Assembly (NCBI RefSeq): GCF_001899075.1
Contig: NZ_MKVA01000008.1
Location: 186,001 to 250,000 of the forward strand
Length of the DNA stretch: 64,000 nucleotides
Source: Devosia sp. 67-54
Lineage (GTDB): Bacteria; Pseudomonadota; Alphaproteobacteria; Rhizobiales; Devosiaceae
Direction of reading: 5' to 3'
Shown here: one piece after another, positions 1 to 64,000 of the stretch
Layout of the letters: each line of letters opens with the position of its first letter
Position numbering within the stretch: the stretch's first letter is position 1
Position numbers and translations under genes: made by a program
Notes under the pieces: generated by a model
The model's input: only the letters and a program-made list of their open reading frames with translations
Databases searched by the model: none
Told to the model about the DNA's origin: nothing

Positions 1-1
1 C

Positions 2-187
2 GAGCTGGACCTCCACTACTCGAACATTCAGCTGAGCGAGGACAACAACGATGCCGTCCGAACCATCCAAGTAGCCGCCGCCCTGCTCATCATCGCGGGA
101 GAAGAGGTGCCCGAAATCTACCAGCACCTAATGTCCCGCATCGCGCTTGGTGAACAGGAGGTCAACCCGACAACCACCGCGGACTAG
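2..187 (+). CDS. hypothetical protein, C-terminal fragment (cut by window edge)
   Basis: An open frame enters from the left edge and ends at a TAG after 61 residues (ends ...EVNPTTTAD). A helical stretch (VRTIQVAAALLIIAGEEVPE) is the only visible feature and I do not recognise a family. It lies upstream of the excisionase-like and integrase genes and is followed 12 bases later by a hairpin terminator, so it is probably the last gene of an operon within the integrated element. The true length is unknown. Confidence 0.5.
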   Translation, partial: ELDLHYSNIQLSEDNNDAVRTIQVAAALLIIAGEEVPEIYQHLMSRIALGEQEVNPTTTAD

Positions 188-199
188 GTCTTGAGCATA

Positions 200-221
200 C
201 TCGGCTCCCTCGGGAGCCGAG
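200..221 (+). terminator. rho-independent terminator
   Basis: A 9-bp perfect stem (CTCGGCTCC / GGAGCCGAG) with a CTCG loop is followed by CTCGTTTTC. It sits just after the stop of the partial gene at the left edge, so it most likely ends that transcript before the excisionase/integrase genes. Confidence 0.7.
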
Positions 222-373
222 CTCGTTTTCTAGTCTATTGGATTTGAGAATGGCGGCGCTGGAACGCCGCCCCAGTGTTCGCCATATGGGCGGTCATGAG
301 GCACAGAACAAGCATAGACAACGGACACCTCGTTGCCCGTCGACCGGTCCCTGACCTGCGGCACGAACAGGCC

Positions 374-670
374 ATGGACGCCCAACCAAACAACGGAAGC
401 AGACCATTCTCAAGCGAGGAACTCGCTCAGCGATGGGGGGTGTCGGCTCAACACGTCCGAGACCTCATCGCAAAGGGCACCCTGCGGCACTTTAGAGTTG
501 GTCGGCTAATACGCATCCCAGCTACCGCAGTGAGAGAGTTCGAAGAATGCCCGACTACCGCGCCAAACTATACCGCGGAAAATTCTACGCAGTCTGGACC
601 GATGCCAGAGGTCAAACGAAACGTCAGTCCCTACGTACCGCCCTGCGGGATGAAGCAGAACGCCGCCTAG
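374..670 (+). CDS. excisionase-like MerR/HTH_17 DNA-binding protein
   Basis: A small DNA-binding protein of the excisionase (Xis/HTH_17) type. The core (SSEELAQRWGVSAQHVRDLI, then GTLRHFRVGRLIRIPATAV) has the usual pattern: 'select helix', then K/R-x-x-R-V-G-R, then a final strand that docks into DNA. Known relatives direct excision or regulate the neighbouring integrase. In-frame starts also exist at 275 (GTG) and 296 (ATG). I chose ATG 374 because the homologous core begins soon after it, but no clear ribosome-binding site decides the question. The last ~40 codons overlap the integrase start in another frame, typical of translationally coupled xis-int pairs. The tail after about residue 60 looks unstructured. 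Confidence 0.65.
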   Translation: MDAQPNNGSRPFSSEELAQRWGVSAQHVRDLIAKGTLRHFRVGRLIRIPATAVREFEECPTTAPNYTAENSTQSGPMPEVKRNVSPYVPPCGMKQNAA

Positions 671-1518
671 CCGACTTCCAGCGGGACATGGCGGCGCCGG
701 TCGGTTCTACGGTTGGCGACTACGTGGAGGCCTATCTCGGATACAAAAACGGGCGCATCCGAGATTACAATCGGCTGGCTGGTGCATGGGCTAATGCGAG
801 GTCCACCTTCGGCCATCTTAGGCCCGATCAGATTACTCCGCTTCTCTGTGAGAAGTTCGCACAACATCGCCGGGCGATGGGTCGGAGTGATGGAACGATC
901 CTGAAGGAGATCAACGTCATCAGACAGGCTCTAAATTGGAGTAAGATCGCGACGGCGCGGTTTGAAGCACCCAGCGCCCCTCCCCCTCGCGATCGCTACC
1001 TCACCAAGGTTGAAGCGAGAGCGCTGCTCGGTGGATGTTTCCAGCCCCATGTAAAGCTATTCGTTCGTCTGGCTCTGCAGACCGCGGCCCGTCGCTCCGC
1101 GTTGCTGGATCTGACTTGGGACCGCGTCGACTTTGAGCGGGGCCGCATTTACCTAGTTGTGCCGGGCGAGCATAACCGTAAGCGACGCGCATTGTCGGTA
1201 CCGATCAACGATCAACTACGGGCCGACCTTGAAGCAGCTAAGGCTGTCGCGCAGACTCCGTTCGTCATCGAGTATGCCGGCCATCGAGTTCTGAACATAA
1301 AGCGAGGGTTCGCGGCCGCCGTCCGTCGCGCTGGCTTGGAGGACGTGACGCCGCATGATCTCCGCCACACTGCGGCGGTGTGGATGGCTGAGGCTGGCGT
1401 GACGTTTGAGGAAATCGCGCAATATTTGGGCCACAGCTCAACCAGGATCACGTTCTCGGTTTACGCCCGCTTTAGCCCGTCACACCTACAAAGGGCGTCA
1501 AAGAGCCTAGAGTTTTGA
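547..1518 (+). CDS. tyrosine recombinase, phage/island integrase
   Basis: A 323-residue site-specific tyrosine recombinase expected to integrate and excise a mobile element. The N-terminal ~40 residues resemble an arm-binding strand region (YRAKLYRGKFYAVW). A SAM-like core-binding domain spans about 55-135 and the catalytic domain about 150-310. Catalytic residues visible are the first Arg in QTAARRSALLDL, the HxxR of HDLRHTAA, the His of LGHSS and the nucleophilic Tyr in SVYARF. The gene starts inside the excisionase-like gene, so the two are probably co-translated. Its stop lies 62 bases from the 3' end of a tRNA-Val gene on the opposite strand, the classical position of an integrase at its attachment site. 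The element therefore extends leftwards out of the window. Confidence 0.9.
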   Translation: MPDYRAKLYRGKFYAVWTDARGQTKRQSLRTALRDEAERRLADFQRDMAAPVGSTVGDYVEAYLGYKNGRIRDYNRLAGAWANARSTFGHLRPDQITPLLCEKFAQHRRAMGRSDGTILKEINVIRQALNWSKIATARFEAPSAPPPRDRYLTKVEARALLGGCFQPHVKLFVRLALQTAARRSALLDLTWDRVDFERGRIYLVVPGEHNRKRRALSVPINDQLRADLEAAKAVAQTPFVIEYAGHRVLNIKRGFAAAVRRAGLEDVTPHDLRHTAAVWMAEAGVTFEEIAQYLGHSSTRITFSVYARFSPSHLQRASKSLEF

Positions 1519-1580
1519 CCCTGCGGAGCAATTGCACGGGCTGAGCACAGTCTGTGCATGAGCAAAAAGCCCGGAAAGGA

Positions 1581-1611
1581 TGGTGGGTGCGACAGGGATT
1601 GAACCTGTGAC
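1581..1611. other. candidate attachment site at tRNA-Val 3' end
   Basis: The 3' half of the tRNA-Val(CAC) gene, from the encoded CCA through the T-arm, lies next to the integrase, so it is the likely att core and the tRNA would be restored on insertion. The outer copy of the repeat lies outside the window. The neighbouring tRNA-Val(GAC) carries an almost identical T-arm and could be an alternative target. Confidence 0.4.
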
Positions 1612-1655
1612 CCCCGCCGTGTGAAGGCGATGCTCTCCCGCTGAGCTACGCACCC
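1581..1655 (-). tRNA. tRNA-Val (anticodon CAC)
   Basis: The minus strand folds as a complete cloverleaf. The acceptor is GGGTGCG/CGCACCC, the D-arm GCTC..GAGC, the anticodon stem TCGCC/GGCGG with loop TTCACAC (anticodon CAC), and the T-arm ACAGG-TTCAATC-CCTGT. A genomic CCA follows the discriminator A. It lies 40 bases from a second tRNA-Val gene. Confidence 0.93.
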
Positions 1656-1695
1656 ATCCTGCAGGAACGCCGAAAGGCGTTGTATTTCAAAGAGA

Positions 1696-1770
1696 TGGTG
1701 GGTGTAACAGGGATTGAACCTGTGACCCCTACCATGTCAAGGTAGTGCTCTCCCGCTGAGCTATACACCC
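1696..1770 (-). tRNA. tRNA-Val (anticodon GAC)
   Basis: A complete cloverleaf on the minus strand, with acceptor GGGTGTA/TACACCC, anticodon stem CTACC/GGTAG and loop TTGACAT (anticodon GAC). The T-arm matches that of the neighbouring tRNA-Val(CAC) and the CCA is genomically encoded. The two genes are a tandem pair, transcribed away from the antiporter gene. Confidence 0.93.
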
Positions 1771-1915
1771 ATCTCTCCGAGGCGACGGTCGGGGCCGTCG
1801 CGGCGCGGATAGACCATAAAAGCCGCCGCGGGGTCAAGCGTCAATCACCGCCCGCCCCGCGGGCTGGCGGAGTGCGTGCGGGGCGCTCGCCGATTCCATG
1901 ATTCGATGCGTTGCC

Positions 1916-4153
1916 CTAGTCGGTGACGAAGAACAGCAGCGAGCGGTCGGCGGTGTCGAGCAGCGTGTCGGCCAGCGTGCCCAGCGACAGCCGGTCGCCG
2001 GCGCGGCGGCCGACGCCCACCAGCAGCAAATTGTAGCGGCCGCGCCGCGCCTGCGTCAGGATGCCGAGCTCGCGGTTGCCGCCGGCGCGGATGGTGCGCA
2101 CCTCGACCTCGTAATGCCGGCCGATCTCGCGCACATGCTCGAACAGCGCTTCGAGCTGCGCCTCGGTGCGCGGCCGGCCCTCGTCCTCCTGCGGCACCGA
2201 GATGGCGGCGACGCGTCCATTGCCGGCCTTGGCGATGAGCACGCCGAGCTCGAGCGCCCGCATCGAGCGGGCATCGCCGCTGATCGGCACCAGGATGCGC
2301 AGCGTCGCATCGGGCAGGCGCGACAATTGTCCGCGGGCGCTGGCGATGGCGGTGGTCTCGCGGAAGGCGTCGAGCGCCGTCTTGATCCGCGCCTCGTAGC
2401 CGCCCGCTTCGGCGGCCACCGGATGGAGCCCGAGGAACATCAGATCGTGCCCCTTGTCGAGCTCGGCGCCGATGGCGGTGCCGAGGTCGTCGACGGTGGT
2501 CCGCGCCTCGACATGCAGGCTGTTCTCGCGTGTCTCGTCGGTCTCCTGCGCCTTGGCGATGCCGCCCTCCGAGGCGGTCCTGACCTGCGTGGCGTCGGAG
2601 CGCGCCGCGGCGACGTCCGCCGCCTCCTCGCCGGCGGCGGACTCGTCATGCGGCGCCAGCACCGTCACCGGCATGTTGCGCAGGCCGCCCAGATGTCCCG
2701 CCAGCGTCGAGGCGAGCTTGCCGTTGGGCGACTGGTCGGCCACGAGGAGAATGCGTTCGAGCCGCGCCACGTAGCTGTCTTCCTCGAACTCCTCGCGCTC
2801 GAGCCGCTCCTTTTCCTCTTCCTTGAGCGGCAGCCGGCCGAGCGCCCAGCGCAGCGTCGGCGGCATGATCAGCGTGGTGACGATGGCCATGGTGACGATC
2901 ACCGAGAACAGCCGCTGGTCGAGCACGCCGACGCTGAGCCCGATCGAGGCGACGATGACCTCGGTGGAGCCGCGCGCATTCATGCCGAAACCGAGCGCCA
3001 GCGCCTCGGCGCGGCTCATGCCGTTGAGCTTGGCGCCGAGGAAGGCGCCGCCGAACTTGCCGAGGCTGGCGATGAGGATGAGCCCGAGCGCGAGGAGCGC
3101 CGTGGTCGGCTCGAGCAGCACCCGCAGATCGGCGCGGAGGCCCGTGAGGCCAAAGAACACCGGCATGAACAGCGCCGTGGTGAGGCCACGCAATTGTTCG
3201 TCGATCTGCCGCGTGAGGATCGGCGACTGCCCGATGAGCAGCCCGGCGACGAAGGCGCCGAGCACGGTCTGCACGCCGATGCCGGCGGTGATGAGCGCCA
3301 GCACGCCCATGATGCCGACAATGGCGGTGGTGACCGGCAGGTCGGAGTGCAAATTGTCGTTGGTCCAGCGGATCACCTCGAAGGCGGCGCGGCGGCCGAC
3401 GGTGAAGGCGACGGCAAGGAACAGCGCCGTGCCGATGACGGTGATAGCGAGCGGCCCCAGCGCCACCGAACCGGTGGTGGCGATGCCGAGCGTAATGGCG
3501 ATGATCACCCAGCCGGCGGTGTCGTCGATCACCGCCGAGGCGACGATGAGCTGGCCGACATTGCGGCGCATGAAGTTCATCTCGCGCACCACCGTGGCGA
3601 CGATCTTGAGCGAGGAGATGGAGAGCGCGGTGCCGAAGAACAGCGCCGCCACCAGCCGCTTGTCGGCCTCGGGCAGCACCCAGTCGGGCACCAGCATGCC
3701 GAGCGCGAAGCCGCAGGCGAAGGGCACGGCGATGCCGCTGAGCGACACGGCGATGGCATGCCTGCGCAGCCGGTAGGCGAGCCCGAGATCGGTCTCCATG
3801 CCGGCCAGCAGCAGCAGGAACAGGATGCCGAGCTGGGCGATGCCGTCGAGCATGGCCGCCTGCTCGCCGCCCGGGGGAAACAGGAATGCCTCGGCGCCCG
3901 GCCACAGCGCCCCCAGCACCGTCGGCCCGAGGATGATGCCGGCGAGAATCTGCCCGATGATGGAGGGCTGGCCGAGGCGGAACATCAATTCGCCGAGCAG
4001 GCGCCCGAACAGCACCAGCAGCAGCACCTGGGCCAGCAGCATCACTTCGGAGCCGCCATGGGCGGCCGCTTCCGCCGCTTCCGCCGGCACCGCGCCCAGC
4101 AGCACGAGCCCGAGCGCCCCGGCACCTGCCGCAATGGTCCACCGTGCCGTCAA
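1916..4153 (-). CDS. CPA2-family cation:proton antiporter with C-terminal USP-like region
   Basis: A 745-residue inner-membrane antiporter of the Kef/CPA2 type (Na+/H+ exchanger domain) that exchanges K+ or Na+ for protons. An N-terminal hydrophobic segment resembles a signal peptide (GLVLLGAVPAEAAEA). About 12 membrane segments follow to residue ~440, including the conserved GQILAGIILGP and the unwound-helix/aspartate regions (SAVIDDTAGWV; GFGMNARGSTEVI). The C-terminal ~280 residues are soluble, with two universal-stress-protein-like stretches (RILLVADQSPNGKLAS; LRILVPISGDARSM...LLLVGVGRRAGDR). No TrkA-N/RCK NAD-binding domain is visible, which separates it from KefB/KefC. It lies downstream of cpdR with a 204-base gap holding no gene I can support. 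The ion is not predictable from sequence. Confidence 0.88.
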   Translation of the reverse strand: MTARWTIAAGAGALGLVLLGAVPAEAAEAAAHGGSEVMLLAQVLLLVLFGRLLGELMFRLGQPSIIGQILAGIILGPTVLGALWPGAEAFLFPPGGEQAAMLDGIAQLGILFLLLLAGMETDLGLAYRLRRHAIAVSLSGIAVPFACGFALGMLVPDWVLPEADKRLVAALFFGTALSISSLKIVATVVREMNFMRRNVGQLIVASAVIDDTAGWVIIAITLGIATTGSVALGPLAITVIGTALFLAVAFTVGRRAAFEVIRWTNDNLHSDLPVTTAIVGIMGVLALITAGIGVQTVLGAFVAGLLIGQSPILTRQIDEQLRGLTTALFMPVFFGLTGLRADLRVLLEPTTALLALGLILIASLGKFGGAFLGAKLNGMSRAEALALGFGMNARGSTEVIVASIGLSVGVLDQRLFSVIVTMAIVTTLIMPPTLRWALGRLPLKEEEKERLEREEFEEDSYVARLERILLVADQSPNGKLASTLAGHLGGLRNMPVTVLAPHDESAAGEEAADVAAARSDATQVRTASEGGIAKAQETDETRENSLHVEARTTVDDLGTAIGAELDKGHDLMFLGLHPVAAEAGGYEARIKTALDAFRETTAIASARGQLSRLPDATLRILVPISGDARSMRALELGVLIAKAGNGRVAAISVPQEDEGRPRTEAQLEALFEHVREIGRHYEVEVRTIRAGGNRELGILTQARRGRYNLLLVGVGRRAGDRLSLGTLADTLLDTADRSLLFFVTD

Positions 4154-4357
4154 ACCTGCCCCTTCAACTGCCGCTCGCCGGAGCCTTGAAGCCTGAGGAG
4201 GTCATCTTGGTTCCGTCGCGGGCAAGCCGAAAGATTCGTGCCGGACGGGAACCTTTTGCCCCGTCCGCGCCGCTTTTCGGCATGGACGCGAGGTCCGCAA
4301 GCCTGCCCGCCGGCGCAAGCGCGCCGACGAGGACGAGGTGCATGCGTGAGCGCCCGG

Positions 4358-4717
4358 TCAGGCGGCGAGCAGGCGCTCGACCTCGTTGACCAGATCCTTC
4401 AGATGGAATGGCTTGCTCAGCACCGAGGCATCCTTGGGCGCCTCGCTGTCGGGGTTGAGCGCCACGGCGGCAAAGCCGGTGATGAACATCACCTTGAGGT
4501 CGGGATCGAGCTCGGTGGCGCGGCGCGCGAGCTCTATGCCGTCCATCTCCGGCATCACGATATCGCTGAGCAGCAGCGAGAACGGTTCCTCGCGCAGCCG
4601 CTCATAGGCGGATTTGCCGTTGTCGAACGACACCACCTCATAGCCGGCGGTCTTGAGCGCGCGCGTCAGGAACTGGCGCATGTCGTTATCGTCTTCGGCC
4701 AGAAGAATCCGCTTCAT
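4358..4717 (-). CDS. cpdR: response regulator CpdR
   Basis: A 119-residue single-domain response regulator. In Caulobacter and rhizobia, unphosphorylated CpdR primes ClpXP for degradation of cell-cycle substrates. It receives phosphate from the CckA-ChpT relay. The acidic pocket is D9/D10, the phospho-acceptor is D52 (LLLSDIVMPEMDG), the conserved Thr is in MFITGFAA and the Lys in LSKPF. Length matches the family. The start MKRILLAEDD is preferred over an upstream in-frame Met because it begins strand 1 exactly. It is divergent from an N-formylglutamate amidohydrolase gene, the arrangement I recall from other Hyphomicrobiales. Confidence 0.93.
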   Translation of the reverse strand: MKRILLAEDDNDMRQFLTRALKTAGYEVVSFDNGKSAYERLREEPFSLLLSDIVMPEMDGIELARRATELDPDLKVMFITGFAAVALNPDSEAPKDASVLSKPFHLKDLVNEVERLLAA

Positions 4718-4875
4718 CGCTCTCAGAACTCCCCGCAACATGCCCACTGCCCGGGCACGGCGATGTTTAATCGAGTTTTGCCGAATCGCAACGGGCCATA
4801 TCGCGGCTTTCCGGCTGCTGGACAAAGCCGGGAGCGGGATGCAGGATAATTGCCACAAGCCCGCTGGAGTGTGAT

Positions 4876-5769
4876 TTGCGGTCCGACTACTGGGAAAAAC
4901 CGGCCTTCGAAACCATCCGACCCCGCCGGCTGACCGCGCCGATCGTGTTCAACTCGGCCCATTCCGGGCGCGAATATCCCGACCGCTTCCTCAAGATGAC
5001 CCGGCTCGACCATCTGTCGATCCGCCAGTCCGAGGACGCCTATGTCGACGAATTGTTCGCCCGGGCGCCGCATCTGGGCACGCCGCTGCTGCGGGCGCAT
5101 TTCCCGCGCGCCTATCTCGACGTCAACCGCGAGCCGTGGGAGCTCGACCCGCAAATGTTCGCCGATCCGCTGTCGGACCGGTTCAACACCACGAGCCCGC
5201 GCGTCGCCGCCGGGCTCGGCACCATCGCCAGGGTGGTGGCCGAGAACAAGCCGATCTACCGCGAATTGCTGACGCTGGAGGATGCACGCATGCGCATCGA
5301 GGGCATCTACCTGCCCTATCACGCGACGCTGCAGCGCCTGTTGTCCGACGCCGTCGCGGCGTTCGGCGTGGCGGTGCTGATCGACTGCCATTCGATGCCG
5401 CGCATCGCCCGCTCGGGCGACCGGCTGGCCCCCGACATCGTGCTCGGCGACCGCTACGGCACCACCTGCGCCACCGGCCTGATCGATCTGTGCGAGATGG
5501 TGTTCGCCGGCGCCGGCCTGCGCGTGGCGCGCAACCGCCCCTATGCCGGCGGCTTCATCGCCCGCACCTACGGCCGGCCGCAGCACGGCATCCACGCGCT
5601 GCAGGTCGAGATCTCGCGCCACCTCTACATGAACGAAGTGACGCTGGAGCGGAACGAGGGCTTCAACGCCATCCGGCAATTGCTCGACCGGCTGACCCTG
5701 GCGCTGATCGGCTACGACATGAGCCTGCTGACCGCCCCGCTGCACCAGCCGGCCAAGGCCGCCGAATGA
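4876..5769 (+). CDS. N-formylglutamate amidohydrolase family protein
   Basis: A 297-residue zinc-dependent hydrolase of the N-formylglutamate deformylase (HutG/FGase) family, which splits N-formyl-L-glutamate to formate and glutamate in histidine degradation. Family signatures are FNSAHSGREYP near the N-terminus, VLIDCHSMPR in the middle and LQVEISRHLYM near the C-terminus. The start is a TTG preceded by GGAG at about 7 bases; no ATG fits the N-terminal strand. No hut genes accompany it, so the in vivo substrate may differ. Such lone copies next to cpdR are usually annotated only by family. Confidence 0.85.
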   Translation: MRSDYWEKPAFETIRPRRLTAPIVFNSAHSGREYPDRFLKMTRLDHLSIRQSEDAYVDELFARAPHLGTPLLRAHFPRAYLDVNREPWELDPQMFADPLSDRFNTTSPRVAAGLGTIARVVAENKPIYRELLTLEDARMRIEGIYLPYHATLQRLLSDAVAAFGVAVLIDCHSMPRIARSGDRLAPDIVLGDRYGTTCATGLIDLCEMVFAGAGLRVARNRPYAGGFIARTYGRPQHGIHALQVEISRHLYMNEVTLERNEGFNAIRQLLDRLTLALIGYDMSLLTAPLHQPAKAAE

Positions 5770-5787
5770 CCGGTCCCGCAAAGAGAA

Positions 5788-5814
5788 GGGGCCGCGCGAT
5801 CTAGCAGCGGCCCC
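5788..5814 (+). terminator. hairpin, probable terminator
   Basis: An 8-bp perfect stem GGGGCCGC/GCGGCCCC with an 11-base loop lies 18 bases after the stop of the amidohydrolase gene. No T-run follows, so it may act as a rho-assisted or transcript-end hairpin. The rest of 5815-6066 shows no gene. Confidence 0.45.
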
Positions 5815-6066
5815 AGTCAAGGGAGGAAACGACGGCGGCTCGCACTGCCGATAGTCGCGGCAGCGCCGCGAACCGCCCATCCATCATGCAGCTTCGGCGT
5901 GAACTGATTTGCCGCACGAGACAAGCAACAGCATGCTCTTCAACAGACGCGCCGCGCCGCCTGTTGCATAAATGAATCACCTGCCCTCGGCAAAAATGCC
6001 GATATTGCGCCGGGCCGTGCCTGCTATGGCCCTGCATAAGAACGACAATCTTCTCCGGAGCCCTTC

Positions 6067-6873
6067 ATGACCGCAGATGGCCTCGCCGGCCTCGATCCCG
6101 CCCTGGTGCAGGCAACGCTGCTCGCCGCCGCCGAGGCCGCCGCCGAACGCACCCTTGCCGGCTTCCGCACCCCGCTGGCGGTGGAAAACAAGTGGGAAAC
6201 CGGCTTCGATCCGGTGACCGCCGCCGACCGCGACGCCGAGATCGCCATCCGCGCCGTGCTCGCGGCACGCTTTCCCGAGCACGGCATCATCGGCGAGGAA
6301 TGGGACCCCAAGGCCTCGGCCGGCGCCTATGACTGGATCGTCGATCCGATCGACGGCACCCGCGCCTTCATCTCCGGCGTGCCGGTGTGGGGCACGCTGA
6401 TCGGCCTGATGCACCGCGGGCGCGCCGTCGCCGGCCTGATGGCGCAGCCGTTCACCGGCGAGACCTATCTCGGCCTGCCTGGAACGGCGGTCTACAGCCG
6501 GCACGGCGAGACCCGGCCGCTGCGCACCTCAGGCCTCACCGAGCTCGGCCGCGCCAAGGTGACCGCCACCTCGCCCGACATCTTCGAGCTCGCCGGCACC
6601 ACCGACAACATCGCCCGGCTGCGGCAGGCGACGCTGCAGATCCGCTGGGGCCTCGACTGCTACGGCTATTGCCTGCTGGCCGCCGGGCACATCGATATCG
6701 TCGCCGAATCCATGCTCAAGAACGTCGACATCGCGCCGCTGATCCCGATCATCGAGAATGCCGGCGGCGTCGTCACCACCTGGGACGGCGGCCCCGCCGA
6801 AGCCGGCGGCAATTGCGTCGCCGCGGCGACGCCGGAACTGCACGAGGCGGCGATGAGGGTGCTGCGGGGATAG
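6067..6873 (+). CDS. hisN: histidinol-phosphatase, inositol-monophosphatase family
   Basis: A 268-residue Mg2+-dependent phosphatase of the IMPase fold, most like the HisN histidinol-phosphatases that dephosphorylate L-histidinol phosphate in histidine synthesis. Metal-binding motifs are visible: the GEEW glutamate (HGIIGEEWDP), DPIDGTRAF, and the late Asp in SMLKNVDIAPL. WGLDCYGYCLLAAGHIDIV is the HisN-type signature region. The length is normal. It stands alone, convergent with accA, with a hairpin between them. Another monophosphatase substrate cannot be excluded without experiment. Confidence 0.88.
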   Translation: MTADGLAGLDPALVQATLLAAAEAAAERTLAGFRTPLAVENKWETGFDPVTAADRDAEIAIRAVLAARFPEHGIIGEEWDPKASAGAYDWIVDPIDGTRAFISGVPVWGTLIGLMHRGRAVAGLMAQPFTGETYLGLPGTAVYSRHGETRPLRTSGLTELGRAKVTATSPDIFELAGTTDNIARLRQATLQIRWGLDCYGYCLLAAGHIDIVAESMLKNVDIAPLIPIIENAGGVVTTWDGGPAEAGGNCVAAATPELHEAAMRVLRG

Positions 6874-6905
6874 GGGAAGGGCTCGCTCCGCTCGCCAAGG
6901 CGCCG

Positions 6906-6928
6906 ACCTCTCCCCTGAGGGGCGAGGT
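6906..6928. terminator. bidirectional hairpin between hisN and accA
   Basis: The sequence ACCTC-T-CCCC-TGA-GGGG-C-GAGGT forms a stem with one mismatch and a 3-base loop between two convergent genes. It resembles the short 'CTCTCCCC..GGGGAGAG' intergenic repeats common in Hyphomicrobiales. Confidence 0.55.
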
Positions 6929-6956
6929 GAGACGATTGCCGCATCGTGGCGTGTCG

Positions 6957-7916
6957 TCAGTTCAGCGCCGTGCCCACGGCCATGAACTTTTCGCGGCGCA
7001 GCTCGCGCACCTGCAGCGGGCCGCGATTGCCGGGGAACTCGCGCAGGAACGCGCCGATCGCTTCGGCGGTGTTGGCCATCACCGTCTGCGGGTGGCGATG
7101 CGCGCCGCCCGCCGGCTCCGGGATGATGCCGTCGATGACGCCGAAGCCCAGCAAATCCTGCGCCGTGATCTTCATGTTGTTGGCGGCGTCCATGGCGCGC
7201 GCCGCGTCCTTCCACAGGATCGAGGCCGACGCCTCGGGCGAGGCCACGGCATAGATCGAGTTTTCGAGCATCAGCACGCGATTGGCCGTGGCGATGGCGA
7301 TGGCGCCGCCCGAGCCGCCCTCGCCGATGATGATGGCAAGGTTGGGCACGCCGATCTCGAGGCATTTTTCGGTGCAGCGGGCGATGGCCTCGGCCTGCCC
7401 GCGCTCCTCGGCGCCGATCCCCGGATAGGCGCCGGCGGTATCGACGAACGACACCACCGGAATGCCGAAGCGGTCGGCCATGTCCATGATGCGCACCGCC
7501 TTGCGGTAGCCCTCGGGCCGCGCCATGCCGAAATTGTGCTTGAGCCGGGTCTCGGTGGTCGAGCCCTTCTCCTGCCCGATGATGGCGACGGGCGTGCCGT
7601 TGAAGCGGCCGAAGCCGGCCTGCACCGCCGCGTCCTCGGCATATTTGCGGTCGCCGGCCAGCGGCGTCCACTCGGTGACGAGACCCTTGATGTAGTCGGA
7701 AAAATGCGGCCGCTGCGGGTGCCGGGCGACCTGCGTCTTCTGCCAGGGCGTGAGCCGCTTGTAGATGTCGACCAGCGCCTGGTCGGCGCGTACGGTGAGC
7801 GCCGCCACCTCGTCGTCGATCGACACCGCCTTTTCGGCGCCCGACAGCGATTTCAGCTCGGCGATCTTGCCTTCGAGGTCGGCGACCGGTTTTTCGAAAT
7901 CGAGATAGGACTGCAT
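6957..7916 (-). CDS. accA: acetyl-CoA carboxylase carboxyltransferase subunit alpha
   Basis: A 319-residue alpha subunit of the carboxyltransferase that moves carboxyl from biotin to acetyl-CoA, the committed step of fatty-acid synthesis. It acts in the cytosol as an alpha2beta2 complex with AccD. The family start (SYLDFEKPVADLEGKI) is followed by the crotonase-fold core: GRFNGTPVAIIGQEKG, FGMARPEGYRKA, VVSFVDTAGAYPGIGAEERGQ and GEGGSGGAIAI. Full length for the family. It stands alone; accB, accC and accD are not in the window, as is normal in this order. Confidence 0.97.
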   Translation of the reverse strand: MQSYLDFEKPVADLEGKIAELKSLSGAEKAVSIDDEVAALTVRADQALVDIYKRLTPWQKTQVARHPQRPHFSDYIKGLVTEWTPLAGDRKYAEDAAVQAGFGRFNGTPVAIIGQEKGSTTETRLKHNFGMARPEGYRKAVRIMDMADRFGIPVVSFVDTAGAYPGIGAEERGQAEAIARCTEKCLEIGVPNLAIIIGEGGSGGAIAIATANRVLMLENSIYAVASPEASASILWKDAARAMDAANNMKITAQDLLGFGVIDGIIPEPAGGAHRHPQTVMANTAEAIGAFLREFPGNRGPLQVRELRREKFMAVGTALN

Positions 7917-8008
7917 TCCCGCCCGCCTGGCCGTTGAAAATCGCGAGCGATGTCGCTGCGCATCATGGCCGGAAAGTGGCGAGCGGGACTGCCGGTGTCA
8001 AGCGAACC

Positions 8009-9799
8009 CTAGTTCGGCGAGCTGCCGGTGATGTCGACGGCGCTGGCCAGCACCGTCGGATCGTCGCTGGCCTGCATCAATTGCGGCACGCTGATGCCGT
8101 TGGGGTCCTTGGCGGTGACGTCGATGCGCACCGATTTGGTCTTGCCCGACATGAAGTCGCCGACCGCCGCGCCCAGCGCGCGCGCCGCGTCGGTGCTGCC
8201 CAGCATCTGCAGCGCCGCGCCTTCCGCCACCCCCGCCATCTGTGTGCGGAAGGTCGCGGGGTCGGCGTTCTGCTCGGCCGCCAGCAGCGGCACCAGCTTG
8301 TCGCCCAGCCCGCTGTCGGTGATGGTGAAGGTGATGGATTTGACCGTCACCCCCATCGAGGCCGCCTGCTGCAAATCGGGATCGACGGCGAACAATTGCT
8401 CGGTGGCGTTGCCCGCCACCGCCGCCAGGGCGAAACTGCCGAGATCGGCGCCCGAGACCGAGAGGTTGTCGATCCTGATCGCCTGGCCGGCCTTGTCCCA
8501 GCTCGCGGTGAACTCGTAGCTGGCGTTGATCTTGCTGATGCCGATGGCCTTGAGCATCTTGGCCGTGTCGTCGTCGCTGTCGGGCGGCAGCGGCATGTCG
8601 ACGCCATGCGCCGAGCTGCTGATCTTGGTTGGAATGCCGTTCAGATAGTCGCCGAGCGTCAGGTCGAAATCGGCGACGTTGAGCTGCACGCGGCCGCTTT
8701 GCTGCTCGGGATCGGGCACGTCCACCGCGAGCCCGGTCAGCGACATGCCGCCCCACGCCGGAATGATCTTGCGCCAGTTCTTGTCGAACCAGGCCGGATC
8801 GACGCCGCTCGCCGCCTTGAGCGCATCGAGCGGCTGGCCGAAATCGATCGCCTTGAAGGTCGCCGATTTGAGGCCGACCGAGCCGTCGCTGGCGGCGATC
8901 TTGAGGTCGTTGATGGTCACCGCCGGATAGCTGCCCGGCGAGAAGCCGCCCATCTCGACGCCGCCCAGCGTCAGCGCGAACGGCTTGCCGTCCTTGCCGG
9001 TGCCCGAGCAGTCGATGGCGCCCACCGTGGTCGGCGTCGATTTGAACGCCTGGAAGATGTCGGTGAGGAAGGTCACGACCTTGCCCATGGCGGCGGCCGG
9101 CGGCGCCCCGTCCTTGGCTGCCTCGAGCTCGTTGGCGGCGTCGGTCAGCTCCTTGAACGACACCTTGAGCGGCCGCGCGTCGAACTCGTCGGTGGCGATC
9201 CTGCCGATATCGCAGCTCACCCCGTCCGCCTCGAATTTGGCGCCGTCCCAGGTGAAGTTGCGGTAGATCGGCTTCAGCGGCGGTTCGCTGCCGGTGCTGG
9301 GCACCATGGCGTAGAGCGCGAGGATGCCGCCGATGTCGAGCAGCCCCGTCGACATCTTGCCGAAGGTGAAGGTGCCCTCGGGGCTTTTGCTCACCGCCGA
9401 ACCGACGCTGGCGCTCGCGGCAATGCCGTTCTTGACGTCGCGCAGCACCAGATCCTTGTACGACATCTCGGTGACCTGCGGGGTGCCGCCGTTTTCGCTG
9501 GTGGTGATGGTCAGCGTGATCTCGGGGACGGTGATGCTGGTGGCCGACAGCGCCGAGAGCTCGGAGGCGTGCGCCGCGAGGTTGCCGCTCAGCACCTCGC
9601 GCAGCGTCACCTCGTCCATGCTCGAATCGACCGCCGTCACCGTCGGGATGGAAACGCGGGAATCGAAACTCGCCCGCGTGGTGGTGACCGGCGCGCTCGC
9701 TTCGGCGGACGACGAACTGCTGTCCTGGGCGAGCACCGCCGGGGCGGCCGCGAGGCTGAGCACGGCGGCGAGCAGCGCCGCTTTGGAGATATTGAGCAC
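8009..9799 (-). CDS. large exported protein of unknown function
   Basis: A 596-residue protein with a clear Sec signal peptide (ISKAALLAAVLSLAAAPAVLA, cut near AQ) followed by a Ser-rich linker and a periplasmic or secreted body with no other membrane segment. The GTG start is chosen because AGAGGA lies 9 bases upstream and it places the signal peptide at the N-terminus. The body is rich in beta-like alternation and repeats a phrase pattern (VTINDLKIAASDGSVGLKSA; IRIDNLSVSGADLGSFALAA), suggesting tandem beta-strand repeats like those of AsmA/DUF945-type proteins. I cannot assign a family. It lies alone between accA and a divergent reductase-like gene. Confidence 0.8.
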   Translation of the reverse strand: MLNISKAALLAAVLSLAAAPAVLAQDSSSSSAEASAPVTTTRASFDSRVSIPTVTAVDSSMDEVTLREVLSGNLAAHASELSALSATSITVPEITLTITTSENGGTPQVTEMSYKDLVLRDVKNGIAASASVGSAVSKSPEGTFTFGKMSTGLLDIGGILALYAMVPSTGSEPPLKPIYRNFTWDGAKFEADGVSCDIGRIATDEFDARPLKVSFKELTDAANELEAAKDGAPPAAAMGKVVTFLTDIFQAFKSTPTTVGAIDCSGTGKDGKPFALTLGGVEMGGFSPGSYPAVTINDLKIAASDGSVGLKSATFKAIDFGQPLDALKAASGVDPAWFDKNWRKIIPAWGGMSLTGLAVDVPDPEQQSGRVQLNVADFDLTLGDYLNGIPTKISSSAHGVDMPLPPDSDDDTAKMLKAIGISKINASYEFTASWDKAGQAIRIDNLSVSGADLGSFALAAVAGNATEQLFAVDPDLQQAASMGVTVKSITFTITDSGLGDKLVPLLAAEQNADPATFRTQMAGVAEGAALQMLGSTDAARALGAAVGDFMSGKTKSVRIDVTAKDPNGISVPQLMQASDDPTVLASAVDITGSSPN

Positions 9800-9957
9800 G
9801 ATGGCGTTTCCTCTGATCGTGTGAAGTCGGTCTGCGACGGACCCTCGCAGGACGTAACGAAGTCTTTGTGGCAATTCGCGGAACAATTGCATGCAATTTG
9901 CCGCCACTCTACTGCTCTCACCCGCTTTGCGTGAATGCCCACTGAATGGAGGCCGCG

Positions 9958-10491
9958 ATGGCATTGGAGATTGTCGGACATGCCATCGTGTCCGCCGACG
10001 GCATGATCGCCGACCGCGACCACAAAATGCCCGCCGCACTGCGGAACGACGCCGACTGGCGCCGCTTCCAGGCGGCGCTCGACCGCGCGGTGCTGGTGGT
10101 GCTCGGCCGGATCGGCCATGAGGCCCACCCCAATCCGGGCCGCAAGCGGCTGGTGGTGACGAGCCGCGTCGCCTGGCTCGAACGCGCCCCGGGGGACGAT
10201 CACACCATGCTGTGGAACCCAAGCGGCATCGGGCTCAGGCGCGTGCTCGCCGGCCTCGGCATCGCCGACGGCGTGGTGGCCGTTACCGGCGGCCAGCGCG
10301 TCTTCGACCTGTTCCTGCCCGGCTTCACCAGCTTCGAACTGGTCACGGTGGCCGGCCTCGCCATCCCCGACGGGGTGCCGTGCTTTTCCGGCGGCCTGCC
10401 CTGGGACGTGCTGGCGCAAGCGGGCCTGCGGGCCGCGGAAACGGAAGAGCTGGATGCCGGGGTGTCGCTGACGGTGTGGCGGCGGCCCTAG
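9958..10491 (+). CDS. dihydrofolate-reductase-like (RibD C-terminal domain) protein
   Basis: A 177-residue protein with the DHFR/RibD-C fold: IVGHAIVSADGMIAD (strand 1 and catalytic-loop region), VLGRIGHEA, RLVVTSRV and VTGGQRVFDLFLPGFTSFEL. Relatives are NADPH-dependent reductases of uncertain substrate; a role in pteridine or flavin metabolism is not shown here. ATG 9958 is chosen over ATG 9946 because a perfect GGAGG lies 5 bases upstream of it. It is convergent with xerD (19 bases between stops). Confidence 0.75.
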   Translation: MALEIVGHAIVSADGMIADRDHKMPAALRNDADWRRFQAALDRAVLVVLGRIGHEAHPNPGRKRLVVTSRVAWLERAPGDDHTMLWNPSGIGLRRVLAGLGIADGVVAVTGGQRVFDLFLPGFTSFELVTVAGLAIPDGVPCFSGGLPWDVLAQAGLRAAETEELDAGVSLTVWRRP

Positions 10492-10510
10492 CGGTCGGCC
10501 GACCGCACGC

Positions 10511-11422
10511 TCAGCTCTTTTCGGCCAGCGGGTGGTGCTGCTCCACCAGCGTCCTGAGCTTTTCGTCCAGCACGTGCGTGTAGATCTGCGTGGTGGAGAT
10601 GTCGGCGTGGCCGAGCAGCGTCTGCACCACGCGCAGATCGGCGCCGCCCTGCAGCAGATGGCTGGCGAAGGCGTGGCGGAGGACGTGCGGCGCCACGCGG
10701 GCGCTGGCGATGCCGGCGCGGCCGGCAAGCCCCTTGAGGTCGCGCGCGAACACCTGCCGGCTGAGATAGCCGTCCTCGCCGCCGGCGGGGAACAGCCACG
10801 GCCCCGGCGGCAGCGTCGCCACCCACGACCGCACCGCATCGCGCGCCCGGTCGTTGACCGGCACGATGCGCTCCTTGTTGCCCTTGCCGGTGATGCTGAG
10901 ATAGCTCGCATCGCGCATCACCGCGGCGCGCCTGAGGCTCACCAGCTCGCTGACCCGCATGCCGGTGGCATAGAGCAGCTCGAGCAGCACGTAGAGCCGG
11001 CGCGCCGCGAGCCGCTTATGCTCCGGCGCCTCGGCGTTCGCCCCGGCTTCGGCCGTCGCCAGCAGCCGGTCGACCTCGGCGACGCCGAGCACCTTGGGCA
11101 GCGGCCGGCGTCTGCGCGGACTGGCGACGATGCGCGTCGGATCGTCGGGCCGGACCTGGTCGGCACAGAGGAATTTGTGGAACTGCCGCAGCGCCGACAG
11201 CCGCCGCGCCGCCGACGAGGCCGCGAGCCCCTGCCCGTCGAGGAACGCCAGATACGCCACCACCTGCTCGCGCCCGGCGGTTTCGGCCGACTTGCCCCTG
11301 GCGGCGAGGAAGCCGGCATAGTCCGTGAGGTCGCGGCGGTACGCCTCGAGCGTGTTGGGCGCGGCGTTGCGCTCCGCGCTCATCATTTCGAGGAACGCCT
11401 CGACCAGGTGGGCGCTGCTCAT
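10511..11422 (-). CDS. xerD: site-specific tyrosine recombinase XerD
   Basis: A 303-residue chromosome-dimer recombinase that acts with XerC at dif. An N-terminal SAM-like domain ([20 protein letters not shown]) precedes the catalytic domain. Catalytic residues visible are the Arg in [12 protein letters not shown], Lys in [13 protein letters not shown], HxxR in [12 protein letters not shown], His in [16 protein letters not shown] and the Tyr in the same segment. The [12 protein letters not shown] phrase and length match XerD rather than phage integrases. The start overlaps the stop of the upstream small membrane-protein gene (ATGA), so they are co-transcribed. Confidence 0.93.
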
Positions 11423-11718
11423 TCGGCGCCGGTGTCGACCGTCTTCACCCCGGACTCGTCGGCCTCCGAATCCGAAATGTCGATCGAGGGCAGGCTCGAG
11501 GAGACGGCGGAGCTCTCGTCCTTGGGCGCCACGTTGACCGGCGCCGGCAGGTTGTCGAGGTCGATCGGCGCCGATGGCGGCACCAGCTCGCGCGCCGGAA
11601 TCTTGATGGTGATGTCCTTCTCGCCCGGATCGACCATGATGGTGAGGGCGATCATGCCGGCAAACACCAGGCCGGCCAGCACCACGAGCACGATGAATAG
11701 GCGGATGAGGGTCGGCAT
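11419..11718 (-). CDS. small single-pass membrane protein, upstream of xerD
   Basis: A 99-residue protein with one N-terminal membrane helix ([24 protein letters not shown] is the hydrophobic stretch, residues ~4-27) and a short acidic periplasmic or cytoplasmic tail. No enzymatic motif is seen. The family is unrecognised, although I recall small membrane proteins at this position between aroK and xerD in related genomes. It is translationally coupled to xerD by an ATGA overlap and divergent from aroK. Confidence 0.7.
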
Positions 11719-11856
11719 CGAATCCCGCGTGGTGGATGGACTGCTTTTGTCTCGCCATTCTGCGGCACGATCAAGGGCGAGGCAGGTCCGGATCGTAGCG
11801 GGATTGACTTTAGGAGGCCCTAACGGTTCAACCCGGACCACGCCCCGGGACCCAAG

Positions 11857-12441
11857 ATGACCGCAGCCCCGCCACCGCGCGATGCGCACAAGGACGAGCT
11901 CAACGCCCTGCTGGACGGGCGCGCCGTCGTGCTGGTGGGGATGATGGGCGCCGGCAAGACCACCGTCGGCCGGCGGCTCGCGGCGCGGCTCGGCCGGCAT
12001 TTCGTCGACAGCGACGAAGAAGTGGAAAAAGCCGCCGGCATGTCGATCGAAGACATCTTCGCCACCCGCGGCGAGGCCGATTTCCGCGCCGGCGAGGTAC
12101 GGGTGATCGCCCGGCTGCTCAAGGACCGCGACCTGGTGCTGGGCACCGGCGGCGGCGCCTTCATGAACGCCGAGACCCGCGCGCTGGTCAAGGCCTCGGC
12201 GGTGTCGGTGTGGATCAAGGCCGATTTCGAACTGCTGTTTGCCCGCGTGCAACGGCGCTCCAACCGGCCGCTGCTCAAGACCGCCAATCCGCGCCAGACG
12301 CTGCAGGAGCTGATCGACCGGCGCTACCCCACTTACGCCGAGGCCGACGTCACCATCGTCAGCCGCGACGTGCCGCAGGACCAGGTGGCCTCCGACGTGA
12401 TCGAGGCACTGCTGCTGCACCTTGGAGACCGCGATGGCTGA
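11857..12441 (+). CDS. aroK: shikimate kinase
   Basis: A 194-residue P-loop kinase that phosphorylates shikimate at O3. Walker A is GMMGAGKTT (about residues 28-36). The shikimate-binding DSDEEVEKAAG, FRAGEVRVI and GTGGGAF motifs and the lid RRSNRPLLK are all present. The N-terminal ~20 residues are a family-variable extension. Its stop overlaps the start region of aroB (ATGGCTGA), so the two are an operon. Confidence 0.96.
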   Translation: MTAAPPPRDAHKDELNALLDGRAVVLVGMMGAGKTTVGRRLAARLGRHFVDSDEEVEKAAGMSIEDIFATRGEADFRAGEVRVIARLLKDRDLVLGTGGGAFMNAETRALVKASAVSVWIKADFELLFARVQRRSNRPLLKTANPRQTLQELIDRRYPTYAEADVTIVSRDVPQDQVASDVIEALLLHLGDRDG

Positions 12442-13543
12442 GCCGACCCTTGTCCATGTGCCGCTGGGCGAGCGCGCCTACGACATCCTGATCGGCCCCG
12501 ATCTGCTCGAAAGCGCGGGGGAACGGCTGCAGGCGATGTTTCCCGGCCGCCGCTATGGCATCGTCACCGACAGCGAAGTGGCCAAGGCGCAATTGCCGCG
12601 GCTGACCCGCGCGCTCGACGCCGCCGGCCTCAGGCACGCAACGGTGGTGGTGCCCAATGGCGAGGCCAGCAAATCGATCGGCCGGCTCAACGAGGTGGTC
12701 GAGGGCCTGCTCGAAGCGCGGCTCGAGCGCGGCGACATCGTGCTGGCGCTGGGCGGCGGCGTCATCGGCGACCTCGCCGGCTTCGCCGCCGCGATCACCC
12801 GCCGCGGCATGGATTTCGTGCAGCTCCCGACGAGCCTTTTGGCGCAGGTCGACAGCTCCGTCGGCGGCAAGACAGGCATCAACTCGCCACACGGCAAGAA
12901 TCTGATCGGCGCCTTCCACCAGCCAAAGCTGGTGCTGGCCGATATCGGTGCGCTCGCCACCCTGCCGCCGCGCGAATTCGCCGCCGGCTACGCCGAGACG
13001 GTGAAATACGGGCTGATCGACGACGAGGCCTTCTTCTTCTGGCTCGAGCAGCAGCAGCCGGAGATCTTTGCCGGCGGCCCGGCCCGTGCCGAGGCCATCG
13101 CCCGCGCCTGCGCCGCCAAGACGCGTTTTGTGCTGGCCGACGAGAAGGAAACCGGCGTGCGCGCGCTGCTCAATCTCGGCCACACTTTCGGCCACGCGCT
13201 GGAGAAGGCCACCGGCTTTTCCGACCGGCTGCTGCATGGCGAGGGCGTCGCCATCGGCATGGTGCTGGCGCATGGCTTTTCGGCGAAGCTCGGCCTCGCC
13301 CCGAGCCAGGACACCGGCCGCATCGCCGCGCACCTCAAGCGCGCCGGCCTGCCGACGACGCTGCAGGACATCCCCGGCGGCCTGCCCGGCACCGATTACC
13401 TGATGGACGCCATCGCCCAGGACAAGAAGGTGGTCCGCGGCGCCCTGACCTTCATCCTTACCCACGGCATCGGCCAGGCCTTCATCGAAAAGAACGTCGA
13501 TCCACAGGCGGTGCGGACGTATCTGGAGGAGATGCGGGACTAA
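12434..13543 (+). CDS. aroB: 3-dehydroquinate synthase
   Basis: A 369-residue NAD+- and metal-dependent synthase that converts DAHP to 3-dehydroquinate. The nucleotide-binding GGGVIGDLAGFAA, the substrate region PTSLLAQVDSSVGGKTGIN, and the metal-ligand motifs YAETVKYGLI, NLGHTFGHALE and HGEGVAIGM are all intact. I chose ATG 12434 (GGAG 6 bases upstream) over TTG 12422. The start lies inside the aroK coding end, an 8-base overlap that implies translational coupling. Confidence 0.97.
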   Translation: MAEPTLVHVPLGERAYDILIGPDLLESAGERLQAMFPGRRYGIVTDSEVAKAQLPRLTRALDAAGLRHATVVVPNGEASKSIGRLNEVVEGLLEARLERGDIVLALGGGVIGDLAGFAAAITRRGMDFVQLPTSLLAQVDSSVGGKTGINSPHGKNLIGAFHQPKLVLADIGALATLPPREFAAGYAETVKYGLIDDEAFFFWLEQQQPEIFAGGPARAEAIARACAAKTRFVLADEKETGVRALLNLGHTFGHALEKATGFSDRLLHGEGVAIGMVLAHGFSAKLGLAPSQDTGRIAAHLKRAGLPTTLQDIPGGLPGTDYLMDAIAQDKKVVRGALTFILTHGIGQAFIEKNVDPQAVRTYLEEMRD

Positions 13544-13550
13544 GTCGTGA

Positions 13551-13579
13551 CTGACGACTTATACTGATACTTGTATAAT
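13551..13579 (+). promoter_or_regulatory. promoter with embedded inverted repeat for the HigBA-like pair
   Basis: A sigma70-like promoter: CTGACG, then 17 bases, then a perfect TATAAT. An inverted repeat TTATAC-N8-GTATAA (13559-13578) spans spacer and -10, as expected for an autoregulatory operator. Transcription would start about 9 bases before the toxin ATG at 13595, leaving an almost leaderless mRNA. Confidence 0.6.
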
Positions 13580-13594
13580 TTTGGTGTTTCGGAT

Positions 13595-13927
13595 ATGGAC
13601 AAGCGTGTCGATTTCGAAGGCTCGTCCGGCGAGGCTTTGCGGGATTTCCCGCTTCTCGCCCGCCGTCAGGCCGGCCATGACCTCTGGCGGATACAGCAGG
13701 GCAAGCAACCGCTGGACTGGAAGCCGATGCCGAGCATCGGAGCCGGCGTCGGCGAGATTCGCATCCATGAAGAAGGAGCGTTCCGTGTCGTCTACATCGC
13801 CAAGTTCGAAGAAGCGGTCTACGTCCTCCACTGCTTCCAAAAGAAGTCTCAACGCACCGGCCGCGCCGACCTTGAGCTCGCGACGGCGCGCTACAAAGCC
13901 CTCATTGCCAGACGGCGAACCCGCTAG
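13595..13927 (+). CDS. RelE/HigB-like toxin (phage Gp49-like family)
   Basis: A 110-residue protein of the Gp49-like/HigB family of type II toxins, which are ribosome-dependent or free mRNA nucleases. The family pattern is clear: LRDFPLLARRQAGHDLWRIQ, then PMPSIGAGVGEIRIHEEGAF, then FRVVYIAKFEEAVYVLHCF and the closing QKKSQRT. The toxin gene comes first and the antitoxin second, the usual order for HigBA. ATG 13595 is chosen over an upstream TTG (13571) because the -10 box lies between them. It overlaps the antitoxin by 23 bases. Confidence 0.85.
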   Translation: MDKRVDFEGSSGEALRDFPLLARRQAGHDLWRIQQGKQPLDWKPMPSIGAGVGEIRIHEEGAFRVVYIAKFEEAVYVLHCFQKKSQRTGRADLELATARYKALIARRRTR

Positions 13928-14195
13928 CCAGTCGTTCGAAAGCGTCTGGGATGCGATCGAGGACGATCTGGCCGAGCGGCAACGCATGAAGGTGCTGTCG
14001 AGCCTGATGTATCAACTCGAAACCTACATCAAGGCGCAGGGCTGGACGCAGGCCGTAGCCGCCAGGCGGTTGGGAGTCAGCCAGCCGCGCATTTCCGACC
14101 TCATGCGCGGTAAGATCAACCTGTTCAGCATCGACGCGCTGGTTGGCATGTCCGGCCTGGCCGGGATCAAGCTGGACATCCGCTTCGCCCCCTAG
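13905..14195 (+). CDS. XRE-family antitoxin (HigA-like)
   Basis: A 96-residue helix-turn-helix antitoxin. The family opening SFESVWDAIEDDLAE is followed by the HTH GWTQAVAARRLGVSQPRISDLM and RGKINLFSIDALVGM. It should bind the HigB-like toxin and the operator upstream of the pair. The TTG start at 13905 restores the usual N-terminus. The only later ATG (13986) would remove the conserved SVWDAIED segment, so I consider it less likely. No promoter is seen between the genes. Confidence 0.82.
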   Translation: MPDGEPASQSFESVWDAIEDDLAERQRMKVLSSLMYQLETYIKAQGWTQAVAARRLGVSQPRISDLMRGKINLFSIDALVGMSGLAGIKLDIRFAP

Positions 14196-14647
14196 CCCCC
14201 AGCTCCGGCGTCACCCCGGCAGCGCGTATGGAACGCGTGGTTGCCTCCAAGTCGGGGTCCAGGTCGACGAACTACAAACCGCTGGGCCACGCTCTTTGCG
14301 GGAGCGCAGCGACGCCGGAGGGACGGACCCGGGGGTCCATCCATCCCTCCCCGGCGAGAGGGAGGGAAGCTTGGGGATGGGGTGTCAGCGCGCGCGCAAA
14401 GCCCGCTGCAGCGACATTTTCATTGCGCCCTCCTGAAGCTGCCTGCCCAGCAAGTGCTAGAAAGCGAGGGGGGCGACACTTTGCTCGTGGCGTGGCACGC
14501 GGCCACGAGCGGGCCGGGATTGCGCCGTACTTTGGTAAGGTTGCCGCCGCAACGCCTGGAATTCGGCTTGTCCCGTCACAACATAGTCAACGCCACAGCG
14601 CTGCCGCAAACCGGTGCTCCAGCCCCGGCACCCGCGATTTTTTCGGC
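14196..14647. repeat. non-coding stretch between convergent genes, with a GC-rich hairpin
   Basis: No convincing gene lies here; open frames in this GC-rich stretch have protein-like composition on no strand. It contains the hairpin CCCTCCC / GGGAGGG (14345-14351 and 14360-14366) flanked by CCATC and GGATGG, similar to the short intergenic palindromes of related genomes. It separates the HigBA-like pair from bolA, which is transcribed toward it. Confidence 0.4.
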
Positions 14648-14932
14648 TCAGGCACGCGGCATTTCGCGCTGTGGCGACGCCGATACCTCGATGGCGAGGG
14701 CGTGCACGCCCGCCGCGAATTCGTCGCCGAGCGCATCGGTGATGGCCCGGTGCTGCGCCACCCGGCTCATGCCGGCGAGGCTGCGGGCGGCGATGCGGAC
14801 GCGGAAATGCGTTTCGCCTTCCGGCCGCGATCCGGCGTGCCCTTGATGTCGTGAACTTTCATCGATCACTTCAAGATGCTCGGGGACGAATTTGGCAGAA
14901 AGTTTTGCAACAATCGCGTCGCGAACAGGCAT
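14648..14932 (-). CDS. BolA-family protein
   Basis: A 94-residue protein with the BolA/IbaG class-II KH-like fold. Members partner monothiol glutaredoxins in Fe-S trafficking, and BolA itself affects morphology and stress transcription. Visible features are AIVAKLSAKFVPEHLEVID, the His-containing loop (SSRHQGH.. GETHFRVRI) and the helix HRAITDALGDEF. The insertion GSRPEGETHFRV is typical of alphaproteobacterial members. It is divergent from the DnaJ-like gene with 49 bases between start codons. Confidence 0.88.
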   Translation of the reverse strand: MPVRDAIVAKLSAKFVPEHLEVIDESSRHQGHAGSRPEGETHFRVRIAARSLAGMSRVAQHRAITDALGDEFAAGVHALAIEVSASPQREMPRA

Positions 14933-14981
14933 ATGGGTACCCCTCTTGGGCGTTCGGCATTTCGGGACGTAACTAGGACTG

Positions 14982-15623
14982 ATGACTATCGATTCCAAGC
15001 TCTTCGACCGCATCCGCATCCAGCCGCGGCACAATGCGCCGGACCCGCGTCCGGAGGTGCCCGATTGCGCCTGGGAGGGCTGCGACCAGCCCGGCCTCTA
15101 CAAGGCCCCCAAGGGCCACCGCTTCGAGGGCGAGTACCACCATTTCTGCCTCGAGCACGTGCGGCACTACAACACCGCCTTCAACTTCTTTTCCGGCATG
15201 ACCGACAAGGAGCGCGAGGAGCATCTGTACCGCACCGCCGAGACCGACGGGCGCCCGAGCTGGGGCCTGGGCAGCAAGCCCGGCGCCTATGCCGGCCCGC
15301 GCATGCCCAAGCGCGACAGCAGCGGCGCCGGACAGCGCCGCTTCTCCGACCCGCTGCATGTGTGGGCCCGCTACCGCCGCGCCAACGCCCGCGGCCCGCA
15401 GGCCGAGCGCGAGATCAAGCTGCACGAGAACGACCGTCGCGCCTTCGAGACGCTGGGGTTCAAGACCGGCGCCAAATCCGACGAGATCAAGCGCGCCTAC
15501 AAGGCCCTGGTGAAGATCCACCACCCGGACGCCAATGGCGGCGACAAGGCCTCGGAAGAACGGCTGCGCTCGATCATCGCCGCCTATTCGCACCTCAAGA
15601 CCAAGGGCTTCGTCGGCGCCTGA
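14982..15623 (+). CDS. C-terminal J-domain protein (DnaJ-like)
   Basis: A 213-residue protein. The first ~130 residues include a Cys-containing segment (CAWEGCDQPGLYKAP) and conserved aromatics (YHHFCLEHVRHYNTAFNFF). A J domain occupies about 155-213, with the HPD motif intact at 181-183, so it should stimulate a DnaK-type ATPase. Its N-terminal half is specific to alphaproteobacteria and of unknown role. It is divergent from bolA and heads a run toward cobS, the arrangement I recall from Hyphomicrobiales. Confidence 0.88.
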   Translation: MTIDSKLFDRIRIQPRHNAPDPRPEVPDCAWEGCDQPGLYKAPKGHRFEGEYHHFCLEHVRHYNTAFNFFSGMTDKEREEHLYRTAETDGRPSWGLGSKPGAYAGPRMPKRDSSGAGQRRFSDPLHVWARYRRANARGPQAEREIKLHENDRRAFETLGFKTGAKSDEIKRAYKALVKIHHPDANGGDKASEERLRSIIAAYSHLKTKGFVGA

Positions 15624-15641
15624 GCCGACCAGGGACGCGCC

Positions 15642-16316
15642 ATGCTGCCATGGGTGGAACTGGGCACAGCGACGGTTCCCGGCGACGGCGCGCGCCTCAG
15701 GCTGACGCAGCGCGGCAGCGAGTTCTGCATCTTCGCCGGCACCAACCCGCTGATGAACAGCCGCATGTCCGGCTCGGAGGAAGACCTCGCGACGCTGAGC
15801 TGGGGCCGCATCGGGTCGCGCCGCAACGCTCGCGTGCTGATCGGCGGCCTCGGCATGGGCTTCACCCTGCGCGCCGCGCTGGCGGCGATGCCCGCCGACG
15901 TGCGCATCGGCGTGGTCGAGCTGGTGCCCGAGATCGTCGCCTGGGCGCGCGGCCCGCTGGCGCCGCTGTTCGCCGGCTGCCTCGACGATCCACGCGTCGA
16001 CATCGAGGTGACCGACGTGGCCGCGGTGATCGGCCGCGCCAGGGCGGCCTATGACGCCATCCTGCTCGACGTCGACAACGGCCCCGAAGGGCTGAGCCGC
16101 GACGGCAATGACGGGCTCTATACGCTGCCCGGCCTCGCCCGCGCGAAAGCCGCGCTGACGCCGGGCGGCGTGCTCGCGACATGGTCGGCGCATCCGGACG
16201 AACGCTTCACCCGCCGGCTGAGCAAGGCCGGCTTCGCCGCCGAAGCGGTGCGGGTGCGGGCCCGGCATGGCGGCCGCGGCGCGCGGCACACCATCTGGCT
16301 GGCGACACGGCGCTAG
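15642..16316 (+). CDS. spermidine-synthase-like (class I SAM-fold) protein
   Basis: A 224-residue Rossmann-fold protein of the spermidine-synthase-like group. The glycine-rich loop VLIGGLGMGFTLRAAL, the acidic second strand GVVELVPEIVAWARG and the YDAILLDVDNGPEGLS region match polyamine-synthase relatives. It lacks the full N-terminal beta domain, so it may be a methyltransferase or an orphan relative rather than a true spermidine synthase. It starts 18 bases after the DnaJ-like stop and is probably co-transcribed with it. Confidence 0.72.
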   Translation: MLPWVELGTATVPGDGARLRLTQRGSEFCIFAGTNPLMNSRMSGSEEDLATLSWGRIGSRRNARVLIGGLGMGFTLRAALAAMPADVRIGVVELVPEIVAWARGPLAPLFAGCLDDPRVDIEVTDVAAVIGRARAAYDAILLDVDNGPEGLSRDGNDGLYTLPGLARAKAALTPGGVLATWSAHPDERFTRRLSKAGFAAEAVRVRARHGGRGARHTIWLATRR

Positions 16317-16347
16317 GCGCCGATCCGCCCAATACGGGGCAAAAGCC

Positions 16348-16376
16348 TTGGATTCGCGGGCTCCGGCGCCTATATC
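16348..16376 (+). promoter_or_regulatory. probable sigma70-type promoter of cobS
   Basis: TTGGAT, 17 bases, TATATC, located 118 bases upstream of the cobS ATG. Spacing is ideal and no better pair was seen between 16317 and 16493. Confidence 0.45.
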
Positions 16377-16493
16377 CGGGGGGCGAAAGCGGGGGCGAAA
16401 CGGCCCCTACCCACCCATAAACGATGCTGCTATAGAGCCCGCACCCCCTCGGGCGCGCCCTGCCGCCTCGAAACTCCTCAAGAGTCCCAGGAA

Positions 16494-17471
16494 ATGGCCG
16501 ATTATACGAACCTGCCGAACAAGGAATTTTCTGTCCGCGAGACCTTCGGCATCGACACCGACATGAAGGTCATGGGCTATGCCGAGACCGATCCGCATAC
16601 CCCGCCGACCGATCCGGACTATCTGTTCGACCGCAACACCACGCTCGCCATCCTGGCCGGCTTCGCCTTCAACCGCCGCGTGATGGTGCAGGGCTACCAC
16701 GGCACCGGCAAGTCGACGCATATCGAGCAGGTCGCGGCGCGCCTCAACTGGCCGCTGGTCCGCGTCAACCTCGACGCGCATGTGAGCCGCATCGACCTCG
16801 TCGGCAAGGACGCGATCGTGCTCAAGGACGGCAAGCAGGTGACCGAGTTCCGCGACGGCATCCTGCCCTGGGCGGTGCAGAACAACATCGCGCTGGTGTT
16901 CGACGAATACGACGCCGGCCGCCCCGACGTGATGTTCGTGATCCAGCGCGTGCTCGAATCCTCGGGCCGGCTGACGCTGCTCGACCAGAACCGCGTCATC
17001 ACCCCGCACCCGGCCTTCCGCCTGTTCGCCACCACCAACACCATCGGGCTGGGCGACACGTCGGGCCTTTATCACGGCACGCAGCAGATCAACCAGGGCC
17101 AGATGGACCGCTGGTCGATCGTCACCACGCTCAACTATCTGCCGCACGACAAGGAAGCGGGCATCGTGCTCGCCAAGGCCAAGTCGTACCAGAACGAGAA
17201 GGGGCGCAAGACCGTGGCCAACATGGTGCGCCTCGCCGACCTCACCCGGCAGGCCTTCATCAACGGCGACCTCAGCACGGTGATGAGCCCGCGCACGGTG
17301 ATCACCTGGGCCGAGAACGCGCAAATCTTCGGCGACCTCGGCTTCGCCTTCCGGCTGACCTTCCTCAACAAATGCGACGAGCTCGAGCGCCCGGTGGTGG
17401 CCGAGTTCTACCAGCGCGTGTTCGGCGAGGACCTGCCGGAGAGCGCCGCGAATTTGGCGGTCACCGCCTGA
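16494..17471 (+). CDS. cobS: cobaltochelatase subunit CobS
   Basis: A 325-residue AAA+ ATPase that with CobT energises CobN for cobalt insertion into hydrogenobyrinic acid a,c-diamide in aerobic cobalamin synthesis. Walker A is GYHGTGKST (about 67-75), Walker B is [10 protein letters not shown] (about 129-138), and [10 protein letters not shown] is the sensor-1 region. The N-terminal [13 protein letters not shown] is the family hallmark. CobN is not in this window; cobS and cobT lying apart from the other cob genes is normal in Hyphomicrobiales. Confidence 0.96.
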
Positions 17472-17487
17472 TCGGGCACTGGCAGCA

Positions 17488-18237
17488 ATGGCGCAGAACA
17501 TCTACGACGATCCGGCGTTCTTTGCCGGCTACAGCGACTTCCCGCGCTCGCGCCTCGGCCTCGACGGCACGGCGGAGTGGGAGTCGTTTCGCGCCCTGCT
17601 GCCGCCCATCGCCGGTAAGCGCGTCGTCGAGCTCGGCTGCGGCTTCGGCCATCTGAGCCGCTGGCTCGCGGCCGAAGGCGCGCAACGCGTGCTGGCCTAC
17701 GATCTGTCGGAAAAGATGCTGGCTGCCGCCCGCGCCGCCAGCGCCGATGCCGCCATCGACTACCGCCGCGCCGACCTCGACACGCTGGTGCTCGAGCCGC
17801 AGAGCGCCGACCTCGTGGTCAGCGCGCTGACCCTGCACTACCTCGCCGACTTCACCCGCATCACGACGATGATCCATACCGCGCTGGTGCCGGGCGGCGA
17901 TCTCGTGTTCTCGGTCGAGCATCCGATCTATGCGGCGCGCGCCGTTCCGGAATGGGTGCCGGCGAGCGATGGCCGCGACGCCTTCGCCATCGCCGACTAC
18001 AGCGTCGAGGGTCCGCGCCGCACCGACTGGATCGTCGACGGCGTGGTGAAGTACCACCGCACTCTCGCCACCATGCTCAACACCCTCGCCGGCGCCGGCT
18101 TCACCTGCCGCGCGATAAACGAGTGGCGGCCGAGCGAGGCGCAGCTCGCAGCCAATCCCGATTGGGCGGCGACCGAACTCACCCGGCCGATGTTCCTCAT
18201 CGTGGCGGTGCACAGGCCCGAGGGACGCTCGCACTGA
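17488..18237 (+). CDS. class I SAM-dependent methyltransferase
   Basis: A 249-residue methyltransferase with a standard SAM site: motif [17 protein letters not shown], motif [13 protein letters not shown], and [15 protein letters not shown] as motif IV. Family relatives are annotated only as Methyltransf_11-type proteins; the substrate is unknown. It sits between cobS and cobT, 16 bases after cobS, and its stop overlaps the cobT start (TGATG), so it belongs to the same transcript. That position tempts a cobalamin role, but nothing in the sequence supports a corrin substrate. Confidence 0.85.
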
Positions 18238-20126
18238 TGGCACAAGCTCCGCGCAGCAAGGCGAACAAGCCCGACACCACCCAGGCGTTCAAGAGCGCCA
18301 TGGGCGCGGCGGTGCGCGCCGTCGCGGCAAAGCCCGAGCTCGAGGTGAGCTTTTCGGCCGACCGGCCGCTACTGACCTCCGACAAGGCGCGGCTCGCCAA
18401 CCTGCCGCGCCTGCCGACGCGCCGCGACGTCGCCATCGCCCGCGGCCAGGGCGACGCCATGGCCATGCGGCTCGCCAGCCACGACCCCGACGTGCACCGT
18501 CGCCGCTCGCCGGCCGAGCCCGAGGCGCGCGCCGCCTTCGATGCGCTCGAGCAGGCGCGGGTCGAGGCGCTGGGCTGCATCCGCATGCCGGGCATGGTTG
18601 GCAACATCCACGAGATGCTGGACGACCGGCTGTTCCGCGCCAACCTCGCCGAGGTCGCCAACAAGGACGATGCGCCGCTGGCCGAAGCGCTGGGCCTGAT
18701 CCTGCGCGAAAAGCTCGCCGGGGTGACGATTCCGCCCTCGGGCAATGCGCTGGTCGAATTGTGGAAGAAGGAGATCGAGCAGAAGGCCGGCCTGTCGCTG
18801 ACCTCGCTGCTGCAGCAATACGAGAACCAGGAACTGTTCGCGCGCGCCGCGCGGCACGTGCTGCGCGACCTGAACCTCGTTCCGGAGGGCGAGCTCGACG
18901 ACGCCGATGGCGACAGCGACGACGACAGGGGCGACGACCAGGACCCCGAGCGCGGCCAGGACGACGACAAGACGCCCGAGCAGGGCGAGGGCGAGAGCGA
19001 GGACGCCGAGGCCGAAGAGGATCAGGCGCCCGGCGACAGCGACGAGACCGGCGAAACCGAAGGCACCGACCAGGACTTCACCGAGACCGACGACGACCAG
19101 CCCGGCGAGGCGGGCGACGAAGCTCCCTTGCCGCCCCCCGGCGCCAACGCCAAGGAATTCTCCAACCAGTTCAACTACAAGATCTTCACCCAGAAATTCG
19201 ACGAGATCGTCAAGGCGGCCGAGCTCTGTCCGCCCGAGGAGCTCGATCAGCTCCGCGCCCTGCTCGACAAGCAGCTCGAAAACCTCGCCGGCGCCGTGGC
19301 GCGGCTCGCCAACAAGCTGCAGCGCCGCCTGATGGCGCAGCAGAGCCGGAGCTGGGAGTTCGACCTCGAAGAGGGCCTGCTCGATACCGCGCGCCTCACC
19401 CGCGTGGTCACCGACCCGCTCGGCGCGCTGAGCTTCAAGCACGAGCGCGACACCGATTTCCGCGACACCGTGGTGACGCTGCTGATCGACAATTCCGGCT
19501 CGATGCGCGGCCGCCCGATCACCATTGCGGCGATCTGCGGCGATATCCTCGCGCGTACGCTCGAGCGCTGCGGCGTCAAGGTCGAGATCCTGGGCTTCAC
19601 CACCCGCGCCTGGAAGGGCGGCAAGAGCCGCGAGGCCTGGCTCGAGGCGGGCCGGCCCGCCAATCCCGGCCGCGTCAACGACATCCGCCACATCATCTAC
19701 AAGGGCGCCGACGAGCCGTGGCGGCACGCCCGGCGCAATCTCGGGCTGATGATGCGCGAGGGCCTGCTGAAGGAGAACATCGACGGCGAGGCGCTCGACT
19801 GGGCGAGGAAGCGCCTGATGGCGCGGCCCGAAAACCGCCGCATCCTGATGGTCATCTCCGACGGCGCGCCGGTCGACGATTCGACGCAGAGCGTCAACGC
19901 CGGCAACTACCTCGAGGCGCATTTGCGGCAGGTGATCGAAGACATCGAGACCAGAACGCCGATCCAGCTGGTGGCGGTGGGCATCGGCCACGACGTGACC
20001 CGCTACTATCGCCGCGCCGTGACGCTGCTCGATGCCGAGGAGCTGGCGGGGGCCCTGACCGACGAGCTCGCGGCGCTGTTCGACGAAGAGCCGCCGTCGG
20101 AGTTCCGCAGGACCCGCTACGCATGA
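18237..20126 (+). CDS. cobT: cobaltochelatase subunit CobT
   Basis: A 629-residue partner of CobS. The N-terminal domain ([38 protein letters not shown]) is CobT-specific. A long acidic Asp/Glu-rich linker runs about residues 218-300. The C-terminal von Willebrand factor A domain carries the MIDAS motif IDNSGSMRG near 417-425. The CobST ring docks on CobN and drives metal insertion. It overlaps the upstream methyltransferase by one base and the downstream phytase-like gene by four (ATGA). Confidence 0.96.
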
Positions 20127-21109
20127 GGCGCTGGGCGGCGGCCCTGGCCGCCCTGCTCCTTGCGTCCCCTGCCCTCGCCGAGGACGTGACCGTCAATGCC
20201 GTGCAATTGTCGCGCTTCGCCGGCGTCGGCCTGGGCGAACGCACGCAGGGCCTGATCTTCCGTGGCGGCCTCGAGCTCAACAGCGTCGCCGACACCTTCG
20301 GCGGCCTCTCCGGCGTCGGCTTCGTCGGCACCGAGGGCCGGCTGGTGATGGTCTCGGACCGCGGCAATTTCGTCTCCGGGCAGTTGCTCTACGACGACAA
20401 CGGCGCGCCGCTGTCGCTGATCGGCGTCGCCATCAACCCGATCCAGAATTCCAAGGGCGCCGACCTGCCACGCGCCTTCGCCCGCGACGCCGAGGCGCTG
20501 ACCGTGATCGAGCGGCCGGGCAAGGCGCCGGTGGTCCGCGTCGGCTTCGAAAATCTCACCCGCGTCGCCGATTTCCGCATCGACAATGGCGTGCCCACGG
20601 GGCCGGCCACGGAGGTCGCCATCCCCGACTGGCTGACCAGGACGCGCACCAATGAATCGCTCGAGGCGGTGTGCGTGGCGCCGCCCGCCTCGCCGGTCGC
20701 GGGCTCGACCCTGCTGCTGACCGAAGGCGTCATCGTCGGCGACGGCCTGCACGCCGCCTGGCTGCTCGGCCGCAACGACAAGGGGCCGCTGAGCTACCGG
20801 TCCGGCAGCGCCACGGCGCCCACCGACTGCGCCTTCCTGCCCAATGGCGATCTGCTGGTGCTCGAACGCGGCGTGGTGCTGATCAACTTCGCCATGCGGC
20901 TGGTGCGCGTTCCCGCCACCGAAGTGCGCCCCGGCGCCGAGCTCAAGGGCGAGGTGCTGTTCGAGTTGACCGGCGGCGACATCGACAACATGGAGGGCCT
21001 CGCCGTGCACCGCACCCCGTCCGGCGACACTCGCATCACCCTGGTCTCGGACAACAATTTCAACGACTGGGAACGCAGCCTGCTGCTGGAGTTCAGCCTG
21101 CCGGATTGA
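20123..21109 (+). CDS. exported esterase-like/phytase-like protein
   Basis: A 328-residue protein with a Sec signal peptide ([20 protein letters not shown]). Its body matches the 'esterase-like activity of phytase' family, predicted beta-propellers: [59 protein letters not shown]. The calcium- or substrate-binding acidic turns of the propeller are visible, but phosphatase activity is unproven. The start overlaps the cobT stop by four bases, so it is translated from the cobS-cobT transcript. A perfect palindrome begins 2 bases after its stop. Confidence 0.82.
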
Positions 21110-21111
21110 AA

Positions 21112-21129
21112 AACCCAACGCGTTGGGTT
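21112..21129. promoter_or_regulatory. 18-bp perfect palindrome, operator candidate
   Basis: AACCCAACGCGTTGGGTT is a perfect 18-bp inverted repeat. It lies 2 bases after the phytase-like gene stop and 11 bases before the DUF4160 start. No T-run follows, so it is less likely a terminator than a binding site of a toxin-antitoxin-like module. Confidence 0.5.
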
Positions 21130-21140
21130 ATGGATGGCCC

Positions 21141-21380
21141 ATGATCGTCATCCTGCGTGCGCACGGCCTGCGGATTGTCATCTTTACCGATGATCATCCG
21201 CCTCCGCACGTTCACGTGATTGGCGATGGTCAGGCAAAGATCAGGCTCGCGGAAGTTGGAGGAAAGCCCGAGGTGCTAGAGGCCACAGGCATGAAAGCGA
21301 GCAGCCTCAAGAAGGCCTTACAGGCTGTCACGGACCACCAGGAAATGCTGATGGAGAGATGGAGGCAGATTCATGGTTGA
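21141..21380 (+). CDS. DUF4160 domain protein (toxin-antitoxin-like pair)
   Basis: A 79-residue protein with the DUF4160 signature: RIVIFTDDHPPPHVHVIGDG followed by AKIRLAEVG. The family has no proven biochemistry but is nearly always beside a DUF2442 gene and is listed among predicted toxin-antitoxin partners. ATG 21141 is preferred over an upstream TTG at 21123, which lies inside the palindrome. It overlaps the DUF2442 gene by 8 bases. Confidence 0.75.
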   Translation: MIVILRAHGLRIVIFTDDHPPPHVHVIGDGQAKIRLAEVGGKPEVLEATGMKASSLKKALQAVTDHQEMLMERWRQIHG

Positions 21381-21873
21381 GTTGTCGAAGGCTGAATATG
21401 ATGCCGCCATCGAGCGCGGGCGAATTGCCGAGCTTACGGAACCGCGCGCCAAATCCGCCCACTACGACCGTAAGTCGGGTCGGGTTGTCATCGACCTGAA
21501 GAATGGAAGCACGTTCGCATTTCCGGCCAGGTTGGCGCAGGGGCTCGCGGACGCAACGGACGAGCAGCTTGCCGACATCGAGGTGTTGGGTACTGGCTTC
21601 GGATTGCACTGGGAAGCGCTGGACGTTGACTTCACCGTGCCCGGTCTGCTCGCGGGCATTTTCGGAACGCGCAAATATATGGCGCGGCTCGCCGGCCGGG
21701 CGACATCGCCGGCGAAGGCAGCGGCAGCGCGTGCCAATGGGGCCAAGGGCGGGCGGCCGCGCAAGGCGGCCGCCGCGAGCGTTACGCCGCAGCCGGCCGC
21801 AACGGCATCACCGCGTTCATCAGCAGGCGGTAAGGCATCAGCAACAGTAGTGCGGCCAAGAACTTCACGCTGA
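21373..21873 (+). CDS. DUF2442 domain protein with C-terminal extension
   Basis: A 166-residue protein whose N-terminal half is a DUF2442 domain (SAHYDRKSGRVVIDLKNGST; LHWEALDVDFTVPGLLAGIFG). The usual DUF2442 partner ends soon after such a core. Here residues ~105-166 form an Ala/Arg/Pro-rich tail (KAAAARANGAKGGRPRKAA then a low-complexity end). The final 92 bases run antisense through the 3' end of yhhQ, so the last ~30 residues are probably a read-through tail rather than selected sequence. Confidence 0.75.
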   Translation: MVELSKAEYDAAIERGRIAELTEPRAKSAHYDRKSGRVVIDLKNGSTFAFPARLAQGLADATDEQLADIEVLGTGFGLHWEALDVDFTVPGLLAGIFGTRKYMARLAGRATSPAKAAAARANGAKGGRPRKAAAASVTPQPAATASPRSSAGGKASATVVRPRTSR

Positions 21874-22417
21874 AATCGCCGCTGGCGAGCGACAGCCACA
21901 GCGGCACCTCGGCGCCCACGCCGAGCCACGGCGCGCCCATGCCGAGCGATCCGTCGGCCATGCCGAACCAGGTATCCACCACGCCGAAGGCCGGCGCGAA
22001 GGCGATGGAAAAGAAGATCGCCGTATCGATCAGCGATCCCAGCAGCGAGGCGCTGAGCGGCGGCACCAGCCAGAAGCGGTTCCTGAGCCGCGAGAACACG
22101 GCGATGTCGAGCAACTGCCCGACGAGGAACGCCGTGGCCGAGGCGATGGCGATGCGCGGCGTCGACAGATAGGCCGACAGGCACAGCGCCACCGCGAACC
22201 CGACCAGCACCACGGCGCGCGCCCGGCGCGGCCCGTCATAGCGGTTGGTGAGGTCGGAGACGAGGAAGGCGAAGGGATAGGTGAAGGCGCCCCAGGTGAG
22301 GATGTCGCCCAGATGGATCGAGCCGAGATCGGCCTGGACCGGAAACTGCACCAGGATGTTGGACGCGGTGACGACCGCGATCATGGCGGCGACCGCCATG
22401 GCGAAGCGAGCGAACAT
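21782..22417 (-). CDS. yhhQ: queuosine precursor transporter, YhhQ/VUT family
   Basis: A 211-residue membrane protein with about six segments of the VUT_1/YhhQ family, which imports preQ0/preQ1 for tRNA queuosine modification. Signature residues are visible: the first helix with TASNILVQF, the FAFLVSDLTNRYDGPRRAR loop, SATAFLVGQLLDIAVFSRLR and SLIDTAIFFSIAF. It is full length. Its 3' end overlaps the tail of the DUF2442 gene on the other strand. It lies downstream of rpmB with a hairpin between them. Confidence 0.9.
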   Translation of the reverse strand: MFARFAMAVAAMIAVVTASNILVQFPVQADLGSIHLGDILTWGAFTYPFAFLVSDLTNRYDGPRRARAVVLVGFAVALCLSAYLSTPRIAIASATAFLVGQLLDIAVFSRLRNRFWLVPPLSASLLGSLIDTAIFFSIAFAPAFGVVDTWFGMADGSLGMGAPWLGVGAEVPLWLSLASGDFSVKFLAALLLLMPYRLLMNAVMPLRPAAA

Positions 22418-22472
22418 ATCGCACCTTTCTGTAACGGGCCGTCCGGCATGAGACCGGCGCCCGGAAAAGCGA

Positions 22473-22500
22473 ACCGCGCCGGCCGGGAGGCAGGCGCGGT
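22473..22500 (-). terminator. probable terminator after rpmB
   Basis: An 8-bp stem ACCGCGCC/GGCGCGGT with a 12-base loop is followed on the minus strand by TCGCTTTTCC. A smaller hairpin AGCCG-AGAA-CGGCT (22509-22522) directly abuts the rpmB stop. Confidence 0.5.
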
Positions 22501-22521
22501 CGAAACTTAGCCGAGAACGGC

Positions 22522-22806
22522 TCAGGCGGCGAGAGCGGCCCGCACTTCCTTTTTCAGCGCCAGCGCGTTCGGCGACAGGTCGGCGTCGTCGGCCTTGACC
22601 AGGAACGCATCGAGCCCGCCGCGGTGCTCGACCGAGCGCAGCGCGTTGGCCGAAATGCGCAGCTTGACCGTGCGCCCCAGCGCGTCGGAAATCAGCGACA
22701 CGTTGAGCAGGTTGGGAAGGAAGCGGCGCTTGGTGCGGTTGAGGGCGTGGCTCACATTGTTGCCCACCATCACACCCTTGCCGGTCAGCTCGCAGCGGCG
22801 TGCCAT
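22522..22806 (-). CDS. rpmB: 50S ribosomal protein bL28
   Basis: A 94-residue ribosomal protein L28. The start [30 protein letters not shown] and [18 protein letters not shown] are diagnostic. Length is normal for alphaproteobacteria. It is divergent from a DUF3108 protein gene, an arrangement I recall from other Hyphomicrobiales. Confidence 0.97.
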
Positions 22807-23017
22807 CTTGAAAATCCTGTCAAAACGGCCCGGTGGCGGGGATTTTCCCGCGGCGGGCCTGAGGTCTACCTTGATCGAGGCGCTTCCATAGAGAAACCAG
22901 CCATTTTCGTCAAGAGAAGCCATGCGTGAACGCCTTGCGCCCCCGCGGCGGCGCAGGCAGTTTGGGGCTTCGCCGCGATTCGCCCCTCCCGGGGCCGTTC
23001 GAGCCCGAGGGTCCGAC

Positions 23018-23806
23018 TTGGCCATTGCCCGCCTCTGCAAGACGCTGTCCGCCACCCTGGCATTGTCGCTGGTTCTCGCTGGTAGCGTGCTGGCCGACAC
23101 GGCGGCCACCGCCAGCTATGTCGTGAACCTGGGCGGCAACATCATCGCCACCGCCAATTTCAAGTTCGCGGTGACCGGCGCCGCCTACGATCTCGACCTC
23201 AACGCCACGGTGAGCGGCTTCGCGCAATTGGTGGCCGCCGGCACCGCCCGGGCGTCGTCGGACGGCGCCGTGACCGGCGACGGCCTCGTCTCCAACGCCT
23301 TCAACCTCACCACCCATTCGGGCGGCGACGAATTCCGCGTGCAGGTGACCTACGCCAATTCCAATGTGAGCGCCTTCGTCGTCACCCCGCCTATCGTCAA
23401 CAACATCAACCGCATCCCGATCGAGCGCGGGCAGTTGCTGGGCGTCAACGACTTCCTCGCCTCGTTCGTGCTCAAGGGCGACAGGCTCGACCGTTCGCTG
23501 TGCAGCCGGCACGCGCCGATCTTCACCGGCATCGAGCGGTTCGATCTCAATTTCAGCTACGCCAAGGACGACGTGGCGACCAGTCCGCGCACCGGCTACC
23601 AGGGGCCGGTGGTGCTGTGCAAGGTGAAGTACAAGCCGATCTCGGGCCACTACACCACCAGCGAACTGACCAACGCGCTGGCCCAGGACGACCGTATCCT
23701 GGTCTGGTTCGCGCCGCTGCGCGATACCGGCTACTTCGTCCCCTACCGGGTGCTGCTCACCACCTCGATGGGCGATCTGTCGATGGTGCTGACGAGCCTC
23801 AACTGA
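23018..23806 (+). CDS. exported DUF3108 protein
   Basis: A 262-residue protein with a signal peptide ([21 protein letters not shown]) and a DUF3108-type body: [19 protein letters not shown] near the mature N-terminus, [16 protein letters not shown], and a C-terminal [15 protein letters not shown]. These are periplasmic beta-barrel-like domains of unknown function. I chose TTG 23018, with GAGGG 6 bases upstream, over ATG 22922, whose extra N-terminal 32 residues are an Arg/Pro-rich run unlike a leader. It is convergent with the oxidoreductase gene (6 bases between stops). Confidence 0.72.
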
Positions 23807-23812
23807 GCGGCG

Positions 23813-24889
23813 TCATTTCTGCCGCGGCGGCGTGAGCGCCGCCCCCGCGCTGGTCCAGCGGCCCGCCTGCTGCGCCACGAGCGCCTCCGCCAAAGTCGCG
23901 GCCGCCTGCCGGACCTCGCCCTGGATCTCGAGGTTGCGGTCGAGCGCCTCGTGCGAGGTGGCATAGGGCTCCCAATAGCCGATATAGCGGTCGAGCTCGG
24001 CCTTGTTGCCCGCCGCTTCGAGCTGCATGAAGCCGAGCCAGTCGCCGAGCGAGCGCCGCACGTTCTCGGCGCCTTCGACGTCGCCGTGTACGACCACCGA
24101 GAACAGCCGGCCGGCGAGATGGCGCGGATAGTCCCAGCCGCCGAGCTCGAGCGCCTTGGCCTCGGACACCGTCTTGCCGTGCGTGCTGGTCGGGTCCGGA
24201 TTGCCGCCATCGGCGCACACCAGCCGATCCATCATCAGCTTGATCGGCGATGTCGGCGCATACCAGTTGACCGGCGACACGATCATGATGCCGTGCGCCC
24301 GCACCCACATCGGGTAGATCTCGTTCATCCAGTCCTGCGTCTGCCCGAGCGAGTAGTTGGGATAGCAGGAGCACGGCCAGTGGCAGAGCGCCGCCGCGGT
24401 GGAAAAGCACGCCTTGCACGGATGGATGTTGCGCCCGTATTCGGACGCGAGCCGGCTGAGATCGAGCACCTCGGTGACGAGGCCGGCCTGCTCGATCGCG
24501 ACGCGCGCCATGTCGATGAGGCGCCAGCTCTTCGAGCTTTCGCCCGGACAGGTGTGCTCGCTGCGCGACGAGCCGTTGATCAGCAGCACGCGGCGCGGCC
24601 CCGGTGCGTCGTGCTGGCGCTGCGCCGCCTCAATGGCGGCCTTCGCCTCGAGCCAGTCGATGGCGAGGTCGTAGTCGGGATCGGCGTAGCCCGGCCCTGC
24701 CTTGCGGGTGCGTGGCGATTTGCGCGAATGCGTGTAGCCGTCCCATGCCGCCTGCGCGACGGCGTCGAGCTCGCGCGTGAGGACGTCGAACGCCGGGTCG
24801 ATGAACTGCGCCGCGAAGCGCCGCTTGAACTCCGCCTCCCCGAGCGTGGCATCGGGCATGATTTTGCGCGCCGGCGGGGTATCGACCAT
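23813..24889 (-). CDS. NAD(P)H-dependent FMN reductase/flavodoxin-like oxidoreductase
   Basis: A 358-residue protein with a flavodoxin-like fold in its C-terminal two-thirds: VLLINGSSRSEHTCPGESSK (FMN phosphate loop), the Cys-rich NIHPCKACFSTAAALCHWPCSCY segment, and VSPVNWYAPTSPIKLMMDRL. The Cys cluster resembles the iron-sulfur flavoprotein branch of NADPH-dependent FMN reductases. The ~100-residue N-terminal part is helical and unassigned. The start is supported by AAGGAG 5 bases upstream. The substrate is unknown. Confidence 0.8.
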   Translation of the reverse strand: MVDTPPARKIMPDATLGEAEFKRRFAAQFIDPAFDVLTRELDAVAQAAWDGYTHSRKSPRTRKAGPGYADPDYDLAIDWLEAKAAIEAAQRQHDAPGPRRVLLINGSSRSEHTCPGESSKSWRLIDMARVAIEQAGLVTEVLDLSRLASEYGRNIHPCKACFSTAAALCHWPCSCYPNYSLGQTQDWMNEIYPMWVRAHGIMIVSPVNWYAPTSPIKLMMDRLVCADGGNPDPTSTHGKTVSEAKALELGGWDYPRHLAGRLFSVVVHGDVEGAENVRRSLGDWLGFMQLEAAGNKAELDRYIGYWEPYATSHEALDRNLEIQGEVRQAAATLAEALVAQQAGRWTSAGAALTPPRQK

Positions 24890-25473
24890 GGTGGCTCCTT
24901 CCAAATCTCGAAGGAGAAGCAAGCGGCAACGCGTCCGGTTCCGGTCCGACCCGCTCCGACTGACCGAAACGGAGACAGCGCGGCCCGCACGATGCGGGCG
25001 GCGAGCAGATTCTGGCGCTGCCGTCACAATTATGGTTAGCGGCGGGTAAAGATTTCGCCCGTGCCGTTCTGGGACGGTCAACGGCTTTTTTGCCAACGGG
25101 CGGCGCCAAGGCCGCGGCGCGGCGGGGCAGCGATCGTGACGAGCCGCGAAAACTTTGCCGCCGGCGCCTTTACCTCTCGTTTACCTCTTCGCGAGTCGGC
25201 GCCGAAGCTGGCGAAAATCAATAAAATCGTAAGCAGTGTGAACGGCCTTGCCGCGTTTTCGACCGCCCGGAGCCACGCTTTTGCCGGAGTTGGGGCGACT
25301 CGCTGCTCTACCCACCAGATGTAGCGGGGAACAAACCGGCATTTCCGAGTCGCCGCCGATTCTCCCCCTGTTCGTTCTCATTTTGTTTCAGTTGTTAACG
25401 AACGCGACCTTGCCGATACCAGAAAAGAGGCCTAACTGTATTGCAGTGAAATACGATTGAAGGTGGTGACCAT
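24890..25473. other. 584-base intergenic region with an orphan terminator
   Basis: I see no supportable protein gene here. It holds a short CCCGC-ACGAT-GCGGG hairpin near 24990, a strong plus-strand terminator at 25063-25091 that no annotated plus-strand gene needs, and AT-richer DNA with GTTCGTT/AACGAAC (25370-25376, 25397-25403) upstream of the RelB-like gene. GTATT-N7-AATAC (25438-25454) is a weak operator candidate for that pair. Confidence 0.4.
25063..25091 (+). terminator. orphan rho-independent terminator
   Basis: The stem GCCGTT/AACGGC has an 11-base loop and is followed by six T residues. The nearest upstream plus-strand gene ends 1256 bases away at 23806, behind a convergent gene, so the terminator suggests a short untranslated transcript. 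Confidence 0.6.
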
Positions 25474-25737
25474 ATGGCTGCAAGTCGCATGGTGCAGGCC
25501 CGGGTACCGGGGGAAATCCAGGACGTTGCCAATCAGGTCATTCAGGCCTCGGGCCTGACGGTGAGCGACGTGGTGCGGGTCCTCATGACGCGGATCGCGC
25601 AGGACAAGGCGATTCCGGCCGCGCTGTTCCAGCCCAACGCCGAAACGCTGGAAGCGTTCGCGGAGACCGAGCGCGGCGCCACCAAGCGCTTCGACACGGT
25701 GGATGCGCTGTTCGACGATCTCCATGCGGACGATTGA
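25474..25737 (+). CDS. RelB/DinJ-family antitoxin
   Basis: An 87-residue antitoxin of the RelB/DinJ family. A ribbon-helix-helix N-terminal half (MVQARVPGEIQDVANQVIQASG.. SDVVRVLMTRIA) binds DNA. The C-terminal half (FQPNAETLEAFAETERG) should wrap the toxin. The start follows GGTGGTGACC, a weak ribosome site. Its stop overlaps the toxin start by 14 bases. Confidence 0.88.
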   Translation: MAASRMVQARVPGEIQDVANQVIQASGLTVSDVVRVLMTRIAQDKAIPAALFQPNAETLEAFAETERGATKRFDTVDALFDDLHADD

Positions 25738-26005
25738 ACGCACGGTCGCCTTCAAGCGGGATTTCAAGCGCGAAGCAAAGGGGCGGCACCGGGAGATTCT
25801 CGAGACGGAATTGCGCCGGCTCATCGCGGCACTTGCCAGCGACGAACCGCTGGAGCCGCGCCACCGGGACCATCCCCTCTCCAGCGACTGGAAGGACTAC
25901 CGCGACTGCCATGTCAGGCCCGATCTGGTATTGATCTACCGGCTCATCGGGGACGATCGGCTCATCCTCGTCCGGCTCGGCTCGCATTCGGAGCTCAATC
26001 TGTGA
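25724..26005 (+). CDS. YafQ-family toxin
   Basis: A 93-residue RelE-superfamily mRNA interferase. The YafQ signature is complete: HRDHPLSSDWKDYRDCHVRP, then DLVLIYRL and LVRLGSHSEL, giving the His/Asp/His set used by Escherichia coli YafQ in ribosome-dependent mRNA cleavage. The antitoxin-first order and overlap match dinJ-yafQ. The start MRTIERTVAFKRDFKR is chosen because the toxin fold begins there. Confidence 0.88.
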   Translation: MRTIERTVAFKRDFKREAKGRHREILETELRRLIAALASDEPLEPRHRDHPLSSDWKDYRDCHVRPDLVLIYRLIGDDRLILVRLGSHSELNL

Positions 26006-26130
26006 GGCAGCGACGGGGCCGTTCCTTCGCGTGAAGACACGCGGCGTGCAACGTTGTTTGCCGACGGGCGTATCGTTGCCATGCCGATCCCCCTAGGCCC
26101 GCGGCGCATCCTCCCCTACATAGGCCGGCG

Positions 26131-29100
26131 ATGACCGACGCCTCCTCCCTCAAGGCCATCCTTGGGCCCACCAATACGGGCAAGACCTATTTCGCCATCG
26201 AGCGGATGCTGGCGCACCGCACGGGGATGATCGGGCTGCCGCTGCGCCTGCTCGCGCGCGAGGTCTATGGCCGCGTCGCCGACCGCGTCGGCAAGGACAT
26301 CGTGGCGCTGGTCACCGGCGAGGAGCGCATCGTCCCCCCGAAGGCCCGCTACTGGGTGGCGACGGTGGAGGCCATGCCGCTCGACATGCCGGTCGAGTGC
26401 CTGGCCGTCGACGAGATCCAGGTGGCGACCGATTTCGACCGCGGCCACGTCTTCACCGACCGGATGCTCAACGCCCGCGGCGCGCACGAGACGCTGCTGC
26501 TCGGCGCCGCCACCATGGCGCCGCTGATCCGCACCCTGCTGCCCGACGCCGAGATCGTCTACCGGCCGCGCTTTTCGACGCTGCTCTATGCCGGCAGCAG
26601 GAAGATCTCGCGCCAGCCGGCGCGCTCGGCCATCGTCGCCTTCTCGGCCCGCGAGGTCTATGCCATCGCCGAACTGATCCGGCGCGAGCGCGGCGGCGCC
26701 GCGGTGGTGATGGGCGCGCTCAGTCCGCGGACGCGCAACGCCCAGGTCGAGATGTACCAGAACGGCGACGTCGACTTCCTGGTCGCCACCGACGCCATCG
26801 GCATGGGCCTCAACCTCGACGTGCACCACGTCGCCTTCGCCGACGACCGCAAATTCGACGGCCACCAGACGCGGCCGCTGACGCCGGCCGAGTTCGGCCA
26901 GATCGCGGGGCGCGCCGGCCGGCACATGCACAACGGCACCTTCGGGGTCACCGGCAACGCCGCGCCGTTCGAGGAGGACCTGGTGGTGGCGCTCGAGGGC
27001 CACGATTTCGAGCCGGTGCGACAGGTGCAATGGCGCAACAGCGTGCTCGACTTCACCTCGCTTGAGGCGCTGCGGAAAAGCCTCGAGGTCACGCCCGACC
27101 ACAAGGCGCTGACCCGCGTGCCGATCGCCACCGACCAGCAGGCGCTGGAGTTCGTGGCCCGCAACGAAGGCGGCGATCTCGCCATTGGCCGCGCAAATGT
27201 CGAATTGTTGTGGCAGTGCTGCGCGCTTCCCGACTACCGCGACATTTCACCGGCACAGCATGGCGAGATCATCACCCGCATTTATACCGATTTGCGCCGG
27301 TACGGCGCAGTGGCGACCGACTGGATTGCCGAGCAGGTGCGTTTCTGCGACAACGCCTCCGGCGACATCGATACGCTCAGCAACCGGATCCGCCAGATCC
27401 GCACCTGGACCTACGTCGCCAACCGGAAAAACTGGCTTGAAGACCCTCTGCATTGGCGCGAAAAGACCCGTGACATCGAGGACCGGCTGAGTGACGCGCT
27501 GCACGAGCGGCTCACGCAGCGTTTTGTGGACCGGCGCACCAGTGTGTTGATGCGTCACTTGCGAGACAGATCCATGGCTACCCCCGAAATCAACGACCAC
27601 GGCGAGATCAGTCTCGAAGGGCACGTTATCGGCTCTATCCAGGGCTTCAGGTTTACCCTCGCCCGTTCCGACGGCGACACCGACGCCAAGGGCCTCGCGA
27701 GCGCGGCGCAGCAGGTCATCGCGCCCGAGATCGCCCGGCGCGCCGACCGGCTGGCCGGAGCGCCGAACGAGGAGTTCGTGCTGTCGACCGACGGTCAGAT
27801 GCGCTGGCGCGGCGAAGTCGTCGCCGCGCTCGCCGAGGGCGATGGCCTCTATGCGCCACGGCTGATCGTGCTCGCCGACGAGAGCCTCACCGGCCCCGAT
27901 CTCGAACGCGTGCAGGACCGGCTGCAGCTCTGGCTGCGCCACCACGTCAACACCGTGCTCGAGCCGGTGCTGCAGCTCGAGGCGCCGGCCGACCTCGACG
28001 GCAGCGCCCGCGGCCTCGCCTATCGGCTGTACGAAAATCTCGGCCTCCTGCCGCGGCAGATGGTGGCCGACGAGGTCAAGGCGCTCGACCAGGACGTGCG
28101 CGCCAAACTGCGCAAGCTCGGCGTCAAGTTCGGCGCCTACCACATCTACGTGCCGCTGGCGCTGAAGCCGGCGCCGCGCGAGCTGGCGCTGATCCTGTTC
28201 GCACTGAAGAACGGCGGGCTGCGCCAGCCGGGCGTGAGCGAGCTGCCGCACATCGTGCTCTCCGGCAGAACATCGTTCCAGATCGATCCGGAAATCTCGC
28301 CCAGGCTGTATGAGGTCGCCGGCTTCAAGGTGGCCGGCAAGCGCGCCGTGCGCGTCGACATCCTCGAGCGGCTGGCCGACATCATCCGGCCGCTGATCGC
28401 GCTCGATGCGCGGACGCATCAGGGCGAGGCGCCGGCCGGCGCCGCCGAGGGCAACGGCTTCCGCGTCACGGTGGAGATGACGTCGCTGCTGGGCACCGCC
28501 GGCGAGGACTTCAACTCCATCCTGACCTCGCTCGGCTATCGCGTGCGCCGCACCCCCAAGGTCGCGGCGCCGCCGGCCGAGGTGACGCCGCCGGTCGCGA
28601 CCGAAGCACAGCTCGATGCGTCGGCGGAGTCGTCGGCCAGCAGCGAGGCCGCCCAAACGGTCGAGGGCGCCGCAACGCCGGCGACGCCGCCGGCAGAGGC
28701 GGCAGATGTCGAGACCGCCAGCGCCGATCTCGGCGCCGCCCCACCGCCGCCGGAAACCGCCGAGCCGGCACCTGCCGAGCCTGCACCTTCCGAAGACGCA
28801 GTCGTGGCCGCCGGGGTCGAGCCGGCCGAGCCGGAATTCGACGAGGTCTGGTTCCCGGGCGGCCGGCGTCCCGACAATCCGCGCCACGGCAAGCGTCCGC
28901 ATCGCGACGGCGCCGAGGGCGCCGACGGCGCCCGGCCGCCGCGCCGCTTCAACCGCGACGGCGCCGCGCCGCGTCCCGAGAGCGGCGACAAGGCCGGCGC
29001 GCCGAACCGGCCGGCCTTCGACAAGCGCCCCAAGCGCTTCGGCGACGACAAGAAGCCGTTCGAGGGCAAGAAATTTGCCGGCAAGCGCGCCGACCGCGAC

Positions 29101-29205
29101 GACGACTGGAAGCAGCACCGGCCGCGCGACAAGCGCGAGGCGCCGCTCGATCCGGATTCGCCCTGGGCGGCGCTGGCGGCGCTGCGCAATCCCAAGCCCG
29201 AATAG
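26131..29205 (+). CDS. SUV3-like superfamily 2 RNA helicase
   Basis: A 1024-residue helicase related to mitochondrial SUV3, common in alphaproteobacteria. It probably unwinds RNA in decay or ribosome maturation. Motif I is LGPTNTGKT (about 11-19), motif II is VDEIQ (near 91), SPRTRNAQVEMYQNG and VATDAIGMGLNLDV are motifs IV-V, and FGQIAGRAGRH is motif VI. A SUV3 C-terminal domain follows to about residue 800. Residues ~828-900 are Ala/Glu/Pro-rich and ~905-1005 are Arg/Lys/Asp-rich, an unstructured RNA-binding-type tail. The S4-domain gene begins 3 bases after its stop. Confidence 0.9.
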   Translation: MTDASSLKAILGPTNTGKTYFAIERMLAHRTGMIGLPLRLLAREVYGRVADRVGKDIVALVTGEERIVPPKARYWVATVEAMPLDMPVECLAVDEIQVATDFDRGHVFTDRMLNARGAHETLLLGAATMAPLIRTLLPDAEIVYRPRFSTLLYAGSRKISRQPARSAIVAFSAREVYAIAELIRRERGGAAVVMGALSPRTRNAQVEMYQNGDVDFLVATDAIGMGLNLDVHHVAFADDRKFDGHQTRPLTPAEFGQIAGRAGRHMHNGTFGVTGNAAPFEEDLVVALEGHDFEPVRQVQWRNSVLDFTSLEALRKSLEVTPDHKALTRVPIATDQQALEFVARNEGGDLAIGRANVELLWQCCALPDYRDISPAQHGEIITRIYTDLRRYGAVATDWIAEQVRFCDNASGDIDTLSNRIRQIRTWTYVANRKNWLEDPLHWREKTRDIEDRLSDALHERLTQRFVDRRTSVLMRHLRDRSMATPEINDHGEISLEGHVIGSIQGFRFTLARSDGDTDAKGLASAAQQVIAPEIARRADRLAGAPNEEFVLSTDGQMRWRGEVVAALAEGDGLYAPRLIVLADESLTGPDLERVQDRLQLWLRHHVNTVLEPVLQLEAPADLDGSARGLAYRLYENLGLLPRQMVADEVKALDQDVRAKLRKLGVKFGAYHIYVPLALKPAPRELALILFALKNGGLRQPGVSELPHIVLSGRTSFQIDPEISPRLYEVAGFKVAGKRAVRVDILERLADIIRPLIALDARTHQGEAPAGAAEGNGFRVTVEMTSLLGTAGEDFNSILTSLGYRVRRTPKVAAPPAEVTPPVATEAQLDASAESSASSEAAQTVEGAATPATPPAEAADVETASADLGAAPPPPETAEPAPAEPAPSEDAVVAAGVEPAEPEFDEVWFPGGRRPDNPRHGKRPHRDGAEGADGARPPRRFNRDGAAPRPESGDKAGAPNRPAFDKRPKRFGDDKKPFEGKKFAGKRADRDDDWKQHRPRDKREAPLDPDSPWAALAALRNPKPE

Positions 29206-29208
29206 CGC

Positions 29209-29487
29209 TTGGGCAAGCAGCGCCTCGACAGATGGCTGTTCTTTTCGCGCGCGGTGAAATCGCGCACGCTGGCGCAGAAGCTGATCGAGGCCGGGGCGGT
29301 GCGGGTGAATTCCGCCCGCGAGACCCGCACCGACTGCCAGGTGGGCGAGGGCGACGTGCTGACCATGACCATCCAGTCGCGCCTGCTGGTGTGGAAGATC
29401 CGCGCCGCCGGGGAGCGCCGCGGCCCGCCGGCCGAAGCGCAGGCGCTGTACGAGGATCTGTCGCCGGACTTGAGCGCGGGCGGCTGA
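29209..29487 (+). CDS. S4-domain RNA-binding protein (Hsp15-like)
   Basis: A 92-residue S4-fold protein: QRLDRWLFFSRAVKSRTLAQ, LIEAGAVRVN and VGEGDVLTM, resembling Hsp15, which binds stalled 50S subunits. The TTG start is 3 bases past the helicase stop, so translation is coupled. The helicase-S4-fdxA-carD neighbourhood is one I recall from Hyphomicrobiales, here interrupted by a MazEF-like pair. Confidence 0.87.
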   Translation: MGKQRLDRWLFFSRAVKSRTLAQKLIEAGAVRVNSARETRTDCQVGEGDVLTMTIQSRLLVWKIRAAGERRGPPAEAQALYEDLSPDLSAGG

Positions 29488-29505
29488 AGCGTTACATGTA
29501 ACGCT
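29488..29505. promoter_or_regulatory. 18-bp perfect palindrome abutting the mazE-like start
   Basis: AGCGTTACATGTAACGCT is a perfect 18-bp inverted repeat that starts right after the S4 gene stop and ends at the base before the antitoxin ATG. A bound antitoxin would cover the ribosome entry site, consistent with autorepression. Confidence 0.6.
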
Positions 29506-29775
29506 ATGAGCACGCCGCAGAACAAGCCGCGATCGTCATCCGCCAAGCGCGTGGCCGCCTACCGGCAGCGCATGCGCGACGCCGGACTGGTGCCCCGGAC
29601 GATCTGGGTGCCGGATCTGAAGGATCCCAATGTTGCGGGGGAAATCGAGCGCGCCTGCAAGGCGATCGCGAACAATGTCGAACAGGAAGAAGAGATCATG
29701 GCCTGGATTGATGCGGTAACCGCTGATCTCGATCTTGGCCCCATCCCGGACTATCGGCTTCCGGACGAATCGTGA
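29506..29775 (+). CDS. MazE-family antitoxin (DUF3018)
   Basis: An 89-residue antitoxin of the DUF3018/MazE-like family: SSAKRVAAYRQRMRDAGLVP followed by RTIWVPDL, then an acidic C-terminal tail (NNVEQEEEIMAWIDAVTADL) that should occupy the MazF active site. The start ATG directly follows the palindromic operator, leaving no room for a standard Shine-Dalgarno. Its stop overlaps the mazF-like start by four bases. Confidence 0.82.
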   Translation: MSTPQNKPRSSSAKRVAAYRQRMRDAGLVPRTIWVPDLKDPNVAGEIERACKAIANNVEQEEEIMAWIDAVTADLDLGPIPDYRLPDES

Positions 29776-30101
29776 TCCGGCGCGGCTCGATCGTCCTCGT
29801 GGCGCTCTCCGGAGACTATGGAAAGCCGCGCCCCGCGGTGGTTGTCCAGGCGGATATCGACCGAGACCTCGTCACCCGGATTGTCTGTCCCATTACCTCA
29901 GACGTGCATGAGAACCAGCAGCCGATCCGACCGATTGTCGACGCCAGCGCCGGCAATGGCCTGCGGCTACGCTCACAGGTCATGGTGGACAAACCTCACG
30001 TTGCCCTCGTGCGCAAGCTCGGCGACCCGATCGGTACGCTGGCGCCAGCCGAGATCGCCGCAGTGGACAGTGCCCTGGCGATCCTGCTTGGCCTCGCCTG
30101 A
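29772..30101 (+). CDS. MazF/PemK-family toxin
   Basis: A 109-residue PemK/MazF endoribonuclease. The family core is intact: RRGSIVLVALSGDYGKPRPA (conserved Arg and PRP loop), VTRIVCPITSDV, and the catalytic-groove strand SQVMVDKPHVALVRKLGDPIG. It is the toxin of the pair with the overlapping DUF3018 antitoxin. Confidence 0.88.
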   Translation: MIRRGSIVLVALSGDYGKPRPAVVVQADIDRDLVTRIVCPITSDVHENQQPIRPIVDASAGNGLRLRSQVMVDKPHVALVRKLGDPIGTLAPAEIAAVDSALAILLGLA

Positions 30102-30237
30102 AAACGATCTTCCGTCCGGGGCTTGATCGCGGGAAATCCGCGCTCTTTGGCTCACTTGCGAGCCATTCTAAAAAGCGTTAGCACCGCTGGCGACCGCCGG
30201 CCTCTCCCGCCGCGCGCCAAGGACTTTCCTGCCGCAC

Positions 30238-30576
30238 ATGACCTACATCGTCACGGACAACTGCATTAAGTGCAAATACATGGACTGCGTCGAGGTTTGC
30301 CCCGTCGACTGCTTCTATGAAGGCGAGAACATGCTCGTCATCCATCCGGACGAATGTATCGATTGCGGCGTCTGCGAGCCCGAATGCCCGGCCGAGGCGA
30401 TCAAGCCCGATACCGAGCCCGGCCTCGACAAATGGCTGGACGTGAACGCGAAATACGCCTCCGCCTGGCCCAACATCACCGAAAAGAAGGAACCGCCGGC
30501 CGACGCCAAGGAGTTCGACGGCGTCGAGGGCAAGTTCGAGAAGTACTTTTCGGAAGCCCCTGGCGAAGGCGACTGA
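30238..30576 (+). CDS. fdxA: 7Fe-8S ferredoxin FdxA
   Basis: A 112-residue ferredoxin. The N-terminal [25 protein letters not shown] is the family signature, cut here into two clusters: a [3Fe-4S] site (C-x-x-C...C, with later Cys) and a [4Fe-4S] site from [13 protein letters not shown]. The C-terminal ~60 residues are the usual helical extension. It acts as a low-potential electron carrier in the cytosol; its partner is not in the window. It lies upstream of carD. Confidence 0.95.
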
Positions 30577-30653
30577 GACTGCCCATATTCTGGACAGTTC
30601 CAGCAATCGGACGCCCCCGGCTCGCGCCAAATTAACGCACTGATTCGGCAATT

Positions 30654-30682
30654 TTGATTTTGCCGGAAAAATGTGCTACGGT
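30654..30682 (+). promoter_or_regulatory. probable carD promoter
   Basis: TTGATT, 17 bases, TACGGT, placed after the fdxA stop and 181 bases upstream of the carD ATG. This implies a ~175-base 5' leader. The -10 is imperfect. Confidence 0.4.
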
Positions 30683-30862
30683 CCTAACTATCGATGCAGC
30701 AACCAGCCCTGTGCCTCGCGGCACTCTTTTTTTGACCTTGTCGAACACCAGATCAACCGGACGGTCCAGCGGAGACCGGACGGCGGCAGGGGCTTGCTGC
30801 AAAAAGTAACAAGGACGGTCTTCCGCAAAGAACCGGTCCGGGCGGCGTCAAAGGAGTATCTC

Positions 30863-31423
30863 ATGGTAGCCAAGAAGTCTGTGCAGCGGCTCGGATTCAA
30901 GACCGGAGAATATATCGTCTACCCGTCTCACGGCGTGGGCATGATCACCTCGATCGACGAGCAGGAAGTGGCGGGGCTGAAGCTCGAACTGTTCGTGATC
31001 TCGTTCGAGCAGGACAAGCTGACGCTGCGCGTCCCGACCGCCAAGATCAAATCGGTCGGCATGCGCAAGCTGTCCGAGGAGCCGGTGGTCAAGAAGGCGC
31101 TCGAGACGGTGACCGGCCGCGCCCGGGTGAAGCGCACCATGTGGTCGCGCCGTGCCCAGGAATACGAAGCCAAGATCAATTCCGGCGACCTCATCGCCAT
31201 CTCGGAAGTGGTGCGCGACCTCTACCGCTCCGACGACCAGCCGGAGCAGTCCTACTCCGAGCGCCAGCTGTTCGAGCAGGCGATGGACCGGATGAGCCGC
31301 GAGATCGGTGCGGTCAACAAGCTGACCCTGACCGAGGCCGTGCAACTGATCGAAAAGCAGTTGCAGAAGGCCCCGCGCCGCGGCCCGCGCACCGAGCCCG
31401 ACGCCGAGGAAGCCGCCGCATAG
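30863..31423 (+). CDS. carD: CarD-family transcriptional regulator
   Basis: A 186-residue RNA-polymerase-binding protein. CarD_CdnL proteins contact the beta subunit and stabilise open complexes at rRNA and other promoters. The N-terminal Tudor-like domain (FKTGEYIVYPSHGVGMI; LFVISFEQDKLTLRVP) and the helical C-terminal DNA-binding domain (TMWSRRAQEYEAKINSGDL) are complete. AAGGAG 6 bases before the ATG fixes the start; an upstream in-frame ATG lies in the leader. A strong terminator follows. Confidence 0.95.
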   Translation: MVAKKSVQRLGFKTGEYIVYPSHGVGMITSIDEQEVAGLKLELFVISFEQDKLTLRVPTAKIKSVGMRKLSEEPVVKKALETVTGRARVKRTMWSRRAQEYEAKINSGDLIAISEVVRDLYRSDDQPEQSYSERQLFEQAMDRMSREIGAVNKLTLTEAVQLIEKQLQKAPRRGPRTEPDAEEAAA

Positions 31424-31446
31424 GCGGCTCGCTCAAACGAAAATGC

Positions 31447-31472
31447 AAAGGCCGGCAGCGATGCCGGCCTTT
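31447..31472 (+). terminator. rho-independent terminator of carD
   Basis: A 10-bp perfect stem AAAGGCCGGC / GCCGGCCTTT with a 6-base loop, followed by TGTTTC, 23 bases after the carD stop. No gene is seen from here to 31629. Confidence 0.85.
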
Positions 31473-31629
31473 TGTTTCGGCGGTTGTGGCTCCTCATCCG
31501 GCTTCGCTCCGAAGCCGCGCTACCCCGCGATGCCTACGGCAAGCGTTGTTATGTGACCGGGATAGCAGTCAGCCTCACTTCGACTGCGGCAATCGTGCTG
31601 GCACCATCGTCGAGACGCCAAAGCCCGCC

Positions 31630-33093
31630 TCAGTTCACCGTGATGATCTTGTAGGCCGCGCCCGGCGTCACCGGATCGCCCGGGTAGAGGTTGTTGAGGA
31701 TGTAGAACAGATTGGTCGCGTCCTTGACCGCGCCCATGCGGCGGGCGAGGGAATCGGCGCTGTCCACCGGCCCGGCCACCACCGTCTTGATGTTGAGCGT
31801 GTGGATCTGGCGGAGGTCGGCGGTGGAGGTGGCGCGGAAGCTCTGCAGCGTCTGCTCGGCGCCGCGCGCGAACAACTCGCTGTCGATGCGGGCGGCGAAG
31901 ATGAAGCGGTACACGGCGCTGCCGTAGCGCACCACCTCGACGCGGAAATTCCACTGGTCGGTCTTGGCGATGCCCGAGGCGGTGTCGAAGCCGTTGATGG
32001 AGCGGTTCTGCACCGAATTGGGAACGAGCCCGGCAATCCAGCCCGAGCGCAGATAGTCGGCGAGCGCCATGGTGGTGGGCACCTGGGCGCTGTCGAAGCG
32101 CACCGCCTCGCCGTCGCCGGCGACGCCCACCACGGCGCCGTTGGAGATCTGCAGATTGTAGCCCTTGGGCACCGTGAAGGTGAATTTGAGCGAGGGCTGG
32201 ATGAAGCGCTGCCCGGCGATCGCCCCCTGCTGCGGGCTGTCGCCATAGATCATGCCGTCGATCGCCGCCATGTATTCGGGGCGGCCCTGCTGGCCGATGC
32301 CCGGCGCGCCGAAGAAGCTGCGCGCGATCTCGGTCGCCTTCTGGATGCGGTCGGGCGTCGAGGGATGCGAGCTCAGGAAGTCGGCTCCCTGGTCGGCACC
32401 GCCGGACGTGTATTGCGCGAACCGGCCCATGGCGCCGAGGAAGCGCGCCGCCGCATGCGGATCGAACCCCGCTTTGCCGGCGATCATGATGCCTTCCTTG
32501 TCGGCCGCCAGCTCCTGCGCCTGGCTGAAGGCGGCGAGCGACAGCTGCGCCTTGTTGGCCGACTGGTCGGTCGAGGGATCGCCGCCGAACACCCCGCTCA
32601 CCACCTTGTCGACCAGCGCCGTGGTGCGGATGCGGTTGGTGCGCGCCTGCGCGTGCTTGAGGATGACGTGCGAGATCTCGTGCGCCAGCACCGCCGCCAG
32701 CTCGCTCTGGTCGTTGGCCAGCGCCAGGATGCCGCGCGTCACGTAGATGTAGCCGCCGGGCAGCGCGAAGGCGTTGACGATGGGGCTGTCGAGGATGGTG
32801 ACGGTGAATTTGGTGTTGGGCTGGTCGGCCGCCGACAGCAGTTTGCTGACGATCTGCGCCAGCATGATCTCGGCCGGCCGGTCGGAGTAGATGCCGCCAT
32901 AGGAAGCGACGATCCGGGGATTTTCGCGTGCCCCGATGATGTCGTCCTCGGGATCGCCCGTGTCGGAGACGAGCGGCGCCAGCGGGCCGGTGCCCGGCGC
33001 CACCGGGGCGCCCGGACCGAGCACGCTCGAGCAGCCGGCGAGGATCGCGAGGGCAGCCAGGACCAGCAGGCGGGACACGGTGCGCGCGCTCAT
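31630..33093 (-). CDS. M48-family metallopeptidase lipoprotein (BepA/LoiP-like)
   Basis: A 487-residue zinc peptidase. The lipobox LAGC puts the acylated Cys at 21, so it is outer-membrane or periplasmic-facing. The HEISH zinc motif is at 138-142 with a third ligand in ELAADKEG. The C-terminal half beyond ~300 (QQGAIAGQRFIQPSLKFTFT...) is typical of rhizobial M48 lipoproteins, not TPR-bearing BepA. Role by family: degradation of misassembled envelope proteins. Its start overlaps the upstream nuclease stop (ATGA). Confidence 0.88.
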   Translation of the reverse strand: MSARTVSRLLVLAALAILAGCSSVLGPGAPVAPGTGPLAPLVSDTGDPEDDIIGARENPRIVASYGGIYSDRPAEIMLAQIVSKLLSAADQPNTKFTVTILDSPIVNAFALPGGYIYVTRGILALANDQSELAAVLAHEISHVILKHAQARTNRIRTTALVDKVVSGVFGGDPSTDQSANKAQLSLAAFSQAQELAADKEGIMIAGKAGFDPHAAARFLGAMGRFAQYTSGGADQGADFLSSHPSTPDRIQKATEIARSFFGAPGIGQQGRPEYMAAIDGMIYGDSPQQGAIAGQRFIQPSLKFTFTVPKGYNLQISNGAVVGVAGDGEAVRFDSAQVPTTMALADYLRSGWIAGLVPNSVQNRSINGFDTASGIAKTDQWNFRVEVVRYGSAVYRFIFAARIDSELFARGAEQTLQSFRATSTADLRQIHTLNIKTVVAGPVDSADSLARRMGAVKDATNLFYILNNLYPGDPVTPGAAYKIITVN

Positions 33094-33962
33094 GGAACCG
33101 CCAGCACCTCGATCTGCTCGGGGTGCGTGATGGCGACGCGCGGCCCGTCCTTGAGGTCGATCCAGCCGCGCACGCGCACCAGCGCGCCGCCGAGCTTGAG
33201 CGGGTCGAGCCCCTCGTCGCTGAACAGGCGCAATGCCTTCGCCTCGATCACGGCGGTGAAGTCCTCTTTGTAGTGGCGGCCGAAATTCAGATAGACGCGG
33301 CCACCGCTCTTGCCGGCCTCGAGCACGCGCCCCTCGACCAGCTCGTAATGTCCCGAAAGCGTCGAAAAATCCGCCGGCCGCCCGGCTCGGCGCACCCTGT
33401 AATAGGGATCGCCCCAGATGCCAAGGGCGGCGAGGCGCGCTTTCCCCTCCGCCGCGAACAACTCCGGCAGGCAGGCGCGGTTGTCGGGGAAGGAGTAGAC
33501 CCGCGCCATGCCGCGGCCCAGCATCTGCTGCTGCACCCAGAGCTCCGGCGTCGTGGCGACGAACACCTGCGCCAGCAGCCGGCCGTAGCGGTCCTTCTCC
33601 TCGCCGCCATAGCGCAGCAGCACCGGTTTGCCGAGCGCCAGCTCGCTGAGGGCCTGGCTGGATTCGGCCGCCTTCGGCCAGTCCTCGAGGCCGGGCCGGC
33701 CGAGCGCCAGATGCGGCGCCTGGATGCCGATCAGCCGGACCACGAGGCCATTGTCGAGCAGCAGCGTGTCGCCGTCGACGATCCGGGTGACCGTACCCCT
33801 GGGACCATCGCGCAGGCCCTCGCAGGCCGACGCCAGCGGCATCGACATCAGCGACACGACGACGGCACCCAAGACGGCATTGTGAACGCGCAAATCCGGC
33901 CCCACCCGATCGATGACCATCCTGCAGCAGAATACGGCGAAAATCCCGTTCCGGTTGCGCAT
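33090..33962 (-). CDS. exported thermonuclease-like (SNase domain) protein
   Basis: A 290-residue protein with a staphylococcal-nuclease fold: VTRIVDGDTLLLDNGLVVRLIGI, EEKDRYGRLLAQVF and a C-terminal RVYLNFGRHYKEDFTAV. The SNase Arg/Asp active-site pattern is only partly recognisable, so nuclease activity is uncertain. A hydrophobic stretch (AVLGAVVVSLMSMPLASA) near residue 30 looks like a signal peptide, and the true start may lie at 33920 (ATG) rather than 33962. It is co-transcribed with the M48 gene. Confidence 0.78.
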   Translation of the reverse strand: MRNRNGIFAVFCCRMVIDRVGPDLRVHNAVLGAVVVSLMSMPLASACEGLRDGPRGTVTRIVDGDTLLLDNGLVVRLIGIQAPHLALGRPGLEDWPKAAESSQALSELALGKPVLLRYGGEEKDRYGRLLAQVFVATTPELWVQQQMLGRGMARVYSFPDNRACLPELFAAEGKARLAALGIWGDPYYRVRRAGRPADFSTLSGHYELVEGRVLEAGKSGGRVYLNFGRHYKEDFTAVIEAKALRLFSDEGLDPLKLGGALVRVRGWIDLKDGPRVAITHPEQIEVLAVP

Positions 33963-34082
33963 GGCGGCTGCGCGAGGCGATCACGTCTCGTGCTGCGGCG
34001 AGGCGCCGCGTGCGATTGCGGCCGCACCGAACCATTCGCCGCGCTAGACGTTTGCCTCCGGTCTCCGGGAGCTGTGGTGACG

Positions 34083-35189
34083 ATGAAACTGCCGAGCCTG
34101 ACAGGTGTTCGCGGCGTGGCCGCGCTCTGGGTGCTGCTGTTCCACCTGCAGCAATATGGCGACGCCTTCGGGCTCGCCGCGATCAGGGGCTGGCCGGTGC
34201 TGCGCACCGGCTGGGCCGGTGTCGATTTGTTCTTCGTGCTGTCGGGCTTCATCCTGATGCTGGTGCATGAGCGCGACTTTCCGCGCCTCGCCTGGGCGCC
34301 GGCGGGGCGCTTCGCCTGGCTGCGCTTCTTCCGCGTCTATCCGCTGGCAACGGTGGTGCTGCTGCTGATCCTGCTGCTGACGCTGCTCGATCCACGCTTC
34401 ACCGCCTATTGGTCGCAGGGCTCCATCCCGCACAATTTCACCGTCTCGTCGTTCTTTCGTACCCTGGCGCTGGCGACGCGCTGGTGGTCGCCGACCGACG
34501 GCGACTGGAACCAGCCGGAATGGTCGCTGAGCGTCGAAATCCTCGGCTATGTCGCCTTCCCGGCGATCGCCGTGGCCGCGACGCGGCTGACCGACCGGCG
34601 CTGGCTCGTCGCCCTCGCCGCGCTCAGCCTCGCCTTCCCCACCGCCTATGCCGCCGTGACGCACGGCAAGCCGTTCAACGACGACATCTTCTGGGGCGCC
34701 GGCACGCGCATGGCCGGCGCCTTCACCGGCGGCATCGTGCTGGCGCGCCTGCATCGGCTGGCGCCGGAGCGCGAGCGCGCCGTGCAGGGCGGCCTCGCCA
34801 CCGCCGCGCTCGTCGCGCTGCTCATTTGCCTGCTGCTGCCGCCCTTCGGCTACAGCCTGCTGACCCCCTGCTTCGGCCTGTTGGTCTATGGCCTCGCCGC
34901 CGACCGTGGCGCCGCCAACCGGCTGTTCGCGCAGCCGCTCGCGGTGTGGCTCGGGCTGATCTCGTTCCCGCTCTACCTGCTGCATGTGATGGCGCTGAGC
35001 TGGCTGCGCTTCACGCTGGAACGCGACCACGCCGGCAGCATGGAACGGCTCGCCGCCACGGCGCTGCTCTGCGTCTTCGTGTTCGCGCTGGCCTGGCTGC
35101 TGCACCTTTATGTCGAGCAGCCGAGCCACCGCTTCGCCCGCCGGGCGATCGCCCCGCCCGAAAGCGCCGGCGCGCGGGCGGCGGCGTAG
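34083..35189 (+). CDS. acyltransferase-3 family membrane protein (OafA/YrhL-like)
   Basis: A 368-residue integral membrane acyltransferase with ten or so segments, which typically O-acetylates surface polysaccharides. Signatures are LTGVRGVAALWVLLFHL (the catalytic-type His), VDLFFVLSGFILMLV, the RRFFRVYP-like WLRFFRVYPL, and PEWSLSVEILGY. ATG 34083 begins the family core. It is followed by tRNA-Arg and shows no linked polysaccharide genes. Confidence 0.88.
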   Translation: MKLPSLTGVRGVAALWVLLFHLQQYGDAFGLAAIRGWPVLRTGWAGVDLFFVLSGFILMLVHERDFPRLAWAPAGRFAWLRFFRVYPLATVVLLLILLLTLLDPRFTAYWSQGSIPHNFTVSSFFRTLALATRWWSPTDGDWNQPEWSLSVEILGYVAFPAIAVAATRLTDRRWLVALAALSLAFPTAYAAVTHGKPFNDDIFWGAGTRMAGAFTGGIVLARLHRLAPERERAVQGGLATAALVALLICLLLPPFGYSLLTPCFGLLVYGLAADRGAANRLFAQPLAVWLGLISFPLYLLHVMALSWLRFTLERDHAGSMERLAATALLCVFVFALAWLLHLYVEQPSHRFARRAIAPPESAGARAAA

Positions 35190-35231
35190 AGCTTGGTTCT
35201 CGCCGGAGCTTCGTTTATGGTCCGCCGCGCC

Positions 35232-35308
35232 GACCCCGTAGCTCAGCAGGATAGAGCGTAGGATTCCTAATCCTAAGGCCATGAGTTCGAATCTCATCGG
35301 GGTCACCA
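35232..35308 (+). tRNA. tRNA-Arg (anticodon CCT)
   Basis: The cloverleaf has acceptor GACCCCG/CGGGGTC, D-arm GCTC..GAGC, anticodon stem TAGGA/TCCTA with loop TTCCTAA (anticodon CCT), and T-arm ATGAG-TTCGAAT-CTCAT. The CCA is encoded. Confidence 0.95.
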
Positions 35309-35332
35309 GCTTCCCGTCATGCGCACGCAAAA

Positions 35333-35359
35333 CCCCTCCGGCGGGGGAAGCCGGAGGGG
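35333..35359 (-). terminator. strong terminator for the small exported-protein gene
   Basis: A 10-bp perfect stem CCCCTCCGGC / GCCGGAGGGG with a 7-base loop. On the minus strand it is followed by TTTTGCG, 33 bases beyond the stop at 35392. It may also end the tRNA-Arg transcript. Confidence 0.75.
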
Positions 35360-35391
35360 CGGGCGCATTGGAGATGCGCCGGGGGAACGGG

Positions 35392-35733
35392 TCAGATGTA
35401 GTCGACCTGGCAGCGCGAGCCGCGGGCGGCGAAATCGGTCAGCGCGTCGGCGACCAGCAGCCGCTCGCCCGGGGCGAGCATCTTGGGCAGCAGCATGGTG
35501 CCGTTGTCGCCGGTCGAGACGGCCCACGCCACCTGGCGGCCGGAATCGGCGTTGTCGTCGCCGAAATTGGTGATGATCAGGTCGAAGCCGCGCACCGTGC
35601 AATCCAGCGCCTGGGTATGATGCGCCTGCTTGAGGACGGGCTTGATGAGGGACAGGGCGAAGGCGCCGGAGGCGAGCGACAGGGTGACAGCGGTGGCGAG
35701 GCCGACGACGGCGAGCTTGTGCAGATTGGACAT
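35392..35733 (-). CDS. small exported protein of unknown function
   Basis: A 113-residue protein with a signal peptide (LHKLAVVGLATAVTLSLASGAFA) and a mature part with two Cys (DCTVRGFD; SRCQVDYI) that could form a disulfide. No family recognised. The start is supported by GAGG upstream. It is convergent with tRNA-Arg and ends at a strong terminator. Confidence 0.65.
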   Translation of the reverse strand: MSNLHKLAVVGLATAVTLSLASGAFALSLIKPVLKQAHHTQALDCTVRGFDLIITNFGDDNADSGRQVAWAVSTGDNGTMLLPKMLAPGERLLVADALTDFAARGSRCQVDYI

Positions 35734-35951
35734 GGCGAAAATCCTCGGGTTGATGGCTGGACGGTGCGTTCCGTCCGTTGCCCGCCTTGTCGCGTCCGGC
35801 GCTTGAACCGACACTGAGCGCGCGTTTTATCCGCCATTCAGGTGTGGCATCGGCGGGGCAGGCGGCGATGCCCGGTTGCCGCCGCATTGCCGCCGCGTTA
35901 ATCGCGTTGTGGTCTCAGCCTGCCTGCTTCGTTCACAAGGACCTCCGCCCC

Positions 35952-36404
35952 ATGACCTTCGCCATGCTCCGTGCCCTGCCCCTCGTTGCGGCCCTCGCTT
36001 TGGGAGCCTGTTCGAGCGGCGGCGCCCTGTCGCCGGGGCTGGCGCAGCGCATGGACATGCCCGGCGCGCAGCTCAACCGCGCCGAAGCGCTGGGGATCGT
36101 CAACAATTACCGCACGCAGAGCGGCGCCGCGGCGCTGACCGAGGACGCCGGGCTCGACGCGCAGGCGCAGCAGCTCGCCATGCAATATGCCAAGACCGGC
36201 AAGCAGCCGGCCAAGCCCGCCGGCATCGCGCAGATCCGCTATTCGGCCGGCTATTTCACCTTCGCCGAAACGTTCTCGGGCTGGCGCAATTCGCCCGCCG
36301 ACGCGCCGGCGCTCACCGACCGCGCCGCCACCAGAGCGGGTGTTGCGGCAGTGTACGATGCCGCCTCGCCCTATGGCGTCTACTGGGTGATCGTCCTTGC
36401 CTGA
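35952..36404 (+). CDS. CAP/SCP-domain lipoprotein
   Basis: A 150-residue protein with lipobox LGAC (Cys near residue 20) and a short CAP/SCP-like domain: EALGIVNNYRTQSGAAALTED, AQQLAMQYAKTG and the C-terminal VAAVYDAASPYGVYWVIVL. Bacterial CAP proteins are usually extracytoplasmic with unknown ligands. It is coupled to the TusA-like gene, which starts within its last codons. Confidence 0.8.
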   Translation: MTFAMLRALPLVAALALGACSSGGALSPGLAQRMDMPGAQLNRAEALGIVNNYRTQSGAAALTEDAGLDAQAQQLAMQYAKTGKQPAKPAGIAQIRYSAGYFTFAETFSGWRNSPADAPALTDRAATRAGVAAVYDAASPYGVYWVIVLA

Positions 36405-36621
36405 CGAGGTGCTCGACGCACGCGGGCTCAAATGCCCGCTGCCGGTGCTGAAGCTGGAAAAGCGCCTGGCGCAGCTGTCGGCAGGCGCGACCCTCACGGT
36501 ACTCGCCACCGACCCGATGGCCAAGGTGGATATCCCGCTCTACTGCACGCAGCACGGGCATGCCTGCACCGCGGACAGCAGCGGCGACGCGTTCAGCTTT
36601 ACGATTGTAAAGGCGCTCTAG
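36397..36621 (+). CDS. TusA-family sulfurtransferase
   Basis: A 74-residue TusA-like sulfur carrier. The CPxP motif is intact (RGLKCPLPVLK, Cys near 13) and LTVLATDPMAKVDIP and CTQHGHACTADSS match the family. It relays persulfide sulfur, for example for tRNA thiolation or molybdenum-cofactor work. The TTG start overlaps the upstream CAP gene by 8 bases. Its stop overlaps the convergent carboxypeptidase stop. Confidence 0.88.
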   Translation: MPDEVLDARGLKCPLPVLKLEKRLAQLSAGATLTVLATDPMAKVDIPLYCTQHGHACTADSSGDAFSFTIVKAL

Positions 36622-37682
36622 TTCGAGGCGACGGCGGCGACGCCGTTGTCCGGGCGCGGCCGCGGCATGGGGATGTCCACCACCTTGCTGAGCTCGGTGG
36701 CGATATAGGTCGGGCCGGCGATCCTGTCGCTCAGAAAGCTCGGCTTGCCCTTGAGGCCGTAGGGGAAATCGGCCATGCGCTGCTTCACATAGGCCTTGGC
36801 CTTCTTGCCGCAGATCAGCGGGCTCATGTCGACCGGATCGGTAGCGAGATCCTTGATGTCGAGCACCGTCTGGCCGGTCGGCTTCAGCTCGCCGGCGAGG
36901 CCGCGGAGGAAAAGCTGCGCCGTCATCTCGTTGCGCTCGCGCACCGAGGAGGCGCCCAGCACTACCGCCAGCAGCGAGTGGCCGTTGCGTTCGAGCGTGG
37001 CGACGATGTTGAGGCCCGACGAGCAGATGTAGCCGGTCTTCATGCCGGTGACGCCCTCGAAATGCTGCAGCAGGCCGTTGCTGGTCTCGAGCTTGTGCGC
37101 GCCCAATTGCACCCACTGCGTTTCGAACATCGGCTGGTATTGCGGGAAGTCGCGCTTGACGTAGAGCGCGATGATGGCGAGGTCGCGCGCCGAGCTGATC
37201 TGGCCCGGGCTCTTGAGGCCGTTGGCATTGTCGTAATGCGTCGCCGTCATCCCCATCTGCTGCGCCATCAGATTCATCTGCGCGACGAACGCCTTCTCGT
37301 TGCCGCCGATGGTCTCGGCGATGGCGACGGCCATGTCGTTGGCCGACTTGACCAGCATGATGTAGAGCGCGTCCTTGAGGCTGACGGACTCGCCGACTTC
37401 GAGGCCGGACTTGGCCGGCTCCTGGTTCCAGGCATGCTGGCTGATGGTGACTGGGGTATCGAGCGTCACGCGACCGGCCTTGATCGCGGCAAAGGCGAGG
37501 TAGGCCGTCATCAGCTTGGTGACCGAGGCCGGATGCCAGGGCTGGCCGGCGTCCTGCGCGTACAGCACCTGCAGCGTCGTGGCATCGAGCAGCAGCATCG
37601 GCGTGGCGGCGGCGGGGGCGATGGCGGAAGCGAGCAGTGCGAGGCACAGAGCCAGTGTCCGGGCGAATCGCGCAGTCCGCAT
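36618..37682 (-). CDS. D-alanyl-D-alanine carboxypeptidase (S11 family)
   Basis: A 354-residue periplasmic penicillin-binding protein that trims peptidoglycan stem peptides. A signal peptide (LALCLALLASAIAPAAA) is followed by SVTK at 53-56 (catalytic Ser53/Lys56), SAN at 113-115 and KTG at 215-217. The order and spacing are right for DacA/DacC-type enzymes. The extra C-terminal ~100 residues form a domain of unclear role. Confidence 0.92.
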   Translation of the reverse strand: MRTARFARTLALCLALLASAIAPAAATPMLLLDATTLQVLYAQDAGQPWHPASVTKLMTAYLAFAAIKAGRVTLDTPVTISQHAWNQEPAKSGLEVGESVSLKDALYIMLVKSANDMAVAIAETIGGNEKAFVAQMNLMAQQMGMTATHYDNANGLKSPGQISSARDLAIIALYVKRDFPQYQPMFETQWVQLGAHKLETSNGLLQHFEGVTGMKTGYICSSGLNIVATLERNGHSLLAVVLGASSVRERNEMTAQLFLRGLAGELKPTGQTVLDIKDLATDPVDMSPLICGKKAKAYVKQRMADFPYGLKGKPSFLSDRIAGPTYIATELSKVVDIPMPRPRPDNGVAAVASN

Positions 37683-37800
37683 GAGGGGAAACTTCCGTCG
37701 CAAAATCAGAGGCCTGCTTCTAACGCCGGAGTGTGGCCGCCTCAAGGACGCACGCCCGCTATGACGCGCTTTTGAACTGCTCGCTGCGGCCGCGGGACCT

Positions 37801-40266
37801 TCAGACCGGCAGGCGCAGGGCGCTGCTCCGCCGCACGACGCCGGAGAGCCGGATGTCGGCGGCCGACAGGCCGAGGAACAGGCTGAAGGCGCCCGGCTCC
37901 ACCGCCCACATCCCCTCACCGACCTCGAAGAAGGCGAAGTCGCGGGGGCCCAGGTCGAAGCGCAGGCGCCGGCTTTCGCCCGGCTCCAGCGCCACCTTGT
38001 CGAACGCCTTGAGCTCCTTGACCGGGCGCGGCACCGAGGCGGCCTCGTCCCCGACATAGAGCTGCACCACCGTCGACCCGCGGCGAGCGCCGGTGTTGGT
38101 GAGGCTGGCACACACCACCACCCGGCCGTCGCTCTCGAACGCATCGTCGTCGATCGCGAGGTCGCCGAGCGTAAAGCTGGTGTAGCCGAGGCCGTAGCCG
38201 AACGGGAACAGCGGCACGATGCCGTGCCGGTCGTAATGGCGATAGCCGACGAACACGCCCTCCTCGTAGCGCACACGGCCGTTGAGGCCGGGATAGATCT
38301 CGCGATCCTGCGAATGCACTGGATTGTCGCTCCAGCGCACCGGAAAGCTCTGCGGCAGCCGGCCGCCCGGCTCGGCCACGCCGAGCAGCACGTCGGCGAT
38401 GGCGTTGCCCGCCTCCTGTCCTGGATACCATGCCTGCAGCACGGCGCCGACCTGATCGAGCCACGGCATCTCCACCGGACCGCCGGTCTGCAGCACCACG
38501 ATGGTGCGCGGGTTGACGGCGGCGACGGCCTGCACCAGCTCGTCCTGCCGGCCGGGCAGCGTGATGGTCTCGAGGTCGCTGCCTTCGGTGTCCCACTCGC
38601 CGGTGCGCCCGACGCAGAGCACGGCGATGTCGGCCGCCCTGGCGACGCGCACCGCCTCGGCGATGGCGTCGTCGCCGAGCGGCAGGCCGATGCCGAGGCG
38701 GAAGGCCGAGAACGCCAGCGTCGCGGCCGGCTTGACCGCGAATTCGAGCTCGACGGTGTAGCTCCGGCCCGCCTCGAGCGCGATGACGCCAACCACCTCG
38801 TCGCTGCCTTCCTCGAAGAAGGTGCGGCCCTTCTTCCACTGGCTCCAATCGTCGGCGACCAGCACGCCGTCGATCTTGACGCGCGCATGGCCCGCAGCCG
38901 CGATGCCGACGCGATGCTCGCCGCTTGCGGCGGGGACGAAGCGCGTGGTGAAGCGCGCCGACCAGCGCTGCGGATCGACCTTGCCGCCGCCCACCGCACC
39001 GAAGAGGAACGCCTCGCTGCCCTGCTGCGTGTCGCGATGCACCACCTCGCCGCTGAGATCGGGCGAATTGAAATAGTCGACCCGGAACTCGGAGTGGAGC
39101 AGCGGCTCGAAGCGATGATTGGTGACGCCCTGCGCGAAGCGCAGCCGGCTTTCGCCGAGCGCCGCGGCCAGCCCGTCCCAGGGCGACACCGCGTAATGCG
39201 GATTGAGCTGCGCGCTGCCGCCGCCCATGATCTGCGCAACTTTCGCATTGGGGCCGATGACGGCGATGGTGCCCGCCGTCGCGCCATCGAGCGGCAACAG
39301 AGCATCGTTCTTGAGCAGCACCGCGCCCTCGGCGCCGGCGCGGCGGATCAGCGCGCGATGAGCCGGCCGGTCGTCGGCGCGCTCCTCCCACACCCGGTCG
39401 TCGTCGATGGCGCCGGTGCGCATGGCGAGCCGCAGCACGTTGAGGACGCGCTCGCGCACCGTCTCGCGGCTGACGAGGCCCGCCTCGACCGCCTCCACCA
39501 GCTTCTGCCCGCGATCGCGCGGCGGGCCGGGCATTTCGAGGTCGAGCCCGGCATTGACCGTGGGCGCGGTCGCATGCGAGCCGAACCAGTCCGACATCAC
39601 CACGCCCGTATAGTGCCACTGGTTGCGCAGCACCTCGGTCAGCAGCCAGTGGTTCTCGCTGGTGTAGGTGCCGTTGAGCCGGTTGTACGAGCTCATGATG
39701 CCCCAGGTGCCGGCGACCTTCACCGCCTGCTCGAACGGCACCAGGTAGATCTCGCGCATCGTCCGCTCATCGATCACCGAGCTCATGGTGGTGCGCTCGA
39801 TCTCGGATTCGTTGCCGACGAAATGCTTGATGGTGGCGCCGATCCCCTGCTGCTGCAGCCCGGCGATGAAGCCGACGGCGAGCTGCGCCGCCAGCACCGG
39901 ATCTTCCGAATAGCACTCGAAATTGCGCCCATTGGTGACCGAGCGGTGGATGTTGACCGTCGGCGACAGCGACACATGCGCGCCCTTCGACCTGACCTCG
40001 TCGGCCAAGGCGCCGCCGATCTCCTGCGCCAGCGCCGGGTTCCAGCTCGCGCCGATGGCGATGCCGACCGGAAACGCCGCCGACTTCATCCCGCCGACCA
40101 GCCCGCCGCCGCCGCGCGCGCCGTTCGGCCCGTCGGTGACCCTGAGCTTATGGATGCCGAGCCGCACCACCGCCGGCAGCGACCAGAAATCCTCGCCCGA
40201 CAGCAGGCTCACCTGTTCGGCGAGAGTCATCTGCTCCACGAGCTCGTGGATCCGGTCTTCGCTCAT
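37801..40266 (-). CDS. glycoside hydrolase family 3 (beta-glucosidase-like) with inserted PA14-like domain
   Basis: An 821-residue GH3 enzyme. The catalytic barrel opens with EQMTLAEQVSLLSGEDFW. The substrate Lys-His is in IKHFVGNESE (148-156) and the nucleophile is probably Asp226 in VVMSDWFGSH. The second domain (GAVLLKNDALLPL; VIGPNAKVAQIMGGGSA) is interrupted by a PA14-like insert at about 400-540 (WSARFTTRFVPAASGEHRVG). It ends in a fibronectin-III-like domain (NTGARRGSTVVQLYVGD). No signal peptide, so it is cytosolic and acts on imported oligosaccharides. Confidence 0.93.
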   Translation of the reverse strand: MSEDRIHELVEQMTLAEQVSLLSGEDFWSLPAVVRLGIHKLRVTDGPNGARGGGGLVGGMKSAAFPVGIAIGASWNPALAQEIGGALADEVRSKGAHVSLSPTVNIHRSVTNGRNFECYSEDPVLAAQLAVGFIAGLQQQGIGATIKHFVGNESEIERTTMSSVIDERTMREIYLVPFEQAVKVAGTWGIMSSYNRLNGTYTSENHWLLTEVLRNQWHYTGVVMSDWFGSHATAPTVNAGLDLEMPGPPRDRGQKLVEAVEAGLVSRETVRERVLNVLRLAMRTGAIDDDRVWEERADDRPAHRALIRRAGAEGAVLLKNDALLPLDGATAGTIAVIGPNAKVAQIMGGGSAQLNPHYAVSPWDGLAAALGESRLRFAQGVTNHRFEPLLHSEFRVDYFNSPDLSGEVVHRDTQQGSEAFLFGAVGGGKVDPQRWSARFTTRFVPAASGEHRVGIAAAGHARVKIDGVLVADDWSQWKKGRTFFEEGSDEVVGVIALEAGRSYTVELEFAVKPAATLAFSAFRLGIGLPLGDDAIAEAVRVARAADIAVLCVGRTGEWDTEGSDLETITLPGRQDELVQAVAAVNPRTIVVLQTGGPVEMPWLDQVGAVLQAWYPGQEAGNAIADVLLGVAEPGGRLPQSFPVRWSDNPVHSQDREIYPGLNGRVRYEEGVFVGYRHYDRHGIVPLFPFGYGLGYTSFTLGDLAIDDDAFESDGRVVVCASLTNTGARRGSTVVQLYVGDEAASVPRPVKELKAFDKVALEPGESRRLRFDLGPRDFAFFEVGEGMWAVEPGAFSLFLGLSAADIRLSGVVRRSSALRLPV

Positions 40267-40392
40267 GCTTGGGCCTCCCGCTGACGCCTGCCCGAAAAGC
40301 CATCGCCGGCGGAGGGCTGTCAACAATAACGTTCTGAGCCCTAGGCACAGACAGTAACCTACCCTATATTGGCGGAAACGACGGAGGCTCAG

Positions 40393-40815
40393 ATGGGCTA
40401 CAGAGTGGAAGGCGACCAGGTGCAGATCTGCGGCGCCATGGGCGACATCCTCAACCGCATCGGCGACAAATGGAGCGTCATGGTGGTCGGGCACCTGACC
40501 AGAAAGACCATGCGCTTCAACGAATTGCGCCATTCGATCGGCGGCATCAGCCAGCGCATGCTGACGCTGACGCTGCGCAATCTCGAGCGCGACGGACTGG
40601 TGATCCGCACCGTCTATCCCGAGATTCCGCCGCGCGTCGAATACCAGCTCACCGAGCTCGGCCGCACGCTGACCGATCCGCTCGACGAATTGTGGAACTG
40701 GGCGGCGCGGCACATGCACTCGGTGAACGAGGCACGCGCCAATTACGACCGCCTGCACAACGCCGGCGAGGCGGCGCAGCCCGAGCCCCGGCGCTACGCC
40801 GGCGCCGCCAGCTGA
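40393..40815 (+). CDS. HxlR-family transcriptional regulator
   Basis: A 140-residue winged-helix regulator of the HxlR type: CGAMGDILNRIGDKWSVMVV, RFNELRHSIGGISQRMLTL and DGLVIRTVYPEIPPRVEYQL. GGAGG 5 bases before ATG 40393 fixes the start over an upstream TTG. The Cys near residue 13 is the usual redox or electrophile sensor in this family. It lies between GH3 (divergent) and MATE (convergent); regulation of GH3 is possible but unproven. Confidence 0.9.
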   Translation: MGYRVEGDQVQICGAMGDILNRIGDKWSVMVVGHLTRKTMRFNELRHSIGGISQRMLTLTLRNLERDGLVIRTVYPEIPPRVEYQLTELGRTLTDPLDELWNWAARHMHSVNEARANYDRLHNAGEAAQPEPRRYAGAAS

Positions 40816-40831
40816 GGGCGCCGGCGGCGCA

Positions 40832-42187
40832 CTACACCAGCTTCTTGATCGGCTTCTTGCGCCAGAAGAACCAGTAATAGATCCCCTGCAGCACGAACAT
40901 GGTGCAGAAGCTGGTGGCGTAGCCGGTCCAGATGCCGTTGAGGCCCAGCCACGTCGTCGACAGGTAGAGCGCCAGCGGCGTTTCGACGATGACGATGGTG
41001 CCCAGGCTGATCAGCATCGGGATCAGCACGTCGCCCGAGGCGCGCATGATGCCCGACAGGATTACCGCGAAGCCGAACATCAGGACGCTCCACAGCACGA
41101 TGTGGAGCAGCGTTTCGGTCATCTCCACCACCTTGGGCTCGGTGATGAAAAGCTGCACCAGCGTCTGGCTGAAGATGTAGGCAAGAAGGATCAGCGCACC
41201 GGTGATGATGAGGTTCATCACCATCGCCGTGCGCGTGATGCGGCCGAGCTGGTCCTGCTGCCCGGCGCCGATGGCCTGCGCCCCGAAGATCGAGGCGGCG
41301 ATGCCGATCGACATGGCCGGGAACTGCACATAGCTCATCACCTGCCCCACCGCGCCATAGGCGGCGGTGGCGTCGGAGCCGAAGCGATTGATGATGCCGA
41401 CGACGACGATGGCCGCGACCGACGACACGATCATCTGCACGCCGGCCGGCACGCCGAGGCGGAGGATGGTGCGCAGCAGGCCGAAATCGATGCCCAGATG
41501 CGTGAGGAACACCCGGTCGGGCGCCAGCGGATGCTTGCGCGCCCGGAGGTAGAAGAACAGAAACACCAGCACCACGACGAAGCCGATGATGAACGCCACC
41601 GCCGCCGCGTAGAGTCCGAGCTTCGGCAGCCCGCCCCAGCCCAGGATGAAGGCGGGCGTGACCACGAGGCCGACGAGGATCGACATGATCAGCGCCACCA
41701 GCGGCGTGGTGGTGTCGCCCACGCCGCGCAGGATCGAGGTGGCGATCAGGTAGACGAAGAAGCCGGGCATGCCGATGAGGATGATCAGCCCGTAGGTCGT
41801 CGACTGGTCGAGGATGTTGGCCGGCGCGCCGAGCACGCTCATGATCTGGCGGATGAAGATGGTGCCGAGCACCGCGACCACGACGCCGGCGAGGAACGTC
41901 ACCGTCATGGTGGTGCCGGCGATCTCCTTGACCTTGAGCTCGTTCTTGGCGCCCCAGGCCTGGCCGATGAGCACGGTCGAGCCCGAGGCGAGCCCGATGA
42001 TGAAGCTCATCAGGAAGAACAGGATGGGAAAGAACGCCGCGGTGGCGGCGAGCGCATCCACGCCCACCAACTGGCCGATATAGATGTTGTTGATGGTGCC
42101 GCTCATGGCCTGCAGGATGTTGCTGACCATCAGCGGCACGAGGAACAGAAGGAACCGCTGCCACAGCGGCTTTTGCGCGGGGGTCAT
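40832..42187 (-). CDS. MATE-family efflux transporter
   Basis: A 451-residue multidrug/toxin exporter with twelve membrane segments in two bundles. MATE signatures are VPLMVSNILQAMSGTINNIY (first bundle), GVGDTTTPL and its second-half equivalent MRASGDVLIPM. AGGAG 7 bases before the ATG supports the start. The ~270 bases upstream hold no gene; a short leader with partial resemblance to a guanidine riboswitch was considered and not accepted. Confidence 0.92.
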   Translation of the reverse strand: MTPAQKPLWQRFLLFLVPLMVSNILQAMSGTINNIYIGQLVGVDALAATAAFFPILFFLMSFIIGLASGSTVLIGQAWGAKNELKVKEIAGTTMTVTFLAGVVVAVLGTIFIRQIMSVLGAPANILDQSTTYGLIILIGMPGFFVYLIATSILRGVGDTTTPLVALIMSILVGLVVTPAFILGWGGLPKLGLYAAAVAFIIGFVVVLVFLFFYLRARKHPLAPDRVFLTHLGIDFGLLRTILRLGVPAGVQMIVSSVAAIVVVGIINRFGSDATAAYGAVGQVMSYVQFPAMSIGIAASIFGAQAIGAGQQDQLGRITRTAMVMNLIITGALILLAYIFSQTLVQLFITEPKVVEMTETLLHIVLWSVLMFGFAVILSGIMRASGDVLIPMLISLGTIVIVETPLALYLSTTWLGLNGIWTGYATSFCTMFVLQGIYYWFFWRKKPIKKLV

Positions 42188-42455
42188 CTATAAACTCCTG
42201 AGAAACCCGGTCTCGTCTGGATGCGATCCCAAGGGCGTCGTCCGGCAGGGATGGCCGGCAGTCGCAGAGGGCCTCTTCACGTCCGATGAACAGGACGCCG
42301 GCGGGTCAGAGCTCAGGTTTTTTGGAACGCACGGGCGGCTGTTTAGCTGCGCCTCGCGACAGCGTCAATCGTCCGCGCCGGCCGGCGGATGGCCATTGCT
42401 GCCGGCCGCGAACACGCCGATAATCGCGGGCAGTCCCTTGTTTTCCCGGCCCAGC

Positions 42456-43667
42456 ATGTCCCTCGCTTCGTTCGCCCCGCACGGCCCCGGCAGCCGCAAC
42501 GCCTTCGTGCTCGCCTTGAGCCAGGGGCTCTATGTCTGCGGCATCTCGGTCGACCTGACTCTGACCGGCATCACCGGCTACCAGCTCGCCCCCGACAAGG
42601 CGCTGGCCACCCTGCCCTTCGCGCTGATCACCGTCGGCGCCGCCATCGTCACCGTGTTCGCCGCCTATGTGCTGGGCCGGCTCGGCCGCCGCCTCGGCTT
42701 CGCCGTCGGCTCGCTCTGCGGCGCGGTCGGCGGACTGATCTCGGTGTTTGCGGTGTTCCACGCCAGTTTCTGGCTGTTCTGCCTCGGCACGGCGCTGATC
42801 GGCGCCTACCAGGGCTTTGCCCAATATTACTCCATCGCCGCCGCCGATTCGGTGACCGCCGAGTTCAAGAGCCGCGCCATCTCCACCGTGCTCGCCGGCG
42901 GCGTGCTGGCGGCCCTGGCCGGGCCGGCGCTGGCGGCGCTCACCAGCACGCTGATCCCCGGCGTGATGTTCGCCGGCGCCTACATGCTGGTGGCGGTGCT
43001 GGCGCTCGTCGCCACCGCCCTGGTGCTGGCGCTCTATCGCGACGTCGAGCCGGTGGCGATCGTCAGCGATGTGCCGCCGCGGCCGCTGCGCGAGATCATG
43101 CGCCAGCCGATCTTCGGCGCCGGCGTTGCCACCACCATGGCCTCGGCCGCCGCGATGACGCTGGTGATGACCGCCGCGCCGCTCGCCGCCGTGGCCTGCG
43201 GCTACCCCATCGAGGACGGCGCCCACATCATCCAGATGCATTTGATCGGCATGTTCGTGCCGTCGTTCTTTTCCGGCCGGCTGGTCGCGAGGTTCGGCGT
43301 CTGGCCGGTGCTGGCGACCGGCATGGCGCTGCTGCTGGTCTGCGCCGCCACCGCCATCGCCTCGACGGCGCTGCCGGCGTTCTACGCCGCGCTGTTCCTG
43401 CTCGGCGTCGGCTGGAACCTGATGATCGTTTCTGGAACGACGCTCCTGGCGCAATCCTATCGGCCCAACGAGCGGCCGAAGACGCAGGCGATCAGCGGGC
43501 TGTTCAACAACCTCGCGGGCTCCGCCGGCGCGCTGTCGGCCGGCCTGGCGCTGCAGAATGCCGGCTGGACCCTGCTCAATTTCGGCATGGCGCCGATCCT
43601 GGTGCTCAGCCTGCTGATGATCCTGCGCTGGGTGCGCGCCCGCCGGCTCGAGCCGGCCGCCGCCTGA
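42456..43667 (+). CDS. MFS transporter
   Basis: A 403-residue, 12-segment MFS permease. The motif A-like loop LGRLGRRLGFAVG is clear. Phrases such as IGAYQGFAQYYSIAA, MHLIGMFVPSFFSGRLVARF and LLGVGWNLMIVSGTTLLAQ closely match the MFS protein at 58866-60062, making the two paralogues. The substrate is unknown. It stands alone and is divergent from the MATE gene. Confidence 0.88.
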   Translation: MSLASFAPHGPGSRNAFVLALSQGLYVCGISVDLTLTGITGYQLAPDKALATLPFALITVGAAIVTVFAAYVLGRLGRRLGFAVGSLCGAVGGLISVFAVFHASFWLFCLGTALIGAYQGFAQYYSIAAADSVTAEFKSRAISTVLAGGVLAALAGPALAALTSTLIPGVMFAGAYMLVAVLALVATALVLALYRDVEPVAIVSDVPPRPLREIMRQPIFGAGVATTMASAAAMTLVMTAAPLAAVACGYPIEDGAHIIQMHLIGMFVPSFFSGRLVARFGVWPVLATGMALLLVCAATAIASTALPAFYAALFLLGVGWNLMIVSGTTLLAQSYRPNERPKTQAISGLFNNLAGSAGALSAGLALQNAGWTLLNFGMAPILVLSLLMILRWVRARRLEPAAA

Positions 43668-43764
43668 CGGCCGAGGGAACGCAATCCGCCCGCCCGGAGT
43701 TTGCCTCACAGTCGGCGCGCGGTCCCCTCGCGCGCCTGTTGCAGCAGATTTCGCGGAGGGACTC

Positions 43765-44373
43765 ATGCGCACCATCACCGCCTTGTTCGACACCTATGAG
43801 CACGCCGCCTCGGCCGTGCGCGCCGTGCGCGACGCCGGCATCGACAGCGCCGACATCTCGGTGGTCGCCAACAACGTCGCCGGCGACATCGACACCGATC
43901 TCGACGCCGAGGAAGGCGCTGCGGCCGGCGCGGGCGTCGGTGCCGTCGCCGGCGGCGGCGCCGGCCTGCTCGCCGGGCTGGGCGCGCTCGCCATTCCCGG
44001 CATCGGCCCGGTGGTGGCCGGCGGCTGGCTGCTCGCCACCGCCATCGGCGCGCTGGCCGGCGCGGCCGTGGGCGGCGCGGCCGGCGGCCTGCTCGGCGCG
44101 CTCGCCAATGCCGGCGTGCCGGAAGAACAGGCCCATGTCTATGCCGAAGGCGTGCGCCGCGGCGGCACGCTGGTCAGCGTGCGGGCTGACGAGACGCGCG
44201 CCGACAGCATCGCCGCCATTCTGCGGCACGCCGACGGCGTCGACATCGACGCCCGCCGGGCCGACTATCTCGCCGAAGGCTGGCGCGGCTTCGACGAGGA
44301 CGCGCCCGCCTATTCGGCGGACCAGATCCGCGACTACCGCAGCGTCTATGGCAGCGTGCCGCCGATCGTCTGA
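43765..44373 (+). CDS. general-stress-protein-17M-like glycine-zipper protein
   Basis: A 202-residue protein. The N-terminal ITALFDTYEHAASAVRAVRDAG is the YflT/general stress protein 17M domain. The middle is a Gly/Ala-rich zipper (GVGAVAGGGAGLLAGLGAL; GALAGAAVGGAAGGLLGAL) likely to insert in membrane. The C-terminus is charged (YSADQIRDYRSVYG). Such proteins are stress-induced and of unknown function. GGAGG-like AGGGACTC precedes the ATG. Confidence 0.78.
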   Translation: MRTITALFDTYEHAASAVRAVRDAGIDSADISVVANNVAGDIDTDLDAEEGAAAGAGVGAVAGGGAGLLAGLGALAIPGIGPVVAGGWLLATAIGALAGAAVGGAAGGLLGALANAGVPEEQAHVYAEGVRRGGTLVSVRADETRADSIAAILRHADGVDIDARRADYLAEGWRGFDEDAPAYSADQIRDYRSVYGSVPPIV

Positions 44374-44497
44374 ACCGAAGCGCGGTTGACGGCGCAGGGC
44401 CGGCGGTCGCCGCGCCTTTCCGTGGAAAGACCCTGCGACGCCTCCCCGACGCAGGCCTGGCATGTCATGCTCCTCGTTGAGCTTGAGGGAGCCTCAC

Positions 44498-44974
44498 ATG
44501 ATCCGCAGCCTGTCGCTTGTTTTCGCCGCCGCCCTGACGCTGAGCGTTGCACCCGCCCTGGCCGGCACCGCCGAGGACGCCTTTCTCGCCAAGCTCGCCG
44601 GCAGCTACAGCGGCGCCGGCAAGCTGACCGGCAGCCGCAGCGGCGCGCTGAGCTGCACGCTGTCCATCCGCACCACGACGGCAGGAGCCAGCTATCGCGG
44701 CAAATGCGACGTCGAGGAGATCGGCCCGCAAAGCTTCTCCGGCGACATCGCCTACAACGACAAGGCGAAGCGCTACGAGGCCACCTCGCCCACCGGCATC
44801 GTCACCATCGGCACCCGCGGCGGCAGCACGCTCACCTTCGCCGCCAAGATCCGCGGCCTCGCCACCGGCACCTCGATCATGAAACTGAGCGCCGGCCGCG
44901 TCGTCGTCGACACCACCATCGACGACCCCGATTCCGGCAAGCCGGTGAAATCGCATATCGAAATGAAGCGCTAG
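44498..44974 (+). CDS. exported protein of unknown function
   Basis: A 158-residue protein with a signal peptide (SLSLVFAAALTLSVAPALAG) and a beta-rich mature part (KLAGSYSGAGKLTGSRSG; DVEEIGPQSFSGDIAYND) reminiscent of lipocalin-like periplasmic proteins, but no family is recognised. It is the last chromosomal-looking gene before the transposition operon. Confidence 0.68.
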   Translation: MIRSLSLVFAAALTLSVAPALAGTAEDAFLAKLAGSYSGAGKLTGSRSGALSCTLSIRTTTAGASYRGKCDVEEIGPQSFSGDIAYNDKAKRYEATSPTGIVTIGTRGGSTLTFAAKIRGLATGTSIMKLSAGRVVVDTTIDDPDSGKPVKSHIEMKR

Positions 44975-45144
44975 CTGGTGCCAGGAATGAAAAAGATTCG
45001 CTCCTCACCCCTCAGAAAAGCCCAGAAATCCGGGACTTTCAAGACAGGCGAATGATCGACTTTCGCTCTGCTATGAACAAGATGCGCTCTGAATCCAGGC
45101 AAAAAAAGGGGCCGGAACCGCGTCCCGACCCCGTCAACCGGTCA

Positions 45145-46998
45145 CTAAATGAGGTTGGCTCTTTCGAGCTCATCCCTCAGGTAGAAGCATCCTCGAAGTC
45201 CCGGGAATGCCCTCGAGATTTCGTGACGCTCGACCATCGGCTTCACGGTTTTCCAATCCTGGTTCCGCAGGAGCGCCAGGGCTTGCACCGAGATATGAGT
45301 GCGCTCGAAGCTTTCGGCCGAGGCCCAACGGATACGGTATCGCCGGCCGCGCCCCCCGATCTGCACGGCGGCTAACCTGCGTCGCTCCACCAATCCTACC
45401 ACTGCCTCGGACTTGACCTTCCATCGAGCGCATAGGTCCGTGACGCTCACGGTTCCATCCACCGGGGCAGGCCTGACGAATGAGGCGCCGACTTCATCAC
45501 GTTCGGCAACGAGCGCCTCCAGTAGGCGCCCTTGGGGAAGGCGACCCAACCACCCGATATCGCCGTCGAGAATTCGACGAACAAGCTCGATGAATTTCGG
45601 CGCTGATCGCCAAGCTGCGCGACGAATGCTCACCATGCTCGTATCGCGTTGGACGACGGGCGTAGCGTTTCTCGTGAGCATGCCCAAGAGTGCGTCCACG
45701 TCGGATCGCCGGAACGACATCACCACTCCGGGCGCGTCGAATGCCGGCTTCAGAATACCGGCATCGGCCAGGGCCACGAGTTGCTTCTGCGTGGCGCCGA
45801 TCTCGTGGGCGAGCACGGTCACAGAGACCACATCGACGAACTTCGCGAACAACCGCTCGGCATCCTCCGCAGCGATGATCCTGGGACCAGGTGCATCACC
45901 GGCGCGGATGTGCCTGAGGACTCCAGCCAGTGTCGCCACCCTCGTGGCCGTGACCCAATCCACACCATATCGCCGCTCGACGTCGTGCACGGTCAACATC
46001 GGCGGGCTGGAATTGGTGACGCCGAACAGGGTTTCGCCACCCGCTCCTGGAAAGGTCGAGAACGCCTGGCGAGCGACGATGGTCCTCAGTTCATCTCGAT
46101 CCGTGTCATCGCCAAGGCTCTGTTCCAGCCAACCGATGATGTGGCCCAAGGTGCCGGTGATCGTATGGCTGCGCGTAAGCCTCTCCGAAGACTCGACCAT
46201 CAGCCTCTCGAACAGCCGCCGGATCGCGGGCGGACCTTCTGCCAGGATACGGAACCCCTCCTCCCTCGCCAGATAGATCTCGTGCTCGGTCAAATCGGCC
46301 TGGCGCCGCTTCGGCCCGAACAGCGAGACGCGGCCAAACACCAGGGATCCCCCGGCGACGTGATGAAGCCGCATCTTGTCGAGGAGAGGGACATCGGTCG
46401 ACTTTCCCTCCAATCGATCCTGGCAATAACGCTCGCACGCAGACGTCGGGCGGATCCGCGATTGATGCATCAGCCGGTCCAGATCGAGCAGTGCGTCCCC
46501 CACCCGAAGGCCAAAATCGTGGAAGTCGAAACGTGCGGGAAGATCGGACACGATCTCGACCAGACTGCGCGAGTGCCTGTGGCACGTCGCAATCGGCATG
46601 AACTGCCAGACCAAACGCCCATGCACGGCCTGATCGTGGCGCAGATGAGGGTTCTGCGCCATGTCTTCCACCGCACACTCCGGACAGAGACGAAATCGCC
46701 CACGAACGAGGACCGTCCTGGACACGAGCTCATCGCCGAGGCGGTAGTTCCCCCTGTCCAGCCAGACCGGTGACCAACGTCTGAGCTCCCCGAAATCGGC
46801 ACCCGTCACGTCCGCCAATGCCCGGATCGCAGACTCCTCCCCCTTGGCGATGGAGTTGAATGGAATGCCCACATCCTCCCAGAAGATCGTGGATGAGGGC
46901 GCGCGCCAGAGGGTAGCGACCCGGCACGCGAAGCCAGTTCCGGTTTCACCCTCACCGAGATGCAAGGTCTTCTTCAGCGGTTCGATGCTCGGCGTCAC
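45145..46998 (-). CDS. tniQ: TniQ-family target-selection protein
   Basis: A 617-residue TniQ/TnsD-like protein. The N-terminal TniQ domain includes a zinc ribbon: CPEC at 105-108 and a second pair CHRH at 139-142 (C139, H142). TnsD/TniQ proteins bring the transposase to a target through the AAA subunit. The C-terminal ~300 residues hold several HTH-like segments (VTVLAHEIGATQKQLVALAD; VTDLCARWKVKSEAVVGLV), fitting DNA-sequence recognition. It is longer than Tn5053 TniQ (~400) and nearer TnsD in size. It overlaps the tniB stop by four bases (ATGA). Confidence 0.9.
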   Translation of the reverse strand: MTPSIEPLKKTLHLGEGETGTGFACRVATLWRAPSSTIFWEDVGIPFNSIAKGEESAIRALADVTGADFGELRRWSPVWLDRGNYRLGDELVSRTVLVRGRFRLCPECAVEDMAQNPHLRHDQAVHGRLVWQFMPIATCHRHSRSLVEIVSDLPARFDFHDFGLRVGDALLDLDRLMHQSRIRPTSACERYCQDRLEGKSTDVPLLDKMRLHHVAGGSLVFGRVSLFGPKRRQADLTEHEIYLAREEGFRILAEGPPAIRRLFERLMVESSERLTRSHTITGTLGHIIGWLEQSLGDDTDRDELRTIVARQAFSTFPGAGGETLFGVTNSSPPMLTVHDVERRYGVDWVTATRVATLAGVLRHIRAGDAPGPRIIAAEDAERLFAKFVDVVSVTVLAHEIGATQKQLVALADAGILKPAFDAPGVVMSFRRSDVDALLGMLTRNATPVVQRDTSMVSIRRAAWRSAPKFIELVRRILDGDIGWLGRLPQGRLLEALVAERDEVGASFVRPAPVDGTVSVTDLCARWKVKSEAVVGLVERRRLAAVQIGGRGRRYRIRWASAESFERTHISVQALALLRNQDWKTVKPMVERHEISRAFPGLRGCFYLRDELERANLI

Positions 46999-48062
46999 TT
47001 CCTGGACCTCCGGGGCTCATCGACCTTCTCTGCCTTGTCGGTACGCCGCTGATCGGCAGTCTGCGCCATCAGCAACGTAGGATCGATCTGTGGCCAGTCA
47101 TCGGCGTGAAAGGGGTTTGCCTGCAGACGGCATCCCGTCTTCGTCGCATAGGCGTCGACGAAGTCCTTCGCCGTCAACGTGCGATCGGGGCGCAGGGCAG
47201 CTCGAGCAATCGCGAGCCTCGCGAGCCGCAGCACGATGCCGAGCGTATAGTTCGAGGCATGCGTCAGACGCTTGCCGAGGACGAAATCCGAATGGATGGC
47301 AACCGTGACCCCGACATCCTTGCAGTAGAGATCGACAATATCTTTTGCATCCTTTGCGTGGCCGATGGTCATGCTCGCCATGGACATGACGTCGAACCGG
47401 CTCCTGATGGCCGCGCGTTCAGCCGTGTCGTGGTTCAGAGAATCTACAATGCCAGGCAAACCATTCACCACGGTCGGCGTCGACCATTCGACGTTGTCGA
47501 TGATGCTGTGGAGCGTGTTCCAGACGAGGTTCTCGTCCTGCTCGCGCGAGCGGCCGGGAGAGGCGGCGGGGTTGATGGCCCACTGGAACTCGTCGATTGC
47601 CAGGAGGGTGAACTGTTCCTGCTGGAAATGGGCGGCGATCCGAGACGCTGCCACGCCCGGCGGGAGATCGCGATTGGCCGGATAGCCCGCATGCCGCAGC
47701 AGCCCGTTGAGAAATGCACCGACGCTCGCGTTGGGCGTGCACTTGTAGCGAAGAATCTTCTTCTGAATGACCTGGCCATCACCAACCGCTACCGGAGTGA
47801 GGCTCTCGATCGCGGCATCCATGGAATAGGTCTTGCCGTGGAACGTCGGCGCCGTGACGGCAAGACACGTGGTGTGAAGGCGGTTGGACGGCCCCAAGGG
47901 CAAAGAACTGTCCTTTCGGACCGTGACGGATTCGTGCAGCAGGGCGATGCGGTCGACCACCCGCGCGAGATCAGGTGTGGGAAACCTGCGCTGGGCGAGC
48001 TTTTCAATCGTATACGCGAGCAAAGGGTGCTTCTCGTCGAGAACTTCGGGCTCAGTGGTCAT
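46995..48062 (-). CDS. tniB: TniB-like AAA ATPase (TnsC-like regulator)
   Basis: A 355-residue ATPase that would bridge target selector and transposase. The P-loop is VTAPTFHGKTYS (about 70-80; GKT intact, the leading Gly replaced by Ala). Walker B is FTLLAIDEFQW (about 151-161), with the TniB-typical DEFQ. ATG 48062 is preferred over 48095 because GAAGG lies 7 bases upstream. It is 98 bases downstream of tniA. Confidence 0.9.
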   Translation of the reverse strand: MTTEPEVLDEKHPLLAYTIEKLAQRRFPTPDLARVVDRIALLHESVTVRKDSSLPLGPSNRLHTTCLAVTAPTFHGKTYSMDAAIESLTPVAVGDGQVIQKKILRYKCTPNASVGAFLNGLLRHAGYPANRDLPPGVAASRIAAHFQQEQFTLLAIDEFQWAINPAASPGRSREQDENLVWNTLHSIIDNVEWSTPTVVNGLPGIVDSLNHDTAERAAIRSRFDVMSMASMTIGHAKDAKDIVDLYCKDVGVTVAIHSDFVLGKRLTHASNYTLGIVLRLARLAIARAALRPDRTLTAKDFVDAYATKTGCRLQANPFHADDWPQIDPTLLMAQTADQRRTDKAEKVDEPRRSRK

Positions 48063-48160
48063 GAGGAAACCTTCTTCAGGATGCGGGCGGGCCATAAGGC
48101 GTACCCATGTGAGAATGGACAGAAGGCGGGTGCGTGCCTGAAATCGCGCCCGCCGAGAGA

Positions 48161-50353
48161 TCAGTCGTCCTTGGAGACGAGTCCCCAGAGCCCCGCGGGC
48201 TCCTCGTCCTGCGTCGACATCGGGTCCGAGCTCGCGACAGCGGCCGGAAGCGCAGGAGGCTGCTGACCACTGGGCTTCACGACGCGTCCGAGCGTACCGC
48301 CGGTGAAAGACGGGACGGTCTTCCGGGCACGCGGATCGTCGTCGTAGACGATGTTGAGCTTGAGCGATCCCACGAGCTTGATCATCTTGCTCTTCGTGAT
48401 CTGCAGATCGCGGATCTGGGACTCTGCGATGCCCTTGTCGCTCATCGCCTCAAGAGTGCGAATGGCCTTGGCAACAGTCGGCCAGTCGAGTGCCTCCTCG
48501 GCGAGGTAGCGACGCTCGAGCTCACGGTTGTAGGCCATCCATTCGGTCAGCCCGACCCCGTCGAGTTCGGGCGGACCGCCGACCGTGACCCACTCCTTGC
48601 CGAGCAGAACGCTGATCTGCCCGATGTCGAGAGGATCGACCTTGATCTTCACTGTCTGCGGTCCGTGCTGCTGCAGGTAGGCTTCGAGCCGACGGCTGCG
48701 ATAGTACATGACGTTGGCATGCCGGATGCCCCAGCGCCCCAGTTCGCGCTCGACCTCGATGCCGAATGCCATTCGAAGCTGTTCCTTCGACGGAGGCGGC
48801 TTGGCGCCGGTCTCGTTGAACAGCCTGAGGAACTTCCGCCTCGGCTGTTGGGCGAGCGGCGCCTTGGGCTTGGTGAGATGGTGGATGTCGACGGTCCAGA
48901 GGATCAGACCATTGGCGATCGCGTCGACGACCATCGAGGTTCGAACCTGCGGGTCGTAATCGCCCCTTTCGATCAGGTTCGCCCCGGTCTGGCCGGTGAA
49001 CTCCGGCAGATACCCTCTGGCGATGTTGCCGAAATGCCTTTCCTGCCCACCGCGCAAGCGGGTGTGGTCACCTGCGGCCTTGCGCACGTGGCCGATCAGC
49101 GAAACCCCGGCCATCCAGAACTCATGGCCGCGGAACGGCGGGCCGCCATCGGTTTCGAGGCAGTCGAACCCGACGGGGAACAGCCAATCGCTGGTGGCAC
49201 CGGCGTAGCGGGCGATGTCTGTCCGGTCCATGAAGGCCATGCGCTGCGCGCCCATCACGGCGTCGGTGCTCTCGGTCATGCTGAACGACAGGCCGAGAGT
49301 GCAGCCGGTGGCACTGTCGCGCAGCAGCGCAACCCAGATCCGCAGCGGCTTGATGATCTCCTTGACCCGGTCGTCGAGCAGTTGCCAGATGCCGTTCTCC
49401 TTGTACAAGGACATCACCTGCATCTTCCAGCAGTCCATGGTGACGTGCTCGCCCACCCGGGTGTACTTCGGGCCCTCGCCGACGAGAGCCAGCTTCTGGC
49501 GCGCCTCCTTGATGTCGCGGCGCCCGATGACGCGTTCGACCTCTGGCGTTTCCCGGACGATACGCGCGATGGTCTGGGCGCAAGGCAGTGGAAAATCGCC
49601 CTCGCCCCGTTCCTTCATCTCCCACAACGCAGTCTTCACCTTGCGCCTCAGCCCTGCGAAGGTGGGTTCCTTCTCGGTGGCGTATTCCACGGCCACCTGA
49701 TGGACCACCCTGCGCACTTCCGGCGCGATGCGACGACCGCCCTCGGTACAGTTCTCCCAGCCGGGAACGAGGACCATGACGTCCCAATTGGCGGCCTTGA
49801 GCTTGCGCAGGTTGTCCCGAAGCGCGGTGGCGCCGGGAGCATCGATCACTGTCCGCCGGCGGTTCTTCCGGCGCTTCGATTCCTTTTCCGCGTCGACATT
49901 CTTCCGGCGTTCACCGTCGACGTCGACGTGCGCGAGCACGGGTGCCAGCTTCACGATCATCGCCGGATGTTCGGCGTCGATCCACGAGGTCAGCGGATCA
50001 TGGGCAAGGGAAGGTTGCCCCGTCTTGCTGCGGCACTCATCGAGATGTTGCGCCCACGCCAGGTCGACGAGGGCCTGGACCTGGATGTCGACGCTGCACT
50101 CGCCCAGCATTCGGTAACGCGACTTCTTGCCGGCGATGCTGCCACCAGGCAGGAAGTAGCCTTCGACCACCTGCAGGGTACCGTCGTCCTTGCGCTGCGC
50201 CAGTTCGCTTCGTTGCAGATTGCGATCCTCGGCATCGGAATCCACCGACACAAGGATCAAATCGGTGTCGCCCTGGGCAACGACGCGGTAGATCCTGGTG
50301 CCATCGATGATGGCCAGCGGCCCGATCTCAATCGTCTTGGGTCGGAGCTTCAT
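48161..50353 (-). CDS. tniA: TniA-like DDE transposase (TnsB/Mu family)
   Basis: A 730-residue transposase with an RNase-H-like integrase core. The catalytic triad reads D307 (VTMDCWKM), D402 (LETDGGPPF) and E438 (GGQERHFG); the D402-E438 spacing of 35 gives the DD35E signature. The N-terminal ~280 residues hold DNA-binding helices (RRKNRRRTVIDAPGATALRD). A Mu-type C-terminal beta-barrel (QTVKIKVDPLDIGQISVLLG) precedes a helical tail that usually contacts the AAA partner. It overlaps the tnsA-like stop (TGATG), so the two are coupled. Confidence 0.93.
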   Translation of the reverse strand: MKLRPKTIEIGPLAIIDGTRIYRVVAQGDTDLILVSVDSDAEDRNLQRSELAQRKDDGTLQVVEGYFLPGGSIAGKKSRYRMLGECSVDIQVQALVDLAWAQHLDECRSKTGQPSLAHDPLTSWIDAEHPAMIVKLAPVLAHVDVDGERRKNVDAEKESKRRKNRRRTVIDAPGATALRDNLRKLKAANWDVMVLVPGWENCTEGGRRIAPEVRRVVHQVAVEYATEKEPTFAGLRRKVKTALWEMKERGEGDFPLPCAQTIARIVRETPEVERVIGRRDIKEARQKLALVGEGPKYTRVGEHVTMDCWKMQVMSLYKENGIWQLLDDRVKEIIKPLRIWVALLRDSATGCTLGLSFSMTESTDAVMGAQRMAFMDRTDIARYAGATSDWLFPVGFDCLETDGGPPFRGHEFWMAGVSLIGHVRKAAGDHTRLRGGQERHFGNIARGYLPEFTGQTGANLIERGDYDPQVRTSMVVDAIANGLILWTVDIHHLTKPKAPLAQQPRRKFLRLFNETGAKPPPSKEQLRMAFGIEVERELGRWGIRHANVMYYRSRRLEAYLQQHGPQTVKIKVDPLDIGQISVLLGKEWVTVGGPPELDGVGLTEWMAYNRELERRYLAEEALDWPTVAKAIRTLEAMSDKGIAESQIRDLQITKSKMIKLVGSLKLNIVYDDDPRARKTVPSFTGGTLGRVVKPSGQQPPALPAAVASSDPMSTQDEEPAGLWGLVSKDD

Positions 50354-51192
50354 CACGCGGCTCCCTTCGCGGTACGACGCACCATGCAGCGACCATCGAT
50401 ACGGGCCGGCTCGACCAGTTCGAGGATACCGTCGTCAAGCAGACGCACGATCGGGCGGAAGGCGACGCCGCCTCCCCCGTGCCTCGAAGCCAGATCGCCG
50501 ATAGCGATCGGTTCCTCGAGCAGCAGAGCAGCCTCGCGGACCATGTCATCGACATGGGTGCGCGGATCGAAGCGCACCGAGACCAACAGGGTGTTGTTGG
50601 CCGCCAGCCAGGCGGGGAAGTCCTCTTCCGTGAGAACGACGATCTCGGACGCGAAGCCGGAGGGCAGCTGGTCGGCGAGGAGGTGGACACGCGCCCGCAT
50701 ATCCTCGCGCTCGGCACGTTCCTTGTTCTTGGCGAAGATAGCAAACGCATCGCCATCGATCCTTTCCGCCCGGAAATCGAACGTGTGGAGCCGTTCGACG
50801 CCGTCGATATCGATGAAGCGGATGCCGGACGGCTGATCCTGAATATGGGCAATGGTGCGGTCGGCCATCAAAGCCAACACCGCCTTACTCTCGATCGTGC
50901 TCTCCGCCACAAGGACGCGGCTCGTCTTGGGGTCGAGCAGCAGACTGGTGCTCGACTTGGTCGAGACGTGCTGCGCACGAGGCTCGCCCTCCGCATTGAA
51001 GGGCGAGAGGCGACTGGCGCCCGACGGCACCAGGACAGGGACCGCGAGATCGTAGCGGTCAGGCTTGCCGAATTCGATTACTGCCATTTCGGGCAAGGGG
51101 GCCGGAGCGGGCACCTCGGGCACGGGCGGCGGCGGAAAGTGGTCGGAAGGAACCAGGGGGAACGCCTGGCTGGTTTGGGTACTCACGGACAT
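50353..51192 (-). CDS. TnsA-like endonuclease
   Basis: A 279-residue protein in the tnsA position. After a Pro-rich N-terminus and a linker, a TnsA-type nuclease core is visible: ESTIESKAVLAL (candidate E101), the IQDQPSGIRF phrase typical of TnsA, D139 in LHTFDFRAERIDG and K155 in FAKNKERA. This gives a possible E-D-K active site. In Tn7, TnsA cleaves the 5' strands so the element is cut out fully. A later winged-helix-like part (ASRHGGGGVAFRPIVRLLDD) is expected for the TnsA C-terminal domain. It is the first gene of the operon. Confidence 0.72.
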   Translation of the reverse strand: MSVSTQTSQAFPLVPSDHFPPPPVPEVPAPAPLPEMAVIEFGKPDRYDLAVPVLVPSGASRLSPFNAEGEPRAQHVSTKSSTSLLLDPKTSRVLVAESTIESKAVLALMADRTIAHIQDQPSGIRFIDIDGVERLHTFDFRAERIDGDAFAIFAKNKERAEREDMRARVHLLADQLPSGFASEIVVLTEEDFPAWLAANNTLLVSVRFDPRTHVDDMVREAALLLEEPIAIGDLASRHGGGGVAFRPIVRLLDDGILELVEPARIDGRCMVRRTAKGAA

Positions 51193-51731
51193 GACTCCTT
51201 GATCATGCCTGCCGGGAGGTCGGCTTGACTCGCAGGGAGCCCGCCGTCATCCTCGAAAGACATGACGTTCACTCGTTGTGTTTGGTCGCCGTGACCCCAC
51301 CAGGAGAACGGCGACCGGTTCTGATCGCGCTCGGGTCCCTCAGAAGGCCCGGGCGCTTTTCATCGAGCCGCGACAACCGCGTTGGACGATCGGGAAATAG
51401 ATCGGCGCGACCTTGACTGCAAACACCGAGAACGACCTAGTGCATTGTAATAAAACGCATTTCCATCCTCACAGTCGGATGAGTGTCGACGCGACGTCGA
51501 CAGACGAATGCCGGCATGGGCACCAGTGTCGGCACGCCCACAACATTCCACGGAAGCCGAGGGCCTGAGCTTCGTTGGCGTCGAACCGGCTCCGACGCCA
51601 ACCCACCGAAGGACTCCGTTAACGACGTCGATGGATCGCGGATTCCGTGTTCGGTCGCTCCGATGCGATGTCGGCGGGGGCTGGTTCCTTGCTGTCGATA
51701 TTTCGAGAATGGCGCTCCAAAGGAGATCGCC
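51193..51731. promoter_or_regulatory. 539-base divergent control region with inverted repeats
   Basis: No gene is supported. It lies between the leftward tnsA operon and the rightward unknown genes and should hold both promoters. Two structures stand out: TTGGCGTCG-N9-CGACGCCAA (51575-51601), a perfect 9-bp inverted repeat, and GTCGAC-N5-GTCGAC (51485-51501). I could not pick a single convincing promoter or a TnsB-site array. Confidence 0.45.
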
Positions 51732-52097
51732 ATGACCAGAAAAACACCGAAGCCCCGCACCTACGCTGAACTCTATGCCGTGTGGCGTGACGAGGTGGCC
51801 ACCGAACTCGAAGAGGCTCCCGAGGCCTATCGAGAGGACGACAGCAACTCCGATCTCATCGTCCATGATATTGGCAGAAAGGTCATCCCGGAGGATGCCG
51901 ACTTCGCCTGGGCCGCTCGCATCATCGCCAGCAAGCCCGGTCTCGCGACCGAGGTCGTGCACGCCGACGGCGCCACGCTTCGCGGCTTTGCCCTCGCCAC
52001 CATCCGGCAGAAGGTCGTTCGCGACCTGCTTAAGGAATTCGAGCCGGTATTCGATCGGCTGCGCCGCGAGGGCGACCAGCAAGACCCTTCGCCCTGA
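51732..52097 (+). CDS. unrecognised cargo protein A
   Basis: A 121-residue soluble protein with no family I know. It is acidic in the first half (VATELEEAPEAYREDDSNSD), then has IPEDADFAWAARIIASKPG and a helical C-terminus (KVVRDLLKEFEPVFDRLRRE). AGGAGA 6-7 bases before the ATG is a good ribosome site. It is the first gene of a plus-strand pair with the next gene, convergent with the FtsH-like protease, so an adaptor or substrate role for that protease is possible but only inferred. Confidence 0.65.
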   Translation: MTRKTPKPRTYAELYAVWRDEVATELEEAPEAYREDDSNSDLIVHDIGRKVIPEDADFAWAARIIASKPGLATEVVHADGATLRGFALATIRQKVVRDLLKEFEPVFDRLRREGDQQDPSP

Positions 52098-52162
52098 ACA
52101 TCGCTCCATTCACCGACAGGCAAGAATTGACATGCAAGCCTGTCGGCGAATGGGAGGACGTC

Positions 52163-52864
52163 ATGCCAGAGGGCGACGAGAACGATATCGATCGTAGGGG
52201 GGCGCCCTACATTCAGGACCTGCGCATACTTCACTACTACGCGCGTTCGCGTCCGGCCCAAGCGCGGCTGTCAGAGCGTAAGCTGGTGGAGGTGATGGAG
52301 GAGCACGATATCGACTTGACCGTCGACATCGTGGGTGCGGCCTTCGAGCGTCTGGAGTTAGAATACGACGTCGTGATGATGGAGCGCCGCCCCACGAGGG
52401 GGAGGCGCGGCCCAGAAGTTGTCCTCGAAAAGCATGATGAGGACGACCTGGAGCACCCGGAGGACTGGGAGAAGTACGCCGATCCACAGTATTCGTCGCG
52501 GAACAAGGGGCGGCTCACGCTCGACGGGGCACTCTTCGCAGAAGTGGCGTCGCTCGTCGCCGGGTATGAATTCATCGCCAAGGCTGCCACCGCACGGATC
52601 CCGCGCGACGAAGTCGAGTGCGAAGAGGTCGCGACGAAGTCGAGACCCGACCGTGCCGACCGAAAAGCGGTGCTGGGTTGGTTGCGCGTGGAACGTCGAC
52701 GCCTGCAGAGGATCGTGGAAGCCATTCGTTCACCCGATGGATCGGTATTCGACTTGAGGGGCAGGGACGAGATGTCCGGGCTGGACCGCACCACTGCCGA
52801 CGAGAGGATCATGGAATTCGTGGACCTCGGGCCGTTCGAGCAGACCGAGGATCCTGAGCAATAA
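52163..52864 (+). CDS. unrecognised cargo protein B
   Basis: A 233-residue soluble, charged protein. The N-terminal part (LSERKLVEVMEEHDIDLTVD then FERLELEYDVVMMERRPTRG) could be a winged helix; the rest is helical with charged runs. No family recognised. ATG 52163 is chosen because GGGAGG lies just upstream, over TTG 52127. Its stop is only 7 bases from the stop of the convergent FtsH-like gene, so transcripts overlap. Confidence 0.68.
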   Translation: MPEGDENDIDRRGAPYIQDLRILHYYARSRPAQARLSERKLVEVMEEHDIDLTVDIVGAAFERLELEYDVVMMERRPTRGRRGPEVVLEKHDEDDLEHPEDWEKYADPQYSSRNKGRLTLDGALFAEVASLVAGYEFIAKAATARIPRDEVECEEVATKSRPDRADRKAVLGWLRVERRRLQRIVEAIRSPDGSVFDLRGRDEMSGLDRTTADERIMEFVDLGPFEQTEDPEQ

Positions 52865-52871
52865 TGCTGCT

Positions 52872-54281
52872 TCAGGACAGCGTCGGCGGATCGAGCGGGA
52901 ACCGCTCCACGACCTTCTTCACCTGCTCGCCGGTGAGGAAGCGTTTCTCGATCAATGCGTCGGCAACCGCCAGCAGCACACCCTTGTGCCGGCGTAGAAG
53001 GTCCACGGCGCGGTCGTAGAGATCGGCGAGCCCCTTCTCCACCTGGCGCCGCAGCTCGGGATCCACCACCAACAGCTCGTGAGCCCGATCGAACGGTGCC
53101 CTGAAGAGGAGGCTGCCGCCAAGACCCGTAGCCGTGAAGATGCTCGTCATCAGTTGCGTGGCCCGGCCGAGATCGGAATCCGCGGCGCCGCCGGCGCCTT
53201 GGCTCGGCACATCGAGAACGAGCTGTTCAGCGGCGCGCCCAGCCAACAGGGTGACGATCATCGCGTCCAGATGCTCCCGGGTCGAGTACGCGAGCGACCG
53301 CTCATCGAAGGATACGTTGCCCCCGGAGGCTCCGGTCGAAAGGATCGAAACGGTCTTCACCGCGCCCACATCCTGCACCAGCCCCGCGACGACATGGCCG
53401 GCTTCGTGCAGCGCAGTGCGGCGCAGATCTTCCACCGAACGATCGTCCTCGGAAACGATCTGAACCATCAGATCCTCGAGCAGCATCGAGCGTCCGGCAC
53501 GCCGTGCGCGGCGTCGGGCGGCGCGAACCTGCTCCATCACGATGGCTCCGGTCGCCCCTACGTTGGAGCCGATCAGCGCCAATGGACCAAGATCTTCACC
53601 AGTCAGGTCCCCGGCCAGATGGTGCCGCATGATGCGCTCGAGCCCCGCGGCATCCGGAGGGCCGACATAGATTGCGCGTTCGAGGCGACCCGGGCGCAGC
53701 AGCGCAGGATTGATGTCCTCGAGCCTATTGGTGGCACCGATCACGATCACGCCATCCCGGTCCGACATCGCTCCATCGAGCAGCGTGTAGAAATCGAGGA
53801 TTACCGGAAGCCACCAATCGCGACCCCTGTCTCCCAATTTGTCGATATTAGGAAGCGCGTTAATTTCATCTAGAAAGAGAAAGCTTGGCGCTTTACTTCT
53901 CGCCTCTTCAAACACCTTTCTCTGTGCCTTGATTACGCTGTCCAGATAACCGCTGGTCGTCGCGAAGAATTCTCCCATCGACGCGACGACTGTCGGAATG
54001 CCACAGGCCTCCCCCAGCATCTGAGCCAGCAGCGCTTTTCCGGTGCCCGGAGGGCCGAATAGGACGGCCCCACGGTCAACTTGGTCGAGCCCGACGATTC
54101 CGCGACGAACGTCGGCGAGATCATCGCGCAGATCCAGCGCCCATTGCCGCGCAGCACCGTACTCGATCGCATCCTCGAGTCGCGGAAGGCCCTTGGCCCG
54201 CGGACCGGCCTGCAGCTTGGCCGTGATGGCTGCATCGAGACGATCCACCGCCTCCGTCGGCTTGCTCCCTTTGACGATCAT
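52872..54281 (-). CDS. FtsH-like AAA+ zinc metalloprotease without membrane anchor, 5' end probably lost
   Basis: A 469-residue protein with an AAA+ module and M41-like peptidase. Walker A is GPPGTGKA (76-83; the usual Thr after Lys is Ala), Walker B is FLFLDEIN (134-141), and the second region of homology NRLEDINPALLRPGRLER (185-202) holds the Arg fingers. The zinc motif HEAGH is at 292-296 with a third ligand Asp near 370 (GGAADSDLGRA). No transmembrane segment or periplasmic domain precedes it, unlike housekeeping FtsH. The frame stays open upstream (FDEITS before the ATG) into the fused molybdoenzyme DNA, so the native start is probably missing. It is cargo of the transposon. Confidence 0.82.
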   Translation of the reverse strand: MIVKGSKPTEAVDRLDAAITAKLQAGPRAKGLPRLEDAIEYGAARQWALDLRDDLADVRRGIVGLDQVDRGAVLFGPPGTGKALLAQMLGEACGIPTVVASMGEFFATTSGYLDSVIKAQRKVFEEARSKAPSFLFLDEINALPNIDKLGDRGRDWWLPVILDFYTLLDGAMSDRDGVIVIGATNRLEDINPALLRPGRLERAIYVGPPDAAGLERIMRHHLAGDLTGEDLGPLALIGSNVGATGAIVMEQVRAARRRARRAGRSMLLEDLMVQIVSEDDRSVEDLRRTALHEAGHVVAGLVQDVGAVKTVSILSTGASGGNVSFDERSLAYSTREHLDAMIVTLLAGRAAEQLVLDVPSQGAGGAADSDLGRATQLMTSIFTATGLGGSLLFRAPFDRAHELLVVDPELRRQVEKGLADLYDRAVDLLRRHKGVLLAVADALIEKRFLTGEQVKKVVERFPLDPPTLS

Positions 54282-54297
54282 AGAGGTGATCTCGTCG

Positions 54298-56205
54298 AAA
54301 ATGATAGACGACCCGGCCGGTGATCAGCGTGAAGGGATAGTCCTCCGAGACCGGGTTGGGCTGTCGCCGCCACTGCACGGGCCGCAGGAACGCCTTGCCC
54401 TTGGGGTCGATGCGCTCGTAATCGGTGCGGGTACGGGGGGCGCCACTCAGCAAATCGTGGCCGTAGGTTTCGCAATAATCGATATCGGTCCCGAAATTCA
54501 GGTCCTCGTAGAGCCGTTCGCAGCCGCGCGGATGCTGCGCGTTGCACGGCCAGCGCACCGCGCCCATTTCGAGGATCAGCTCGTAGCTCATCCCCGAATA
54601 ATCGCACGGACGCCCCTGCGAGACCTTGCCCCATTCCTCGAAAGCCTGCCTGGGATCGGTGAACGGGATCAGCGGCGCGCCGTCGCGATCCGTGAAGCCC
54701 AGGCGCCGCGCGACCTCCACGACGATATCGAAGTCGCTGCGCGCCTCGCCCGGCGGTTCGACCGCCTGCAGCAGCAGGTTGACGCTGCGATCGGCATTGG
54801 TGATGCAGCCGGTCTTCTCGCCCCACATCGCGGCCGGAAAATAGATGTCCGCAAGGTCCACCGTCTCCGCGTCGATGAACGGATCCTGCACGACCATGAA
54901 CAGCTTGCGCATGATGCGTTCGGAACGGTTCTGGTCGGGGAGGCTGACCAAGGGGTTGGTGCCGATCACCCACATGAACTCGATCTCGCCGCGCTCGGCC
55001 GCCTCCATCATCGACATGATGTCGACCGGAACTTCGTGGCGGAAATGATCGTAGTCGAGGTTCCAGAGCGCGGCGAGATCGCGCATCTGCGCTTCGTTGT
55101 GCGGGTTGCGATAGGCGGGGTAGGAGCCACCCGCGCCGGCCTCGCGGTTGCACATCGCCGATGGCTGGCCGGCCATCAGCAGCGGCCCCGCGCCGGGCTT
55201 GCCGATGGCGCCCCGCAACAGGTGCACCGAGTTCACCAGTGACGACGAGGCGGTCGCTTCGACGCTCTGATAGAAGCCCTGCAACACGGTCGAGACGAAA
55301 CGCTCGGTGGTGCCGATCCATTCGGCGGCGGTTTCCAGATCGGCTTGGGGGATCGCACAGATCTTTGCGACACGCTCGGGCGGATAGTCACGGACCATCG
55401 CCTCCATCTCGGCAAAGCCGACCGTGTGCTCATCGATGAAATCGTGGTCGATCCAGTCCTTGCGGATCAACAGATGAATGATGCCGTTCATCAGCGCGAC
55501 ATTGGTGCCGGGCGCAAGCTGCAGGTGCAAATCAGCGCCTTGCCTTACAGTCGGTGACTTGCGTGGGTCGGCGACGATGATGCGGCCGCCATTCTTCTGC
55601 TTCGACGCCAGCATCCGTTCCCACAGGACGGTCTGCACTTCGGCGACGTTGTGGCCGTAGAGGCAGAGCAACTCTGCCTGGTCGATATCGGCGTAGGACG
55701 CGACCGGGCCATCGGTGCCGAAATTGGCCATCAGCCCGGTGGCGGATGTCGCCGTGCAGAGCCGCGTATTGCCGTCGATATTCGCGGATTGGAGCCCGCC
55801 GCGCCACAGCTTGCCCAGCGTATAGAGTTCCTCGATGGTAAGCTGGCCGGAATTGTAGCAGGCAAGATTGTTGTGACCTTGCGCCCAGGCGTCGCGAAAG
55901 CGCTCGACGAAGAAGTCCATTGCTTCCGCCCAGCTCGCTGGCTGCAACGGCTCGCCCTTCCGGCGGCGGATCATCGGCGTCGTGCCGCGGCGCTTCGAGT
56001 GGTTGGCCACCCAGGCATGCTCGCCCTTGGGGCCGAGATGGCCGAAATTGACCGGATGGCTAGCCTGTCCGCGGACCCCGACGATGCGGCCGTCCTTGAC
56101 CGCGATGTCGAGACCGCAGCCGTTCGAGCAAAGCAGGCATGCCGAATGGACCCATTCGTCGGGCTCGCCCTGGATAGCGAGATTGCTGTCAATTCTGGGT
56201 TGCAT
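54298..56205 (-). pseudogene. molybdopterin oxidoreductase (NapA/Fdh-like), 3' truncated
   Basis: The first 636 residues of a Mo-bisMGD enzyme. An N-terminal CLLCSNGC supplies three Fe-S cysteines. The usual fourth Cys is replaced in the segment GHLGPKGEHAW. The molybdenum-ligand Cys position is kept (NTRLCTATSATG). NADP-type pterin-binding stretches follow (RIIVADPRKSP; WVIGTNPLVSLPD). Homology stops after LITGRVVYHF, so most of the final molybdopterin dinucleotide-binding domain is missing. The frame then reads into antisense protease sequence to a stop at 54121. GGGAG upstream supports ATG 56205. Nitrate reductase and formate dehydrogenase are both possible parents. Confidence 0.82.
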
Positions 56206-56466
56206 CGCTGCGCTCCCTCGCTTCGACCAACGGCTCGCGCGTAATGCGCGGCATGACCGCCATGACGGGCTATTCGACGCCTCGATGGCGATAAATGCAA
56301 CGGGCACTCCCCGGACGATACTTCCGGGGCACCTGCCGGAAAAAACGGTGTCGAGAGGCGGTCGAGCGTGTCGAGTGCCAAAGCAAGGATCCAGATATCG
56401 GCCCCGCGGCATCCCATCCTTGAGCTCAATTAATGAACGACAGCGCCATCCGCGACCCAAAAGCCT

Positions 56467-56862
56467 CTAGCTGTTCATAAGATAGATGATGCGTCCCAGT
56501 GCGCCGAACAGCAGTGCAAACGCCGCTATGGCCTGGATGAAGAAGCCCGGATAGCGCTTCAACGGCGCGACGAGGTAGCCGACGAAATAGGCAATCCGTC
56601 CGACCAGCCACAAGGCGCCCAGAGCCGCTGCCCATTCCGGACTCCAGTAGATCGCGAACAGCCACATCGAAGGCAGGAAGACCGGCAACCACTCGATCGT
56701 GTTGGAATGGCCGCGGATGGCGCGCTCGAGCAGCGGATCGCCGGTCATGGTCGGCGCGAGGATGCCCGTTGTCCTGTGGGTCCTCGCGACGGTGAGTGCC
56801 ATGCCGAAGATCATGAGGCTGCAAAGCAGCGTCACGATGGCGACCAGATAATACTGCTCCAT
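56467..56862 (-). CDS. MAPEG-family membrane protein
   Basis: A 131-residue protein with four membrane segments of the MAPEG family (glutathione S-transferase/eicosanoid-related): LVAIVTLLCSLMIFGMALTV, GDPLLERAIRGHSNTIEWLP with the conserved Arg/Asn/Glu, and GRIAYFVGYLVAPLKRYPG. Bacterial members are poorly characterised. ATG 56862 is preferred over TTG 56910 because the first helix starts right there, although a good ribosome site is lacking. It follows the nucleoside phosphorylase-like gene on the same strand. Confidence 0.82.
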   Translation of the reverse strand: MEQYYLVAIVTLLCSLMIFGMALTVARTHRTTGILAPTMTGDPLLERAIRGHSNTIEWLPVFLPSMWLFAIYWSPEWAAALGALWLVGRIAYFVGYLVAPLKRYPGFFIQAIAAFALLFGALGRIIYLMNS

Positions 56863-56890
56863 ATCCGCATCCGCATCCGCCCCGCTCCAA

Positions 56891-57766
56891 TCAAATGCTA
56901 TCGCGTTCAAGCGGTGACGTGGAGGTCCACGCCCTCGCTGTGGCGGCGACGACCGCCAATGTTGCCGTCACACCATCGGCATCGCCCTTCTCGAAATCTC
57001 CTTCGGTCCGGGCCATGCTGTTGGTGACATGCGCGAAGCAGACCACCGATCTGTCTCTTGCCGTCGCGAAGGCATAGAGCGCGGCCGCTTCCATCTCGAC
57101 GGCAACCACCCCCTTGGCGCGCGCTGCCTCGATCGCGGTTTCGGTTTCGCGATAGGGCGCGTCGGTCGTCCAGGTAGCGCCCCGGTGAACGACCACGTCG
57201 CAATGTTCCGGAAGAGCTCTCTCGACGTCCGCAAGCAGGTTCGCGCTCGGCGCCTCCGAAAAGGTCGATGGCGGCAGATAGTGGTAGCTCGTGCCCTCGT
57301 CGCGCAATGCACGGTCGATCAATACGAAGTAGGGCGTGGGCCCGCTGTCGGCGATCAGCCCGGCAGAGGTAACGCTGACGAGCAACTTGCAGCCTGAGGC
57401 GAAGAGCTGCTCGGCGACGAGCACGGCGAAGGAAGCGCCCACGGCGCAGCCGACGATTCCGACTTCGCCGATCCCTTCAAGATCGAAGGTCAGAAGCTCG
57501 GTGTGATAGCAGGCCCAGCCGCCATGAAGCTGTCCACGACCCGTCCGCTTCAAGTGGCGAACGACATCGCCGTCGGGATCCAGAATACAGATGTCGGGAA
57601 CCGGCGACATCGGCAGGCTTTTCTGCCGGCGCGCCTCACGCAGAAGTGCTTCCGGCCGGAACGCGGACGGCGCGGAATAGTCCTTGGCCTGCAGGATCGG
57701 CGATCTTTGGTCTTGTCGTCCTGAAGCCGTTTCCTCTTCTGCTCCGGACGCTGTCTGCCGGCTCAT
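56891..57766 (-). CDS. nucleoside phosphorylase (PNP/UDP family)-like protein
   Basis: A 291-residue protein. The first ~55 residues are a polar extension. Then comes a PNP_UDP_1 fold: GEVGIVGCAVGASFAVLVAEQLF, LLVSVTSAGLIADSG and the ribose/base-contact helix VVAVEMEAAALYAFA. This points to phosphorolysis of a nucleoside (possibly uridine or purine type). It overlaps the ArsR-rhodanese stop by four bases (ATGA), so it is in the same operon as the regulator. Confidence 0.82.
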   Translation of the reverse strand: MSRQTASGAEEETASGRQDQRSPILQAKDYSAPSAFRPEALLREARRQKSLPMSPVPDICILDPDGDVVRHLKRTGRGQLHGGWACYHTELLTFDLEGIGEVGIVGCAVGASFAVLVAEQLFASGCKLLVSVTSAGLIADSGPTPYFVLIDRALRDEGTSYHYLPPSTFSEAPSANLLADVERALPEHCDVVVHRGATWTTDAPYRETETAIEAARAKGVVAVEMEAAALYAFATARDRSVVCFAHVTNSMARTEGDFEKGDADGVTATLAVVAATARAWTSTSPLERDSI

Positions 57767-58431
57767 GCGCCGGCCTCGATGTCCAGTCCGGCCGCCTTCC
57801 ACTCCGGGAACCCGTCCTCGAGCCTGCGAACCTTGTAGCCCTTGGCGCGCAGGCTCGACACCGCGTCCACGGACAGGACGCAATATGGGCCGCGGCAATA
57901 GGCGATGATCTCCTGATCCCTCGGCAATTCCGACAGCCGCTGTTCCAACTCGGTGAGCGGCAGATTCAACGCGCCAGGCAGATGGCCGAGCGCGAATTCA
58001 TCCTCGGGTCGTACGTCGAGCAGCGTCACCATGCCGTCGCGCAAGGACGCGAGGAGCTCGTTCCGGGTCACCGGAGCCAAAGCGTCGCGGGCCCCGAAAT
58101 AGTCGTTCATCATCTGGCGCACCTCGGCGACGTTCCGTTCGCCGACGCAACCCAGCGCCTTGAGCAGGGCCACGACTTCGGTCTCCCCGGACAGGCTGTA
58201 GAGAATGCGCTTGCCCTGGCGCTCCGTCTCGACCAGCCGCGCGCGGCGCAGGATCTGCAGATGGCGCGAGGCGTTGGCGAAACTCAGGCCGGCTCGCTCG
58301 GCAAGCTCTTCCACGCTGCGCTGGCCCTGCGCCAGATGCTCCAGCAGTTCCAGCCGGTGGGCATGGCCGATGGCCTGCGCGACCTCGGCGAGACCGGAAT
58401 AGATCGCCTGTTTCGGACCAGTGGTTGACAC
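57763..58431 (-). CDS. ArsR-family regulator fused to a rhodanese domain
   Basis: A 222-residue fusion. Residues ~10-90 are an ArsR winged helix (HRLELLEHLAQGQRSVEELA; FANASRHLQILRRARLV). Residues ~125-215 are a rhodanese domain with the active loop CRGPYC (C179-C184). Known relatives are thought to sense reactive sulfur or thiols through the rhodanese cysteines. GTG 58431 is chosen because GGGAG sits 6 bases upstream; ATG 58455 lies within the operator. It is divergent from DsrE across an inverted repeat. Confidence 0.9.
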   Translation of the reverse strand: MSTTGPKQAIYSGLAEVAQAIGHAHRLELLEHLAQGQRSVEELAERAGLSFANASRHLQILRRARLVETERQGKRILYSLSGETEVVALLKALGCVGERNVAEVRQMMNDYFGARDALAPVTRNELLASLRDGMVTLLDVRPEDEFALGHLPGALNLPLTELEQRLSELPRDQEIIAYCRGPYCVLSVDAVSSLRAKGYKVRRLEDGFPEWKAAGLDIEAGA

Positions 58432-58448
58432 GGGCGCTCCCTTTATTG

Positions 58449-58470
58449 CAATCATTCAGCAGAGTGATTG
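58449..58470. promoter_or_regulatory. ArsR-type operator between divergent genes
   Basis: CAATCA-N10-TGATTG is a perfect 6-bp inverted repeat with a 10-base spacer, centred between the ArsR-rhodanese start and the DsrE gene. Spacing fits two winged-helix half-sites. It probably controls both directions. Confidence 0.6.
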
Positions 58471-58512
58471 AATGTAGCTAGCACGATGCCGCCTAAGGAA
58501 CAAGCCGCGCCC

Positions 58513-58866
58513 ATGAAAACCCTGCTCATCCTCAACGACCCTCCCTACGGCACCGAGCGTTGCTACAACGCCCTGCGGCTGGCGAGTGCGCTCCTCAAGG
58601 CCGACTCCGCCAACCATATCACCGTATTCCTGATGGCCGACGCGGTCGTGGCCGCCAAGTCCGGCCAGAAGACACCGGAAGGCTACTACAACATGGAGCG
58701 CATGCTGAAGCGGGTGCTCGCCGGCAAAGGCGAGGTGCTGCTGTGTGGCACCTGCATGGACGCGCGTGGCCTTGCCGACAGCGACATGATGGAGGGCGCC
58801 CGCCGCAGCACCATGGACGAGCTCGCCGCCGCCACCATCGCGGCGGACAAGGTATTGGTGTTCTGA
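58513..58866 (+). CDS. DsrE/DsrF-like sulfur-relay family protein
   Basis: A 117-residue DsrE-fold protein: MKTLLILNDPPYGTERCYNA, ITVFLMADAVVAAKSGQKTP, VLLCGTCMDARGL. Cys residues in CGTCMDARG sit where DsrE-type carriers have their persulfide cysteine. Start MKTLLIL is chosen over ATG 58486 because the fold begins there. Its stop overlaps the MFS start (TGATG). Confidence 0.87.
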   Translation: MKTLLILNDPPYGTERCYNALRLASALLKADSANHITVFLMADAVVAAKSGQKTPEGYYNMERMLKRVLAGKGEVLLCGTCMDARGLADSDMMEGARRSTMDELAAATIAADKVLVF

Positions 58867-60062
58867 TGCAGCGCCGCGCCATGCACTTTCAGGTCTTCCT
58901 GCTCGCCAGCGCCCAGGCGCTGTTCCAGACCGCCTCGGTTCTCGTCATGACGGTCGGCGGGCTGGCCGGCAGCCAGATCGCGCCGCCCGAGCTGGCGACG
59001 ATGCCGATCGCCGCGATGTTCCTCGGCACGGCGGCGATGACCTTCCCCGCCTCGATGTGGATGGCCAGGGCGGGACGACGGGCCGGCTTCATCGCCGGAG
59101 CGCTGCTCGGTGTCGGCGGCGGGCTGATCGCCGCCATCGGCATCTGGCTCTCGAACCTGGCGCTATTGTCGCTCGGCACCTTCCTTGTCGGGGCCTACCA
59201 GGCATTCGCGCAGTTCTATCGCTTCGCCGCCAGCGAGGTCGCCGATGAGGCCTTTCGGCCCCGCGCCATCTCGTTGGTACTGGCCGGTGGCGTCGTCGCG
59301 GCTCTTGCCGGGCCGATGCTCGGCCGGCTTGGCGGCCCGCTTGTGCAACCGGAATATATCGGCTCGTTCCTGTTGCTGGCGCTGGTCTCGATGCTCGGCG
59401 CGGGCATCATGCTGCCGCTGCAGGTTCCGGCCCCCAAAGTGGATTCCGGTGAAGCGGCGCTGGGCCGACCCTTGCGGACCGTTGTGGCCCAGCCCGCTTA
59501 CCTGGTCGCCCTGTTCGGCGCGGCGACCGGCTACGGCATCATGATCCTGGCGATGACGGCAACCCCGCTCGCCATGGTCCATCACCATCATGACCTTGCG
59601 ACCGCCGCGACGGTGATCCAGCTCCACGTGCTGGGCATGTTCCTGCCGTCCTTCTTCACCGGCTCGCTGATCGCTCGGTTCGGGGTTCTGCGCATCATGC
59701 TGGCCGGTGTCCTCATCCTTGCGGGGCACGTGCTGATGACGCTGACAGGCACCGGTTTCGGCTCCTTCGCCGGCGCGCTCGTCCTGCTCGGGGTCGGCTG
59801 GAACTTCCTCTATGTCGGCGGCACGACGTTGCTGACCACGACCTACACCGCCGCCGAAAAGGGCCGCGCCCAGGCCACCAACGACATGACCGTCTTCGTC
59901 GTCGGTCTCGCCTGTTCCTTCGGGGCAGCGGCGCTCCTCCAGACCCTCGGCTGGCAGATGCTCAACCTGATCCTGCTGCCCTGGCTCGCCCTCGCGGCAC
60001 TGGCGCTGCTGTGGCTGGGCTGGAAGCAGCGCCGTCAACCAGCTCCGGCGTCGGTTGGTTGA
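58866..60062 (+). CDS. MFS transporter, paralogue of the 42456-43667 protein
   Basis: A 398-residue 12-segment permease. The loop MARAGRRAGFIAG is the MFS motif-A analogue. VGAYQAFAQFYRFAASEVAD, LHVLGMFLPSFFTGSLIARF and LLGVGWNFLYVGGTTLLTT align with the chromosomal paralogue. Substrate unknown. Co-transcribed with DsrE and followed 14 bases later by the deacylase gene. In this cluster it might export or import a sulfur- or selenium-containing ion (inference only). Confidence 0.88.
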   Translation: MQRRAMHFQVFLLASAQALFQTASVLVMTVGGLAGSQIAPPELATMPIAAMFLGTAAMTFPASMWMARAGRRAGFIAGALLGVGGGLIAAIGIWLSNLALLSLGTFLVGAYQAFAQFYRFAASEVADEAFRPRAISLVLAGGVVAALAGPMLGRLGGPLVQPEYIGSFLLLALVSMLGAGIMLPLQVPAPKVDSGEAALGRPLRTVVAQPAYLVALFGAATGYGIMILAMTATPLAMVHHHHDLATAATVIQLHVLGMFLPSFFTGSLIARFGVLRIMLAGVLILAGHVLMTLTGTGFGSFAGALVLLGVGWNFLYVGGTTLLTTTYTAAEKGRAQATNDMTVFVVGLACSFGAAALLQTLGWQMLNLILLPWLALAALALLWLGWKQRRQPAPASVG

Positions 60063-60076
60063 TGGGAGCTGCGCAA

Positions 60077-60604
60077 ATGACCGAAGCAACTCTATCCGCC
60101 GAGCGGACCGCGCAGGCTCGCACCCGGTTGTTCGACAGGCTGACCTCGCTCGGCATTGCCGCGCCGATCGTTCCTTATCCCGTCCATGAGACCGTGGAGG
60201 AGGGCAAACGCCTGCGCGGCGAGATGGCCGGCACCTTCACCAAGAACCTCCTGCTCAAGGACAAGAAGGGACGACTGTTCCTGTTCTCGATCCATGAGGA
60301 TCGTGCGCTTGATCTCAAGACCTTGCACCAGCGCATCGGGGCGAATGGCCGTCTTGGTTTCGCACCGGCCGAACGCATGATCGAGCTATTGGGTGTGCAG
60401 CCCGGCGCATTGACCCCGCTGGGTCTCATCAACGACAGCGCCGGCACGGTCACGGCGGTGATCGACGCATCTTTGCTGGAGGCCGAGCAGGTCAACTTCC
60501 ATCCGCTGGTCCAGGAGGAGAGCGTCGGTCTTACCCCTGCTGATCTACTTTCCTTTGTCCGTTCCTGCGATCGCGAGCCATTGCTGGTCTACTTCGCTGA
60601 GTGA
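60077..60604 (+). CDS. ProX/YbaK-like aminoacyl-tRNA deacylase-associated protein
   Basis: A 175-residue protein of the YbaK/ProX editing-domain family: VPYPVHETVEEGKRLRGEMA, GTFTKNLLLKDKKGRLFLF, LGVQPGALTPLGLINDS and VNFHPLVQEESVGL. Family members hydrolyse misacylated tRNAs such as Ala-tRNA(Pro) in trans. GGGAG precedes ATG 60077. It is the last gene of the DsrE-MFS transcript unit. Confidence 0.87.
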   Translation: MTEATLSAERTAQARTRLFDRLTSLGIAAPIVPYPVHETVEEGKRLRGEMAGTFTKNLLLKDKKGRLFLFSIHEDRALDLKTLHQRIGANGRLGFAPAERMIELLGVQPGALTPLGLINDSAGTVTAVIDASLLEAEQVNFHPLVQEESVGLTPADLLSFVRSCDREPLLVYFAE

Positions 60605-60617
60605 CGGATCACAGCTC

Positions 60618-60770
60618 TTGTGGGCGCTCGCTGGTTTCCCCGAGCCGAAGCCGTTCCGTGACGACCATCGCCTCGTCACAGACGCCTGGAAAGACCAGCT
60701 CCGCGATGCCATGCGACGAGCGAGGCCAAGTTGGGTCCTCTATGGGAATGACATCTATGAATGGCGATAG
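60618..60770 (+). pseudogene. unidentified C-terminal protein fragment
   Basis: A protein-like run (PEPKPFRDDHRLVTDAWKDQ, then MRRARPSWVLYGNDIYEWR) ends at TAG. It has no convincing start and no family I recognise, so it looks like the tail of a gene whose front is gone. Confidence 0.35.
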
Positions 60771-60870
60771 CCTACGGCAGTCAAGCTCGCGGGCATCCCA
60801 CTGAGGGCAGCGATAGCGACTCGCGGTGATTCTGAAGAAGGGGCGACGACCGACGATCCGTCAGCGATAA

Positions 60871-61017
60871 TCTTCCGACCTATCCTACGAAGCCCTGTTG
60901 GACACGGGTGATGATGTCCGAGTCATAGCCCTCTCGCGGCAGCAGTGGGACGATCCCCACACCTTCACCAACCTGCAGCTGATCCACCAGATGCGCCGCG
61001 AGGGGCGTGTCATCTGA
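60871..61017 (+). pseudogene. nucleotidyltransferase (MNT-type) C-terminal remnant
   Basis: Reads SSDLSYEALLDTGDDVRVIA, then LSRQQWDDPHTFTNLQLIHQ and MRREGRVI before TGA. The W-x-x-P-x-x-x-x-N...I-x-x-x-R-R-x-G pattern is the usual end of small MNT-domain nucleotidyltransferases (antitoxins of HEPN-MNT pairs). The catalytic GSxxxG...DxD half is absent. Confidence 0.5.
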
Positions 61018-61126
61018 CCCTGGCGGTCGCCGGCCTGCAGGAGGCCGAGCCCGACGTTCAGGCCGAGACAATCATCCTCAGAGGATGATTTCGCTGACTT
61101 CGATATGAAGATGGCGAATTGCCCGC

Positions 61127-61288
61127 ATGAACATCAGCCGCTTCGATCCGCGCAAGCGTAGGGCGCCACCGCCGGCGCGATATCGCCTTTGGCTTCCATT
61201 GCACCCTTGCGACGCACCGGCCAACGAGTTGTTGGCTGACGGTGAACGCGTAATGTTCATTTCCGGCGGACCGCGGCTTGTCGCCTGA
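61127..61288 (+). CDS. possible small protein
   Basis: A 53-residue frame (MNISRFDPRKRRAPPPARYR to MFISGGPRLVA) with smooth composition but no recognised family and no strong ribosome site. It may be real or a remnant. Confidence 0.25.
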   Translation: MNISRFDPRKRRAPPPARYRLWLPLHPCDAPANELLADGERVMFISGGPRLVA

Positions 61289-61335
61289 GACAAGGCGCCC
61301 GTGGCTGAACGACGTCTCCTTAGGGAACGGCGTCG

Positions 61336-61949
61336 TCAATCATGTCGTGCTCTGCTCTTTCCGGCGGCCAACAGCAGCCCCAACGTAGCGCCGAGGACGG
61401 TGGCGATGCCGTGTATGTCCCTGAGCGCCAGCAGCAGGAGCGCGGCGGCGATGCCCGCAAGGCCGAGCAACTGGACGGCGCGGCGATCGTGGAGCAGCGC
61501 GCGGGCGAAGATGCTGCCGGCCAGTGCAAAGCAGGCGACAGAATTACCGGCGCCGATCGGCTGCCACCATGCGGCGAGAAGCTGCGTCAGCATGCCACTA
61601 CCGAAATAGATCGCGAGCCAGCGCGGTCGCGACCAGAGCTGCTCGCCATCGCCCCGACCAGCGCCAGGGCAGCGAGGTTGAACGCGCCCCCGGCGAGGCC
61701 GCCATCCTGCACGAACAGCGCCGTGCCAAGCCGTTAGAGCTGGCCCCCGGCGGTCGCACCGAGATCGCGGCGGAGCAGTTCGAGCGTCGGCGGCCAGATG
61801 AGCTGCACCGCAAGCCCCACAGCAACGGCGACGAACACGGCGATGGTCGCGAGCGGTAGCCGGCGCGCGGTTCGGTTGGCGAGCAGCCGTCCGCAGGCGA
61901 CGGCAACGGTCAGCACGAAAATGAGGATGGGCGGAAGATAGGGCTCCAT
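61336..61949 (-). pseudogene. rhomboid-like membrane protein, broken by stop and frameshift
   Basis: Three pieces, read in order, form one membrane protein. 61734-61949 encodes LPPILIFVLTVAVACGRLLA and two helices and ends at TAA. The same frame continues RLGTALFVQDGGLAGGAFNL, AALALVGAM to about 61640. The other frame then resumes WLAIYFGSGMLTQLLAAWWQ, PIGAGNSVACFALAGSIFA to 61336. The order LFVQ..FNL..GxGNS..GLAG is that of rhomboid-type intramembrane proteases. One in-frame TAA (61734) and one shift (about 61630-61655) inactivate it. It follows the monooxygenase by one base. Confidence 0.65.
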
Positions 61950-61950
61950 C

Positions 61951-63168
61951 TCACCCGCCCGTGGTGCCGGCATCCCCCCAATCGCCGCCGATGCGGCGCA
62001 GCACGTAGCTGGTGGCCGGCTTGCTGTCGAGCAGATCGGCGACGACACGGCGCAGCGCGCGGCTGTTGGGATCAGGCCGGCCAAGCGCCGACTGGGCGCG
62101 CGTCCAGTCGAGAATGGCGGCGCCGACAGGGCGGCGCTCGGCATCATAGGCATCGAGGCTTTCGGGTGGCGCGGCGCCGCGCAGCACCGGCGGCAGCAGC
62201 CGGCCGAGCGCGGCGGCATCGCCGAATCCCTGGTTGAGCCCCTGGCCGCCGGCAGGCGAATGGATGTGCGCGGCATCGCCCGCGAGCAGCAGCCGGCCCT
62301 TGCGATAGGCGTCGGCCTGGCGGGCGGCGTCGGTATAGCGCTGGGCGAAATGCAGGCGTTCGACGCGCAGGGGCAGGCCGGCGACGCGGGCAAGACTGCC
62401 GGCGATCTCGTCGAGCGAGACGGGCGTGGCACGGTCGATGGGCGGCCCGCCATATTCGACGATGTGGAAGCGGCCGGCTGGGGCATGCAGCCAGGTGCCA
62501 TGCGGCGTCTCGATCCAGTCGCCGACCGGAGGCGCCGCGCCCGGCGCAAGATCGACGAAGGCGATGCGGCCGACGAACTCGGCATCGGTGCCGGGAAAGC
62601 CGATGCCGGCAGCCTTGCGCAACAGGCTGCGGCCGCCATCGCAGGCGACCAGCCAGCGTGCGCGGAACGCGCCAATCCCTGTATGCGCCTCGATGCCGAA
62701 GGTGCCCTCGGAAAAGCCGGTGACGGCTACGCCCATGCGGATCTCGGCGCCCGCGGCGCGTGCGGCGTCGTCGAGCGCGGCGACGATGTCGGCCATGGCG
62801 ACGGCGCCGCCGCCGAAGCCCGGATCGCCCAGGGTCGCCGGATCGAGATTGGCCGTCTTGAGGCCGAGGCCGGAAAAGTGCCCGATGAAGCCTTCGGTGA
62901 CGGTCCGGCCGGTCGCGGGCGGCGCTACGGCGTCGGGATCGAACCACCACAGGGCGCGCGAACGGATGGCGTCGAGCACACCGAGCCCATGCAGCAGCCG
63001 GCCGCTGGCGACATTGACGGAGCGGGCGCCGAGCGGACCCGCGGGCACGGCATGGCGGTCGGGTCGAGCCTCGAGCACCAGCACGGCGGCACCGGCGCGC
63101 GCCAGCTCGAGCGCCAGAGCCAGTCCCACCGGACCGCCGCCGGCGATGATCACATCATGTTCGTGCAT
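61951..63168 (-). CDS. FAD-dependent monooxygenase (PheA/TfdB-type)
   Basis: A 405-residue flavoprotein hydroxylase. The N-terminal Rossmann motif VIIAGGGPVGLALALELARAG (dinucleotide binding) and the second FAD motif LLLAGDAAHIHSPAGGQGLN are intact. The DG motif lies in LVACDGGRSLLRKAAG. These enzymes hydroxylate aromatic or polyketide-like substrates with NAD(P)H; the substrate is not predictable. ATG 63168 begins the FAD motif; an upstream in-frame ATG gives a 15-residue unlikely extension. It is divergent from the TetR gene, its likely regulator. Confidence 0.9.
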   Translation of the reverse strand: MHEHDVIIAGGGPVGLALALELARAGAAVLVLEARPDRHAVPAGPLGARSVNVASGRLLHGLGVLDAIRSRALWWFDPDAVAPPATGRTVTEGFIGHFSGLGLKTANLDPATLGDPGFGGGAVAMADIVAALDDAARAAGAEIRMGVAVTGFSEGTFGIEAHTGIGAFRARWLVACDGGRSLLRKAAGIGFPGTDAEFVGRIAFVDLAPGAAPPVGDWIETPHGTWLHAPAGRFHIVEYGGPPIDRATPVSLDEIAGSLARVAGLPLRVERLHFAQRYTDAARQADAYRKGRLLLAGDAAHIHSPAGGQGLNQGFGDAAALGRLLPPVLRGAAPPESLDAYDAERRPVGAAILDWTRAQSALGRPDPNSRALRRVVADLLDSKPATSYVLRRIGGDWGDAGTTGG

Positions 63169-63186
63169 GGCGATAACCCAGAACAG

Positions 63187-63235
63187 TGTTCGCAGTAGCG
63201 CCGGTGATAGCAACTGGGTACAATGTTCGCAATAG
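63187..63235. promoter_or_regulatory. direct repeats between divergent monooxygenase and TetR genes
   Basis: TGTTCGCAGTAG (63187-63198) and TGTTCGCAATAG (63224-63235) are 12-base direct repeats differing at one base and 37 bases apart. A TACAAT box overlaps the second. Their position fits a TetR operator, though TetR sites are usually palindromic. Confidence 0.4.
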
Positions 63236-63245
63236 GGGACCCGCC

Positions 63246-63989
63246 GTGCCTACGGAAAAGCCCATGCCTTCGGTGATCTGGATGCGACCGGTACGCGGCA
63301 GGCGCGGGCCGGAGCCGTCGCGGGATCGCGACGCCATTGCCCGAGCGGCCATCGCGGTGGCCGATCGCGAGGGCTTGGCGGCGGTGTCGATGCGGCGCAT
63401 CGCGGCGGAGATCGGCACCAGCGCGAGCTCGCTCTATCGCTATGTCGCGCGCAAGGACGATCTATTGAATCTGATGGTCGACGCGGCGCTGGGCGCGGGC
63501 GAATTGCAGCCTTCCGGCGACTGGCGCATGGATCTGCAGCAGATCGGGCACGCCATGCGGGCGGTGTTCAAGGCGCATCCCTGGCTGACCACGGCGCTGG
63601 CCGGGCGGCCGACGCTGGGACCGAATCGGCTCAGGGCGCTGGAGGCCATGCTGACCCTGCTCGCCCCGAGCGGATTGCCGCTGGCCGAACAGCTGGCGCT
63701 GATCGACGTGCTGACCTCCTATGTGCGCGGCTTCGTCGCCTCCGAGCTCGCGAGCGACGCGGCGATCCGCCAATCCGGCCTGAGCGCGGCACAATGGCAT
63801 GCCGATCAGGCGGCCTATACGGCGGCGATCCGAGCTTCCGGCGTCTATCCGCTGACAAGTGCGCTGTTCGACGAGCTGCAGCGGACGGGTGCCGCCGATC
63901 AGGATGCGGGGTTCGCGGCCGGGCTCGATATCGTGCTCGAGGGCATCGCGGCTCGATGGGCGGTCGTCCGGCACGGCAAGCCTACCTAG
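63246..63989 (+). CDS. TetR-family transcriptional regulator
   Basis: A 247-residue repressor. The N-terminal HTH is clear: AIARAAIAVADREGLAAVSM, RRIAAEIGTSASSLYRYVA, RKDDLLNLMVDAALG. The C-terminal ~150 residues form the ligand and dimer domain (TetR_C-type). The start is GTG 63246 or ATG 63264; both lack a strong ribosome site. It faces the FAD monooxygenase, which suggests an inducible detoxification or catabolic pair. Its stop lies 11 bases from the window end. Confidence 0.88.
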   Translation: MPTEKPMPSVIWMRPVRGRRGPEPSRDRDAIARAAIAVADREGLAAVSMRRIAAEIGTSASSLYRYVARKDDLLNLMVDAALGAGELQPSGDWRMDLQQIGHAMRAVFKAHPWLTTALAGRPTLGPNRLRALEAMLTLLAPSGLPLAEQLALIDVLTSYVRGFVASELASDAAIRQSGLSAAQWHADQAAYTAAIRASGVYPLTSALFDELQRTGAADQDAGFAAGLDIVLEGIAARWAVVRHGKPT

Positions 63990-64000
63990 ATGCCGACCCC

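Follow-up and report, generated by a model that had tools for sequence, protein, structure and literature searches.

The window analysed here, a 64,000-nucleotide stretch of DNA from Devosia sp. 67-54, carries on its minus strand four overlapping or narrowly spaced genes, tniQ, tniB, tniA and tnsA, which are listed together with the neighbouring features in Table 1. The operon proposed in the initial annotation is real, and all four products gave domain matches, in part below the cut-offs.

Table 1. Features of the Tn7-like element and its flanks, in window coordinates
Feature	Position	Strand	Description
Host gene	44462..44974	+	170 aa; stop codon abuts the left end of the element
Left terminal sequence	44979..45008		TGCCAGGAATGAAAAAGATTCGCTC...; outer end of the element
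tniQ	45145..46998	-	TnsD-sized target selector, 617 aa; PF06527 3.1e-13
tniB	46995..48095	-	TnsC-like AAA+ regulator, 366 aa; PF05621 3.2e-6
tniA	48161..50356	-	TnsB-like DDE transposase, 731 aa; D308, D403, E439
tnsA-like endonuclease gene	50353..51192	-	279 aa; E101, D139, K155
orf204	51483..52097	+	Function unassigned; homologue at the same position in relative L053
orf245	52127..52864	+	Function unassigned; homologue at the same position in relative L053
FtsH-like AAA+/peptidase M41 gene	52872..54281	-	5'-truncated, 469 aa; PF00004 2.6e-24, PF01434 4.5e-19
Deletion or recombination junction	54297..54305		FtsH-like coding homology (FDEITS) passes into the molybdopterin gene (GRVVYHF)
Molybdopterin oxidoreductase gene	54297..56460	-	3'-truncated at the junction; flank, element membership only putative

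The three acidic residues of TniA are invariant in the 20 proteins aligned, and 35 residues separate D403 from E439, in agreement with the DD35E motif first proposed. The protein also matches Mu-transpos_C (3.6e-4, narrowly below the cut-off) and the PADLOC TnsB profile (7.8e-9), and its gene gave a single match across its own genome. The TniQ protein is long and contains an additional HTH at residues 518-557 (HTH_17, 3e-5, narrowly below the cut-off); the specific target anticipated from its size is borne out by the specific targets seen in relatives. Of the 45 proteins in the TnsA alignment, 44 conserve the candidate catalytic residue E101, 45 conserve D139 and 42 conserve K155. The window TnsA itself scores 3.3e-5 against NCBIfam TnsA_like, far below the cut-off, and does not match PF08722, a domain matched by 14 of 24 members of its family. 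A family profile with the window protein among its members matches the Tn7 TnsA structures 1F1Z and 1T0F with an E-value of about 1e-9, which upholds the assignment to a Tn7-like element with a TnsA-type nuclease. Given that the AlphaFold2 model of the window TnsA was too poor for use (pLDDT 43.7), the claim of a TnsA fold is carried by sequence profiles. As initially stated, there is no resolvase: neither the window element nor any of the five relatives whose ends were mapped has a PF00239 domain, contrary to the refuting case named at the outset, in which relatives would always carry one. Cas effector genes were absent from the seven ORFs scanned from the window element. The window element is almost certainly a Tn7-like transposon of a known kind, belonging to an alphaproteobacterial family.

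The set of TnsA, TniA/TnsB, TniB/TnsC and TniQ resembles that of Tn6022, an Acinetobacter Tn7-like element that encodes TnsA, TnsB, TnsC, TniQ, TnsF and TnsE and targets comM (PMC10293859), and one relative of the window element, L083 in genome G028, also lies in comM. Unlike Tn6022, the family has tRNA and recQ targets too, and it often carries a module of an FtsH-like protease and a dead TnsA that goes unmentioned in the available text of PMC10293859. With Tn7 it shares the TnsA fold and catalytic residues and, in the relatives, the 5-bp duplication; it differs from Tn7 in having a long TniQ instead of TnsD/TnsE, a target gene on the cargo side and an additional protease module. The cut-and-paste movement predicted earlier is at most a fair inference from the presence of TnsA: the reconstituted Tn6022 assay, with TnsA present, yielded 60.9% simple and 39.1% cointegrate insertions (PMC10293859).

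The left end of the window copy was placed at 44979, within 4 bases of the 44975 given initially. Homology to two genomes of the same genus, G092 and G090, stops at 44983 and 44915, and the sequence starting at 44979 matches the left end of L053 at 19 of 28 bases, the best value among 3731 TG-starting window positions (next best 17). The distance from left end to tniQ is 166 bp in the window and 155 in L053, and the first copy of a 5-bp duplication would correspond to 44974-44978 (GCTGG). The 37 kb following the left end yielded no right end partner. Position 55549, the most similar candidate, was rejected as a right end, since it agrees with the three reference ends in 16, 18 and 16 of 30 bases and with the duplication in only 3 of 5, and so were two sites with the full GCTGG duplication, at which 12 of 30 bases match at most; a generic inverted-repeat search did not reveal the ends. 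The right boundary proposed earlier, 54297, does not stand, since it is a junction that cuts the FtsH-like gene on its 5' side and the molybdopterin oxidoreductase gene on its 3' side. The best NCBIfam matches of the latter end at profile positions 534 of 672 and 575 of 673. In the search for an empty site, none of 60 other relatives had the molybdopterin gene at the strict limit of E 1e-150. Ends and duplications were obtained for five relatives, and for the window the left end only. Because a left end was found and no right end, the window copy is probably immobile, and we consider it likely that it represents a partial, probably immobile member of a Tn7-like family in which the FtsH-like module often occupies the tnsA side. 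The event that cut the module in the window also left no detectable right end.

The adjoining AAA+/M41 gene, frequent in this element family, was missed by the initial annotation. The truncated window copy (469 aa; the versions called in relatives uncut by a locus end have 611-772) retains Walker A, Walker B and HEAGH. Like FtsH, an AAA+/M41 membrane protease, the FtsH-like protein has AAA+ and M41 domains with an HExxH motif, which is missing from two full-length copies (L069 and L070), and the best fold matches of the predicted model of a relative's protein are 2ce7 and 3kds. Unlike FtsH, the FtsH-like proteins, window copy included, constitute a clade separate from the housekeeping enzymes, have their own N-terminal region and mostly lack a strong N-terminal hydrophobic segment: in a comparison confined to relatives, the window copy being truncated, 6 of 52 exceeded the threshold, against 33 of 33 FtsH. 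The FtsH-like protease looks soluble from its sequence.

Across 136 genomes of the host's family, 55 tniA places were found, of which 39 have an FtsH-like gene no more than 5 kb away, as do 32 of the 36 places scoring at least 320 bits; random placement in 4.2-Mb genomes would give 0.72 tniA places with such a gene within 10 kb. Named genomes gave 589 matching loci. Of the best 80, 8 were FtsH-like, and tns genes accompanied four of these 8 (Siculibacillus lacustris, Microvirga aerilata, Rhizobium sp. CF080 and Aurantimonas sp. CSK15Z-1); the remaining 72 of the 80, ordinary FtsH by match region and some on short contigs, had none. Megablast against plasmids gave no match, single-protein TniA scans of genome contigs and viral contigs gave no relative, and viral contigs scanned for the FtsH-like protein gave one weak match only.

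In five mapped relatives, inverted ends and 5-bp duplications enclose the FtsH-like gene. One is a 48-kb element, 99.66% identical between G063 and G042, where it occupies different sites; the further pairs are L053/G081, L057/G015, L065/G028 and L083/G028. As a control on the end mapping, random left windows were scored: for each of four elements, one in 60 did as well as observed. Convincing ends were missing in 8 of 14 composites. tRNA genes, called independently by ARAGORN, lie 4-22 bases past the right ends of three elements, and the other targets are the recQ 3' end and comM (NCBIfam), indicating that one element family uses several targets. The FtsH-like module very probably resides inside the mobile unit.

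By sequence, the tnsA-proximal slot often holds one or two TnsA paralogues devoid of catalytic residues, a DUF6634 protein and the FtsH-like protease. A TnsA paralogue that lacks the catalytic E, D and K stands near the FtsH-like gene in 26 of 42 loci; the other 16, the window among them, have no nearby TnsA paralogue. Of 16 proteins of the dead-TnsA group c5, one keeps E and none keeps D or K. In hhalign, c5 scores 96.4% against the TnsA profile (E 1.3e-9), and 41 control profiles score at most 6.2%. No pairing of an FtsH-like/M41 protease with Tn7-like elements or TniQ was found in the literature, searched mostly as open-access texts, so that absence from print is unproven; nothing was found there on DUF6634, and the words FtsH, protease and peptidase do not occur in the main text of PMC8649781.

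By the roles known for Tn7, TnsA would cut the 5' strands, TniA, being TnsB-like, would cut and join the 3' ends, and TniB would connect the ends to the target. TniQ would choose that target, in many cases a tRNA gene on its 3' side, and insertion would produce a 5-bp duplication; the ends, the duplications and the targets are visible in the sequences of relatives. Intact relatives would be expected to move mainly by cut-and-paste. The dead TnsA might dock on TniB or TniA of its own or a rival element, and the docked complexes might then be unfolded or degraded by the FtsH-like protease. That the FtsH-like/dead-TnsA module is directed at transposition is our leading inference, to which we give just short of an even chance. 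In its specific form, which we regard as possible rather than probable, the inactive TnsA would be a bait or adaptor bringing the element-encoded protease to TnsC/TnsB complexes, and the protease would either finish the element's own transposition or destroy rival Tn7-like transpososomes. The former role would make it a built-in counterpart of ClpX, which acts on Mu transpososomes. In E. coli, clpX deletion lowers phage-coupled PseCAST propagation about 200-fold, and ClpX has been hypothesised to take apart the post-transposition complex of CAST (PMC12326709). ClpX is a host AAA+ unfoldase in these cases, whereas the candidate here would be element-borne, with its own protease and a TnsA-like partner. 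An element-borne AAA+ protease beside inactive TnsA copies would make two open problems of the field testable, namely the disassembly of Tn7-type complexes once they have inserted and the competition between such elements, and could provide Tn7-based tools with a matched helper. The module may mean that such elements bring their own tool to control or dismantle jumping complexes.

A remodeller of its own transpososome should co-diverge with it. Distances of TniA, TniB, TniQ and TnsA track each other with r 0.80-0.90 (TnsA with the others across 26 loci), and the observed value was reached in 0 of 2000 permutations for the three TniA pairs tested. Those of the FtsH-like protein correlate with the same four at r 0.05-0.15, a value reached against TniA in 321 of 2000 permutations. 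Strict co-evolution as a transposase partner was therefore rejected, and the missing co-divergence counts against action on the element's own complex; destruction of rival transpososomes, if true, would explain module swapping between elements. The two full-length copies without HExxH and the 16 loci without a nearby TnsA paralogue also count against the main reading. FtsH-like DNA is shared by elements carrying different tns genes, and at 77 of the 115 FtsH-like places tniA is absent within 15 kb. None of 12 plasmid-borne relatives examined has the gene, the one weak match being an IteA-type ATPase. Together with the lack of co-divergence, this indicates that the module is exchangeable. In five of these 12, the stretch upstream of tnsA contains annotated defence genes, which may belong to the elements: CBASS in one, restriction-modification in two and DRT5/SIR2 in one, and one plasmid relative has IteA/IteS-like genes there, below curated cut-offs. 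All this would suit the main rival explanation, a real possibility although we would not call it probable, that the module is ordinary cargo for defence or stress that is exchanged freely, namely an ATPase-protease sensing phage or damage in the cargo slot beside tnsA, with a purely positional link to transposition and a TnsA-like domain reused as a binding fold. Against it, the module resembles PADLOC families only through generic AAA+ similarity, a single gene family occupies the slot at 39 of 55 tniA places in the host's family, and the partner is specifically a TnsA paralogue and no known defence effector.

Tn5053/Tn402 elements normally lack TnsA and carry a resolvase, and the initial annotation set the window element, with TnsA and without a resolvase, against them. 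This contrast is unsurprising, as TnsA with TniA, TniB and TniQ is the Tn6022-type Tn7-like set. Descent from a Tn5053/Tn402-type element that gained TnsA and lost its resolvase is very unlikely: TniA, TniB and TniQ are shared, and Tn5053 and Tn6022 fall in one broad TnsB clade (PMC8649781), but tnsA distances track those of the other three genes, making tnsA an old member of the element, and the mapped relatives lack a resolvase.

More improbable still is that the FtsH-like gene is a host attachment gene outside the element, like glmS for Tn7, with the element inserting downstream of it: the gene and tniA point the same way in 32 of 39 pairs, as the geometry of glmS and Tn7 would have it, but is oppositely oriented in 7 of 39, the target gene sits at the far end in mapped elements, and for the five mapped relatives the idea is refuted by the position of the gene inside the ends and duplications.

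The four-gene tnsA/tniA/tniB/tniQ set proposed in the initial annotation was recovered in the window by Pfam, NCBIfam and homologue profiles (see table). A 24-member TnsA profile that includes the window protein matched the Tn7 TnsA structures 1F1Z and 1T0F at approximately 1e-9 and PseCAST TnsAB at 6.6e-19; PF08722 matched 14 of the 24 members, the window TnsA not being among them. The proposed nuclease residues are kept in 44 (E101), 45 (D139) and 42 (K155) of 45 aligned proteins, one of which is a degenerate paralogue (L087_4636), and the assignment as a TnsA-type nuclease stands. AlphaFold modelling of this window protein gave a pLDDT of 43.7, too poor for use. In TniA, D308, D403 and E439 are invariant among 20 proteins. 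As had been claimed, no resolvase (PF00239) was found in the window element, nor within the intervals of five mapped relatives. The G+C content at 45-58 kb is 0.62-0.65, versus 0.66-0.71 over the 20 kb leftward.

Genes of the window element, and ends of relatives located by the end scan
Feature	Position	Strand	Evidence	5-bp duplication
tniQ	45145-46998	-	Pfam TniQ, over cut-off	
tniB	46995-48095	-	Pfam TniB, over cut-off	
tniA	48161-50356	-	Pfam Mu-transpos_C, 20.9 bits vs cut-off 21.7 (slightly under)	
tnsA	50353-51192	-	NCBIfam TnsA_like 3.3e-5, far under cut-off	
FtsH-like gene	52872-54281	-	AAA+/M41 protein, 469 aa	
Ends, L057/G015			rank 1	GCAAT
Ends, L065/G028			rank 1	TCCAC
Ends, L083/G028			rank 1	CTGGG
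Ends, L053/G081			raw-score rank 3; both ends with TGT	AAAGT

Defining ends and target duplications in relatives, a step that the initial annotation had proposed, gave five elements with both ends and 5-bp duplications. A 48-kb element present at different sites in two genomes (G063 and G042) allowed the ends to be read directly by alignment, with duplications TGAGA and AATTG; its 99.66% identity in two species (L129/L130) suggests recent transfer. In related elements there is a gene for a heavy-metal P-type ATPase with HMA and E1-E2 ATPase domains (L131:3358-5610). When TG..CA termini bordered by a 5-bp duplication were searched for independently of tRNA positions, the alignment-derived pair ranked first in both genomes, and the ends of four further elements were located (see table); the search gave no convincing ends in the other 8 of 14 composites. 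As a control, random left windows were scored in four of the elements; in each, 1 of 60 reached the observed value. According to ARAGORN, the right end is followed after 14 bases by a tRNA-Met gene in G063 and G042, after 4 bases by a tRNA-Leu gene in G081 and after 22 bases by a tRNA-Arg gene in G015. Of the two elements in G028, one ends at the recQ 3' end and the other within comM/yifB. The five elements span 24-48 kb and contain the FtsH-like gene; their targets adjoin the cargo end, distant from tniQ. Beside the tRNA-Arg target, the G015 element (L188) holds a tRNA-like sequence inside its right end, approximately 170-245 bases from the terminus; it was not called by ARAGORN, its D-arm and T-arm are recognisable by eye, it ends in CCACCA, and it has 19 of 20 bases in common with the D-arm region of the target.

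In the window, left-flank homology to two congeneric genomes reaches 44983 and 44915. From 44979 onward, the window shares 19 of 28 positions with the left terminus of L053 (its closest relative, TniA 60% identical), the top score among 3731 TG-starting positions (next 17); this terminus lies 155 bp from tniQ in L053, compared with 166 bp in the window. The right end claimed at 54297 had to be abandoned. The FtsH-like protein is short, those of relatives uncut by a locus end having 611-772 aa as called; its homology starts within the conserved block FDEITS and the sequence continues into a molybdopterin oxidoreductase gene that has no C-terminus of its own at the junction. The junction at 54297-54305 therefore truncates both genes and is ruled out as a transposon end, and a search to 82000 (window numbering) gave no convincing right end. 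The low-G+C stretch at 54300-58000 contains the truncated molybdopterin gene; since 60 other relatives yielded no copy of that gene at E 1e-150, this stretch was probably also acquired. Two MFS transporter genes belonging to a single sequence cluster flank the element region in the same orientation (42084-43667 and 58560-60062).

The frequency of the FtsH-like gene beside tniA was assessed by searching 136 genomes of the family with profiles of TniA (20 members) and of FtsH-like proteins (22 members); only the best candidates per genome were scored, so that misses are possible. We used 55 TniA places, together with the 115 FtsH-like places of at least 275 bits, FtsH-like matches at or below 261 bits being dropped as ordinary FtsH among those listed. 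An FtsH-like gene lies within 5 kb of TniA at 39 of 55 places, against a random expectation of 0.72 within 10 kb, and is codirectional in 32 of the 39 pairs. These counts include the window and the near-identical G063/G042 pair, and one FtsH-like gene is counted with two TniA places. TniA occurs within 15 kb of 38 of the 115 FtsH-like places (31 of 42 at 600 bits or more, 7 of 73 below). In other families of the order, 9 of 15 loci have the gene on the tnsA side (two of these are partial at a locus end), and in L099 a fragment lies on the side of tniQ; the gene is absent from 12 of 12 plasmid-borne relatives. Of 589 matching loci in named genomes, the top 80 include 8 FtsH-like ones, 4 of them adjoining tns genes, and none of the other 72 has tns genes beside it. 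Tandem FtsH-like genes were seen in L145, L148 (no tniA called within either) and G013:C1:291677-296380, and the profile matched up to 8 times in one genome (G041), a number that counts ordinary FtsH as well.

A tree of 80 proteins sets the FtsH-like proteins apart from 20 housekeeping FtsH (support 1.0); L138_927, one of 18 copies labelled tniA-less, groups with the latter. A strong N-terminal hydrophobic segment is present in all 33 proteins identified as full FtsH by motif in the 72 other loci, and in only 6 of 52 FtsH-like proteins. For a Siculibacillus model (pLDDT 70.3) the nearest PDB fold is FtsH. Two full-length FtsH-like genes (L069:4478-6448 and L070:15011-17005) lack the HExxH zinc motif and retain the Walker motifs.

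Small genes of three clusters lie near the FtsH-like gene, mostly upstream. Cluster c5 (approximately 200 aa) occurs singly or in pairs and has 33 members across 22 loci; c6 has 17 members across 16 loci, with DUF6634 in all three that were scanned; and c7 occurs in 13 loci, the single member scanned having HTH_3. By hhalign, the TnsA profile matches c5 at 96.4% (1.3e-9, over 177 columns), and also aligns with c13, c36 and c39, clusters in the tnsA position; c8, a cluster of a different subgroup, reaches 97.6% against c5 and 73.8% against TnsA. None of the remaining 41 profiles exceeds 6.2% with TnsA, and with c5 as target one control, the small neighbour c15, reaches 30%. The catalytic positions are nearly lost in c5 (E101 in 1, D139 and K155 in 0 of 16). 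A TnsA paralogue lies within 4 kb of the FtsH-like gene in 26 of 42 FtsH-plus-TniA loci, a figure that counts both G063 and G042, includes short matches in L063 and L080, and leaves out of an initial 28 L139 and L146, where the match is tnsA itself. In the window, the part of the module upstream of the FtsH-like gene is missing.

Across 26 loci having all five proteins above length limits, out of 49 considered, the pairwise distances of TniA, TniB, TniQ and TnsA are correlated (r 0.80-0.90), and those of the FtsH-like protein show no correlation with these four (r 0.05-0.15). Over 16 loci, the FtsH-like protein gives r 0.77 (Spearman 0.32) with c5 and r 0.41 (Spearman 0.06) with TniA. DNA comparisons revealed the FtsH-like gene and its neighbours in elements with different tns genes; the nearest relative of the window FtsH-like protein is in L064, of the same genus (59%), and that of its tns proteins in L053 (46-60%). 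Such independent divergence speaks against a remodeller private to one element and is consistent with either action on rival elements or a generic defence cargo. The cargo reading is also supported by annotated defence genes upstream of tnsA in 5 of 12 plasmid relatives. The dead TnsA paralogue is the clue that the module may deal with transposition complexes. A built-in AAA+ helper is plausible, because PseCAST is reported to depend on ClpX, for which a role in disassembly has been proposed (PMC12326709). In the literature searched we found no description of an FtsH-like/dead-TnsA module.

The Tn7-like gene set, the ends, duplications and targets, and the content and position of the module are established at the level of sequence. 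Movement would be cut-and-paste by TnsA and TniA, with TniQ presumably choosing the target. Tn6022, reported to have TnsA and a comM target, also yielded 39.1% cointegrates (PMC10293859), which advises caution on cut-and-paste; TnsA is common to both, and comM/yifB is the target of one G028 element here. Another ATPase-protease occupies the same slot on a Rhizobium acidisoli plasmid (L279:1290-4844), where the region upstream of tnsA-tniA-tniB-tniQ encodes an IteA-like ATPase and an IteS-like S8 protease, each scoring below its curated cut-off.
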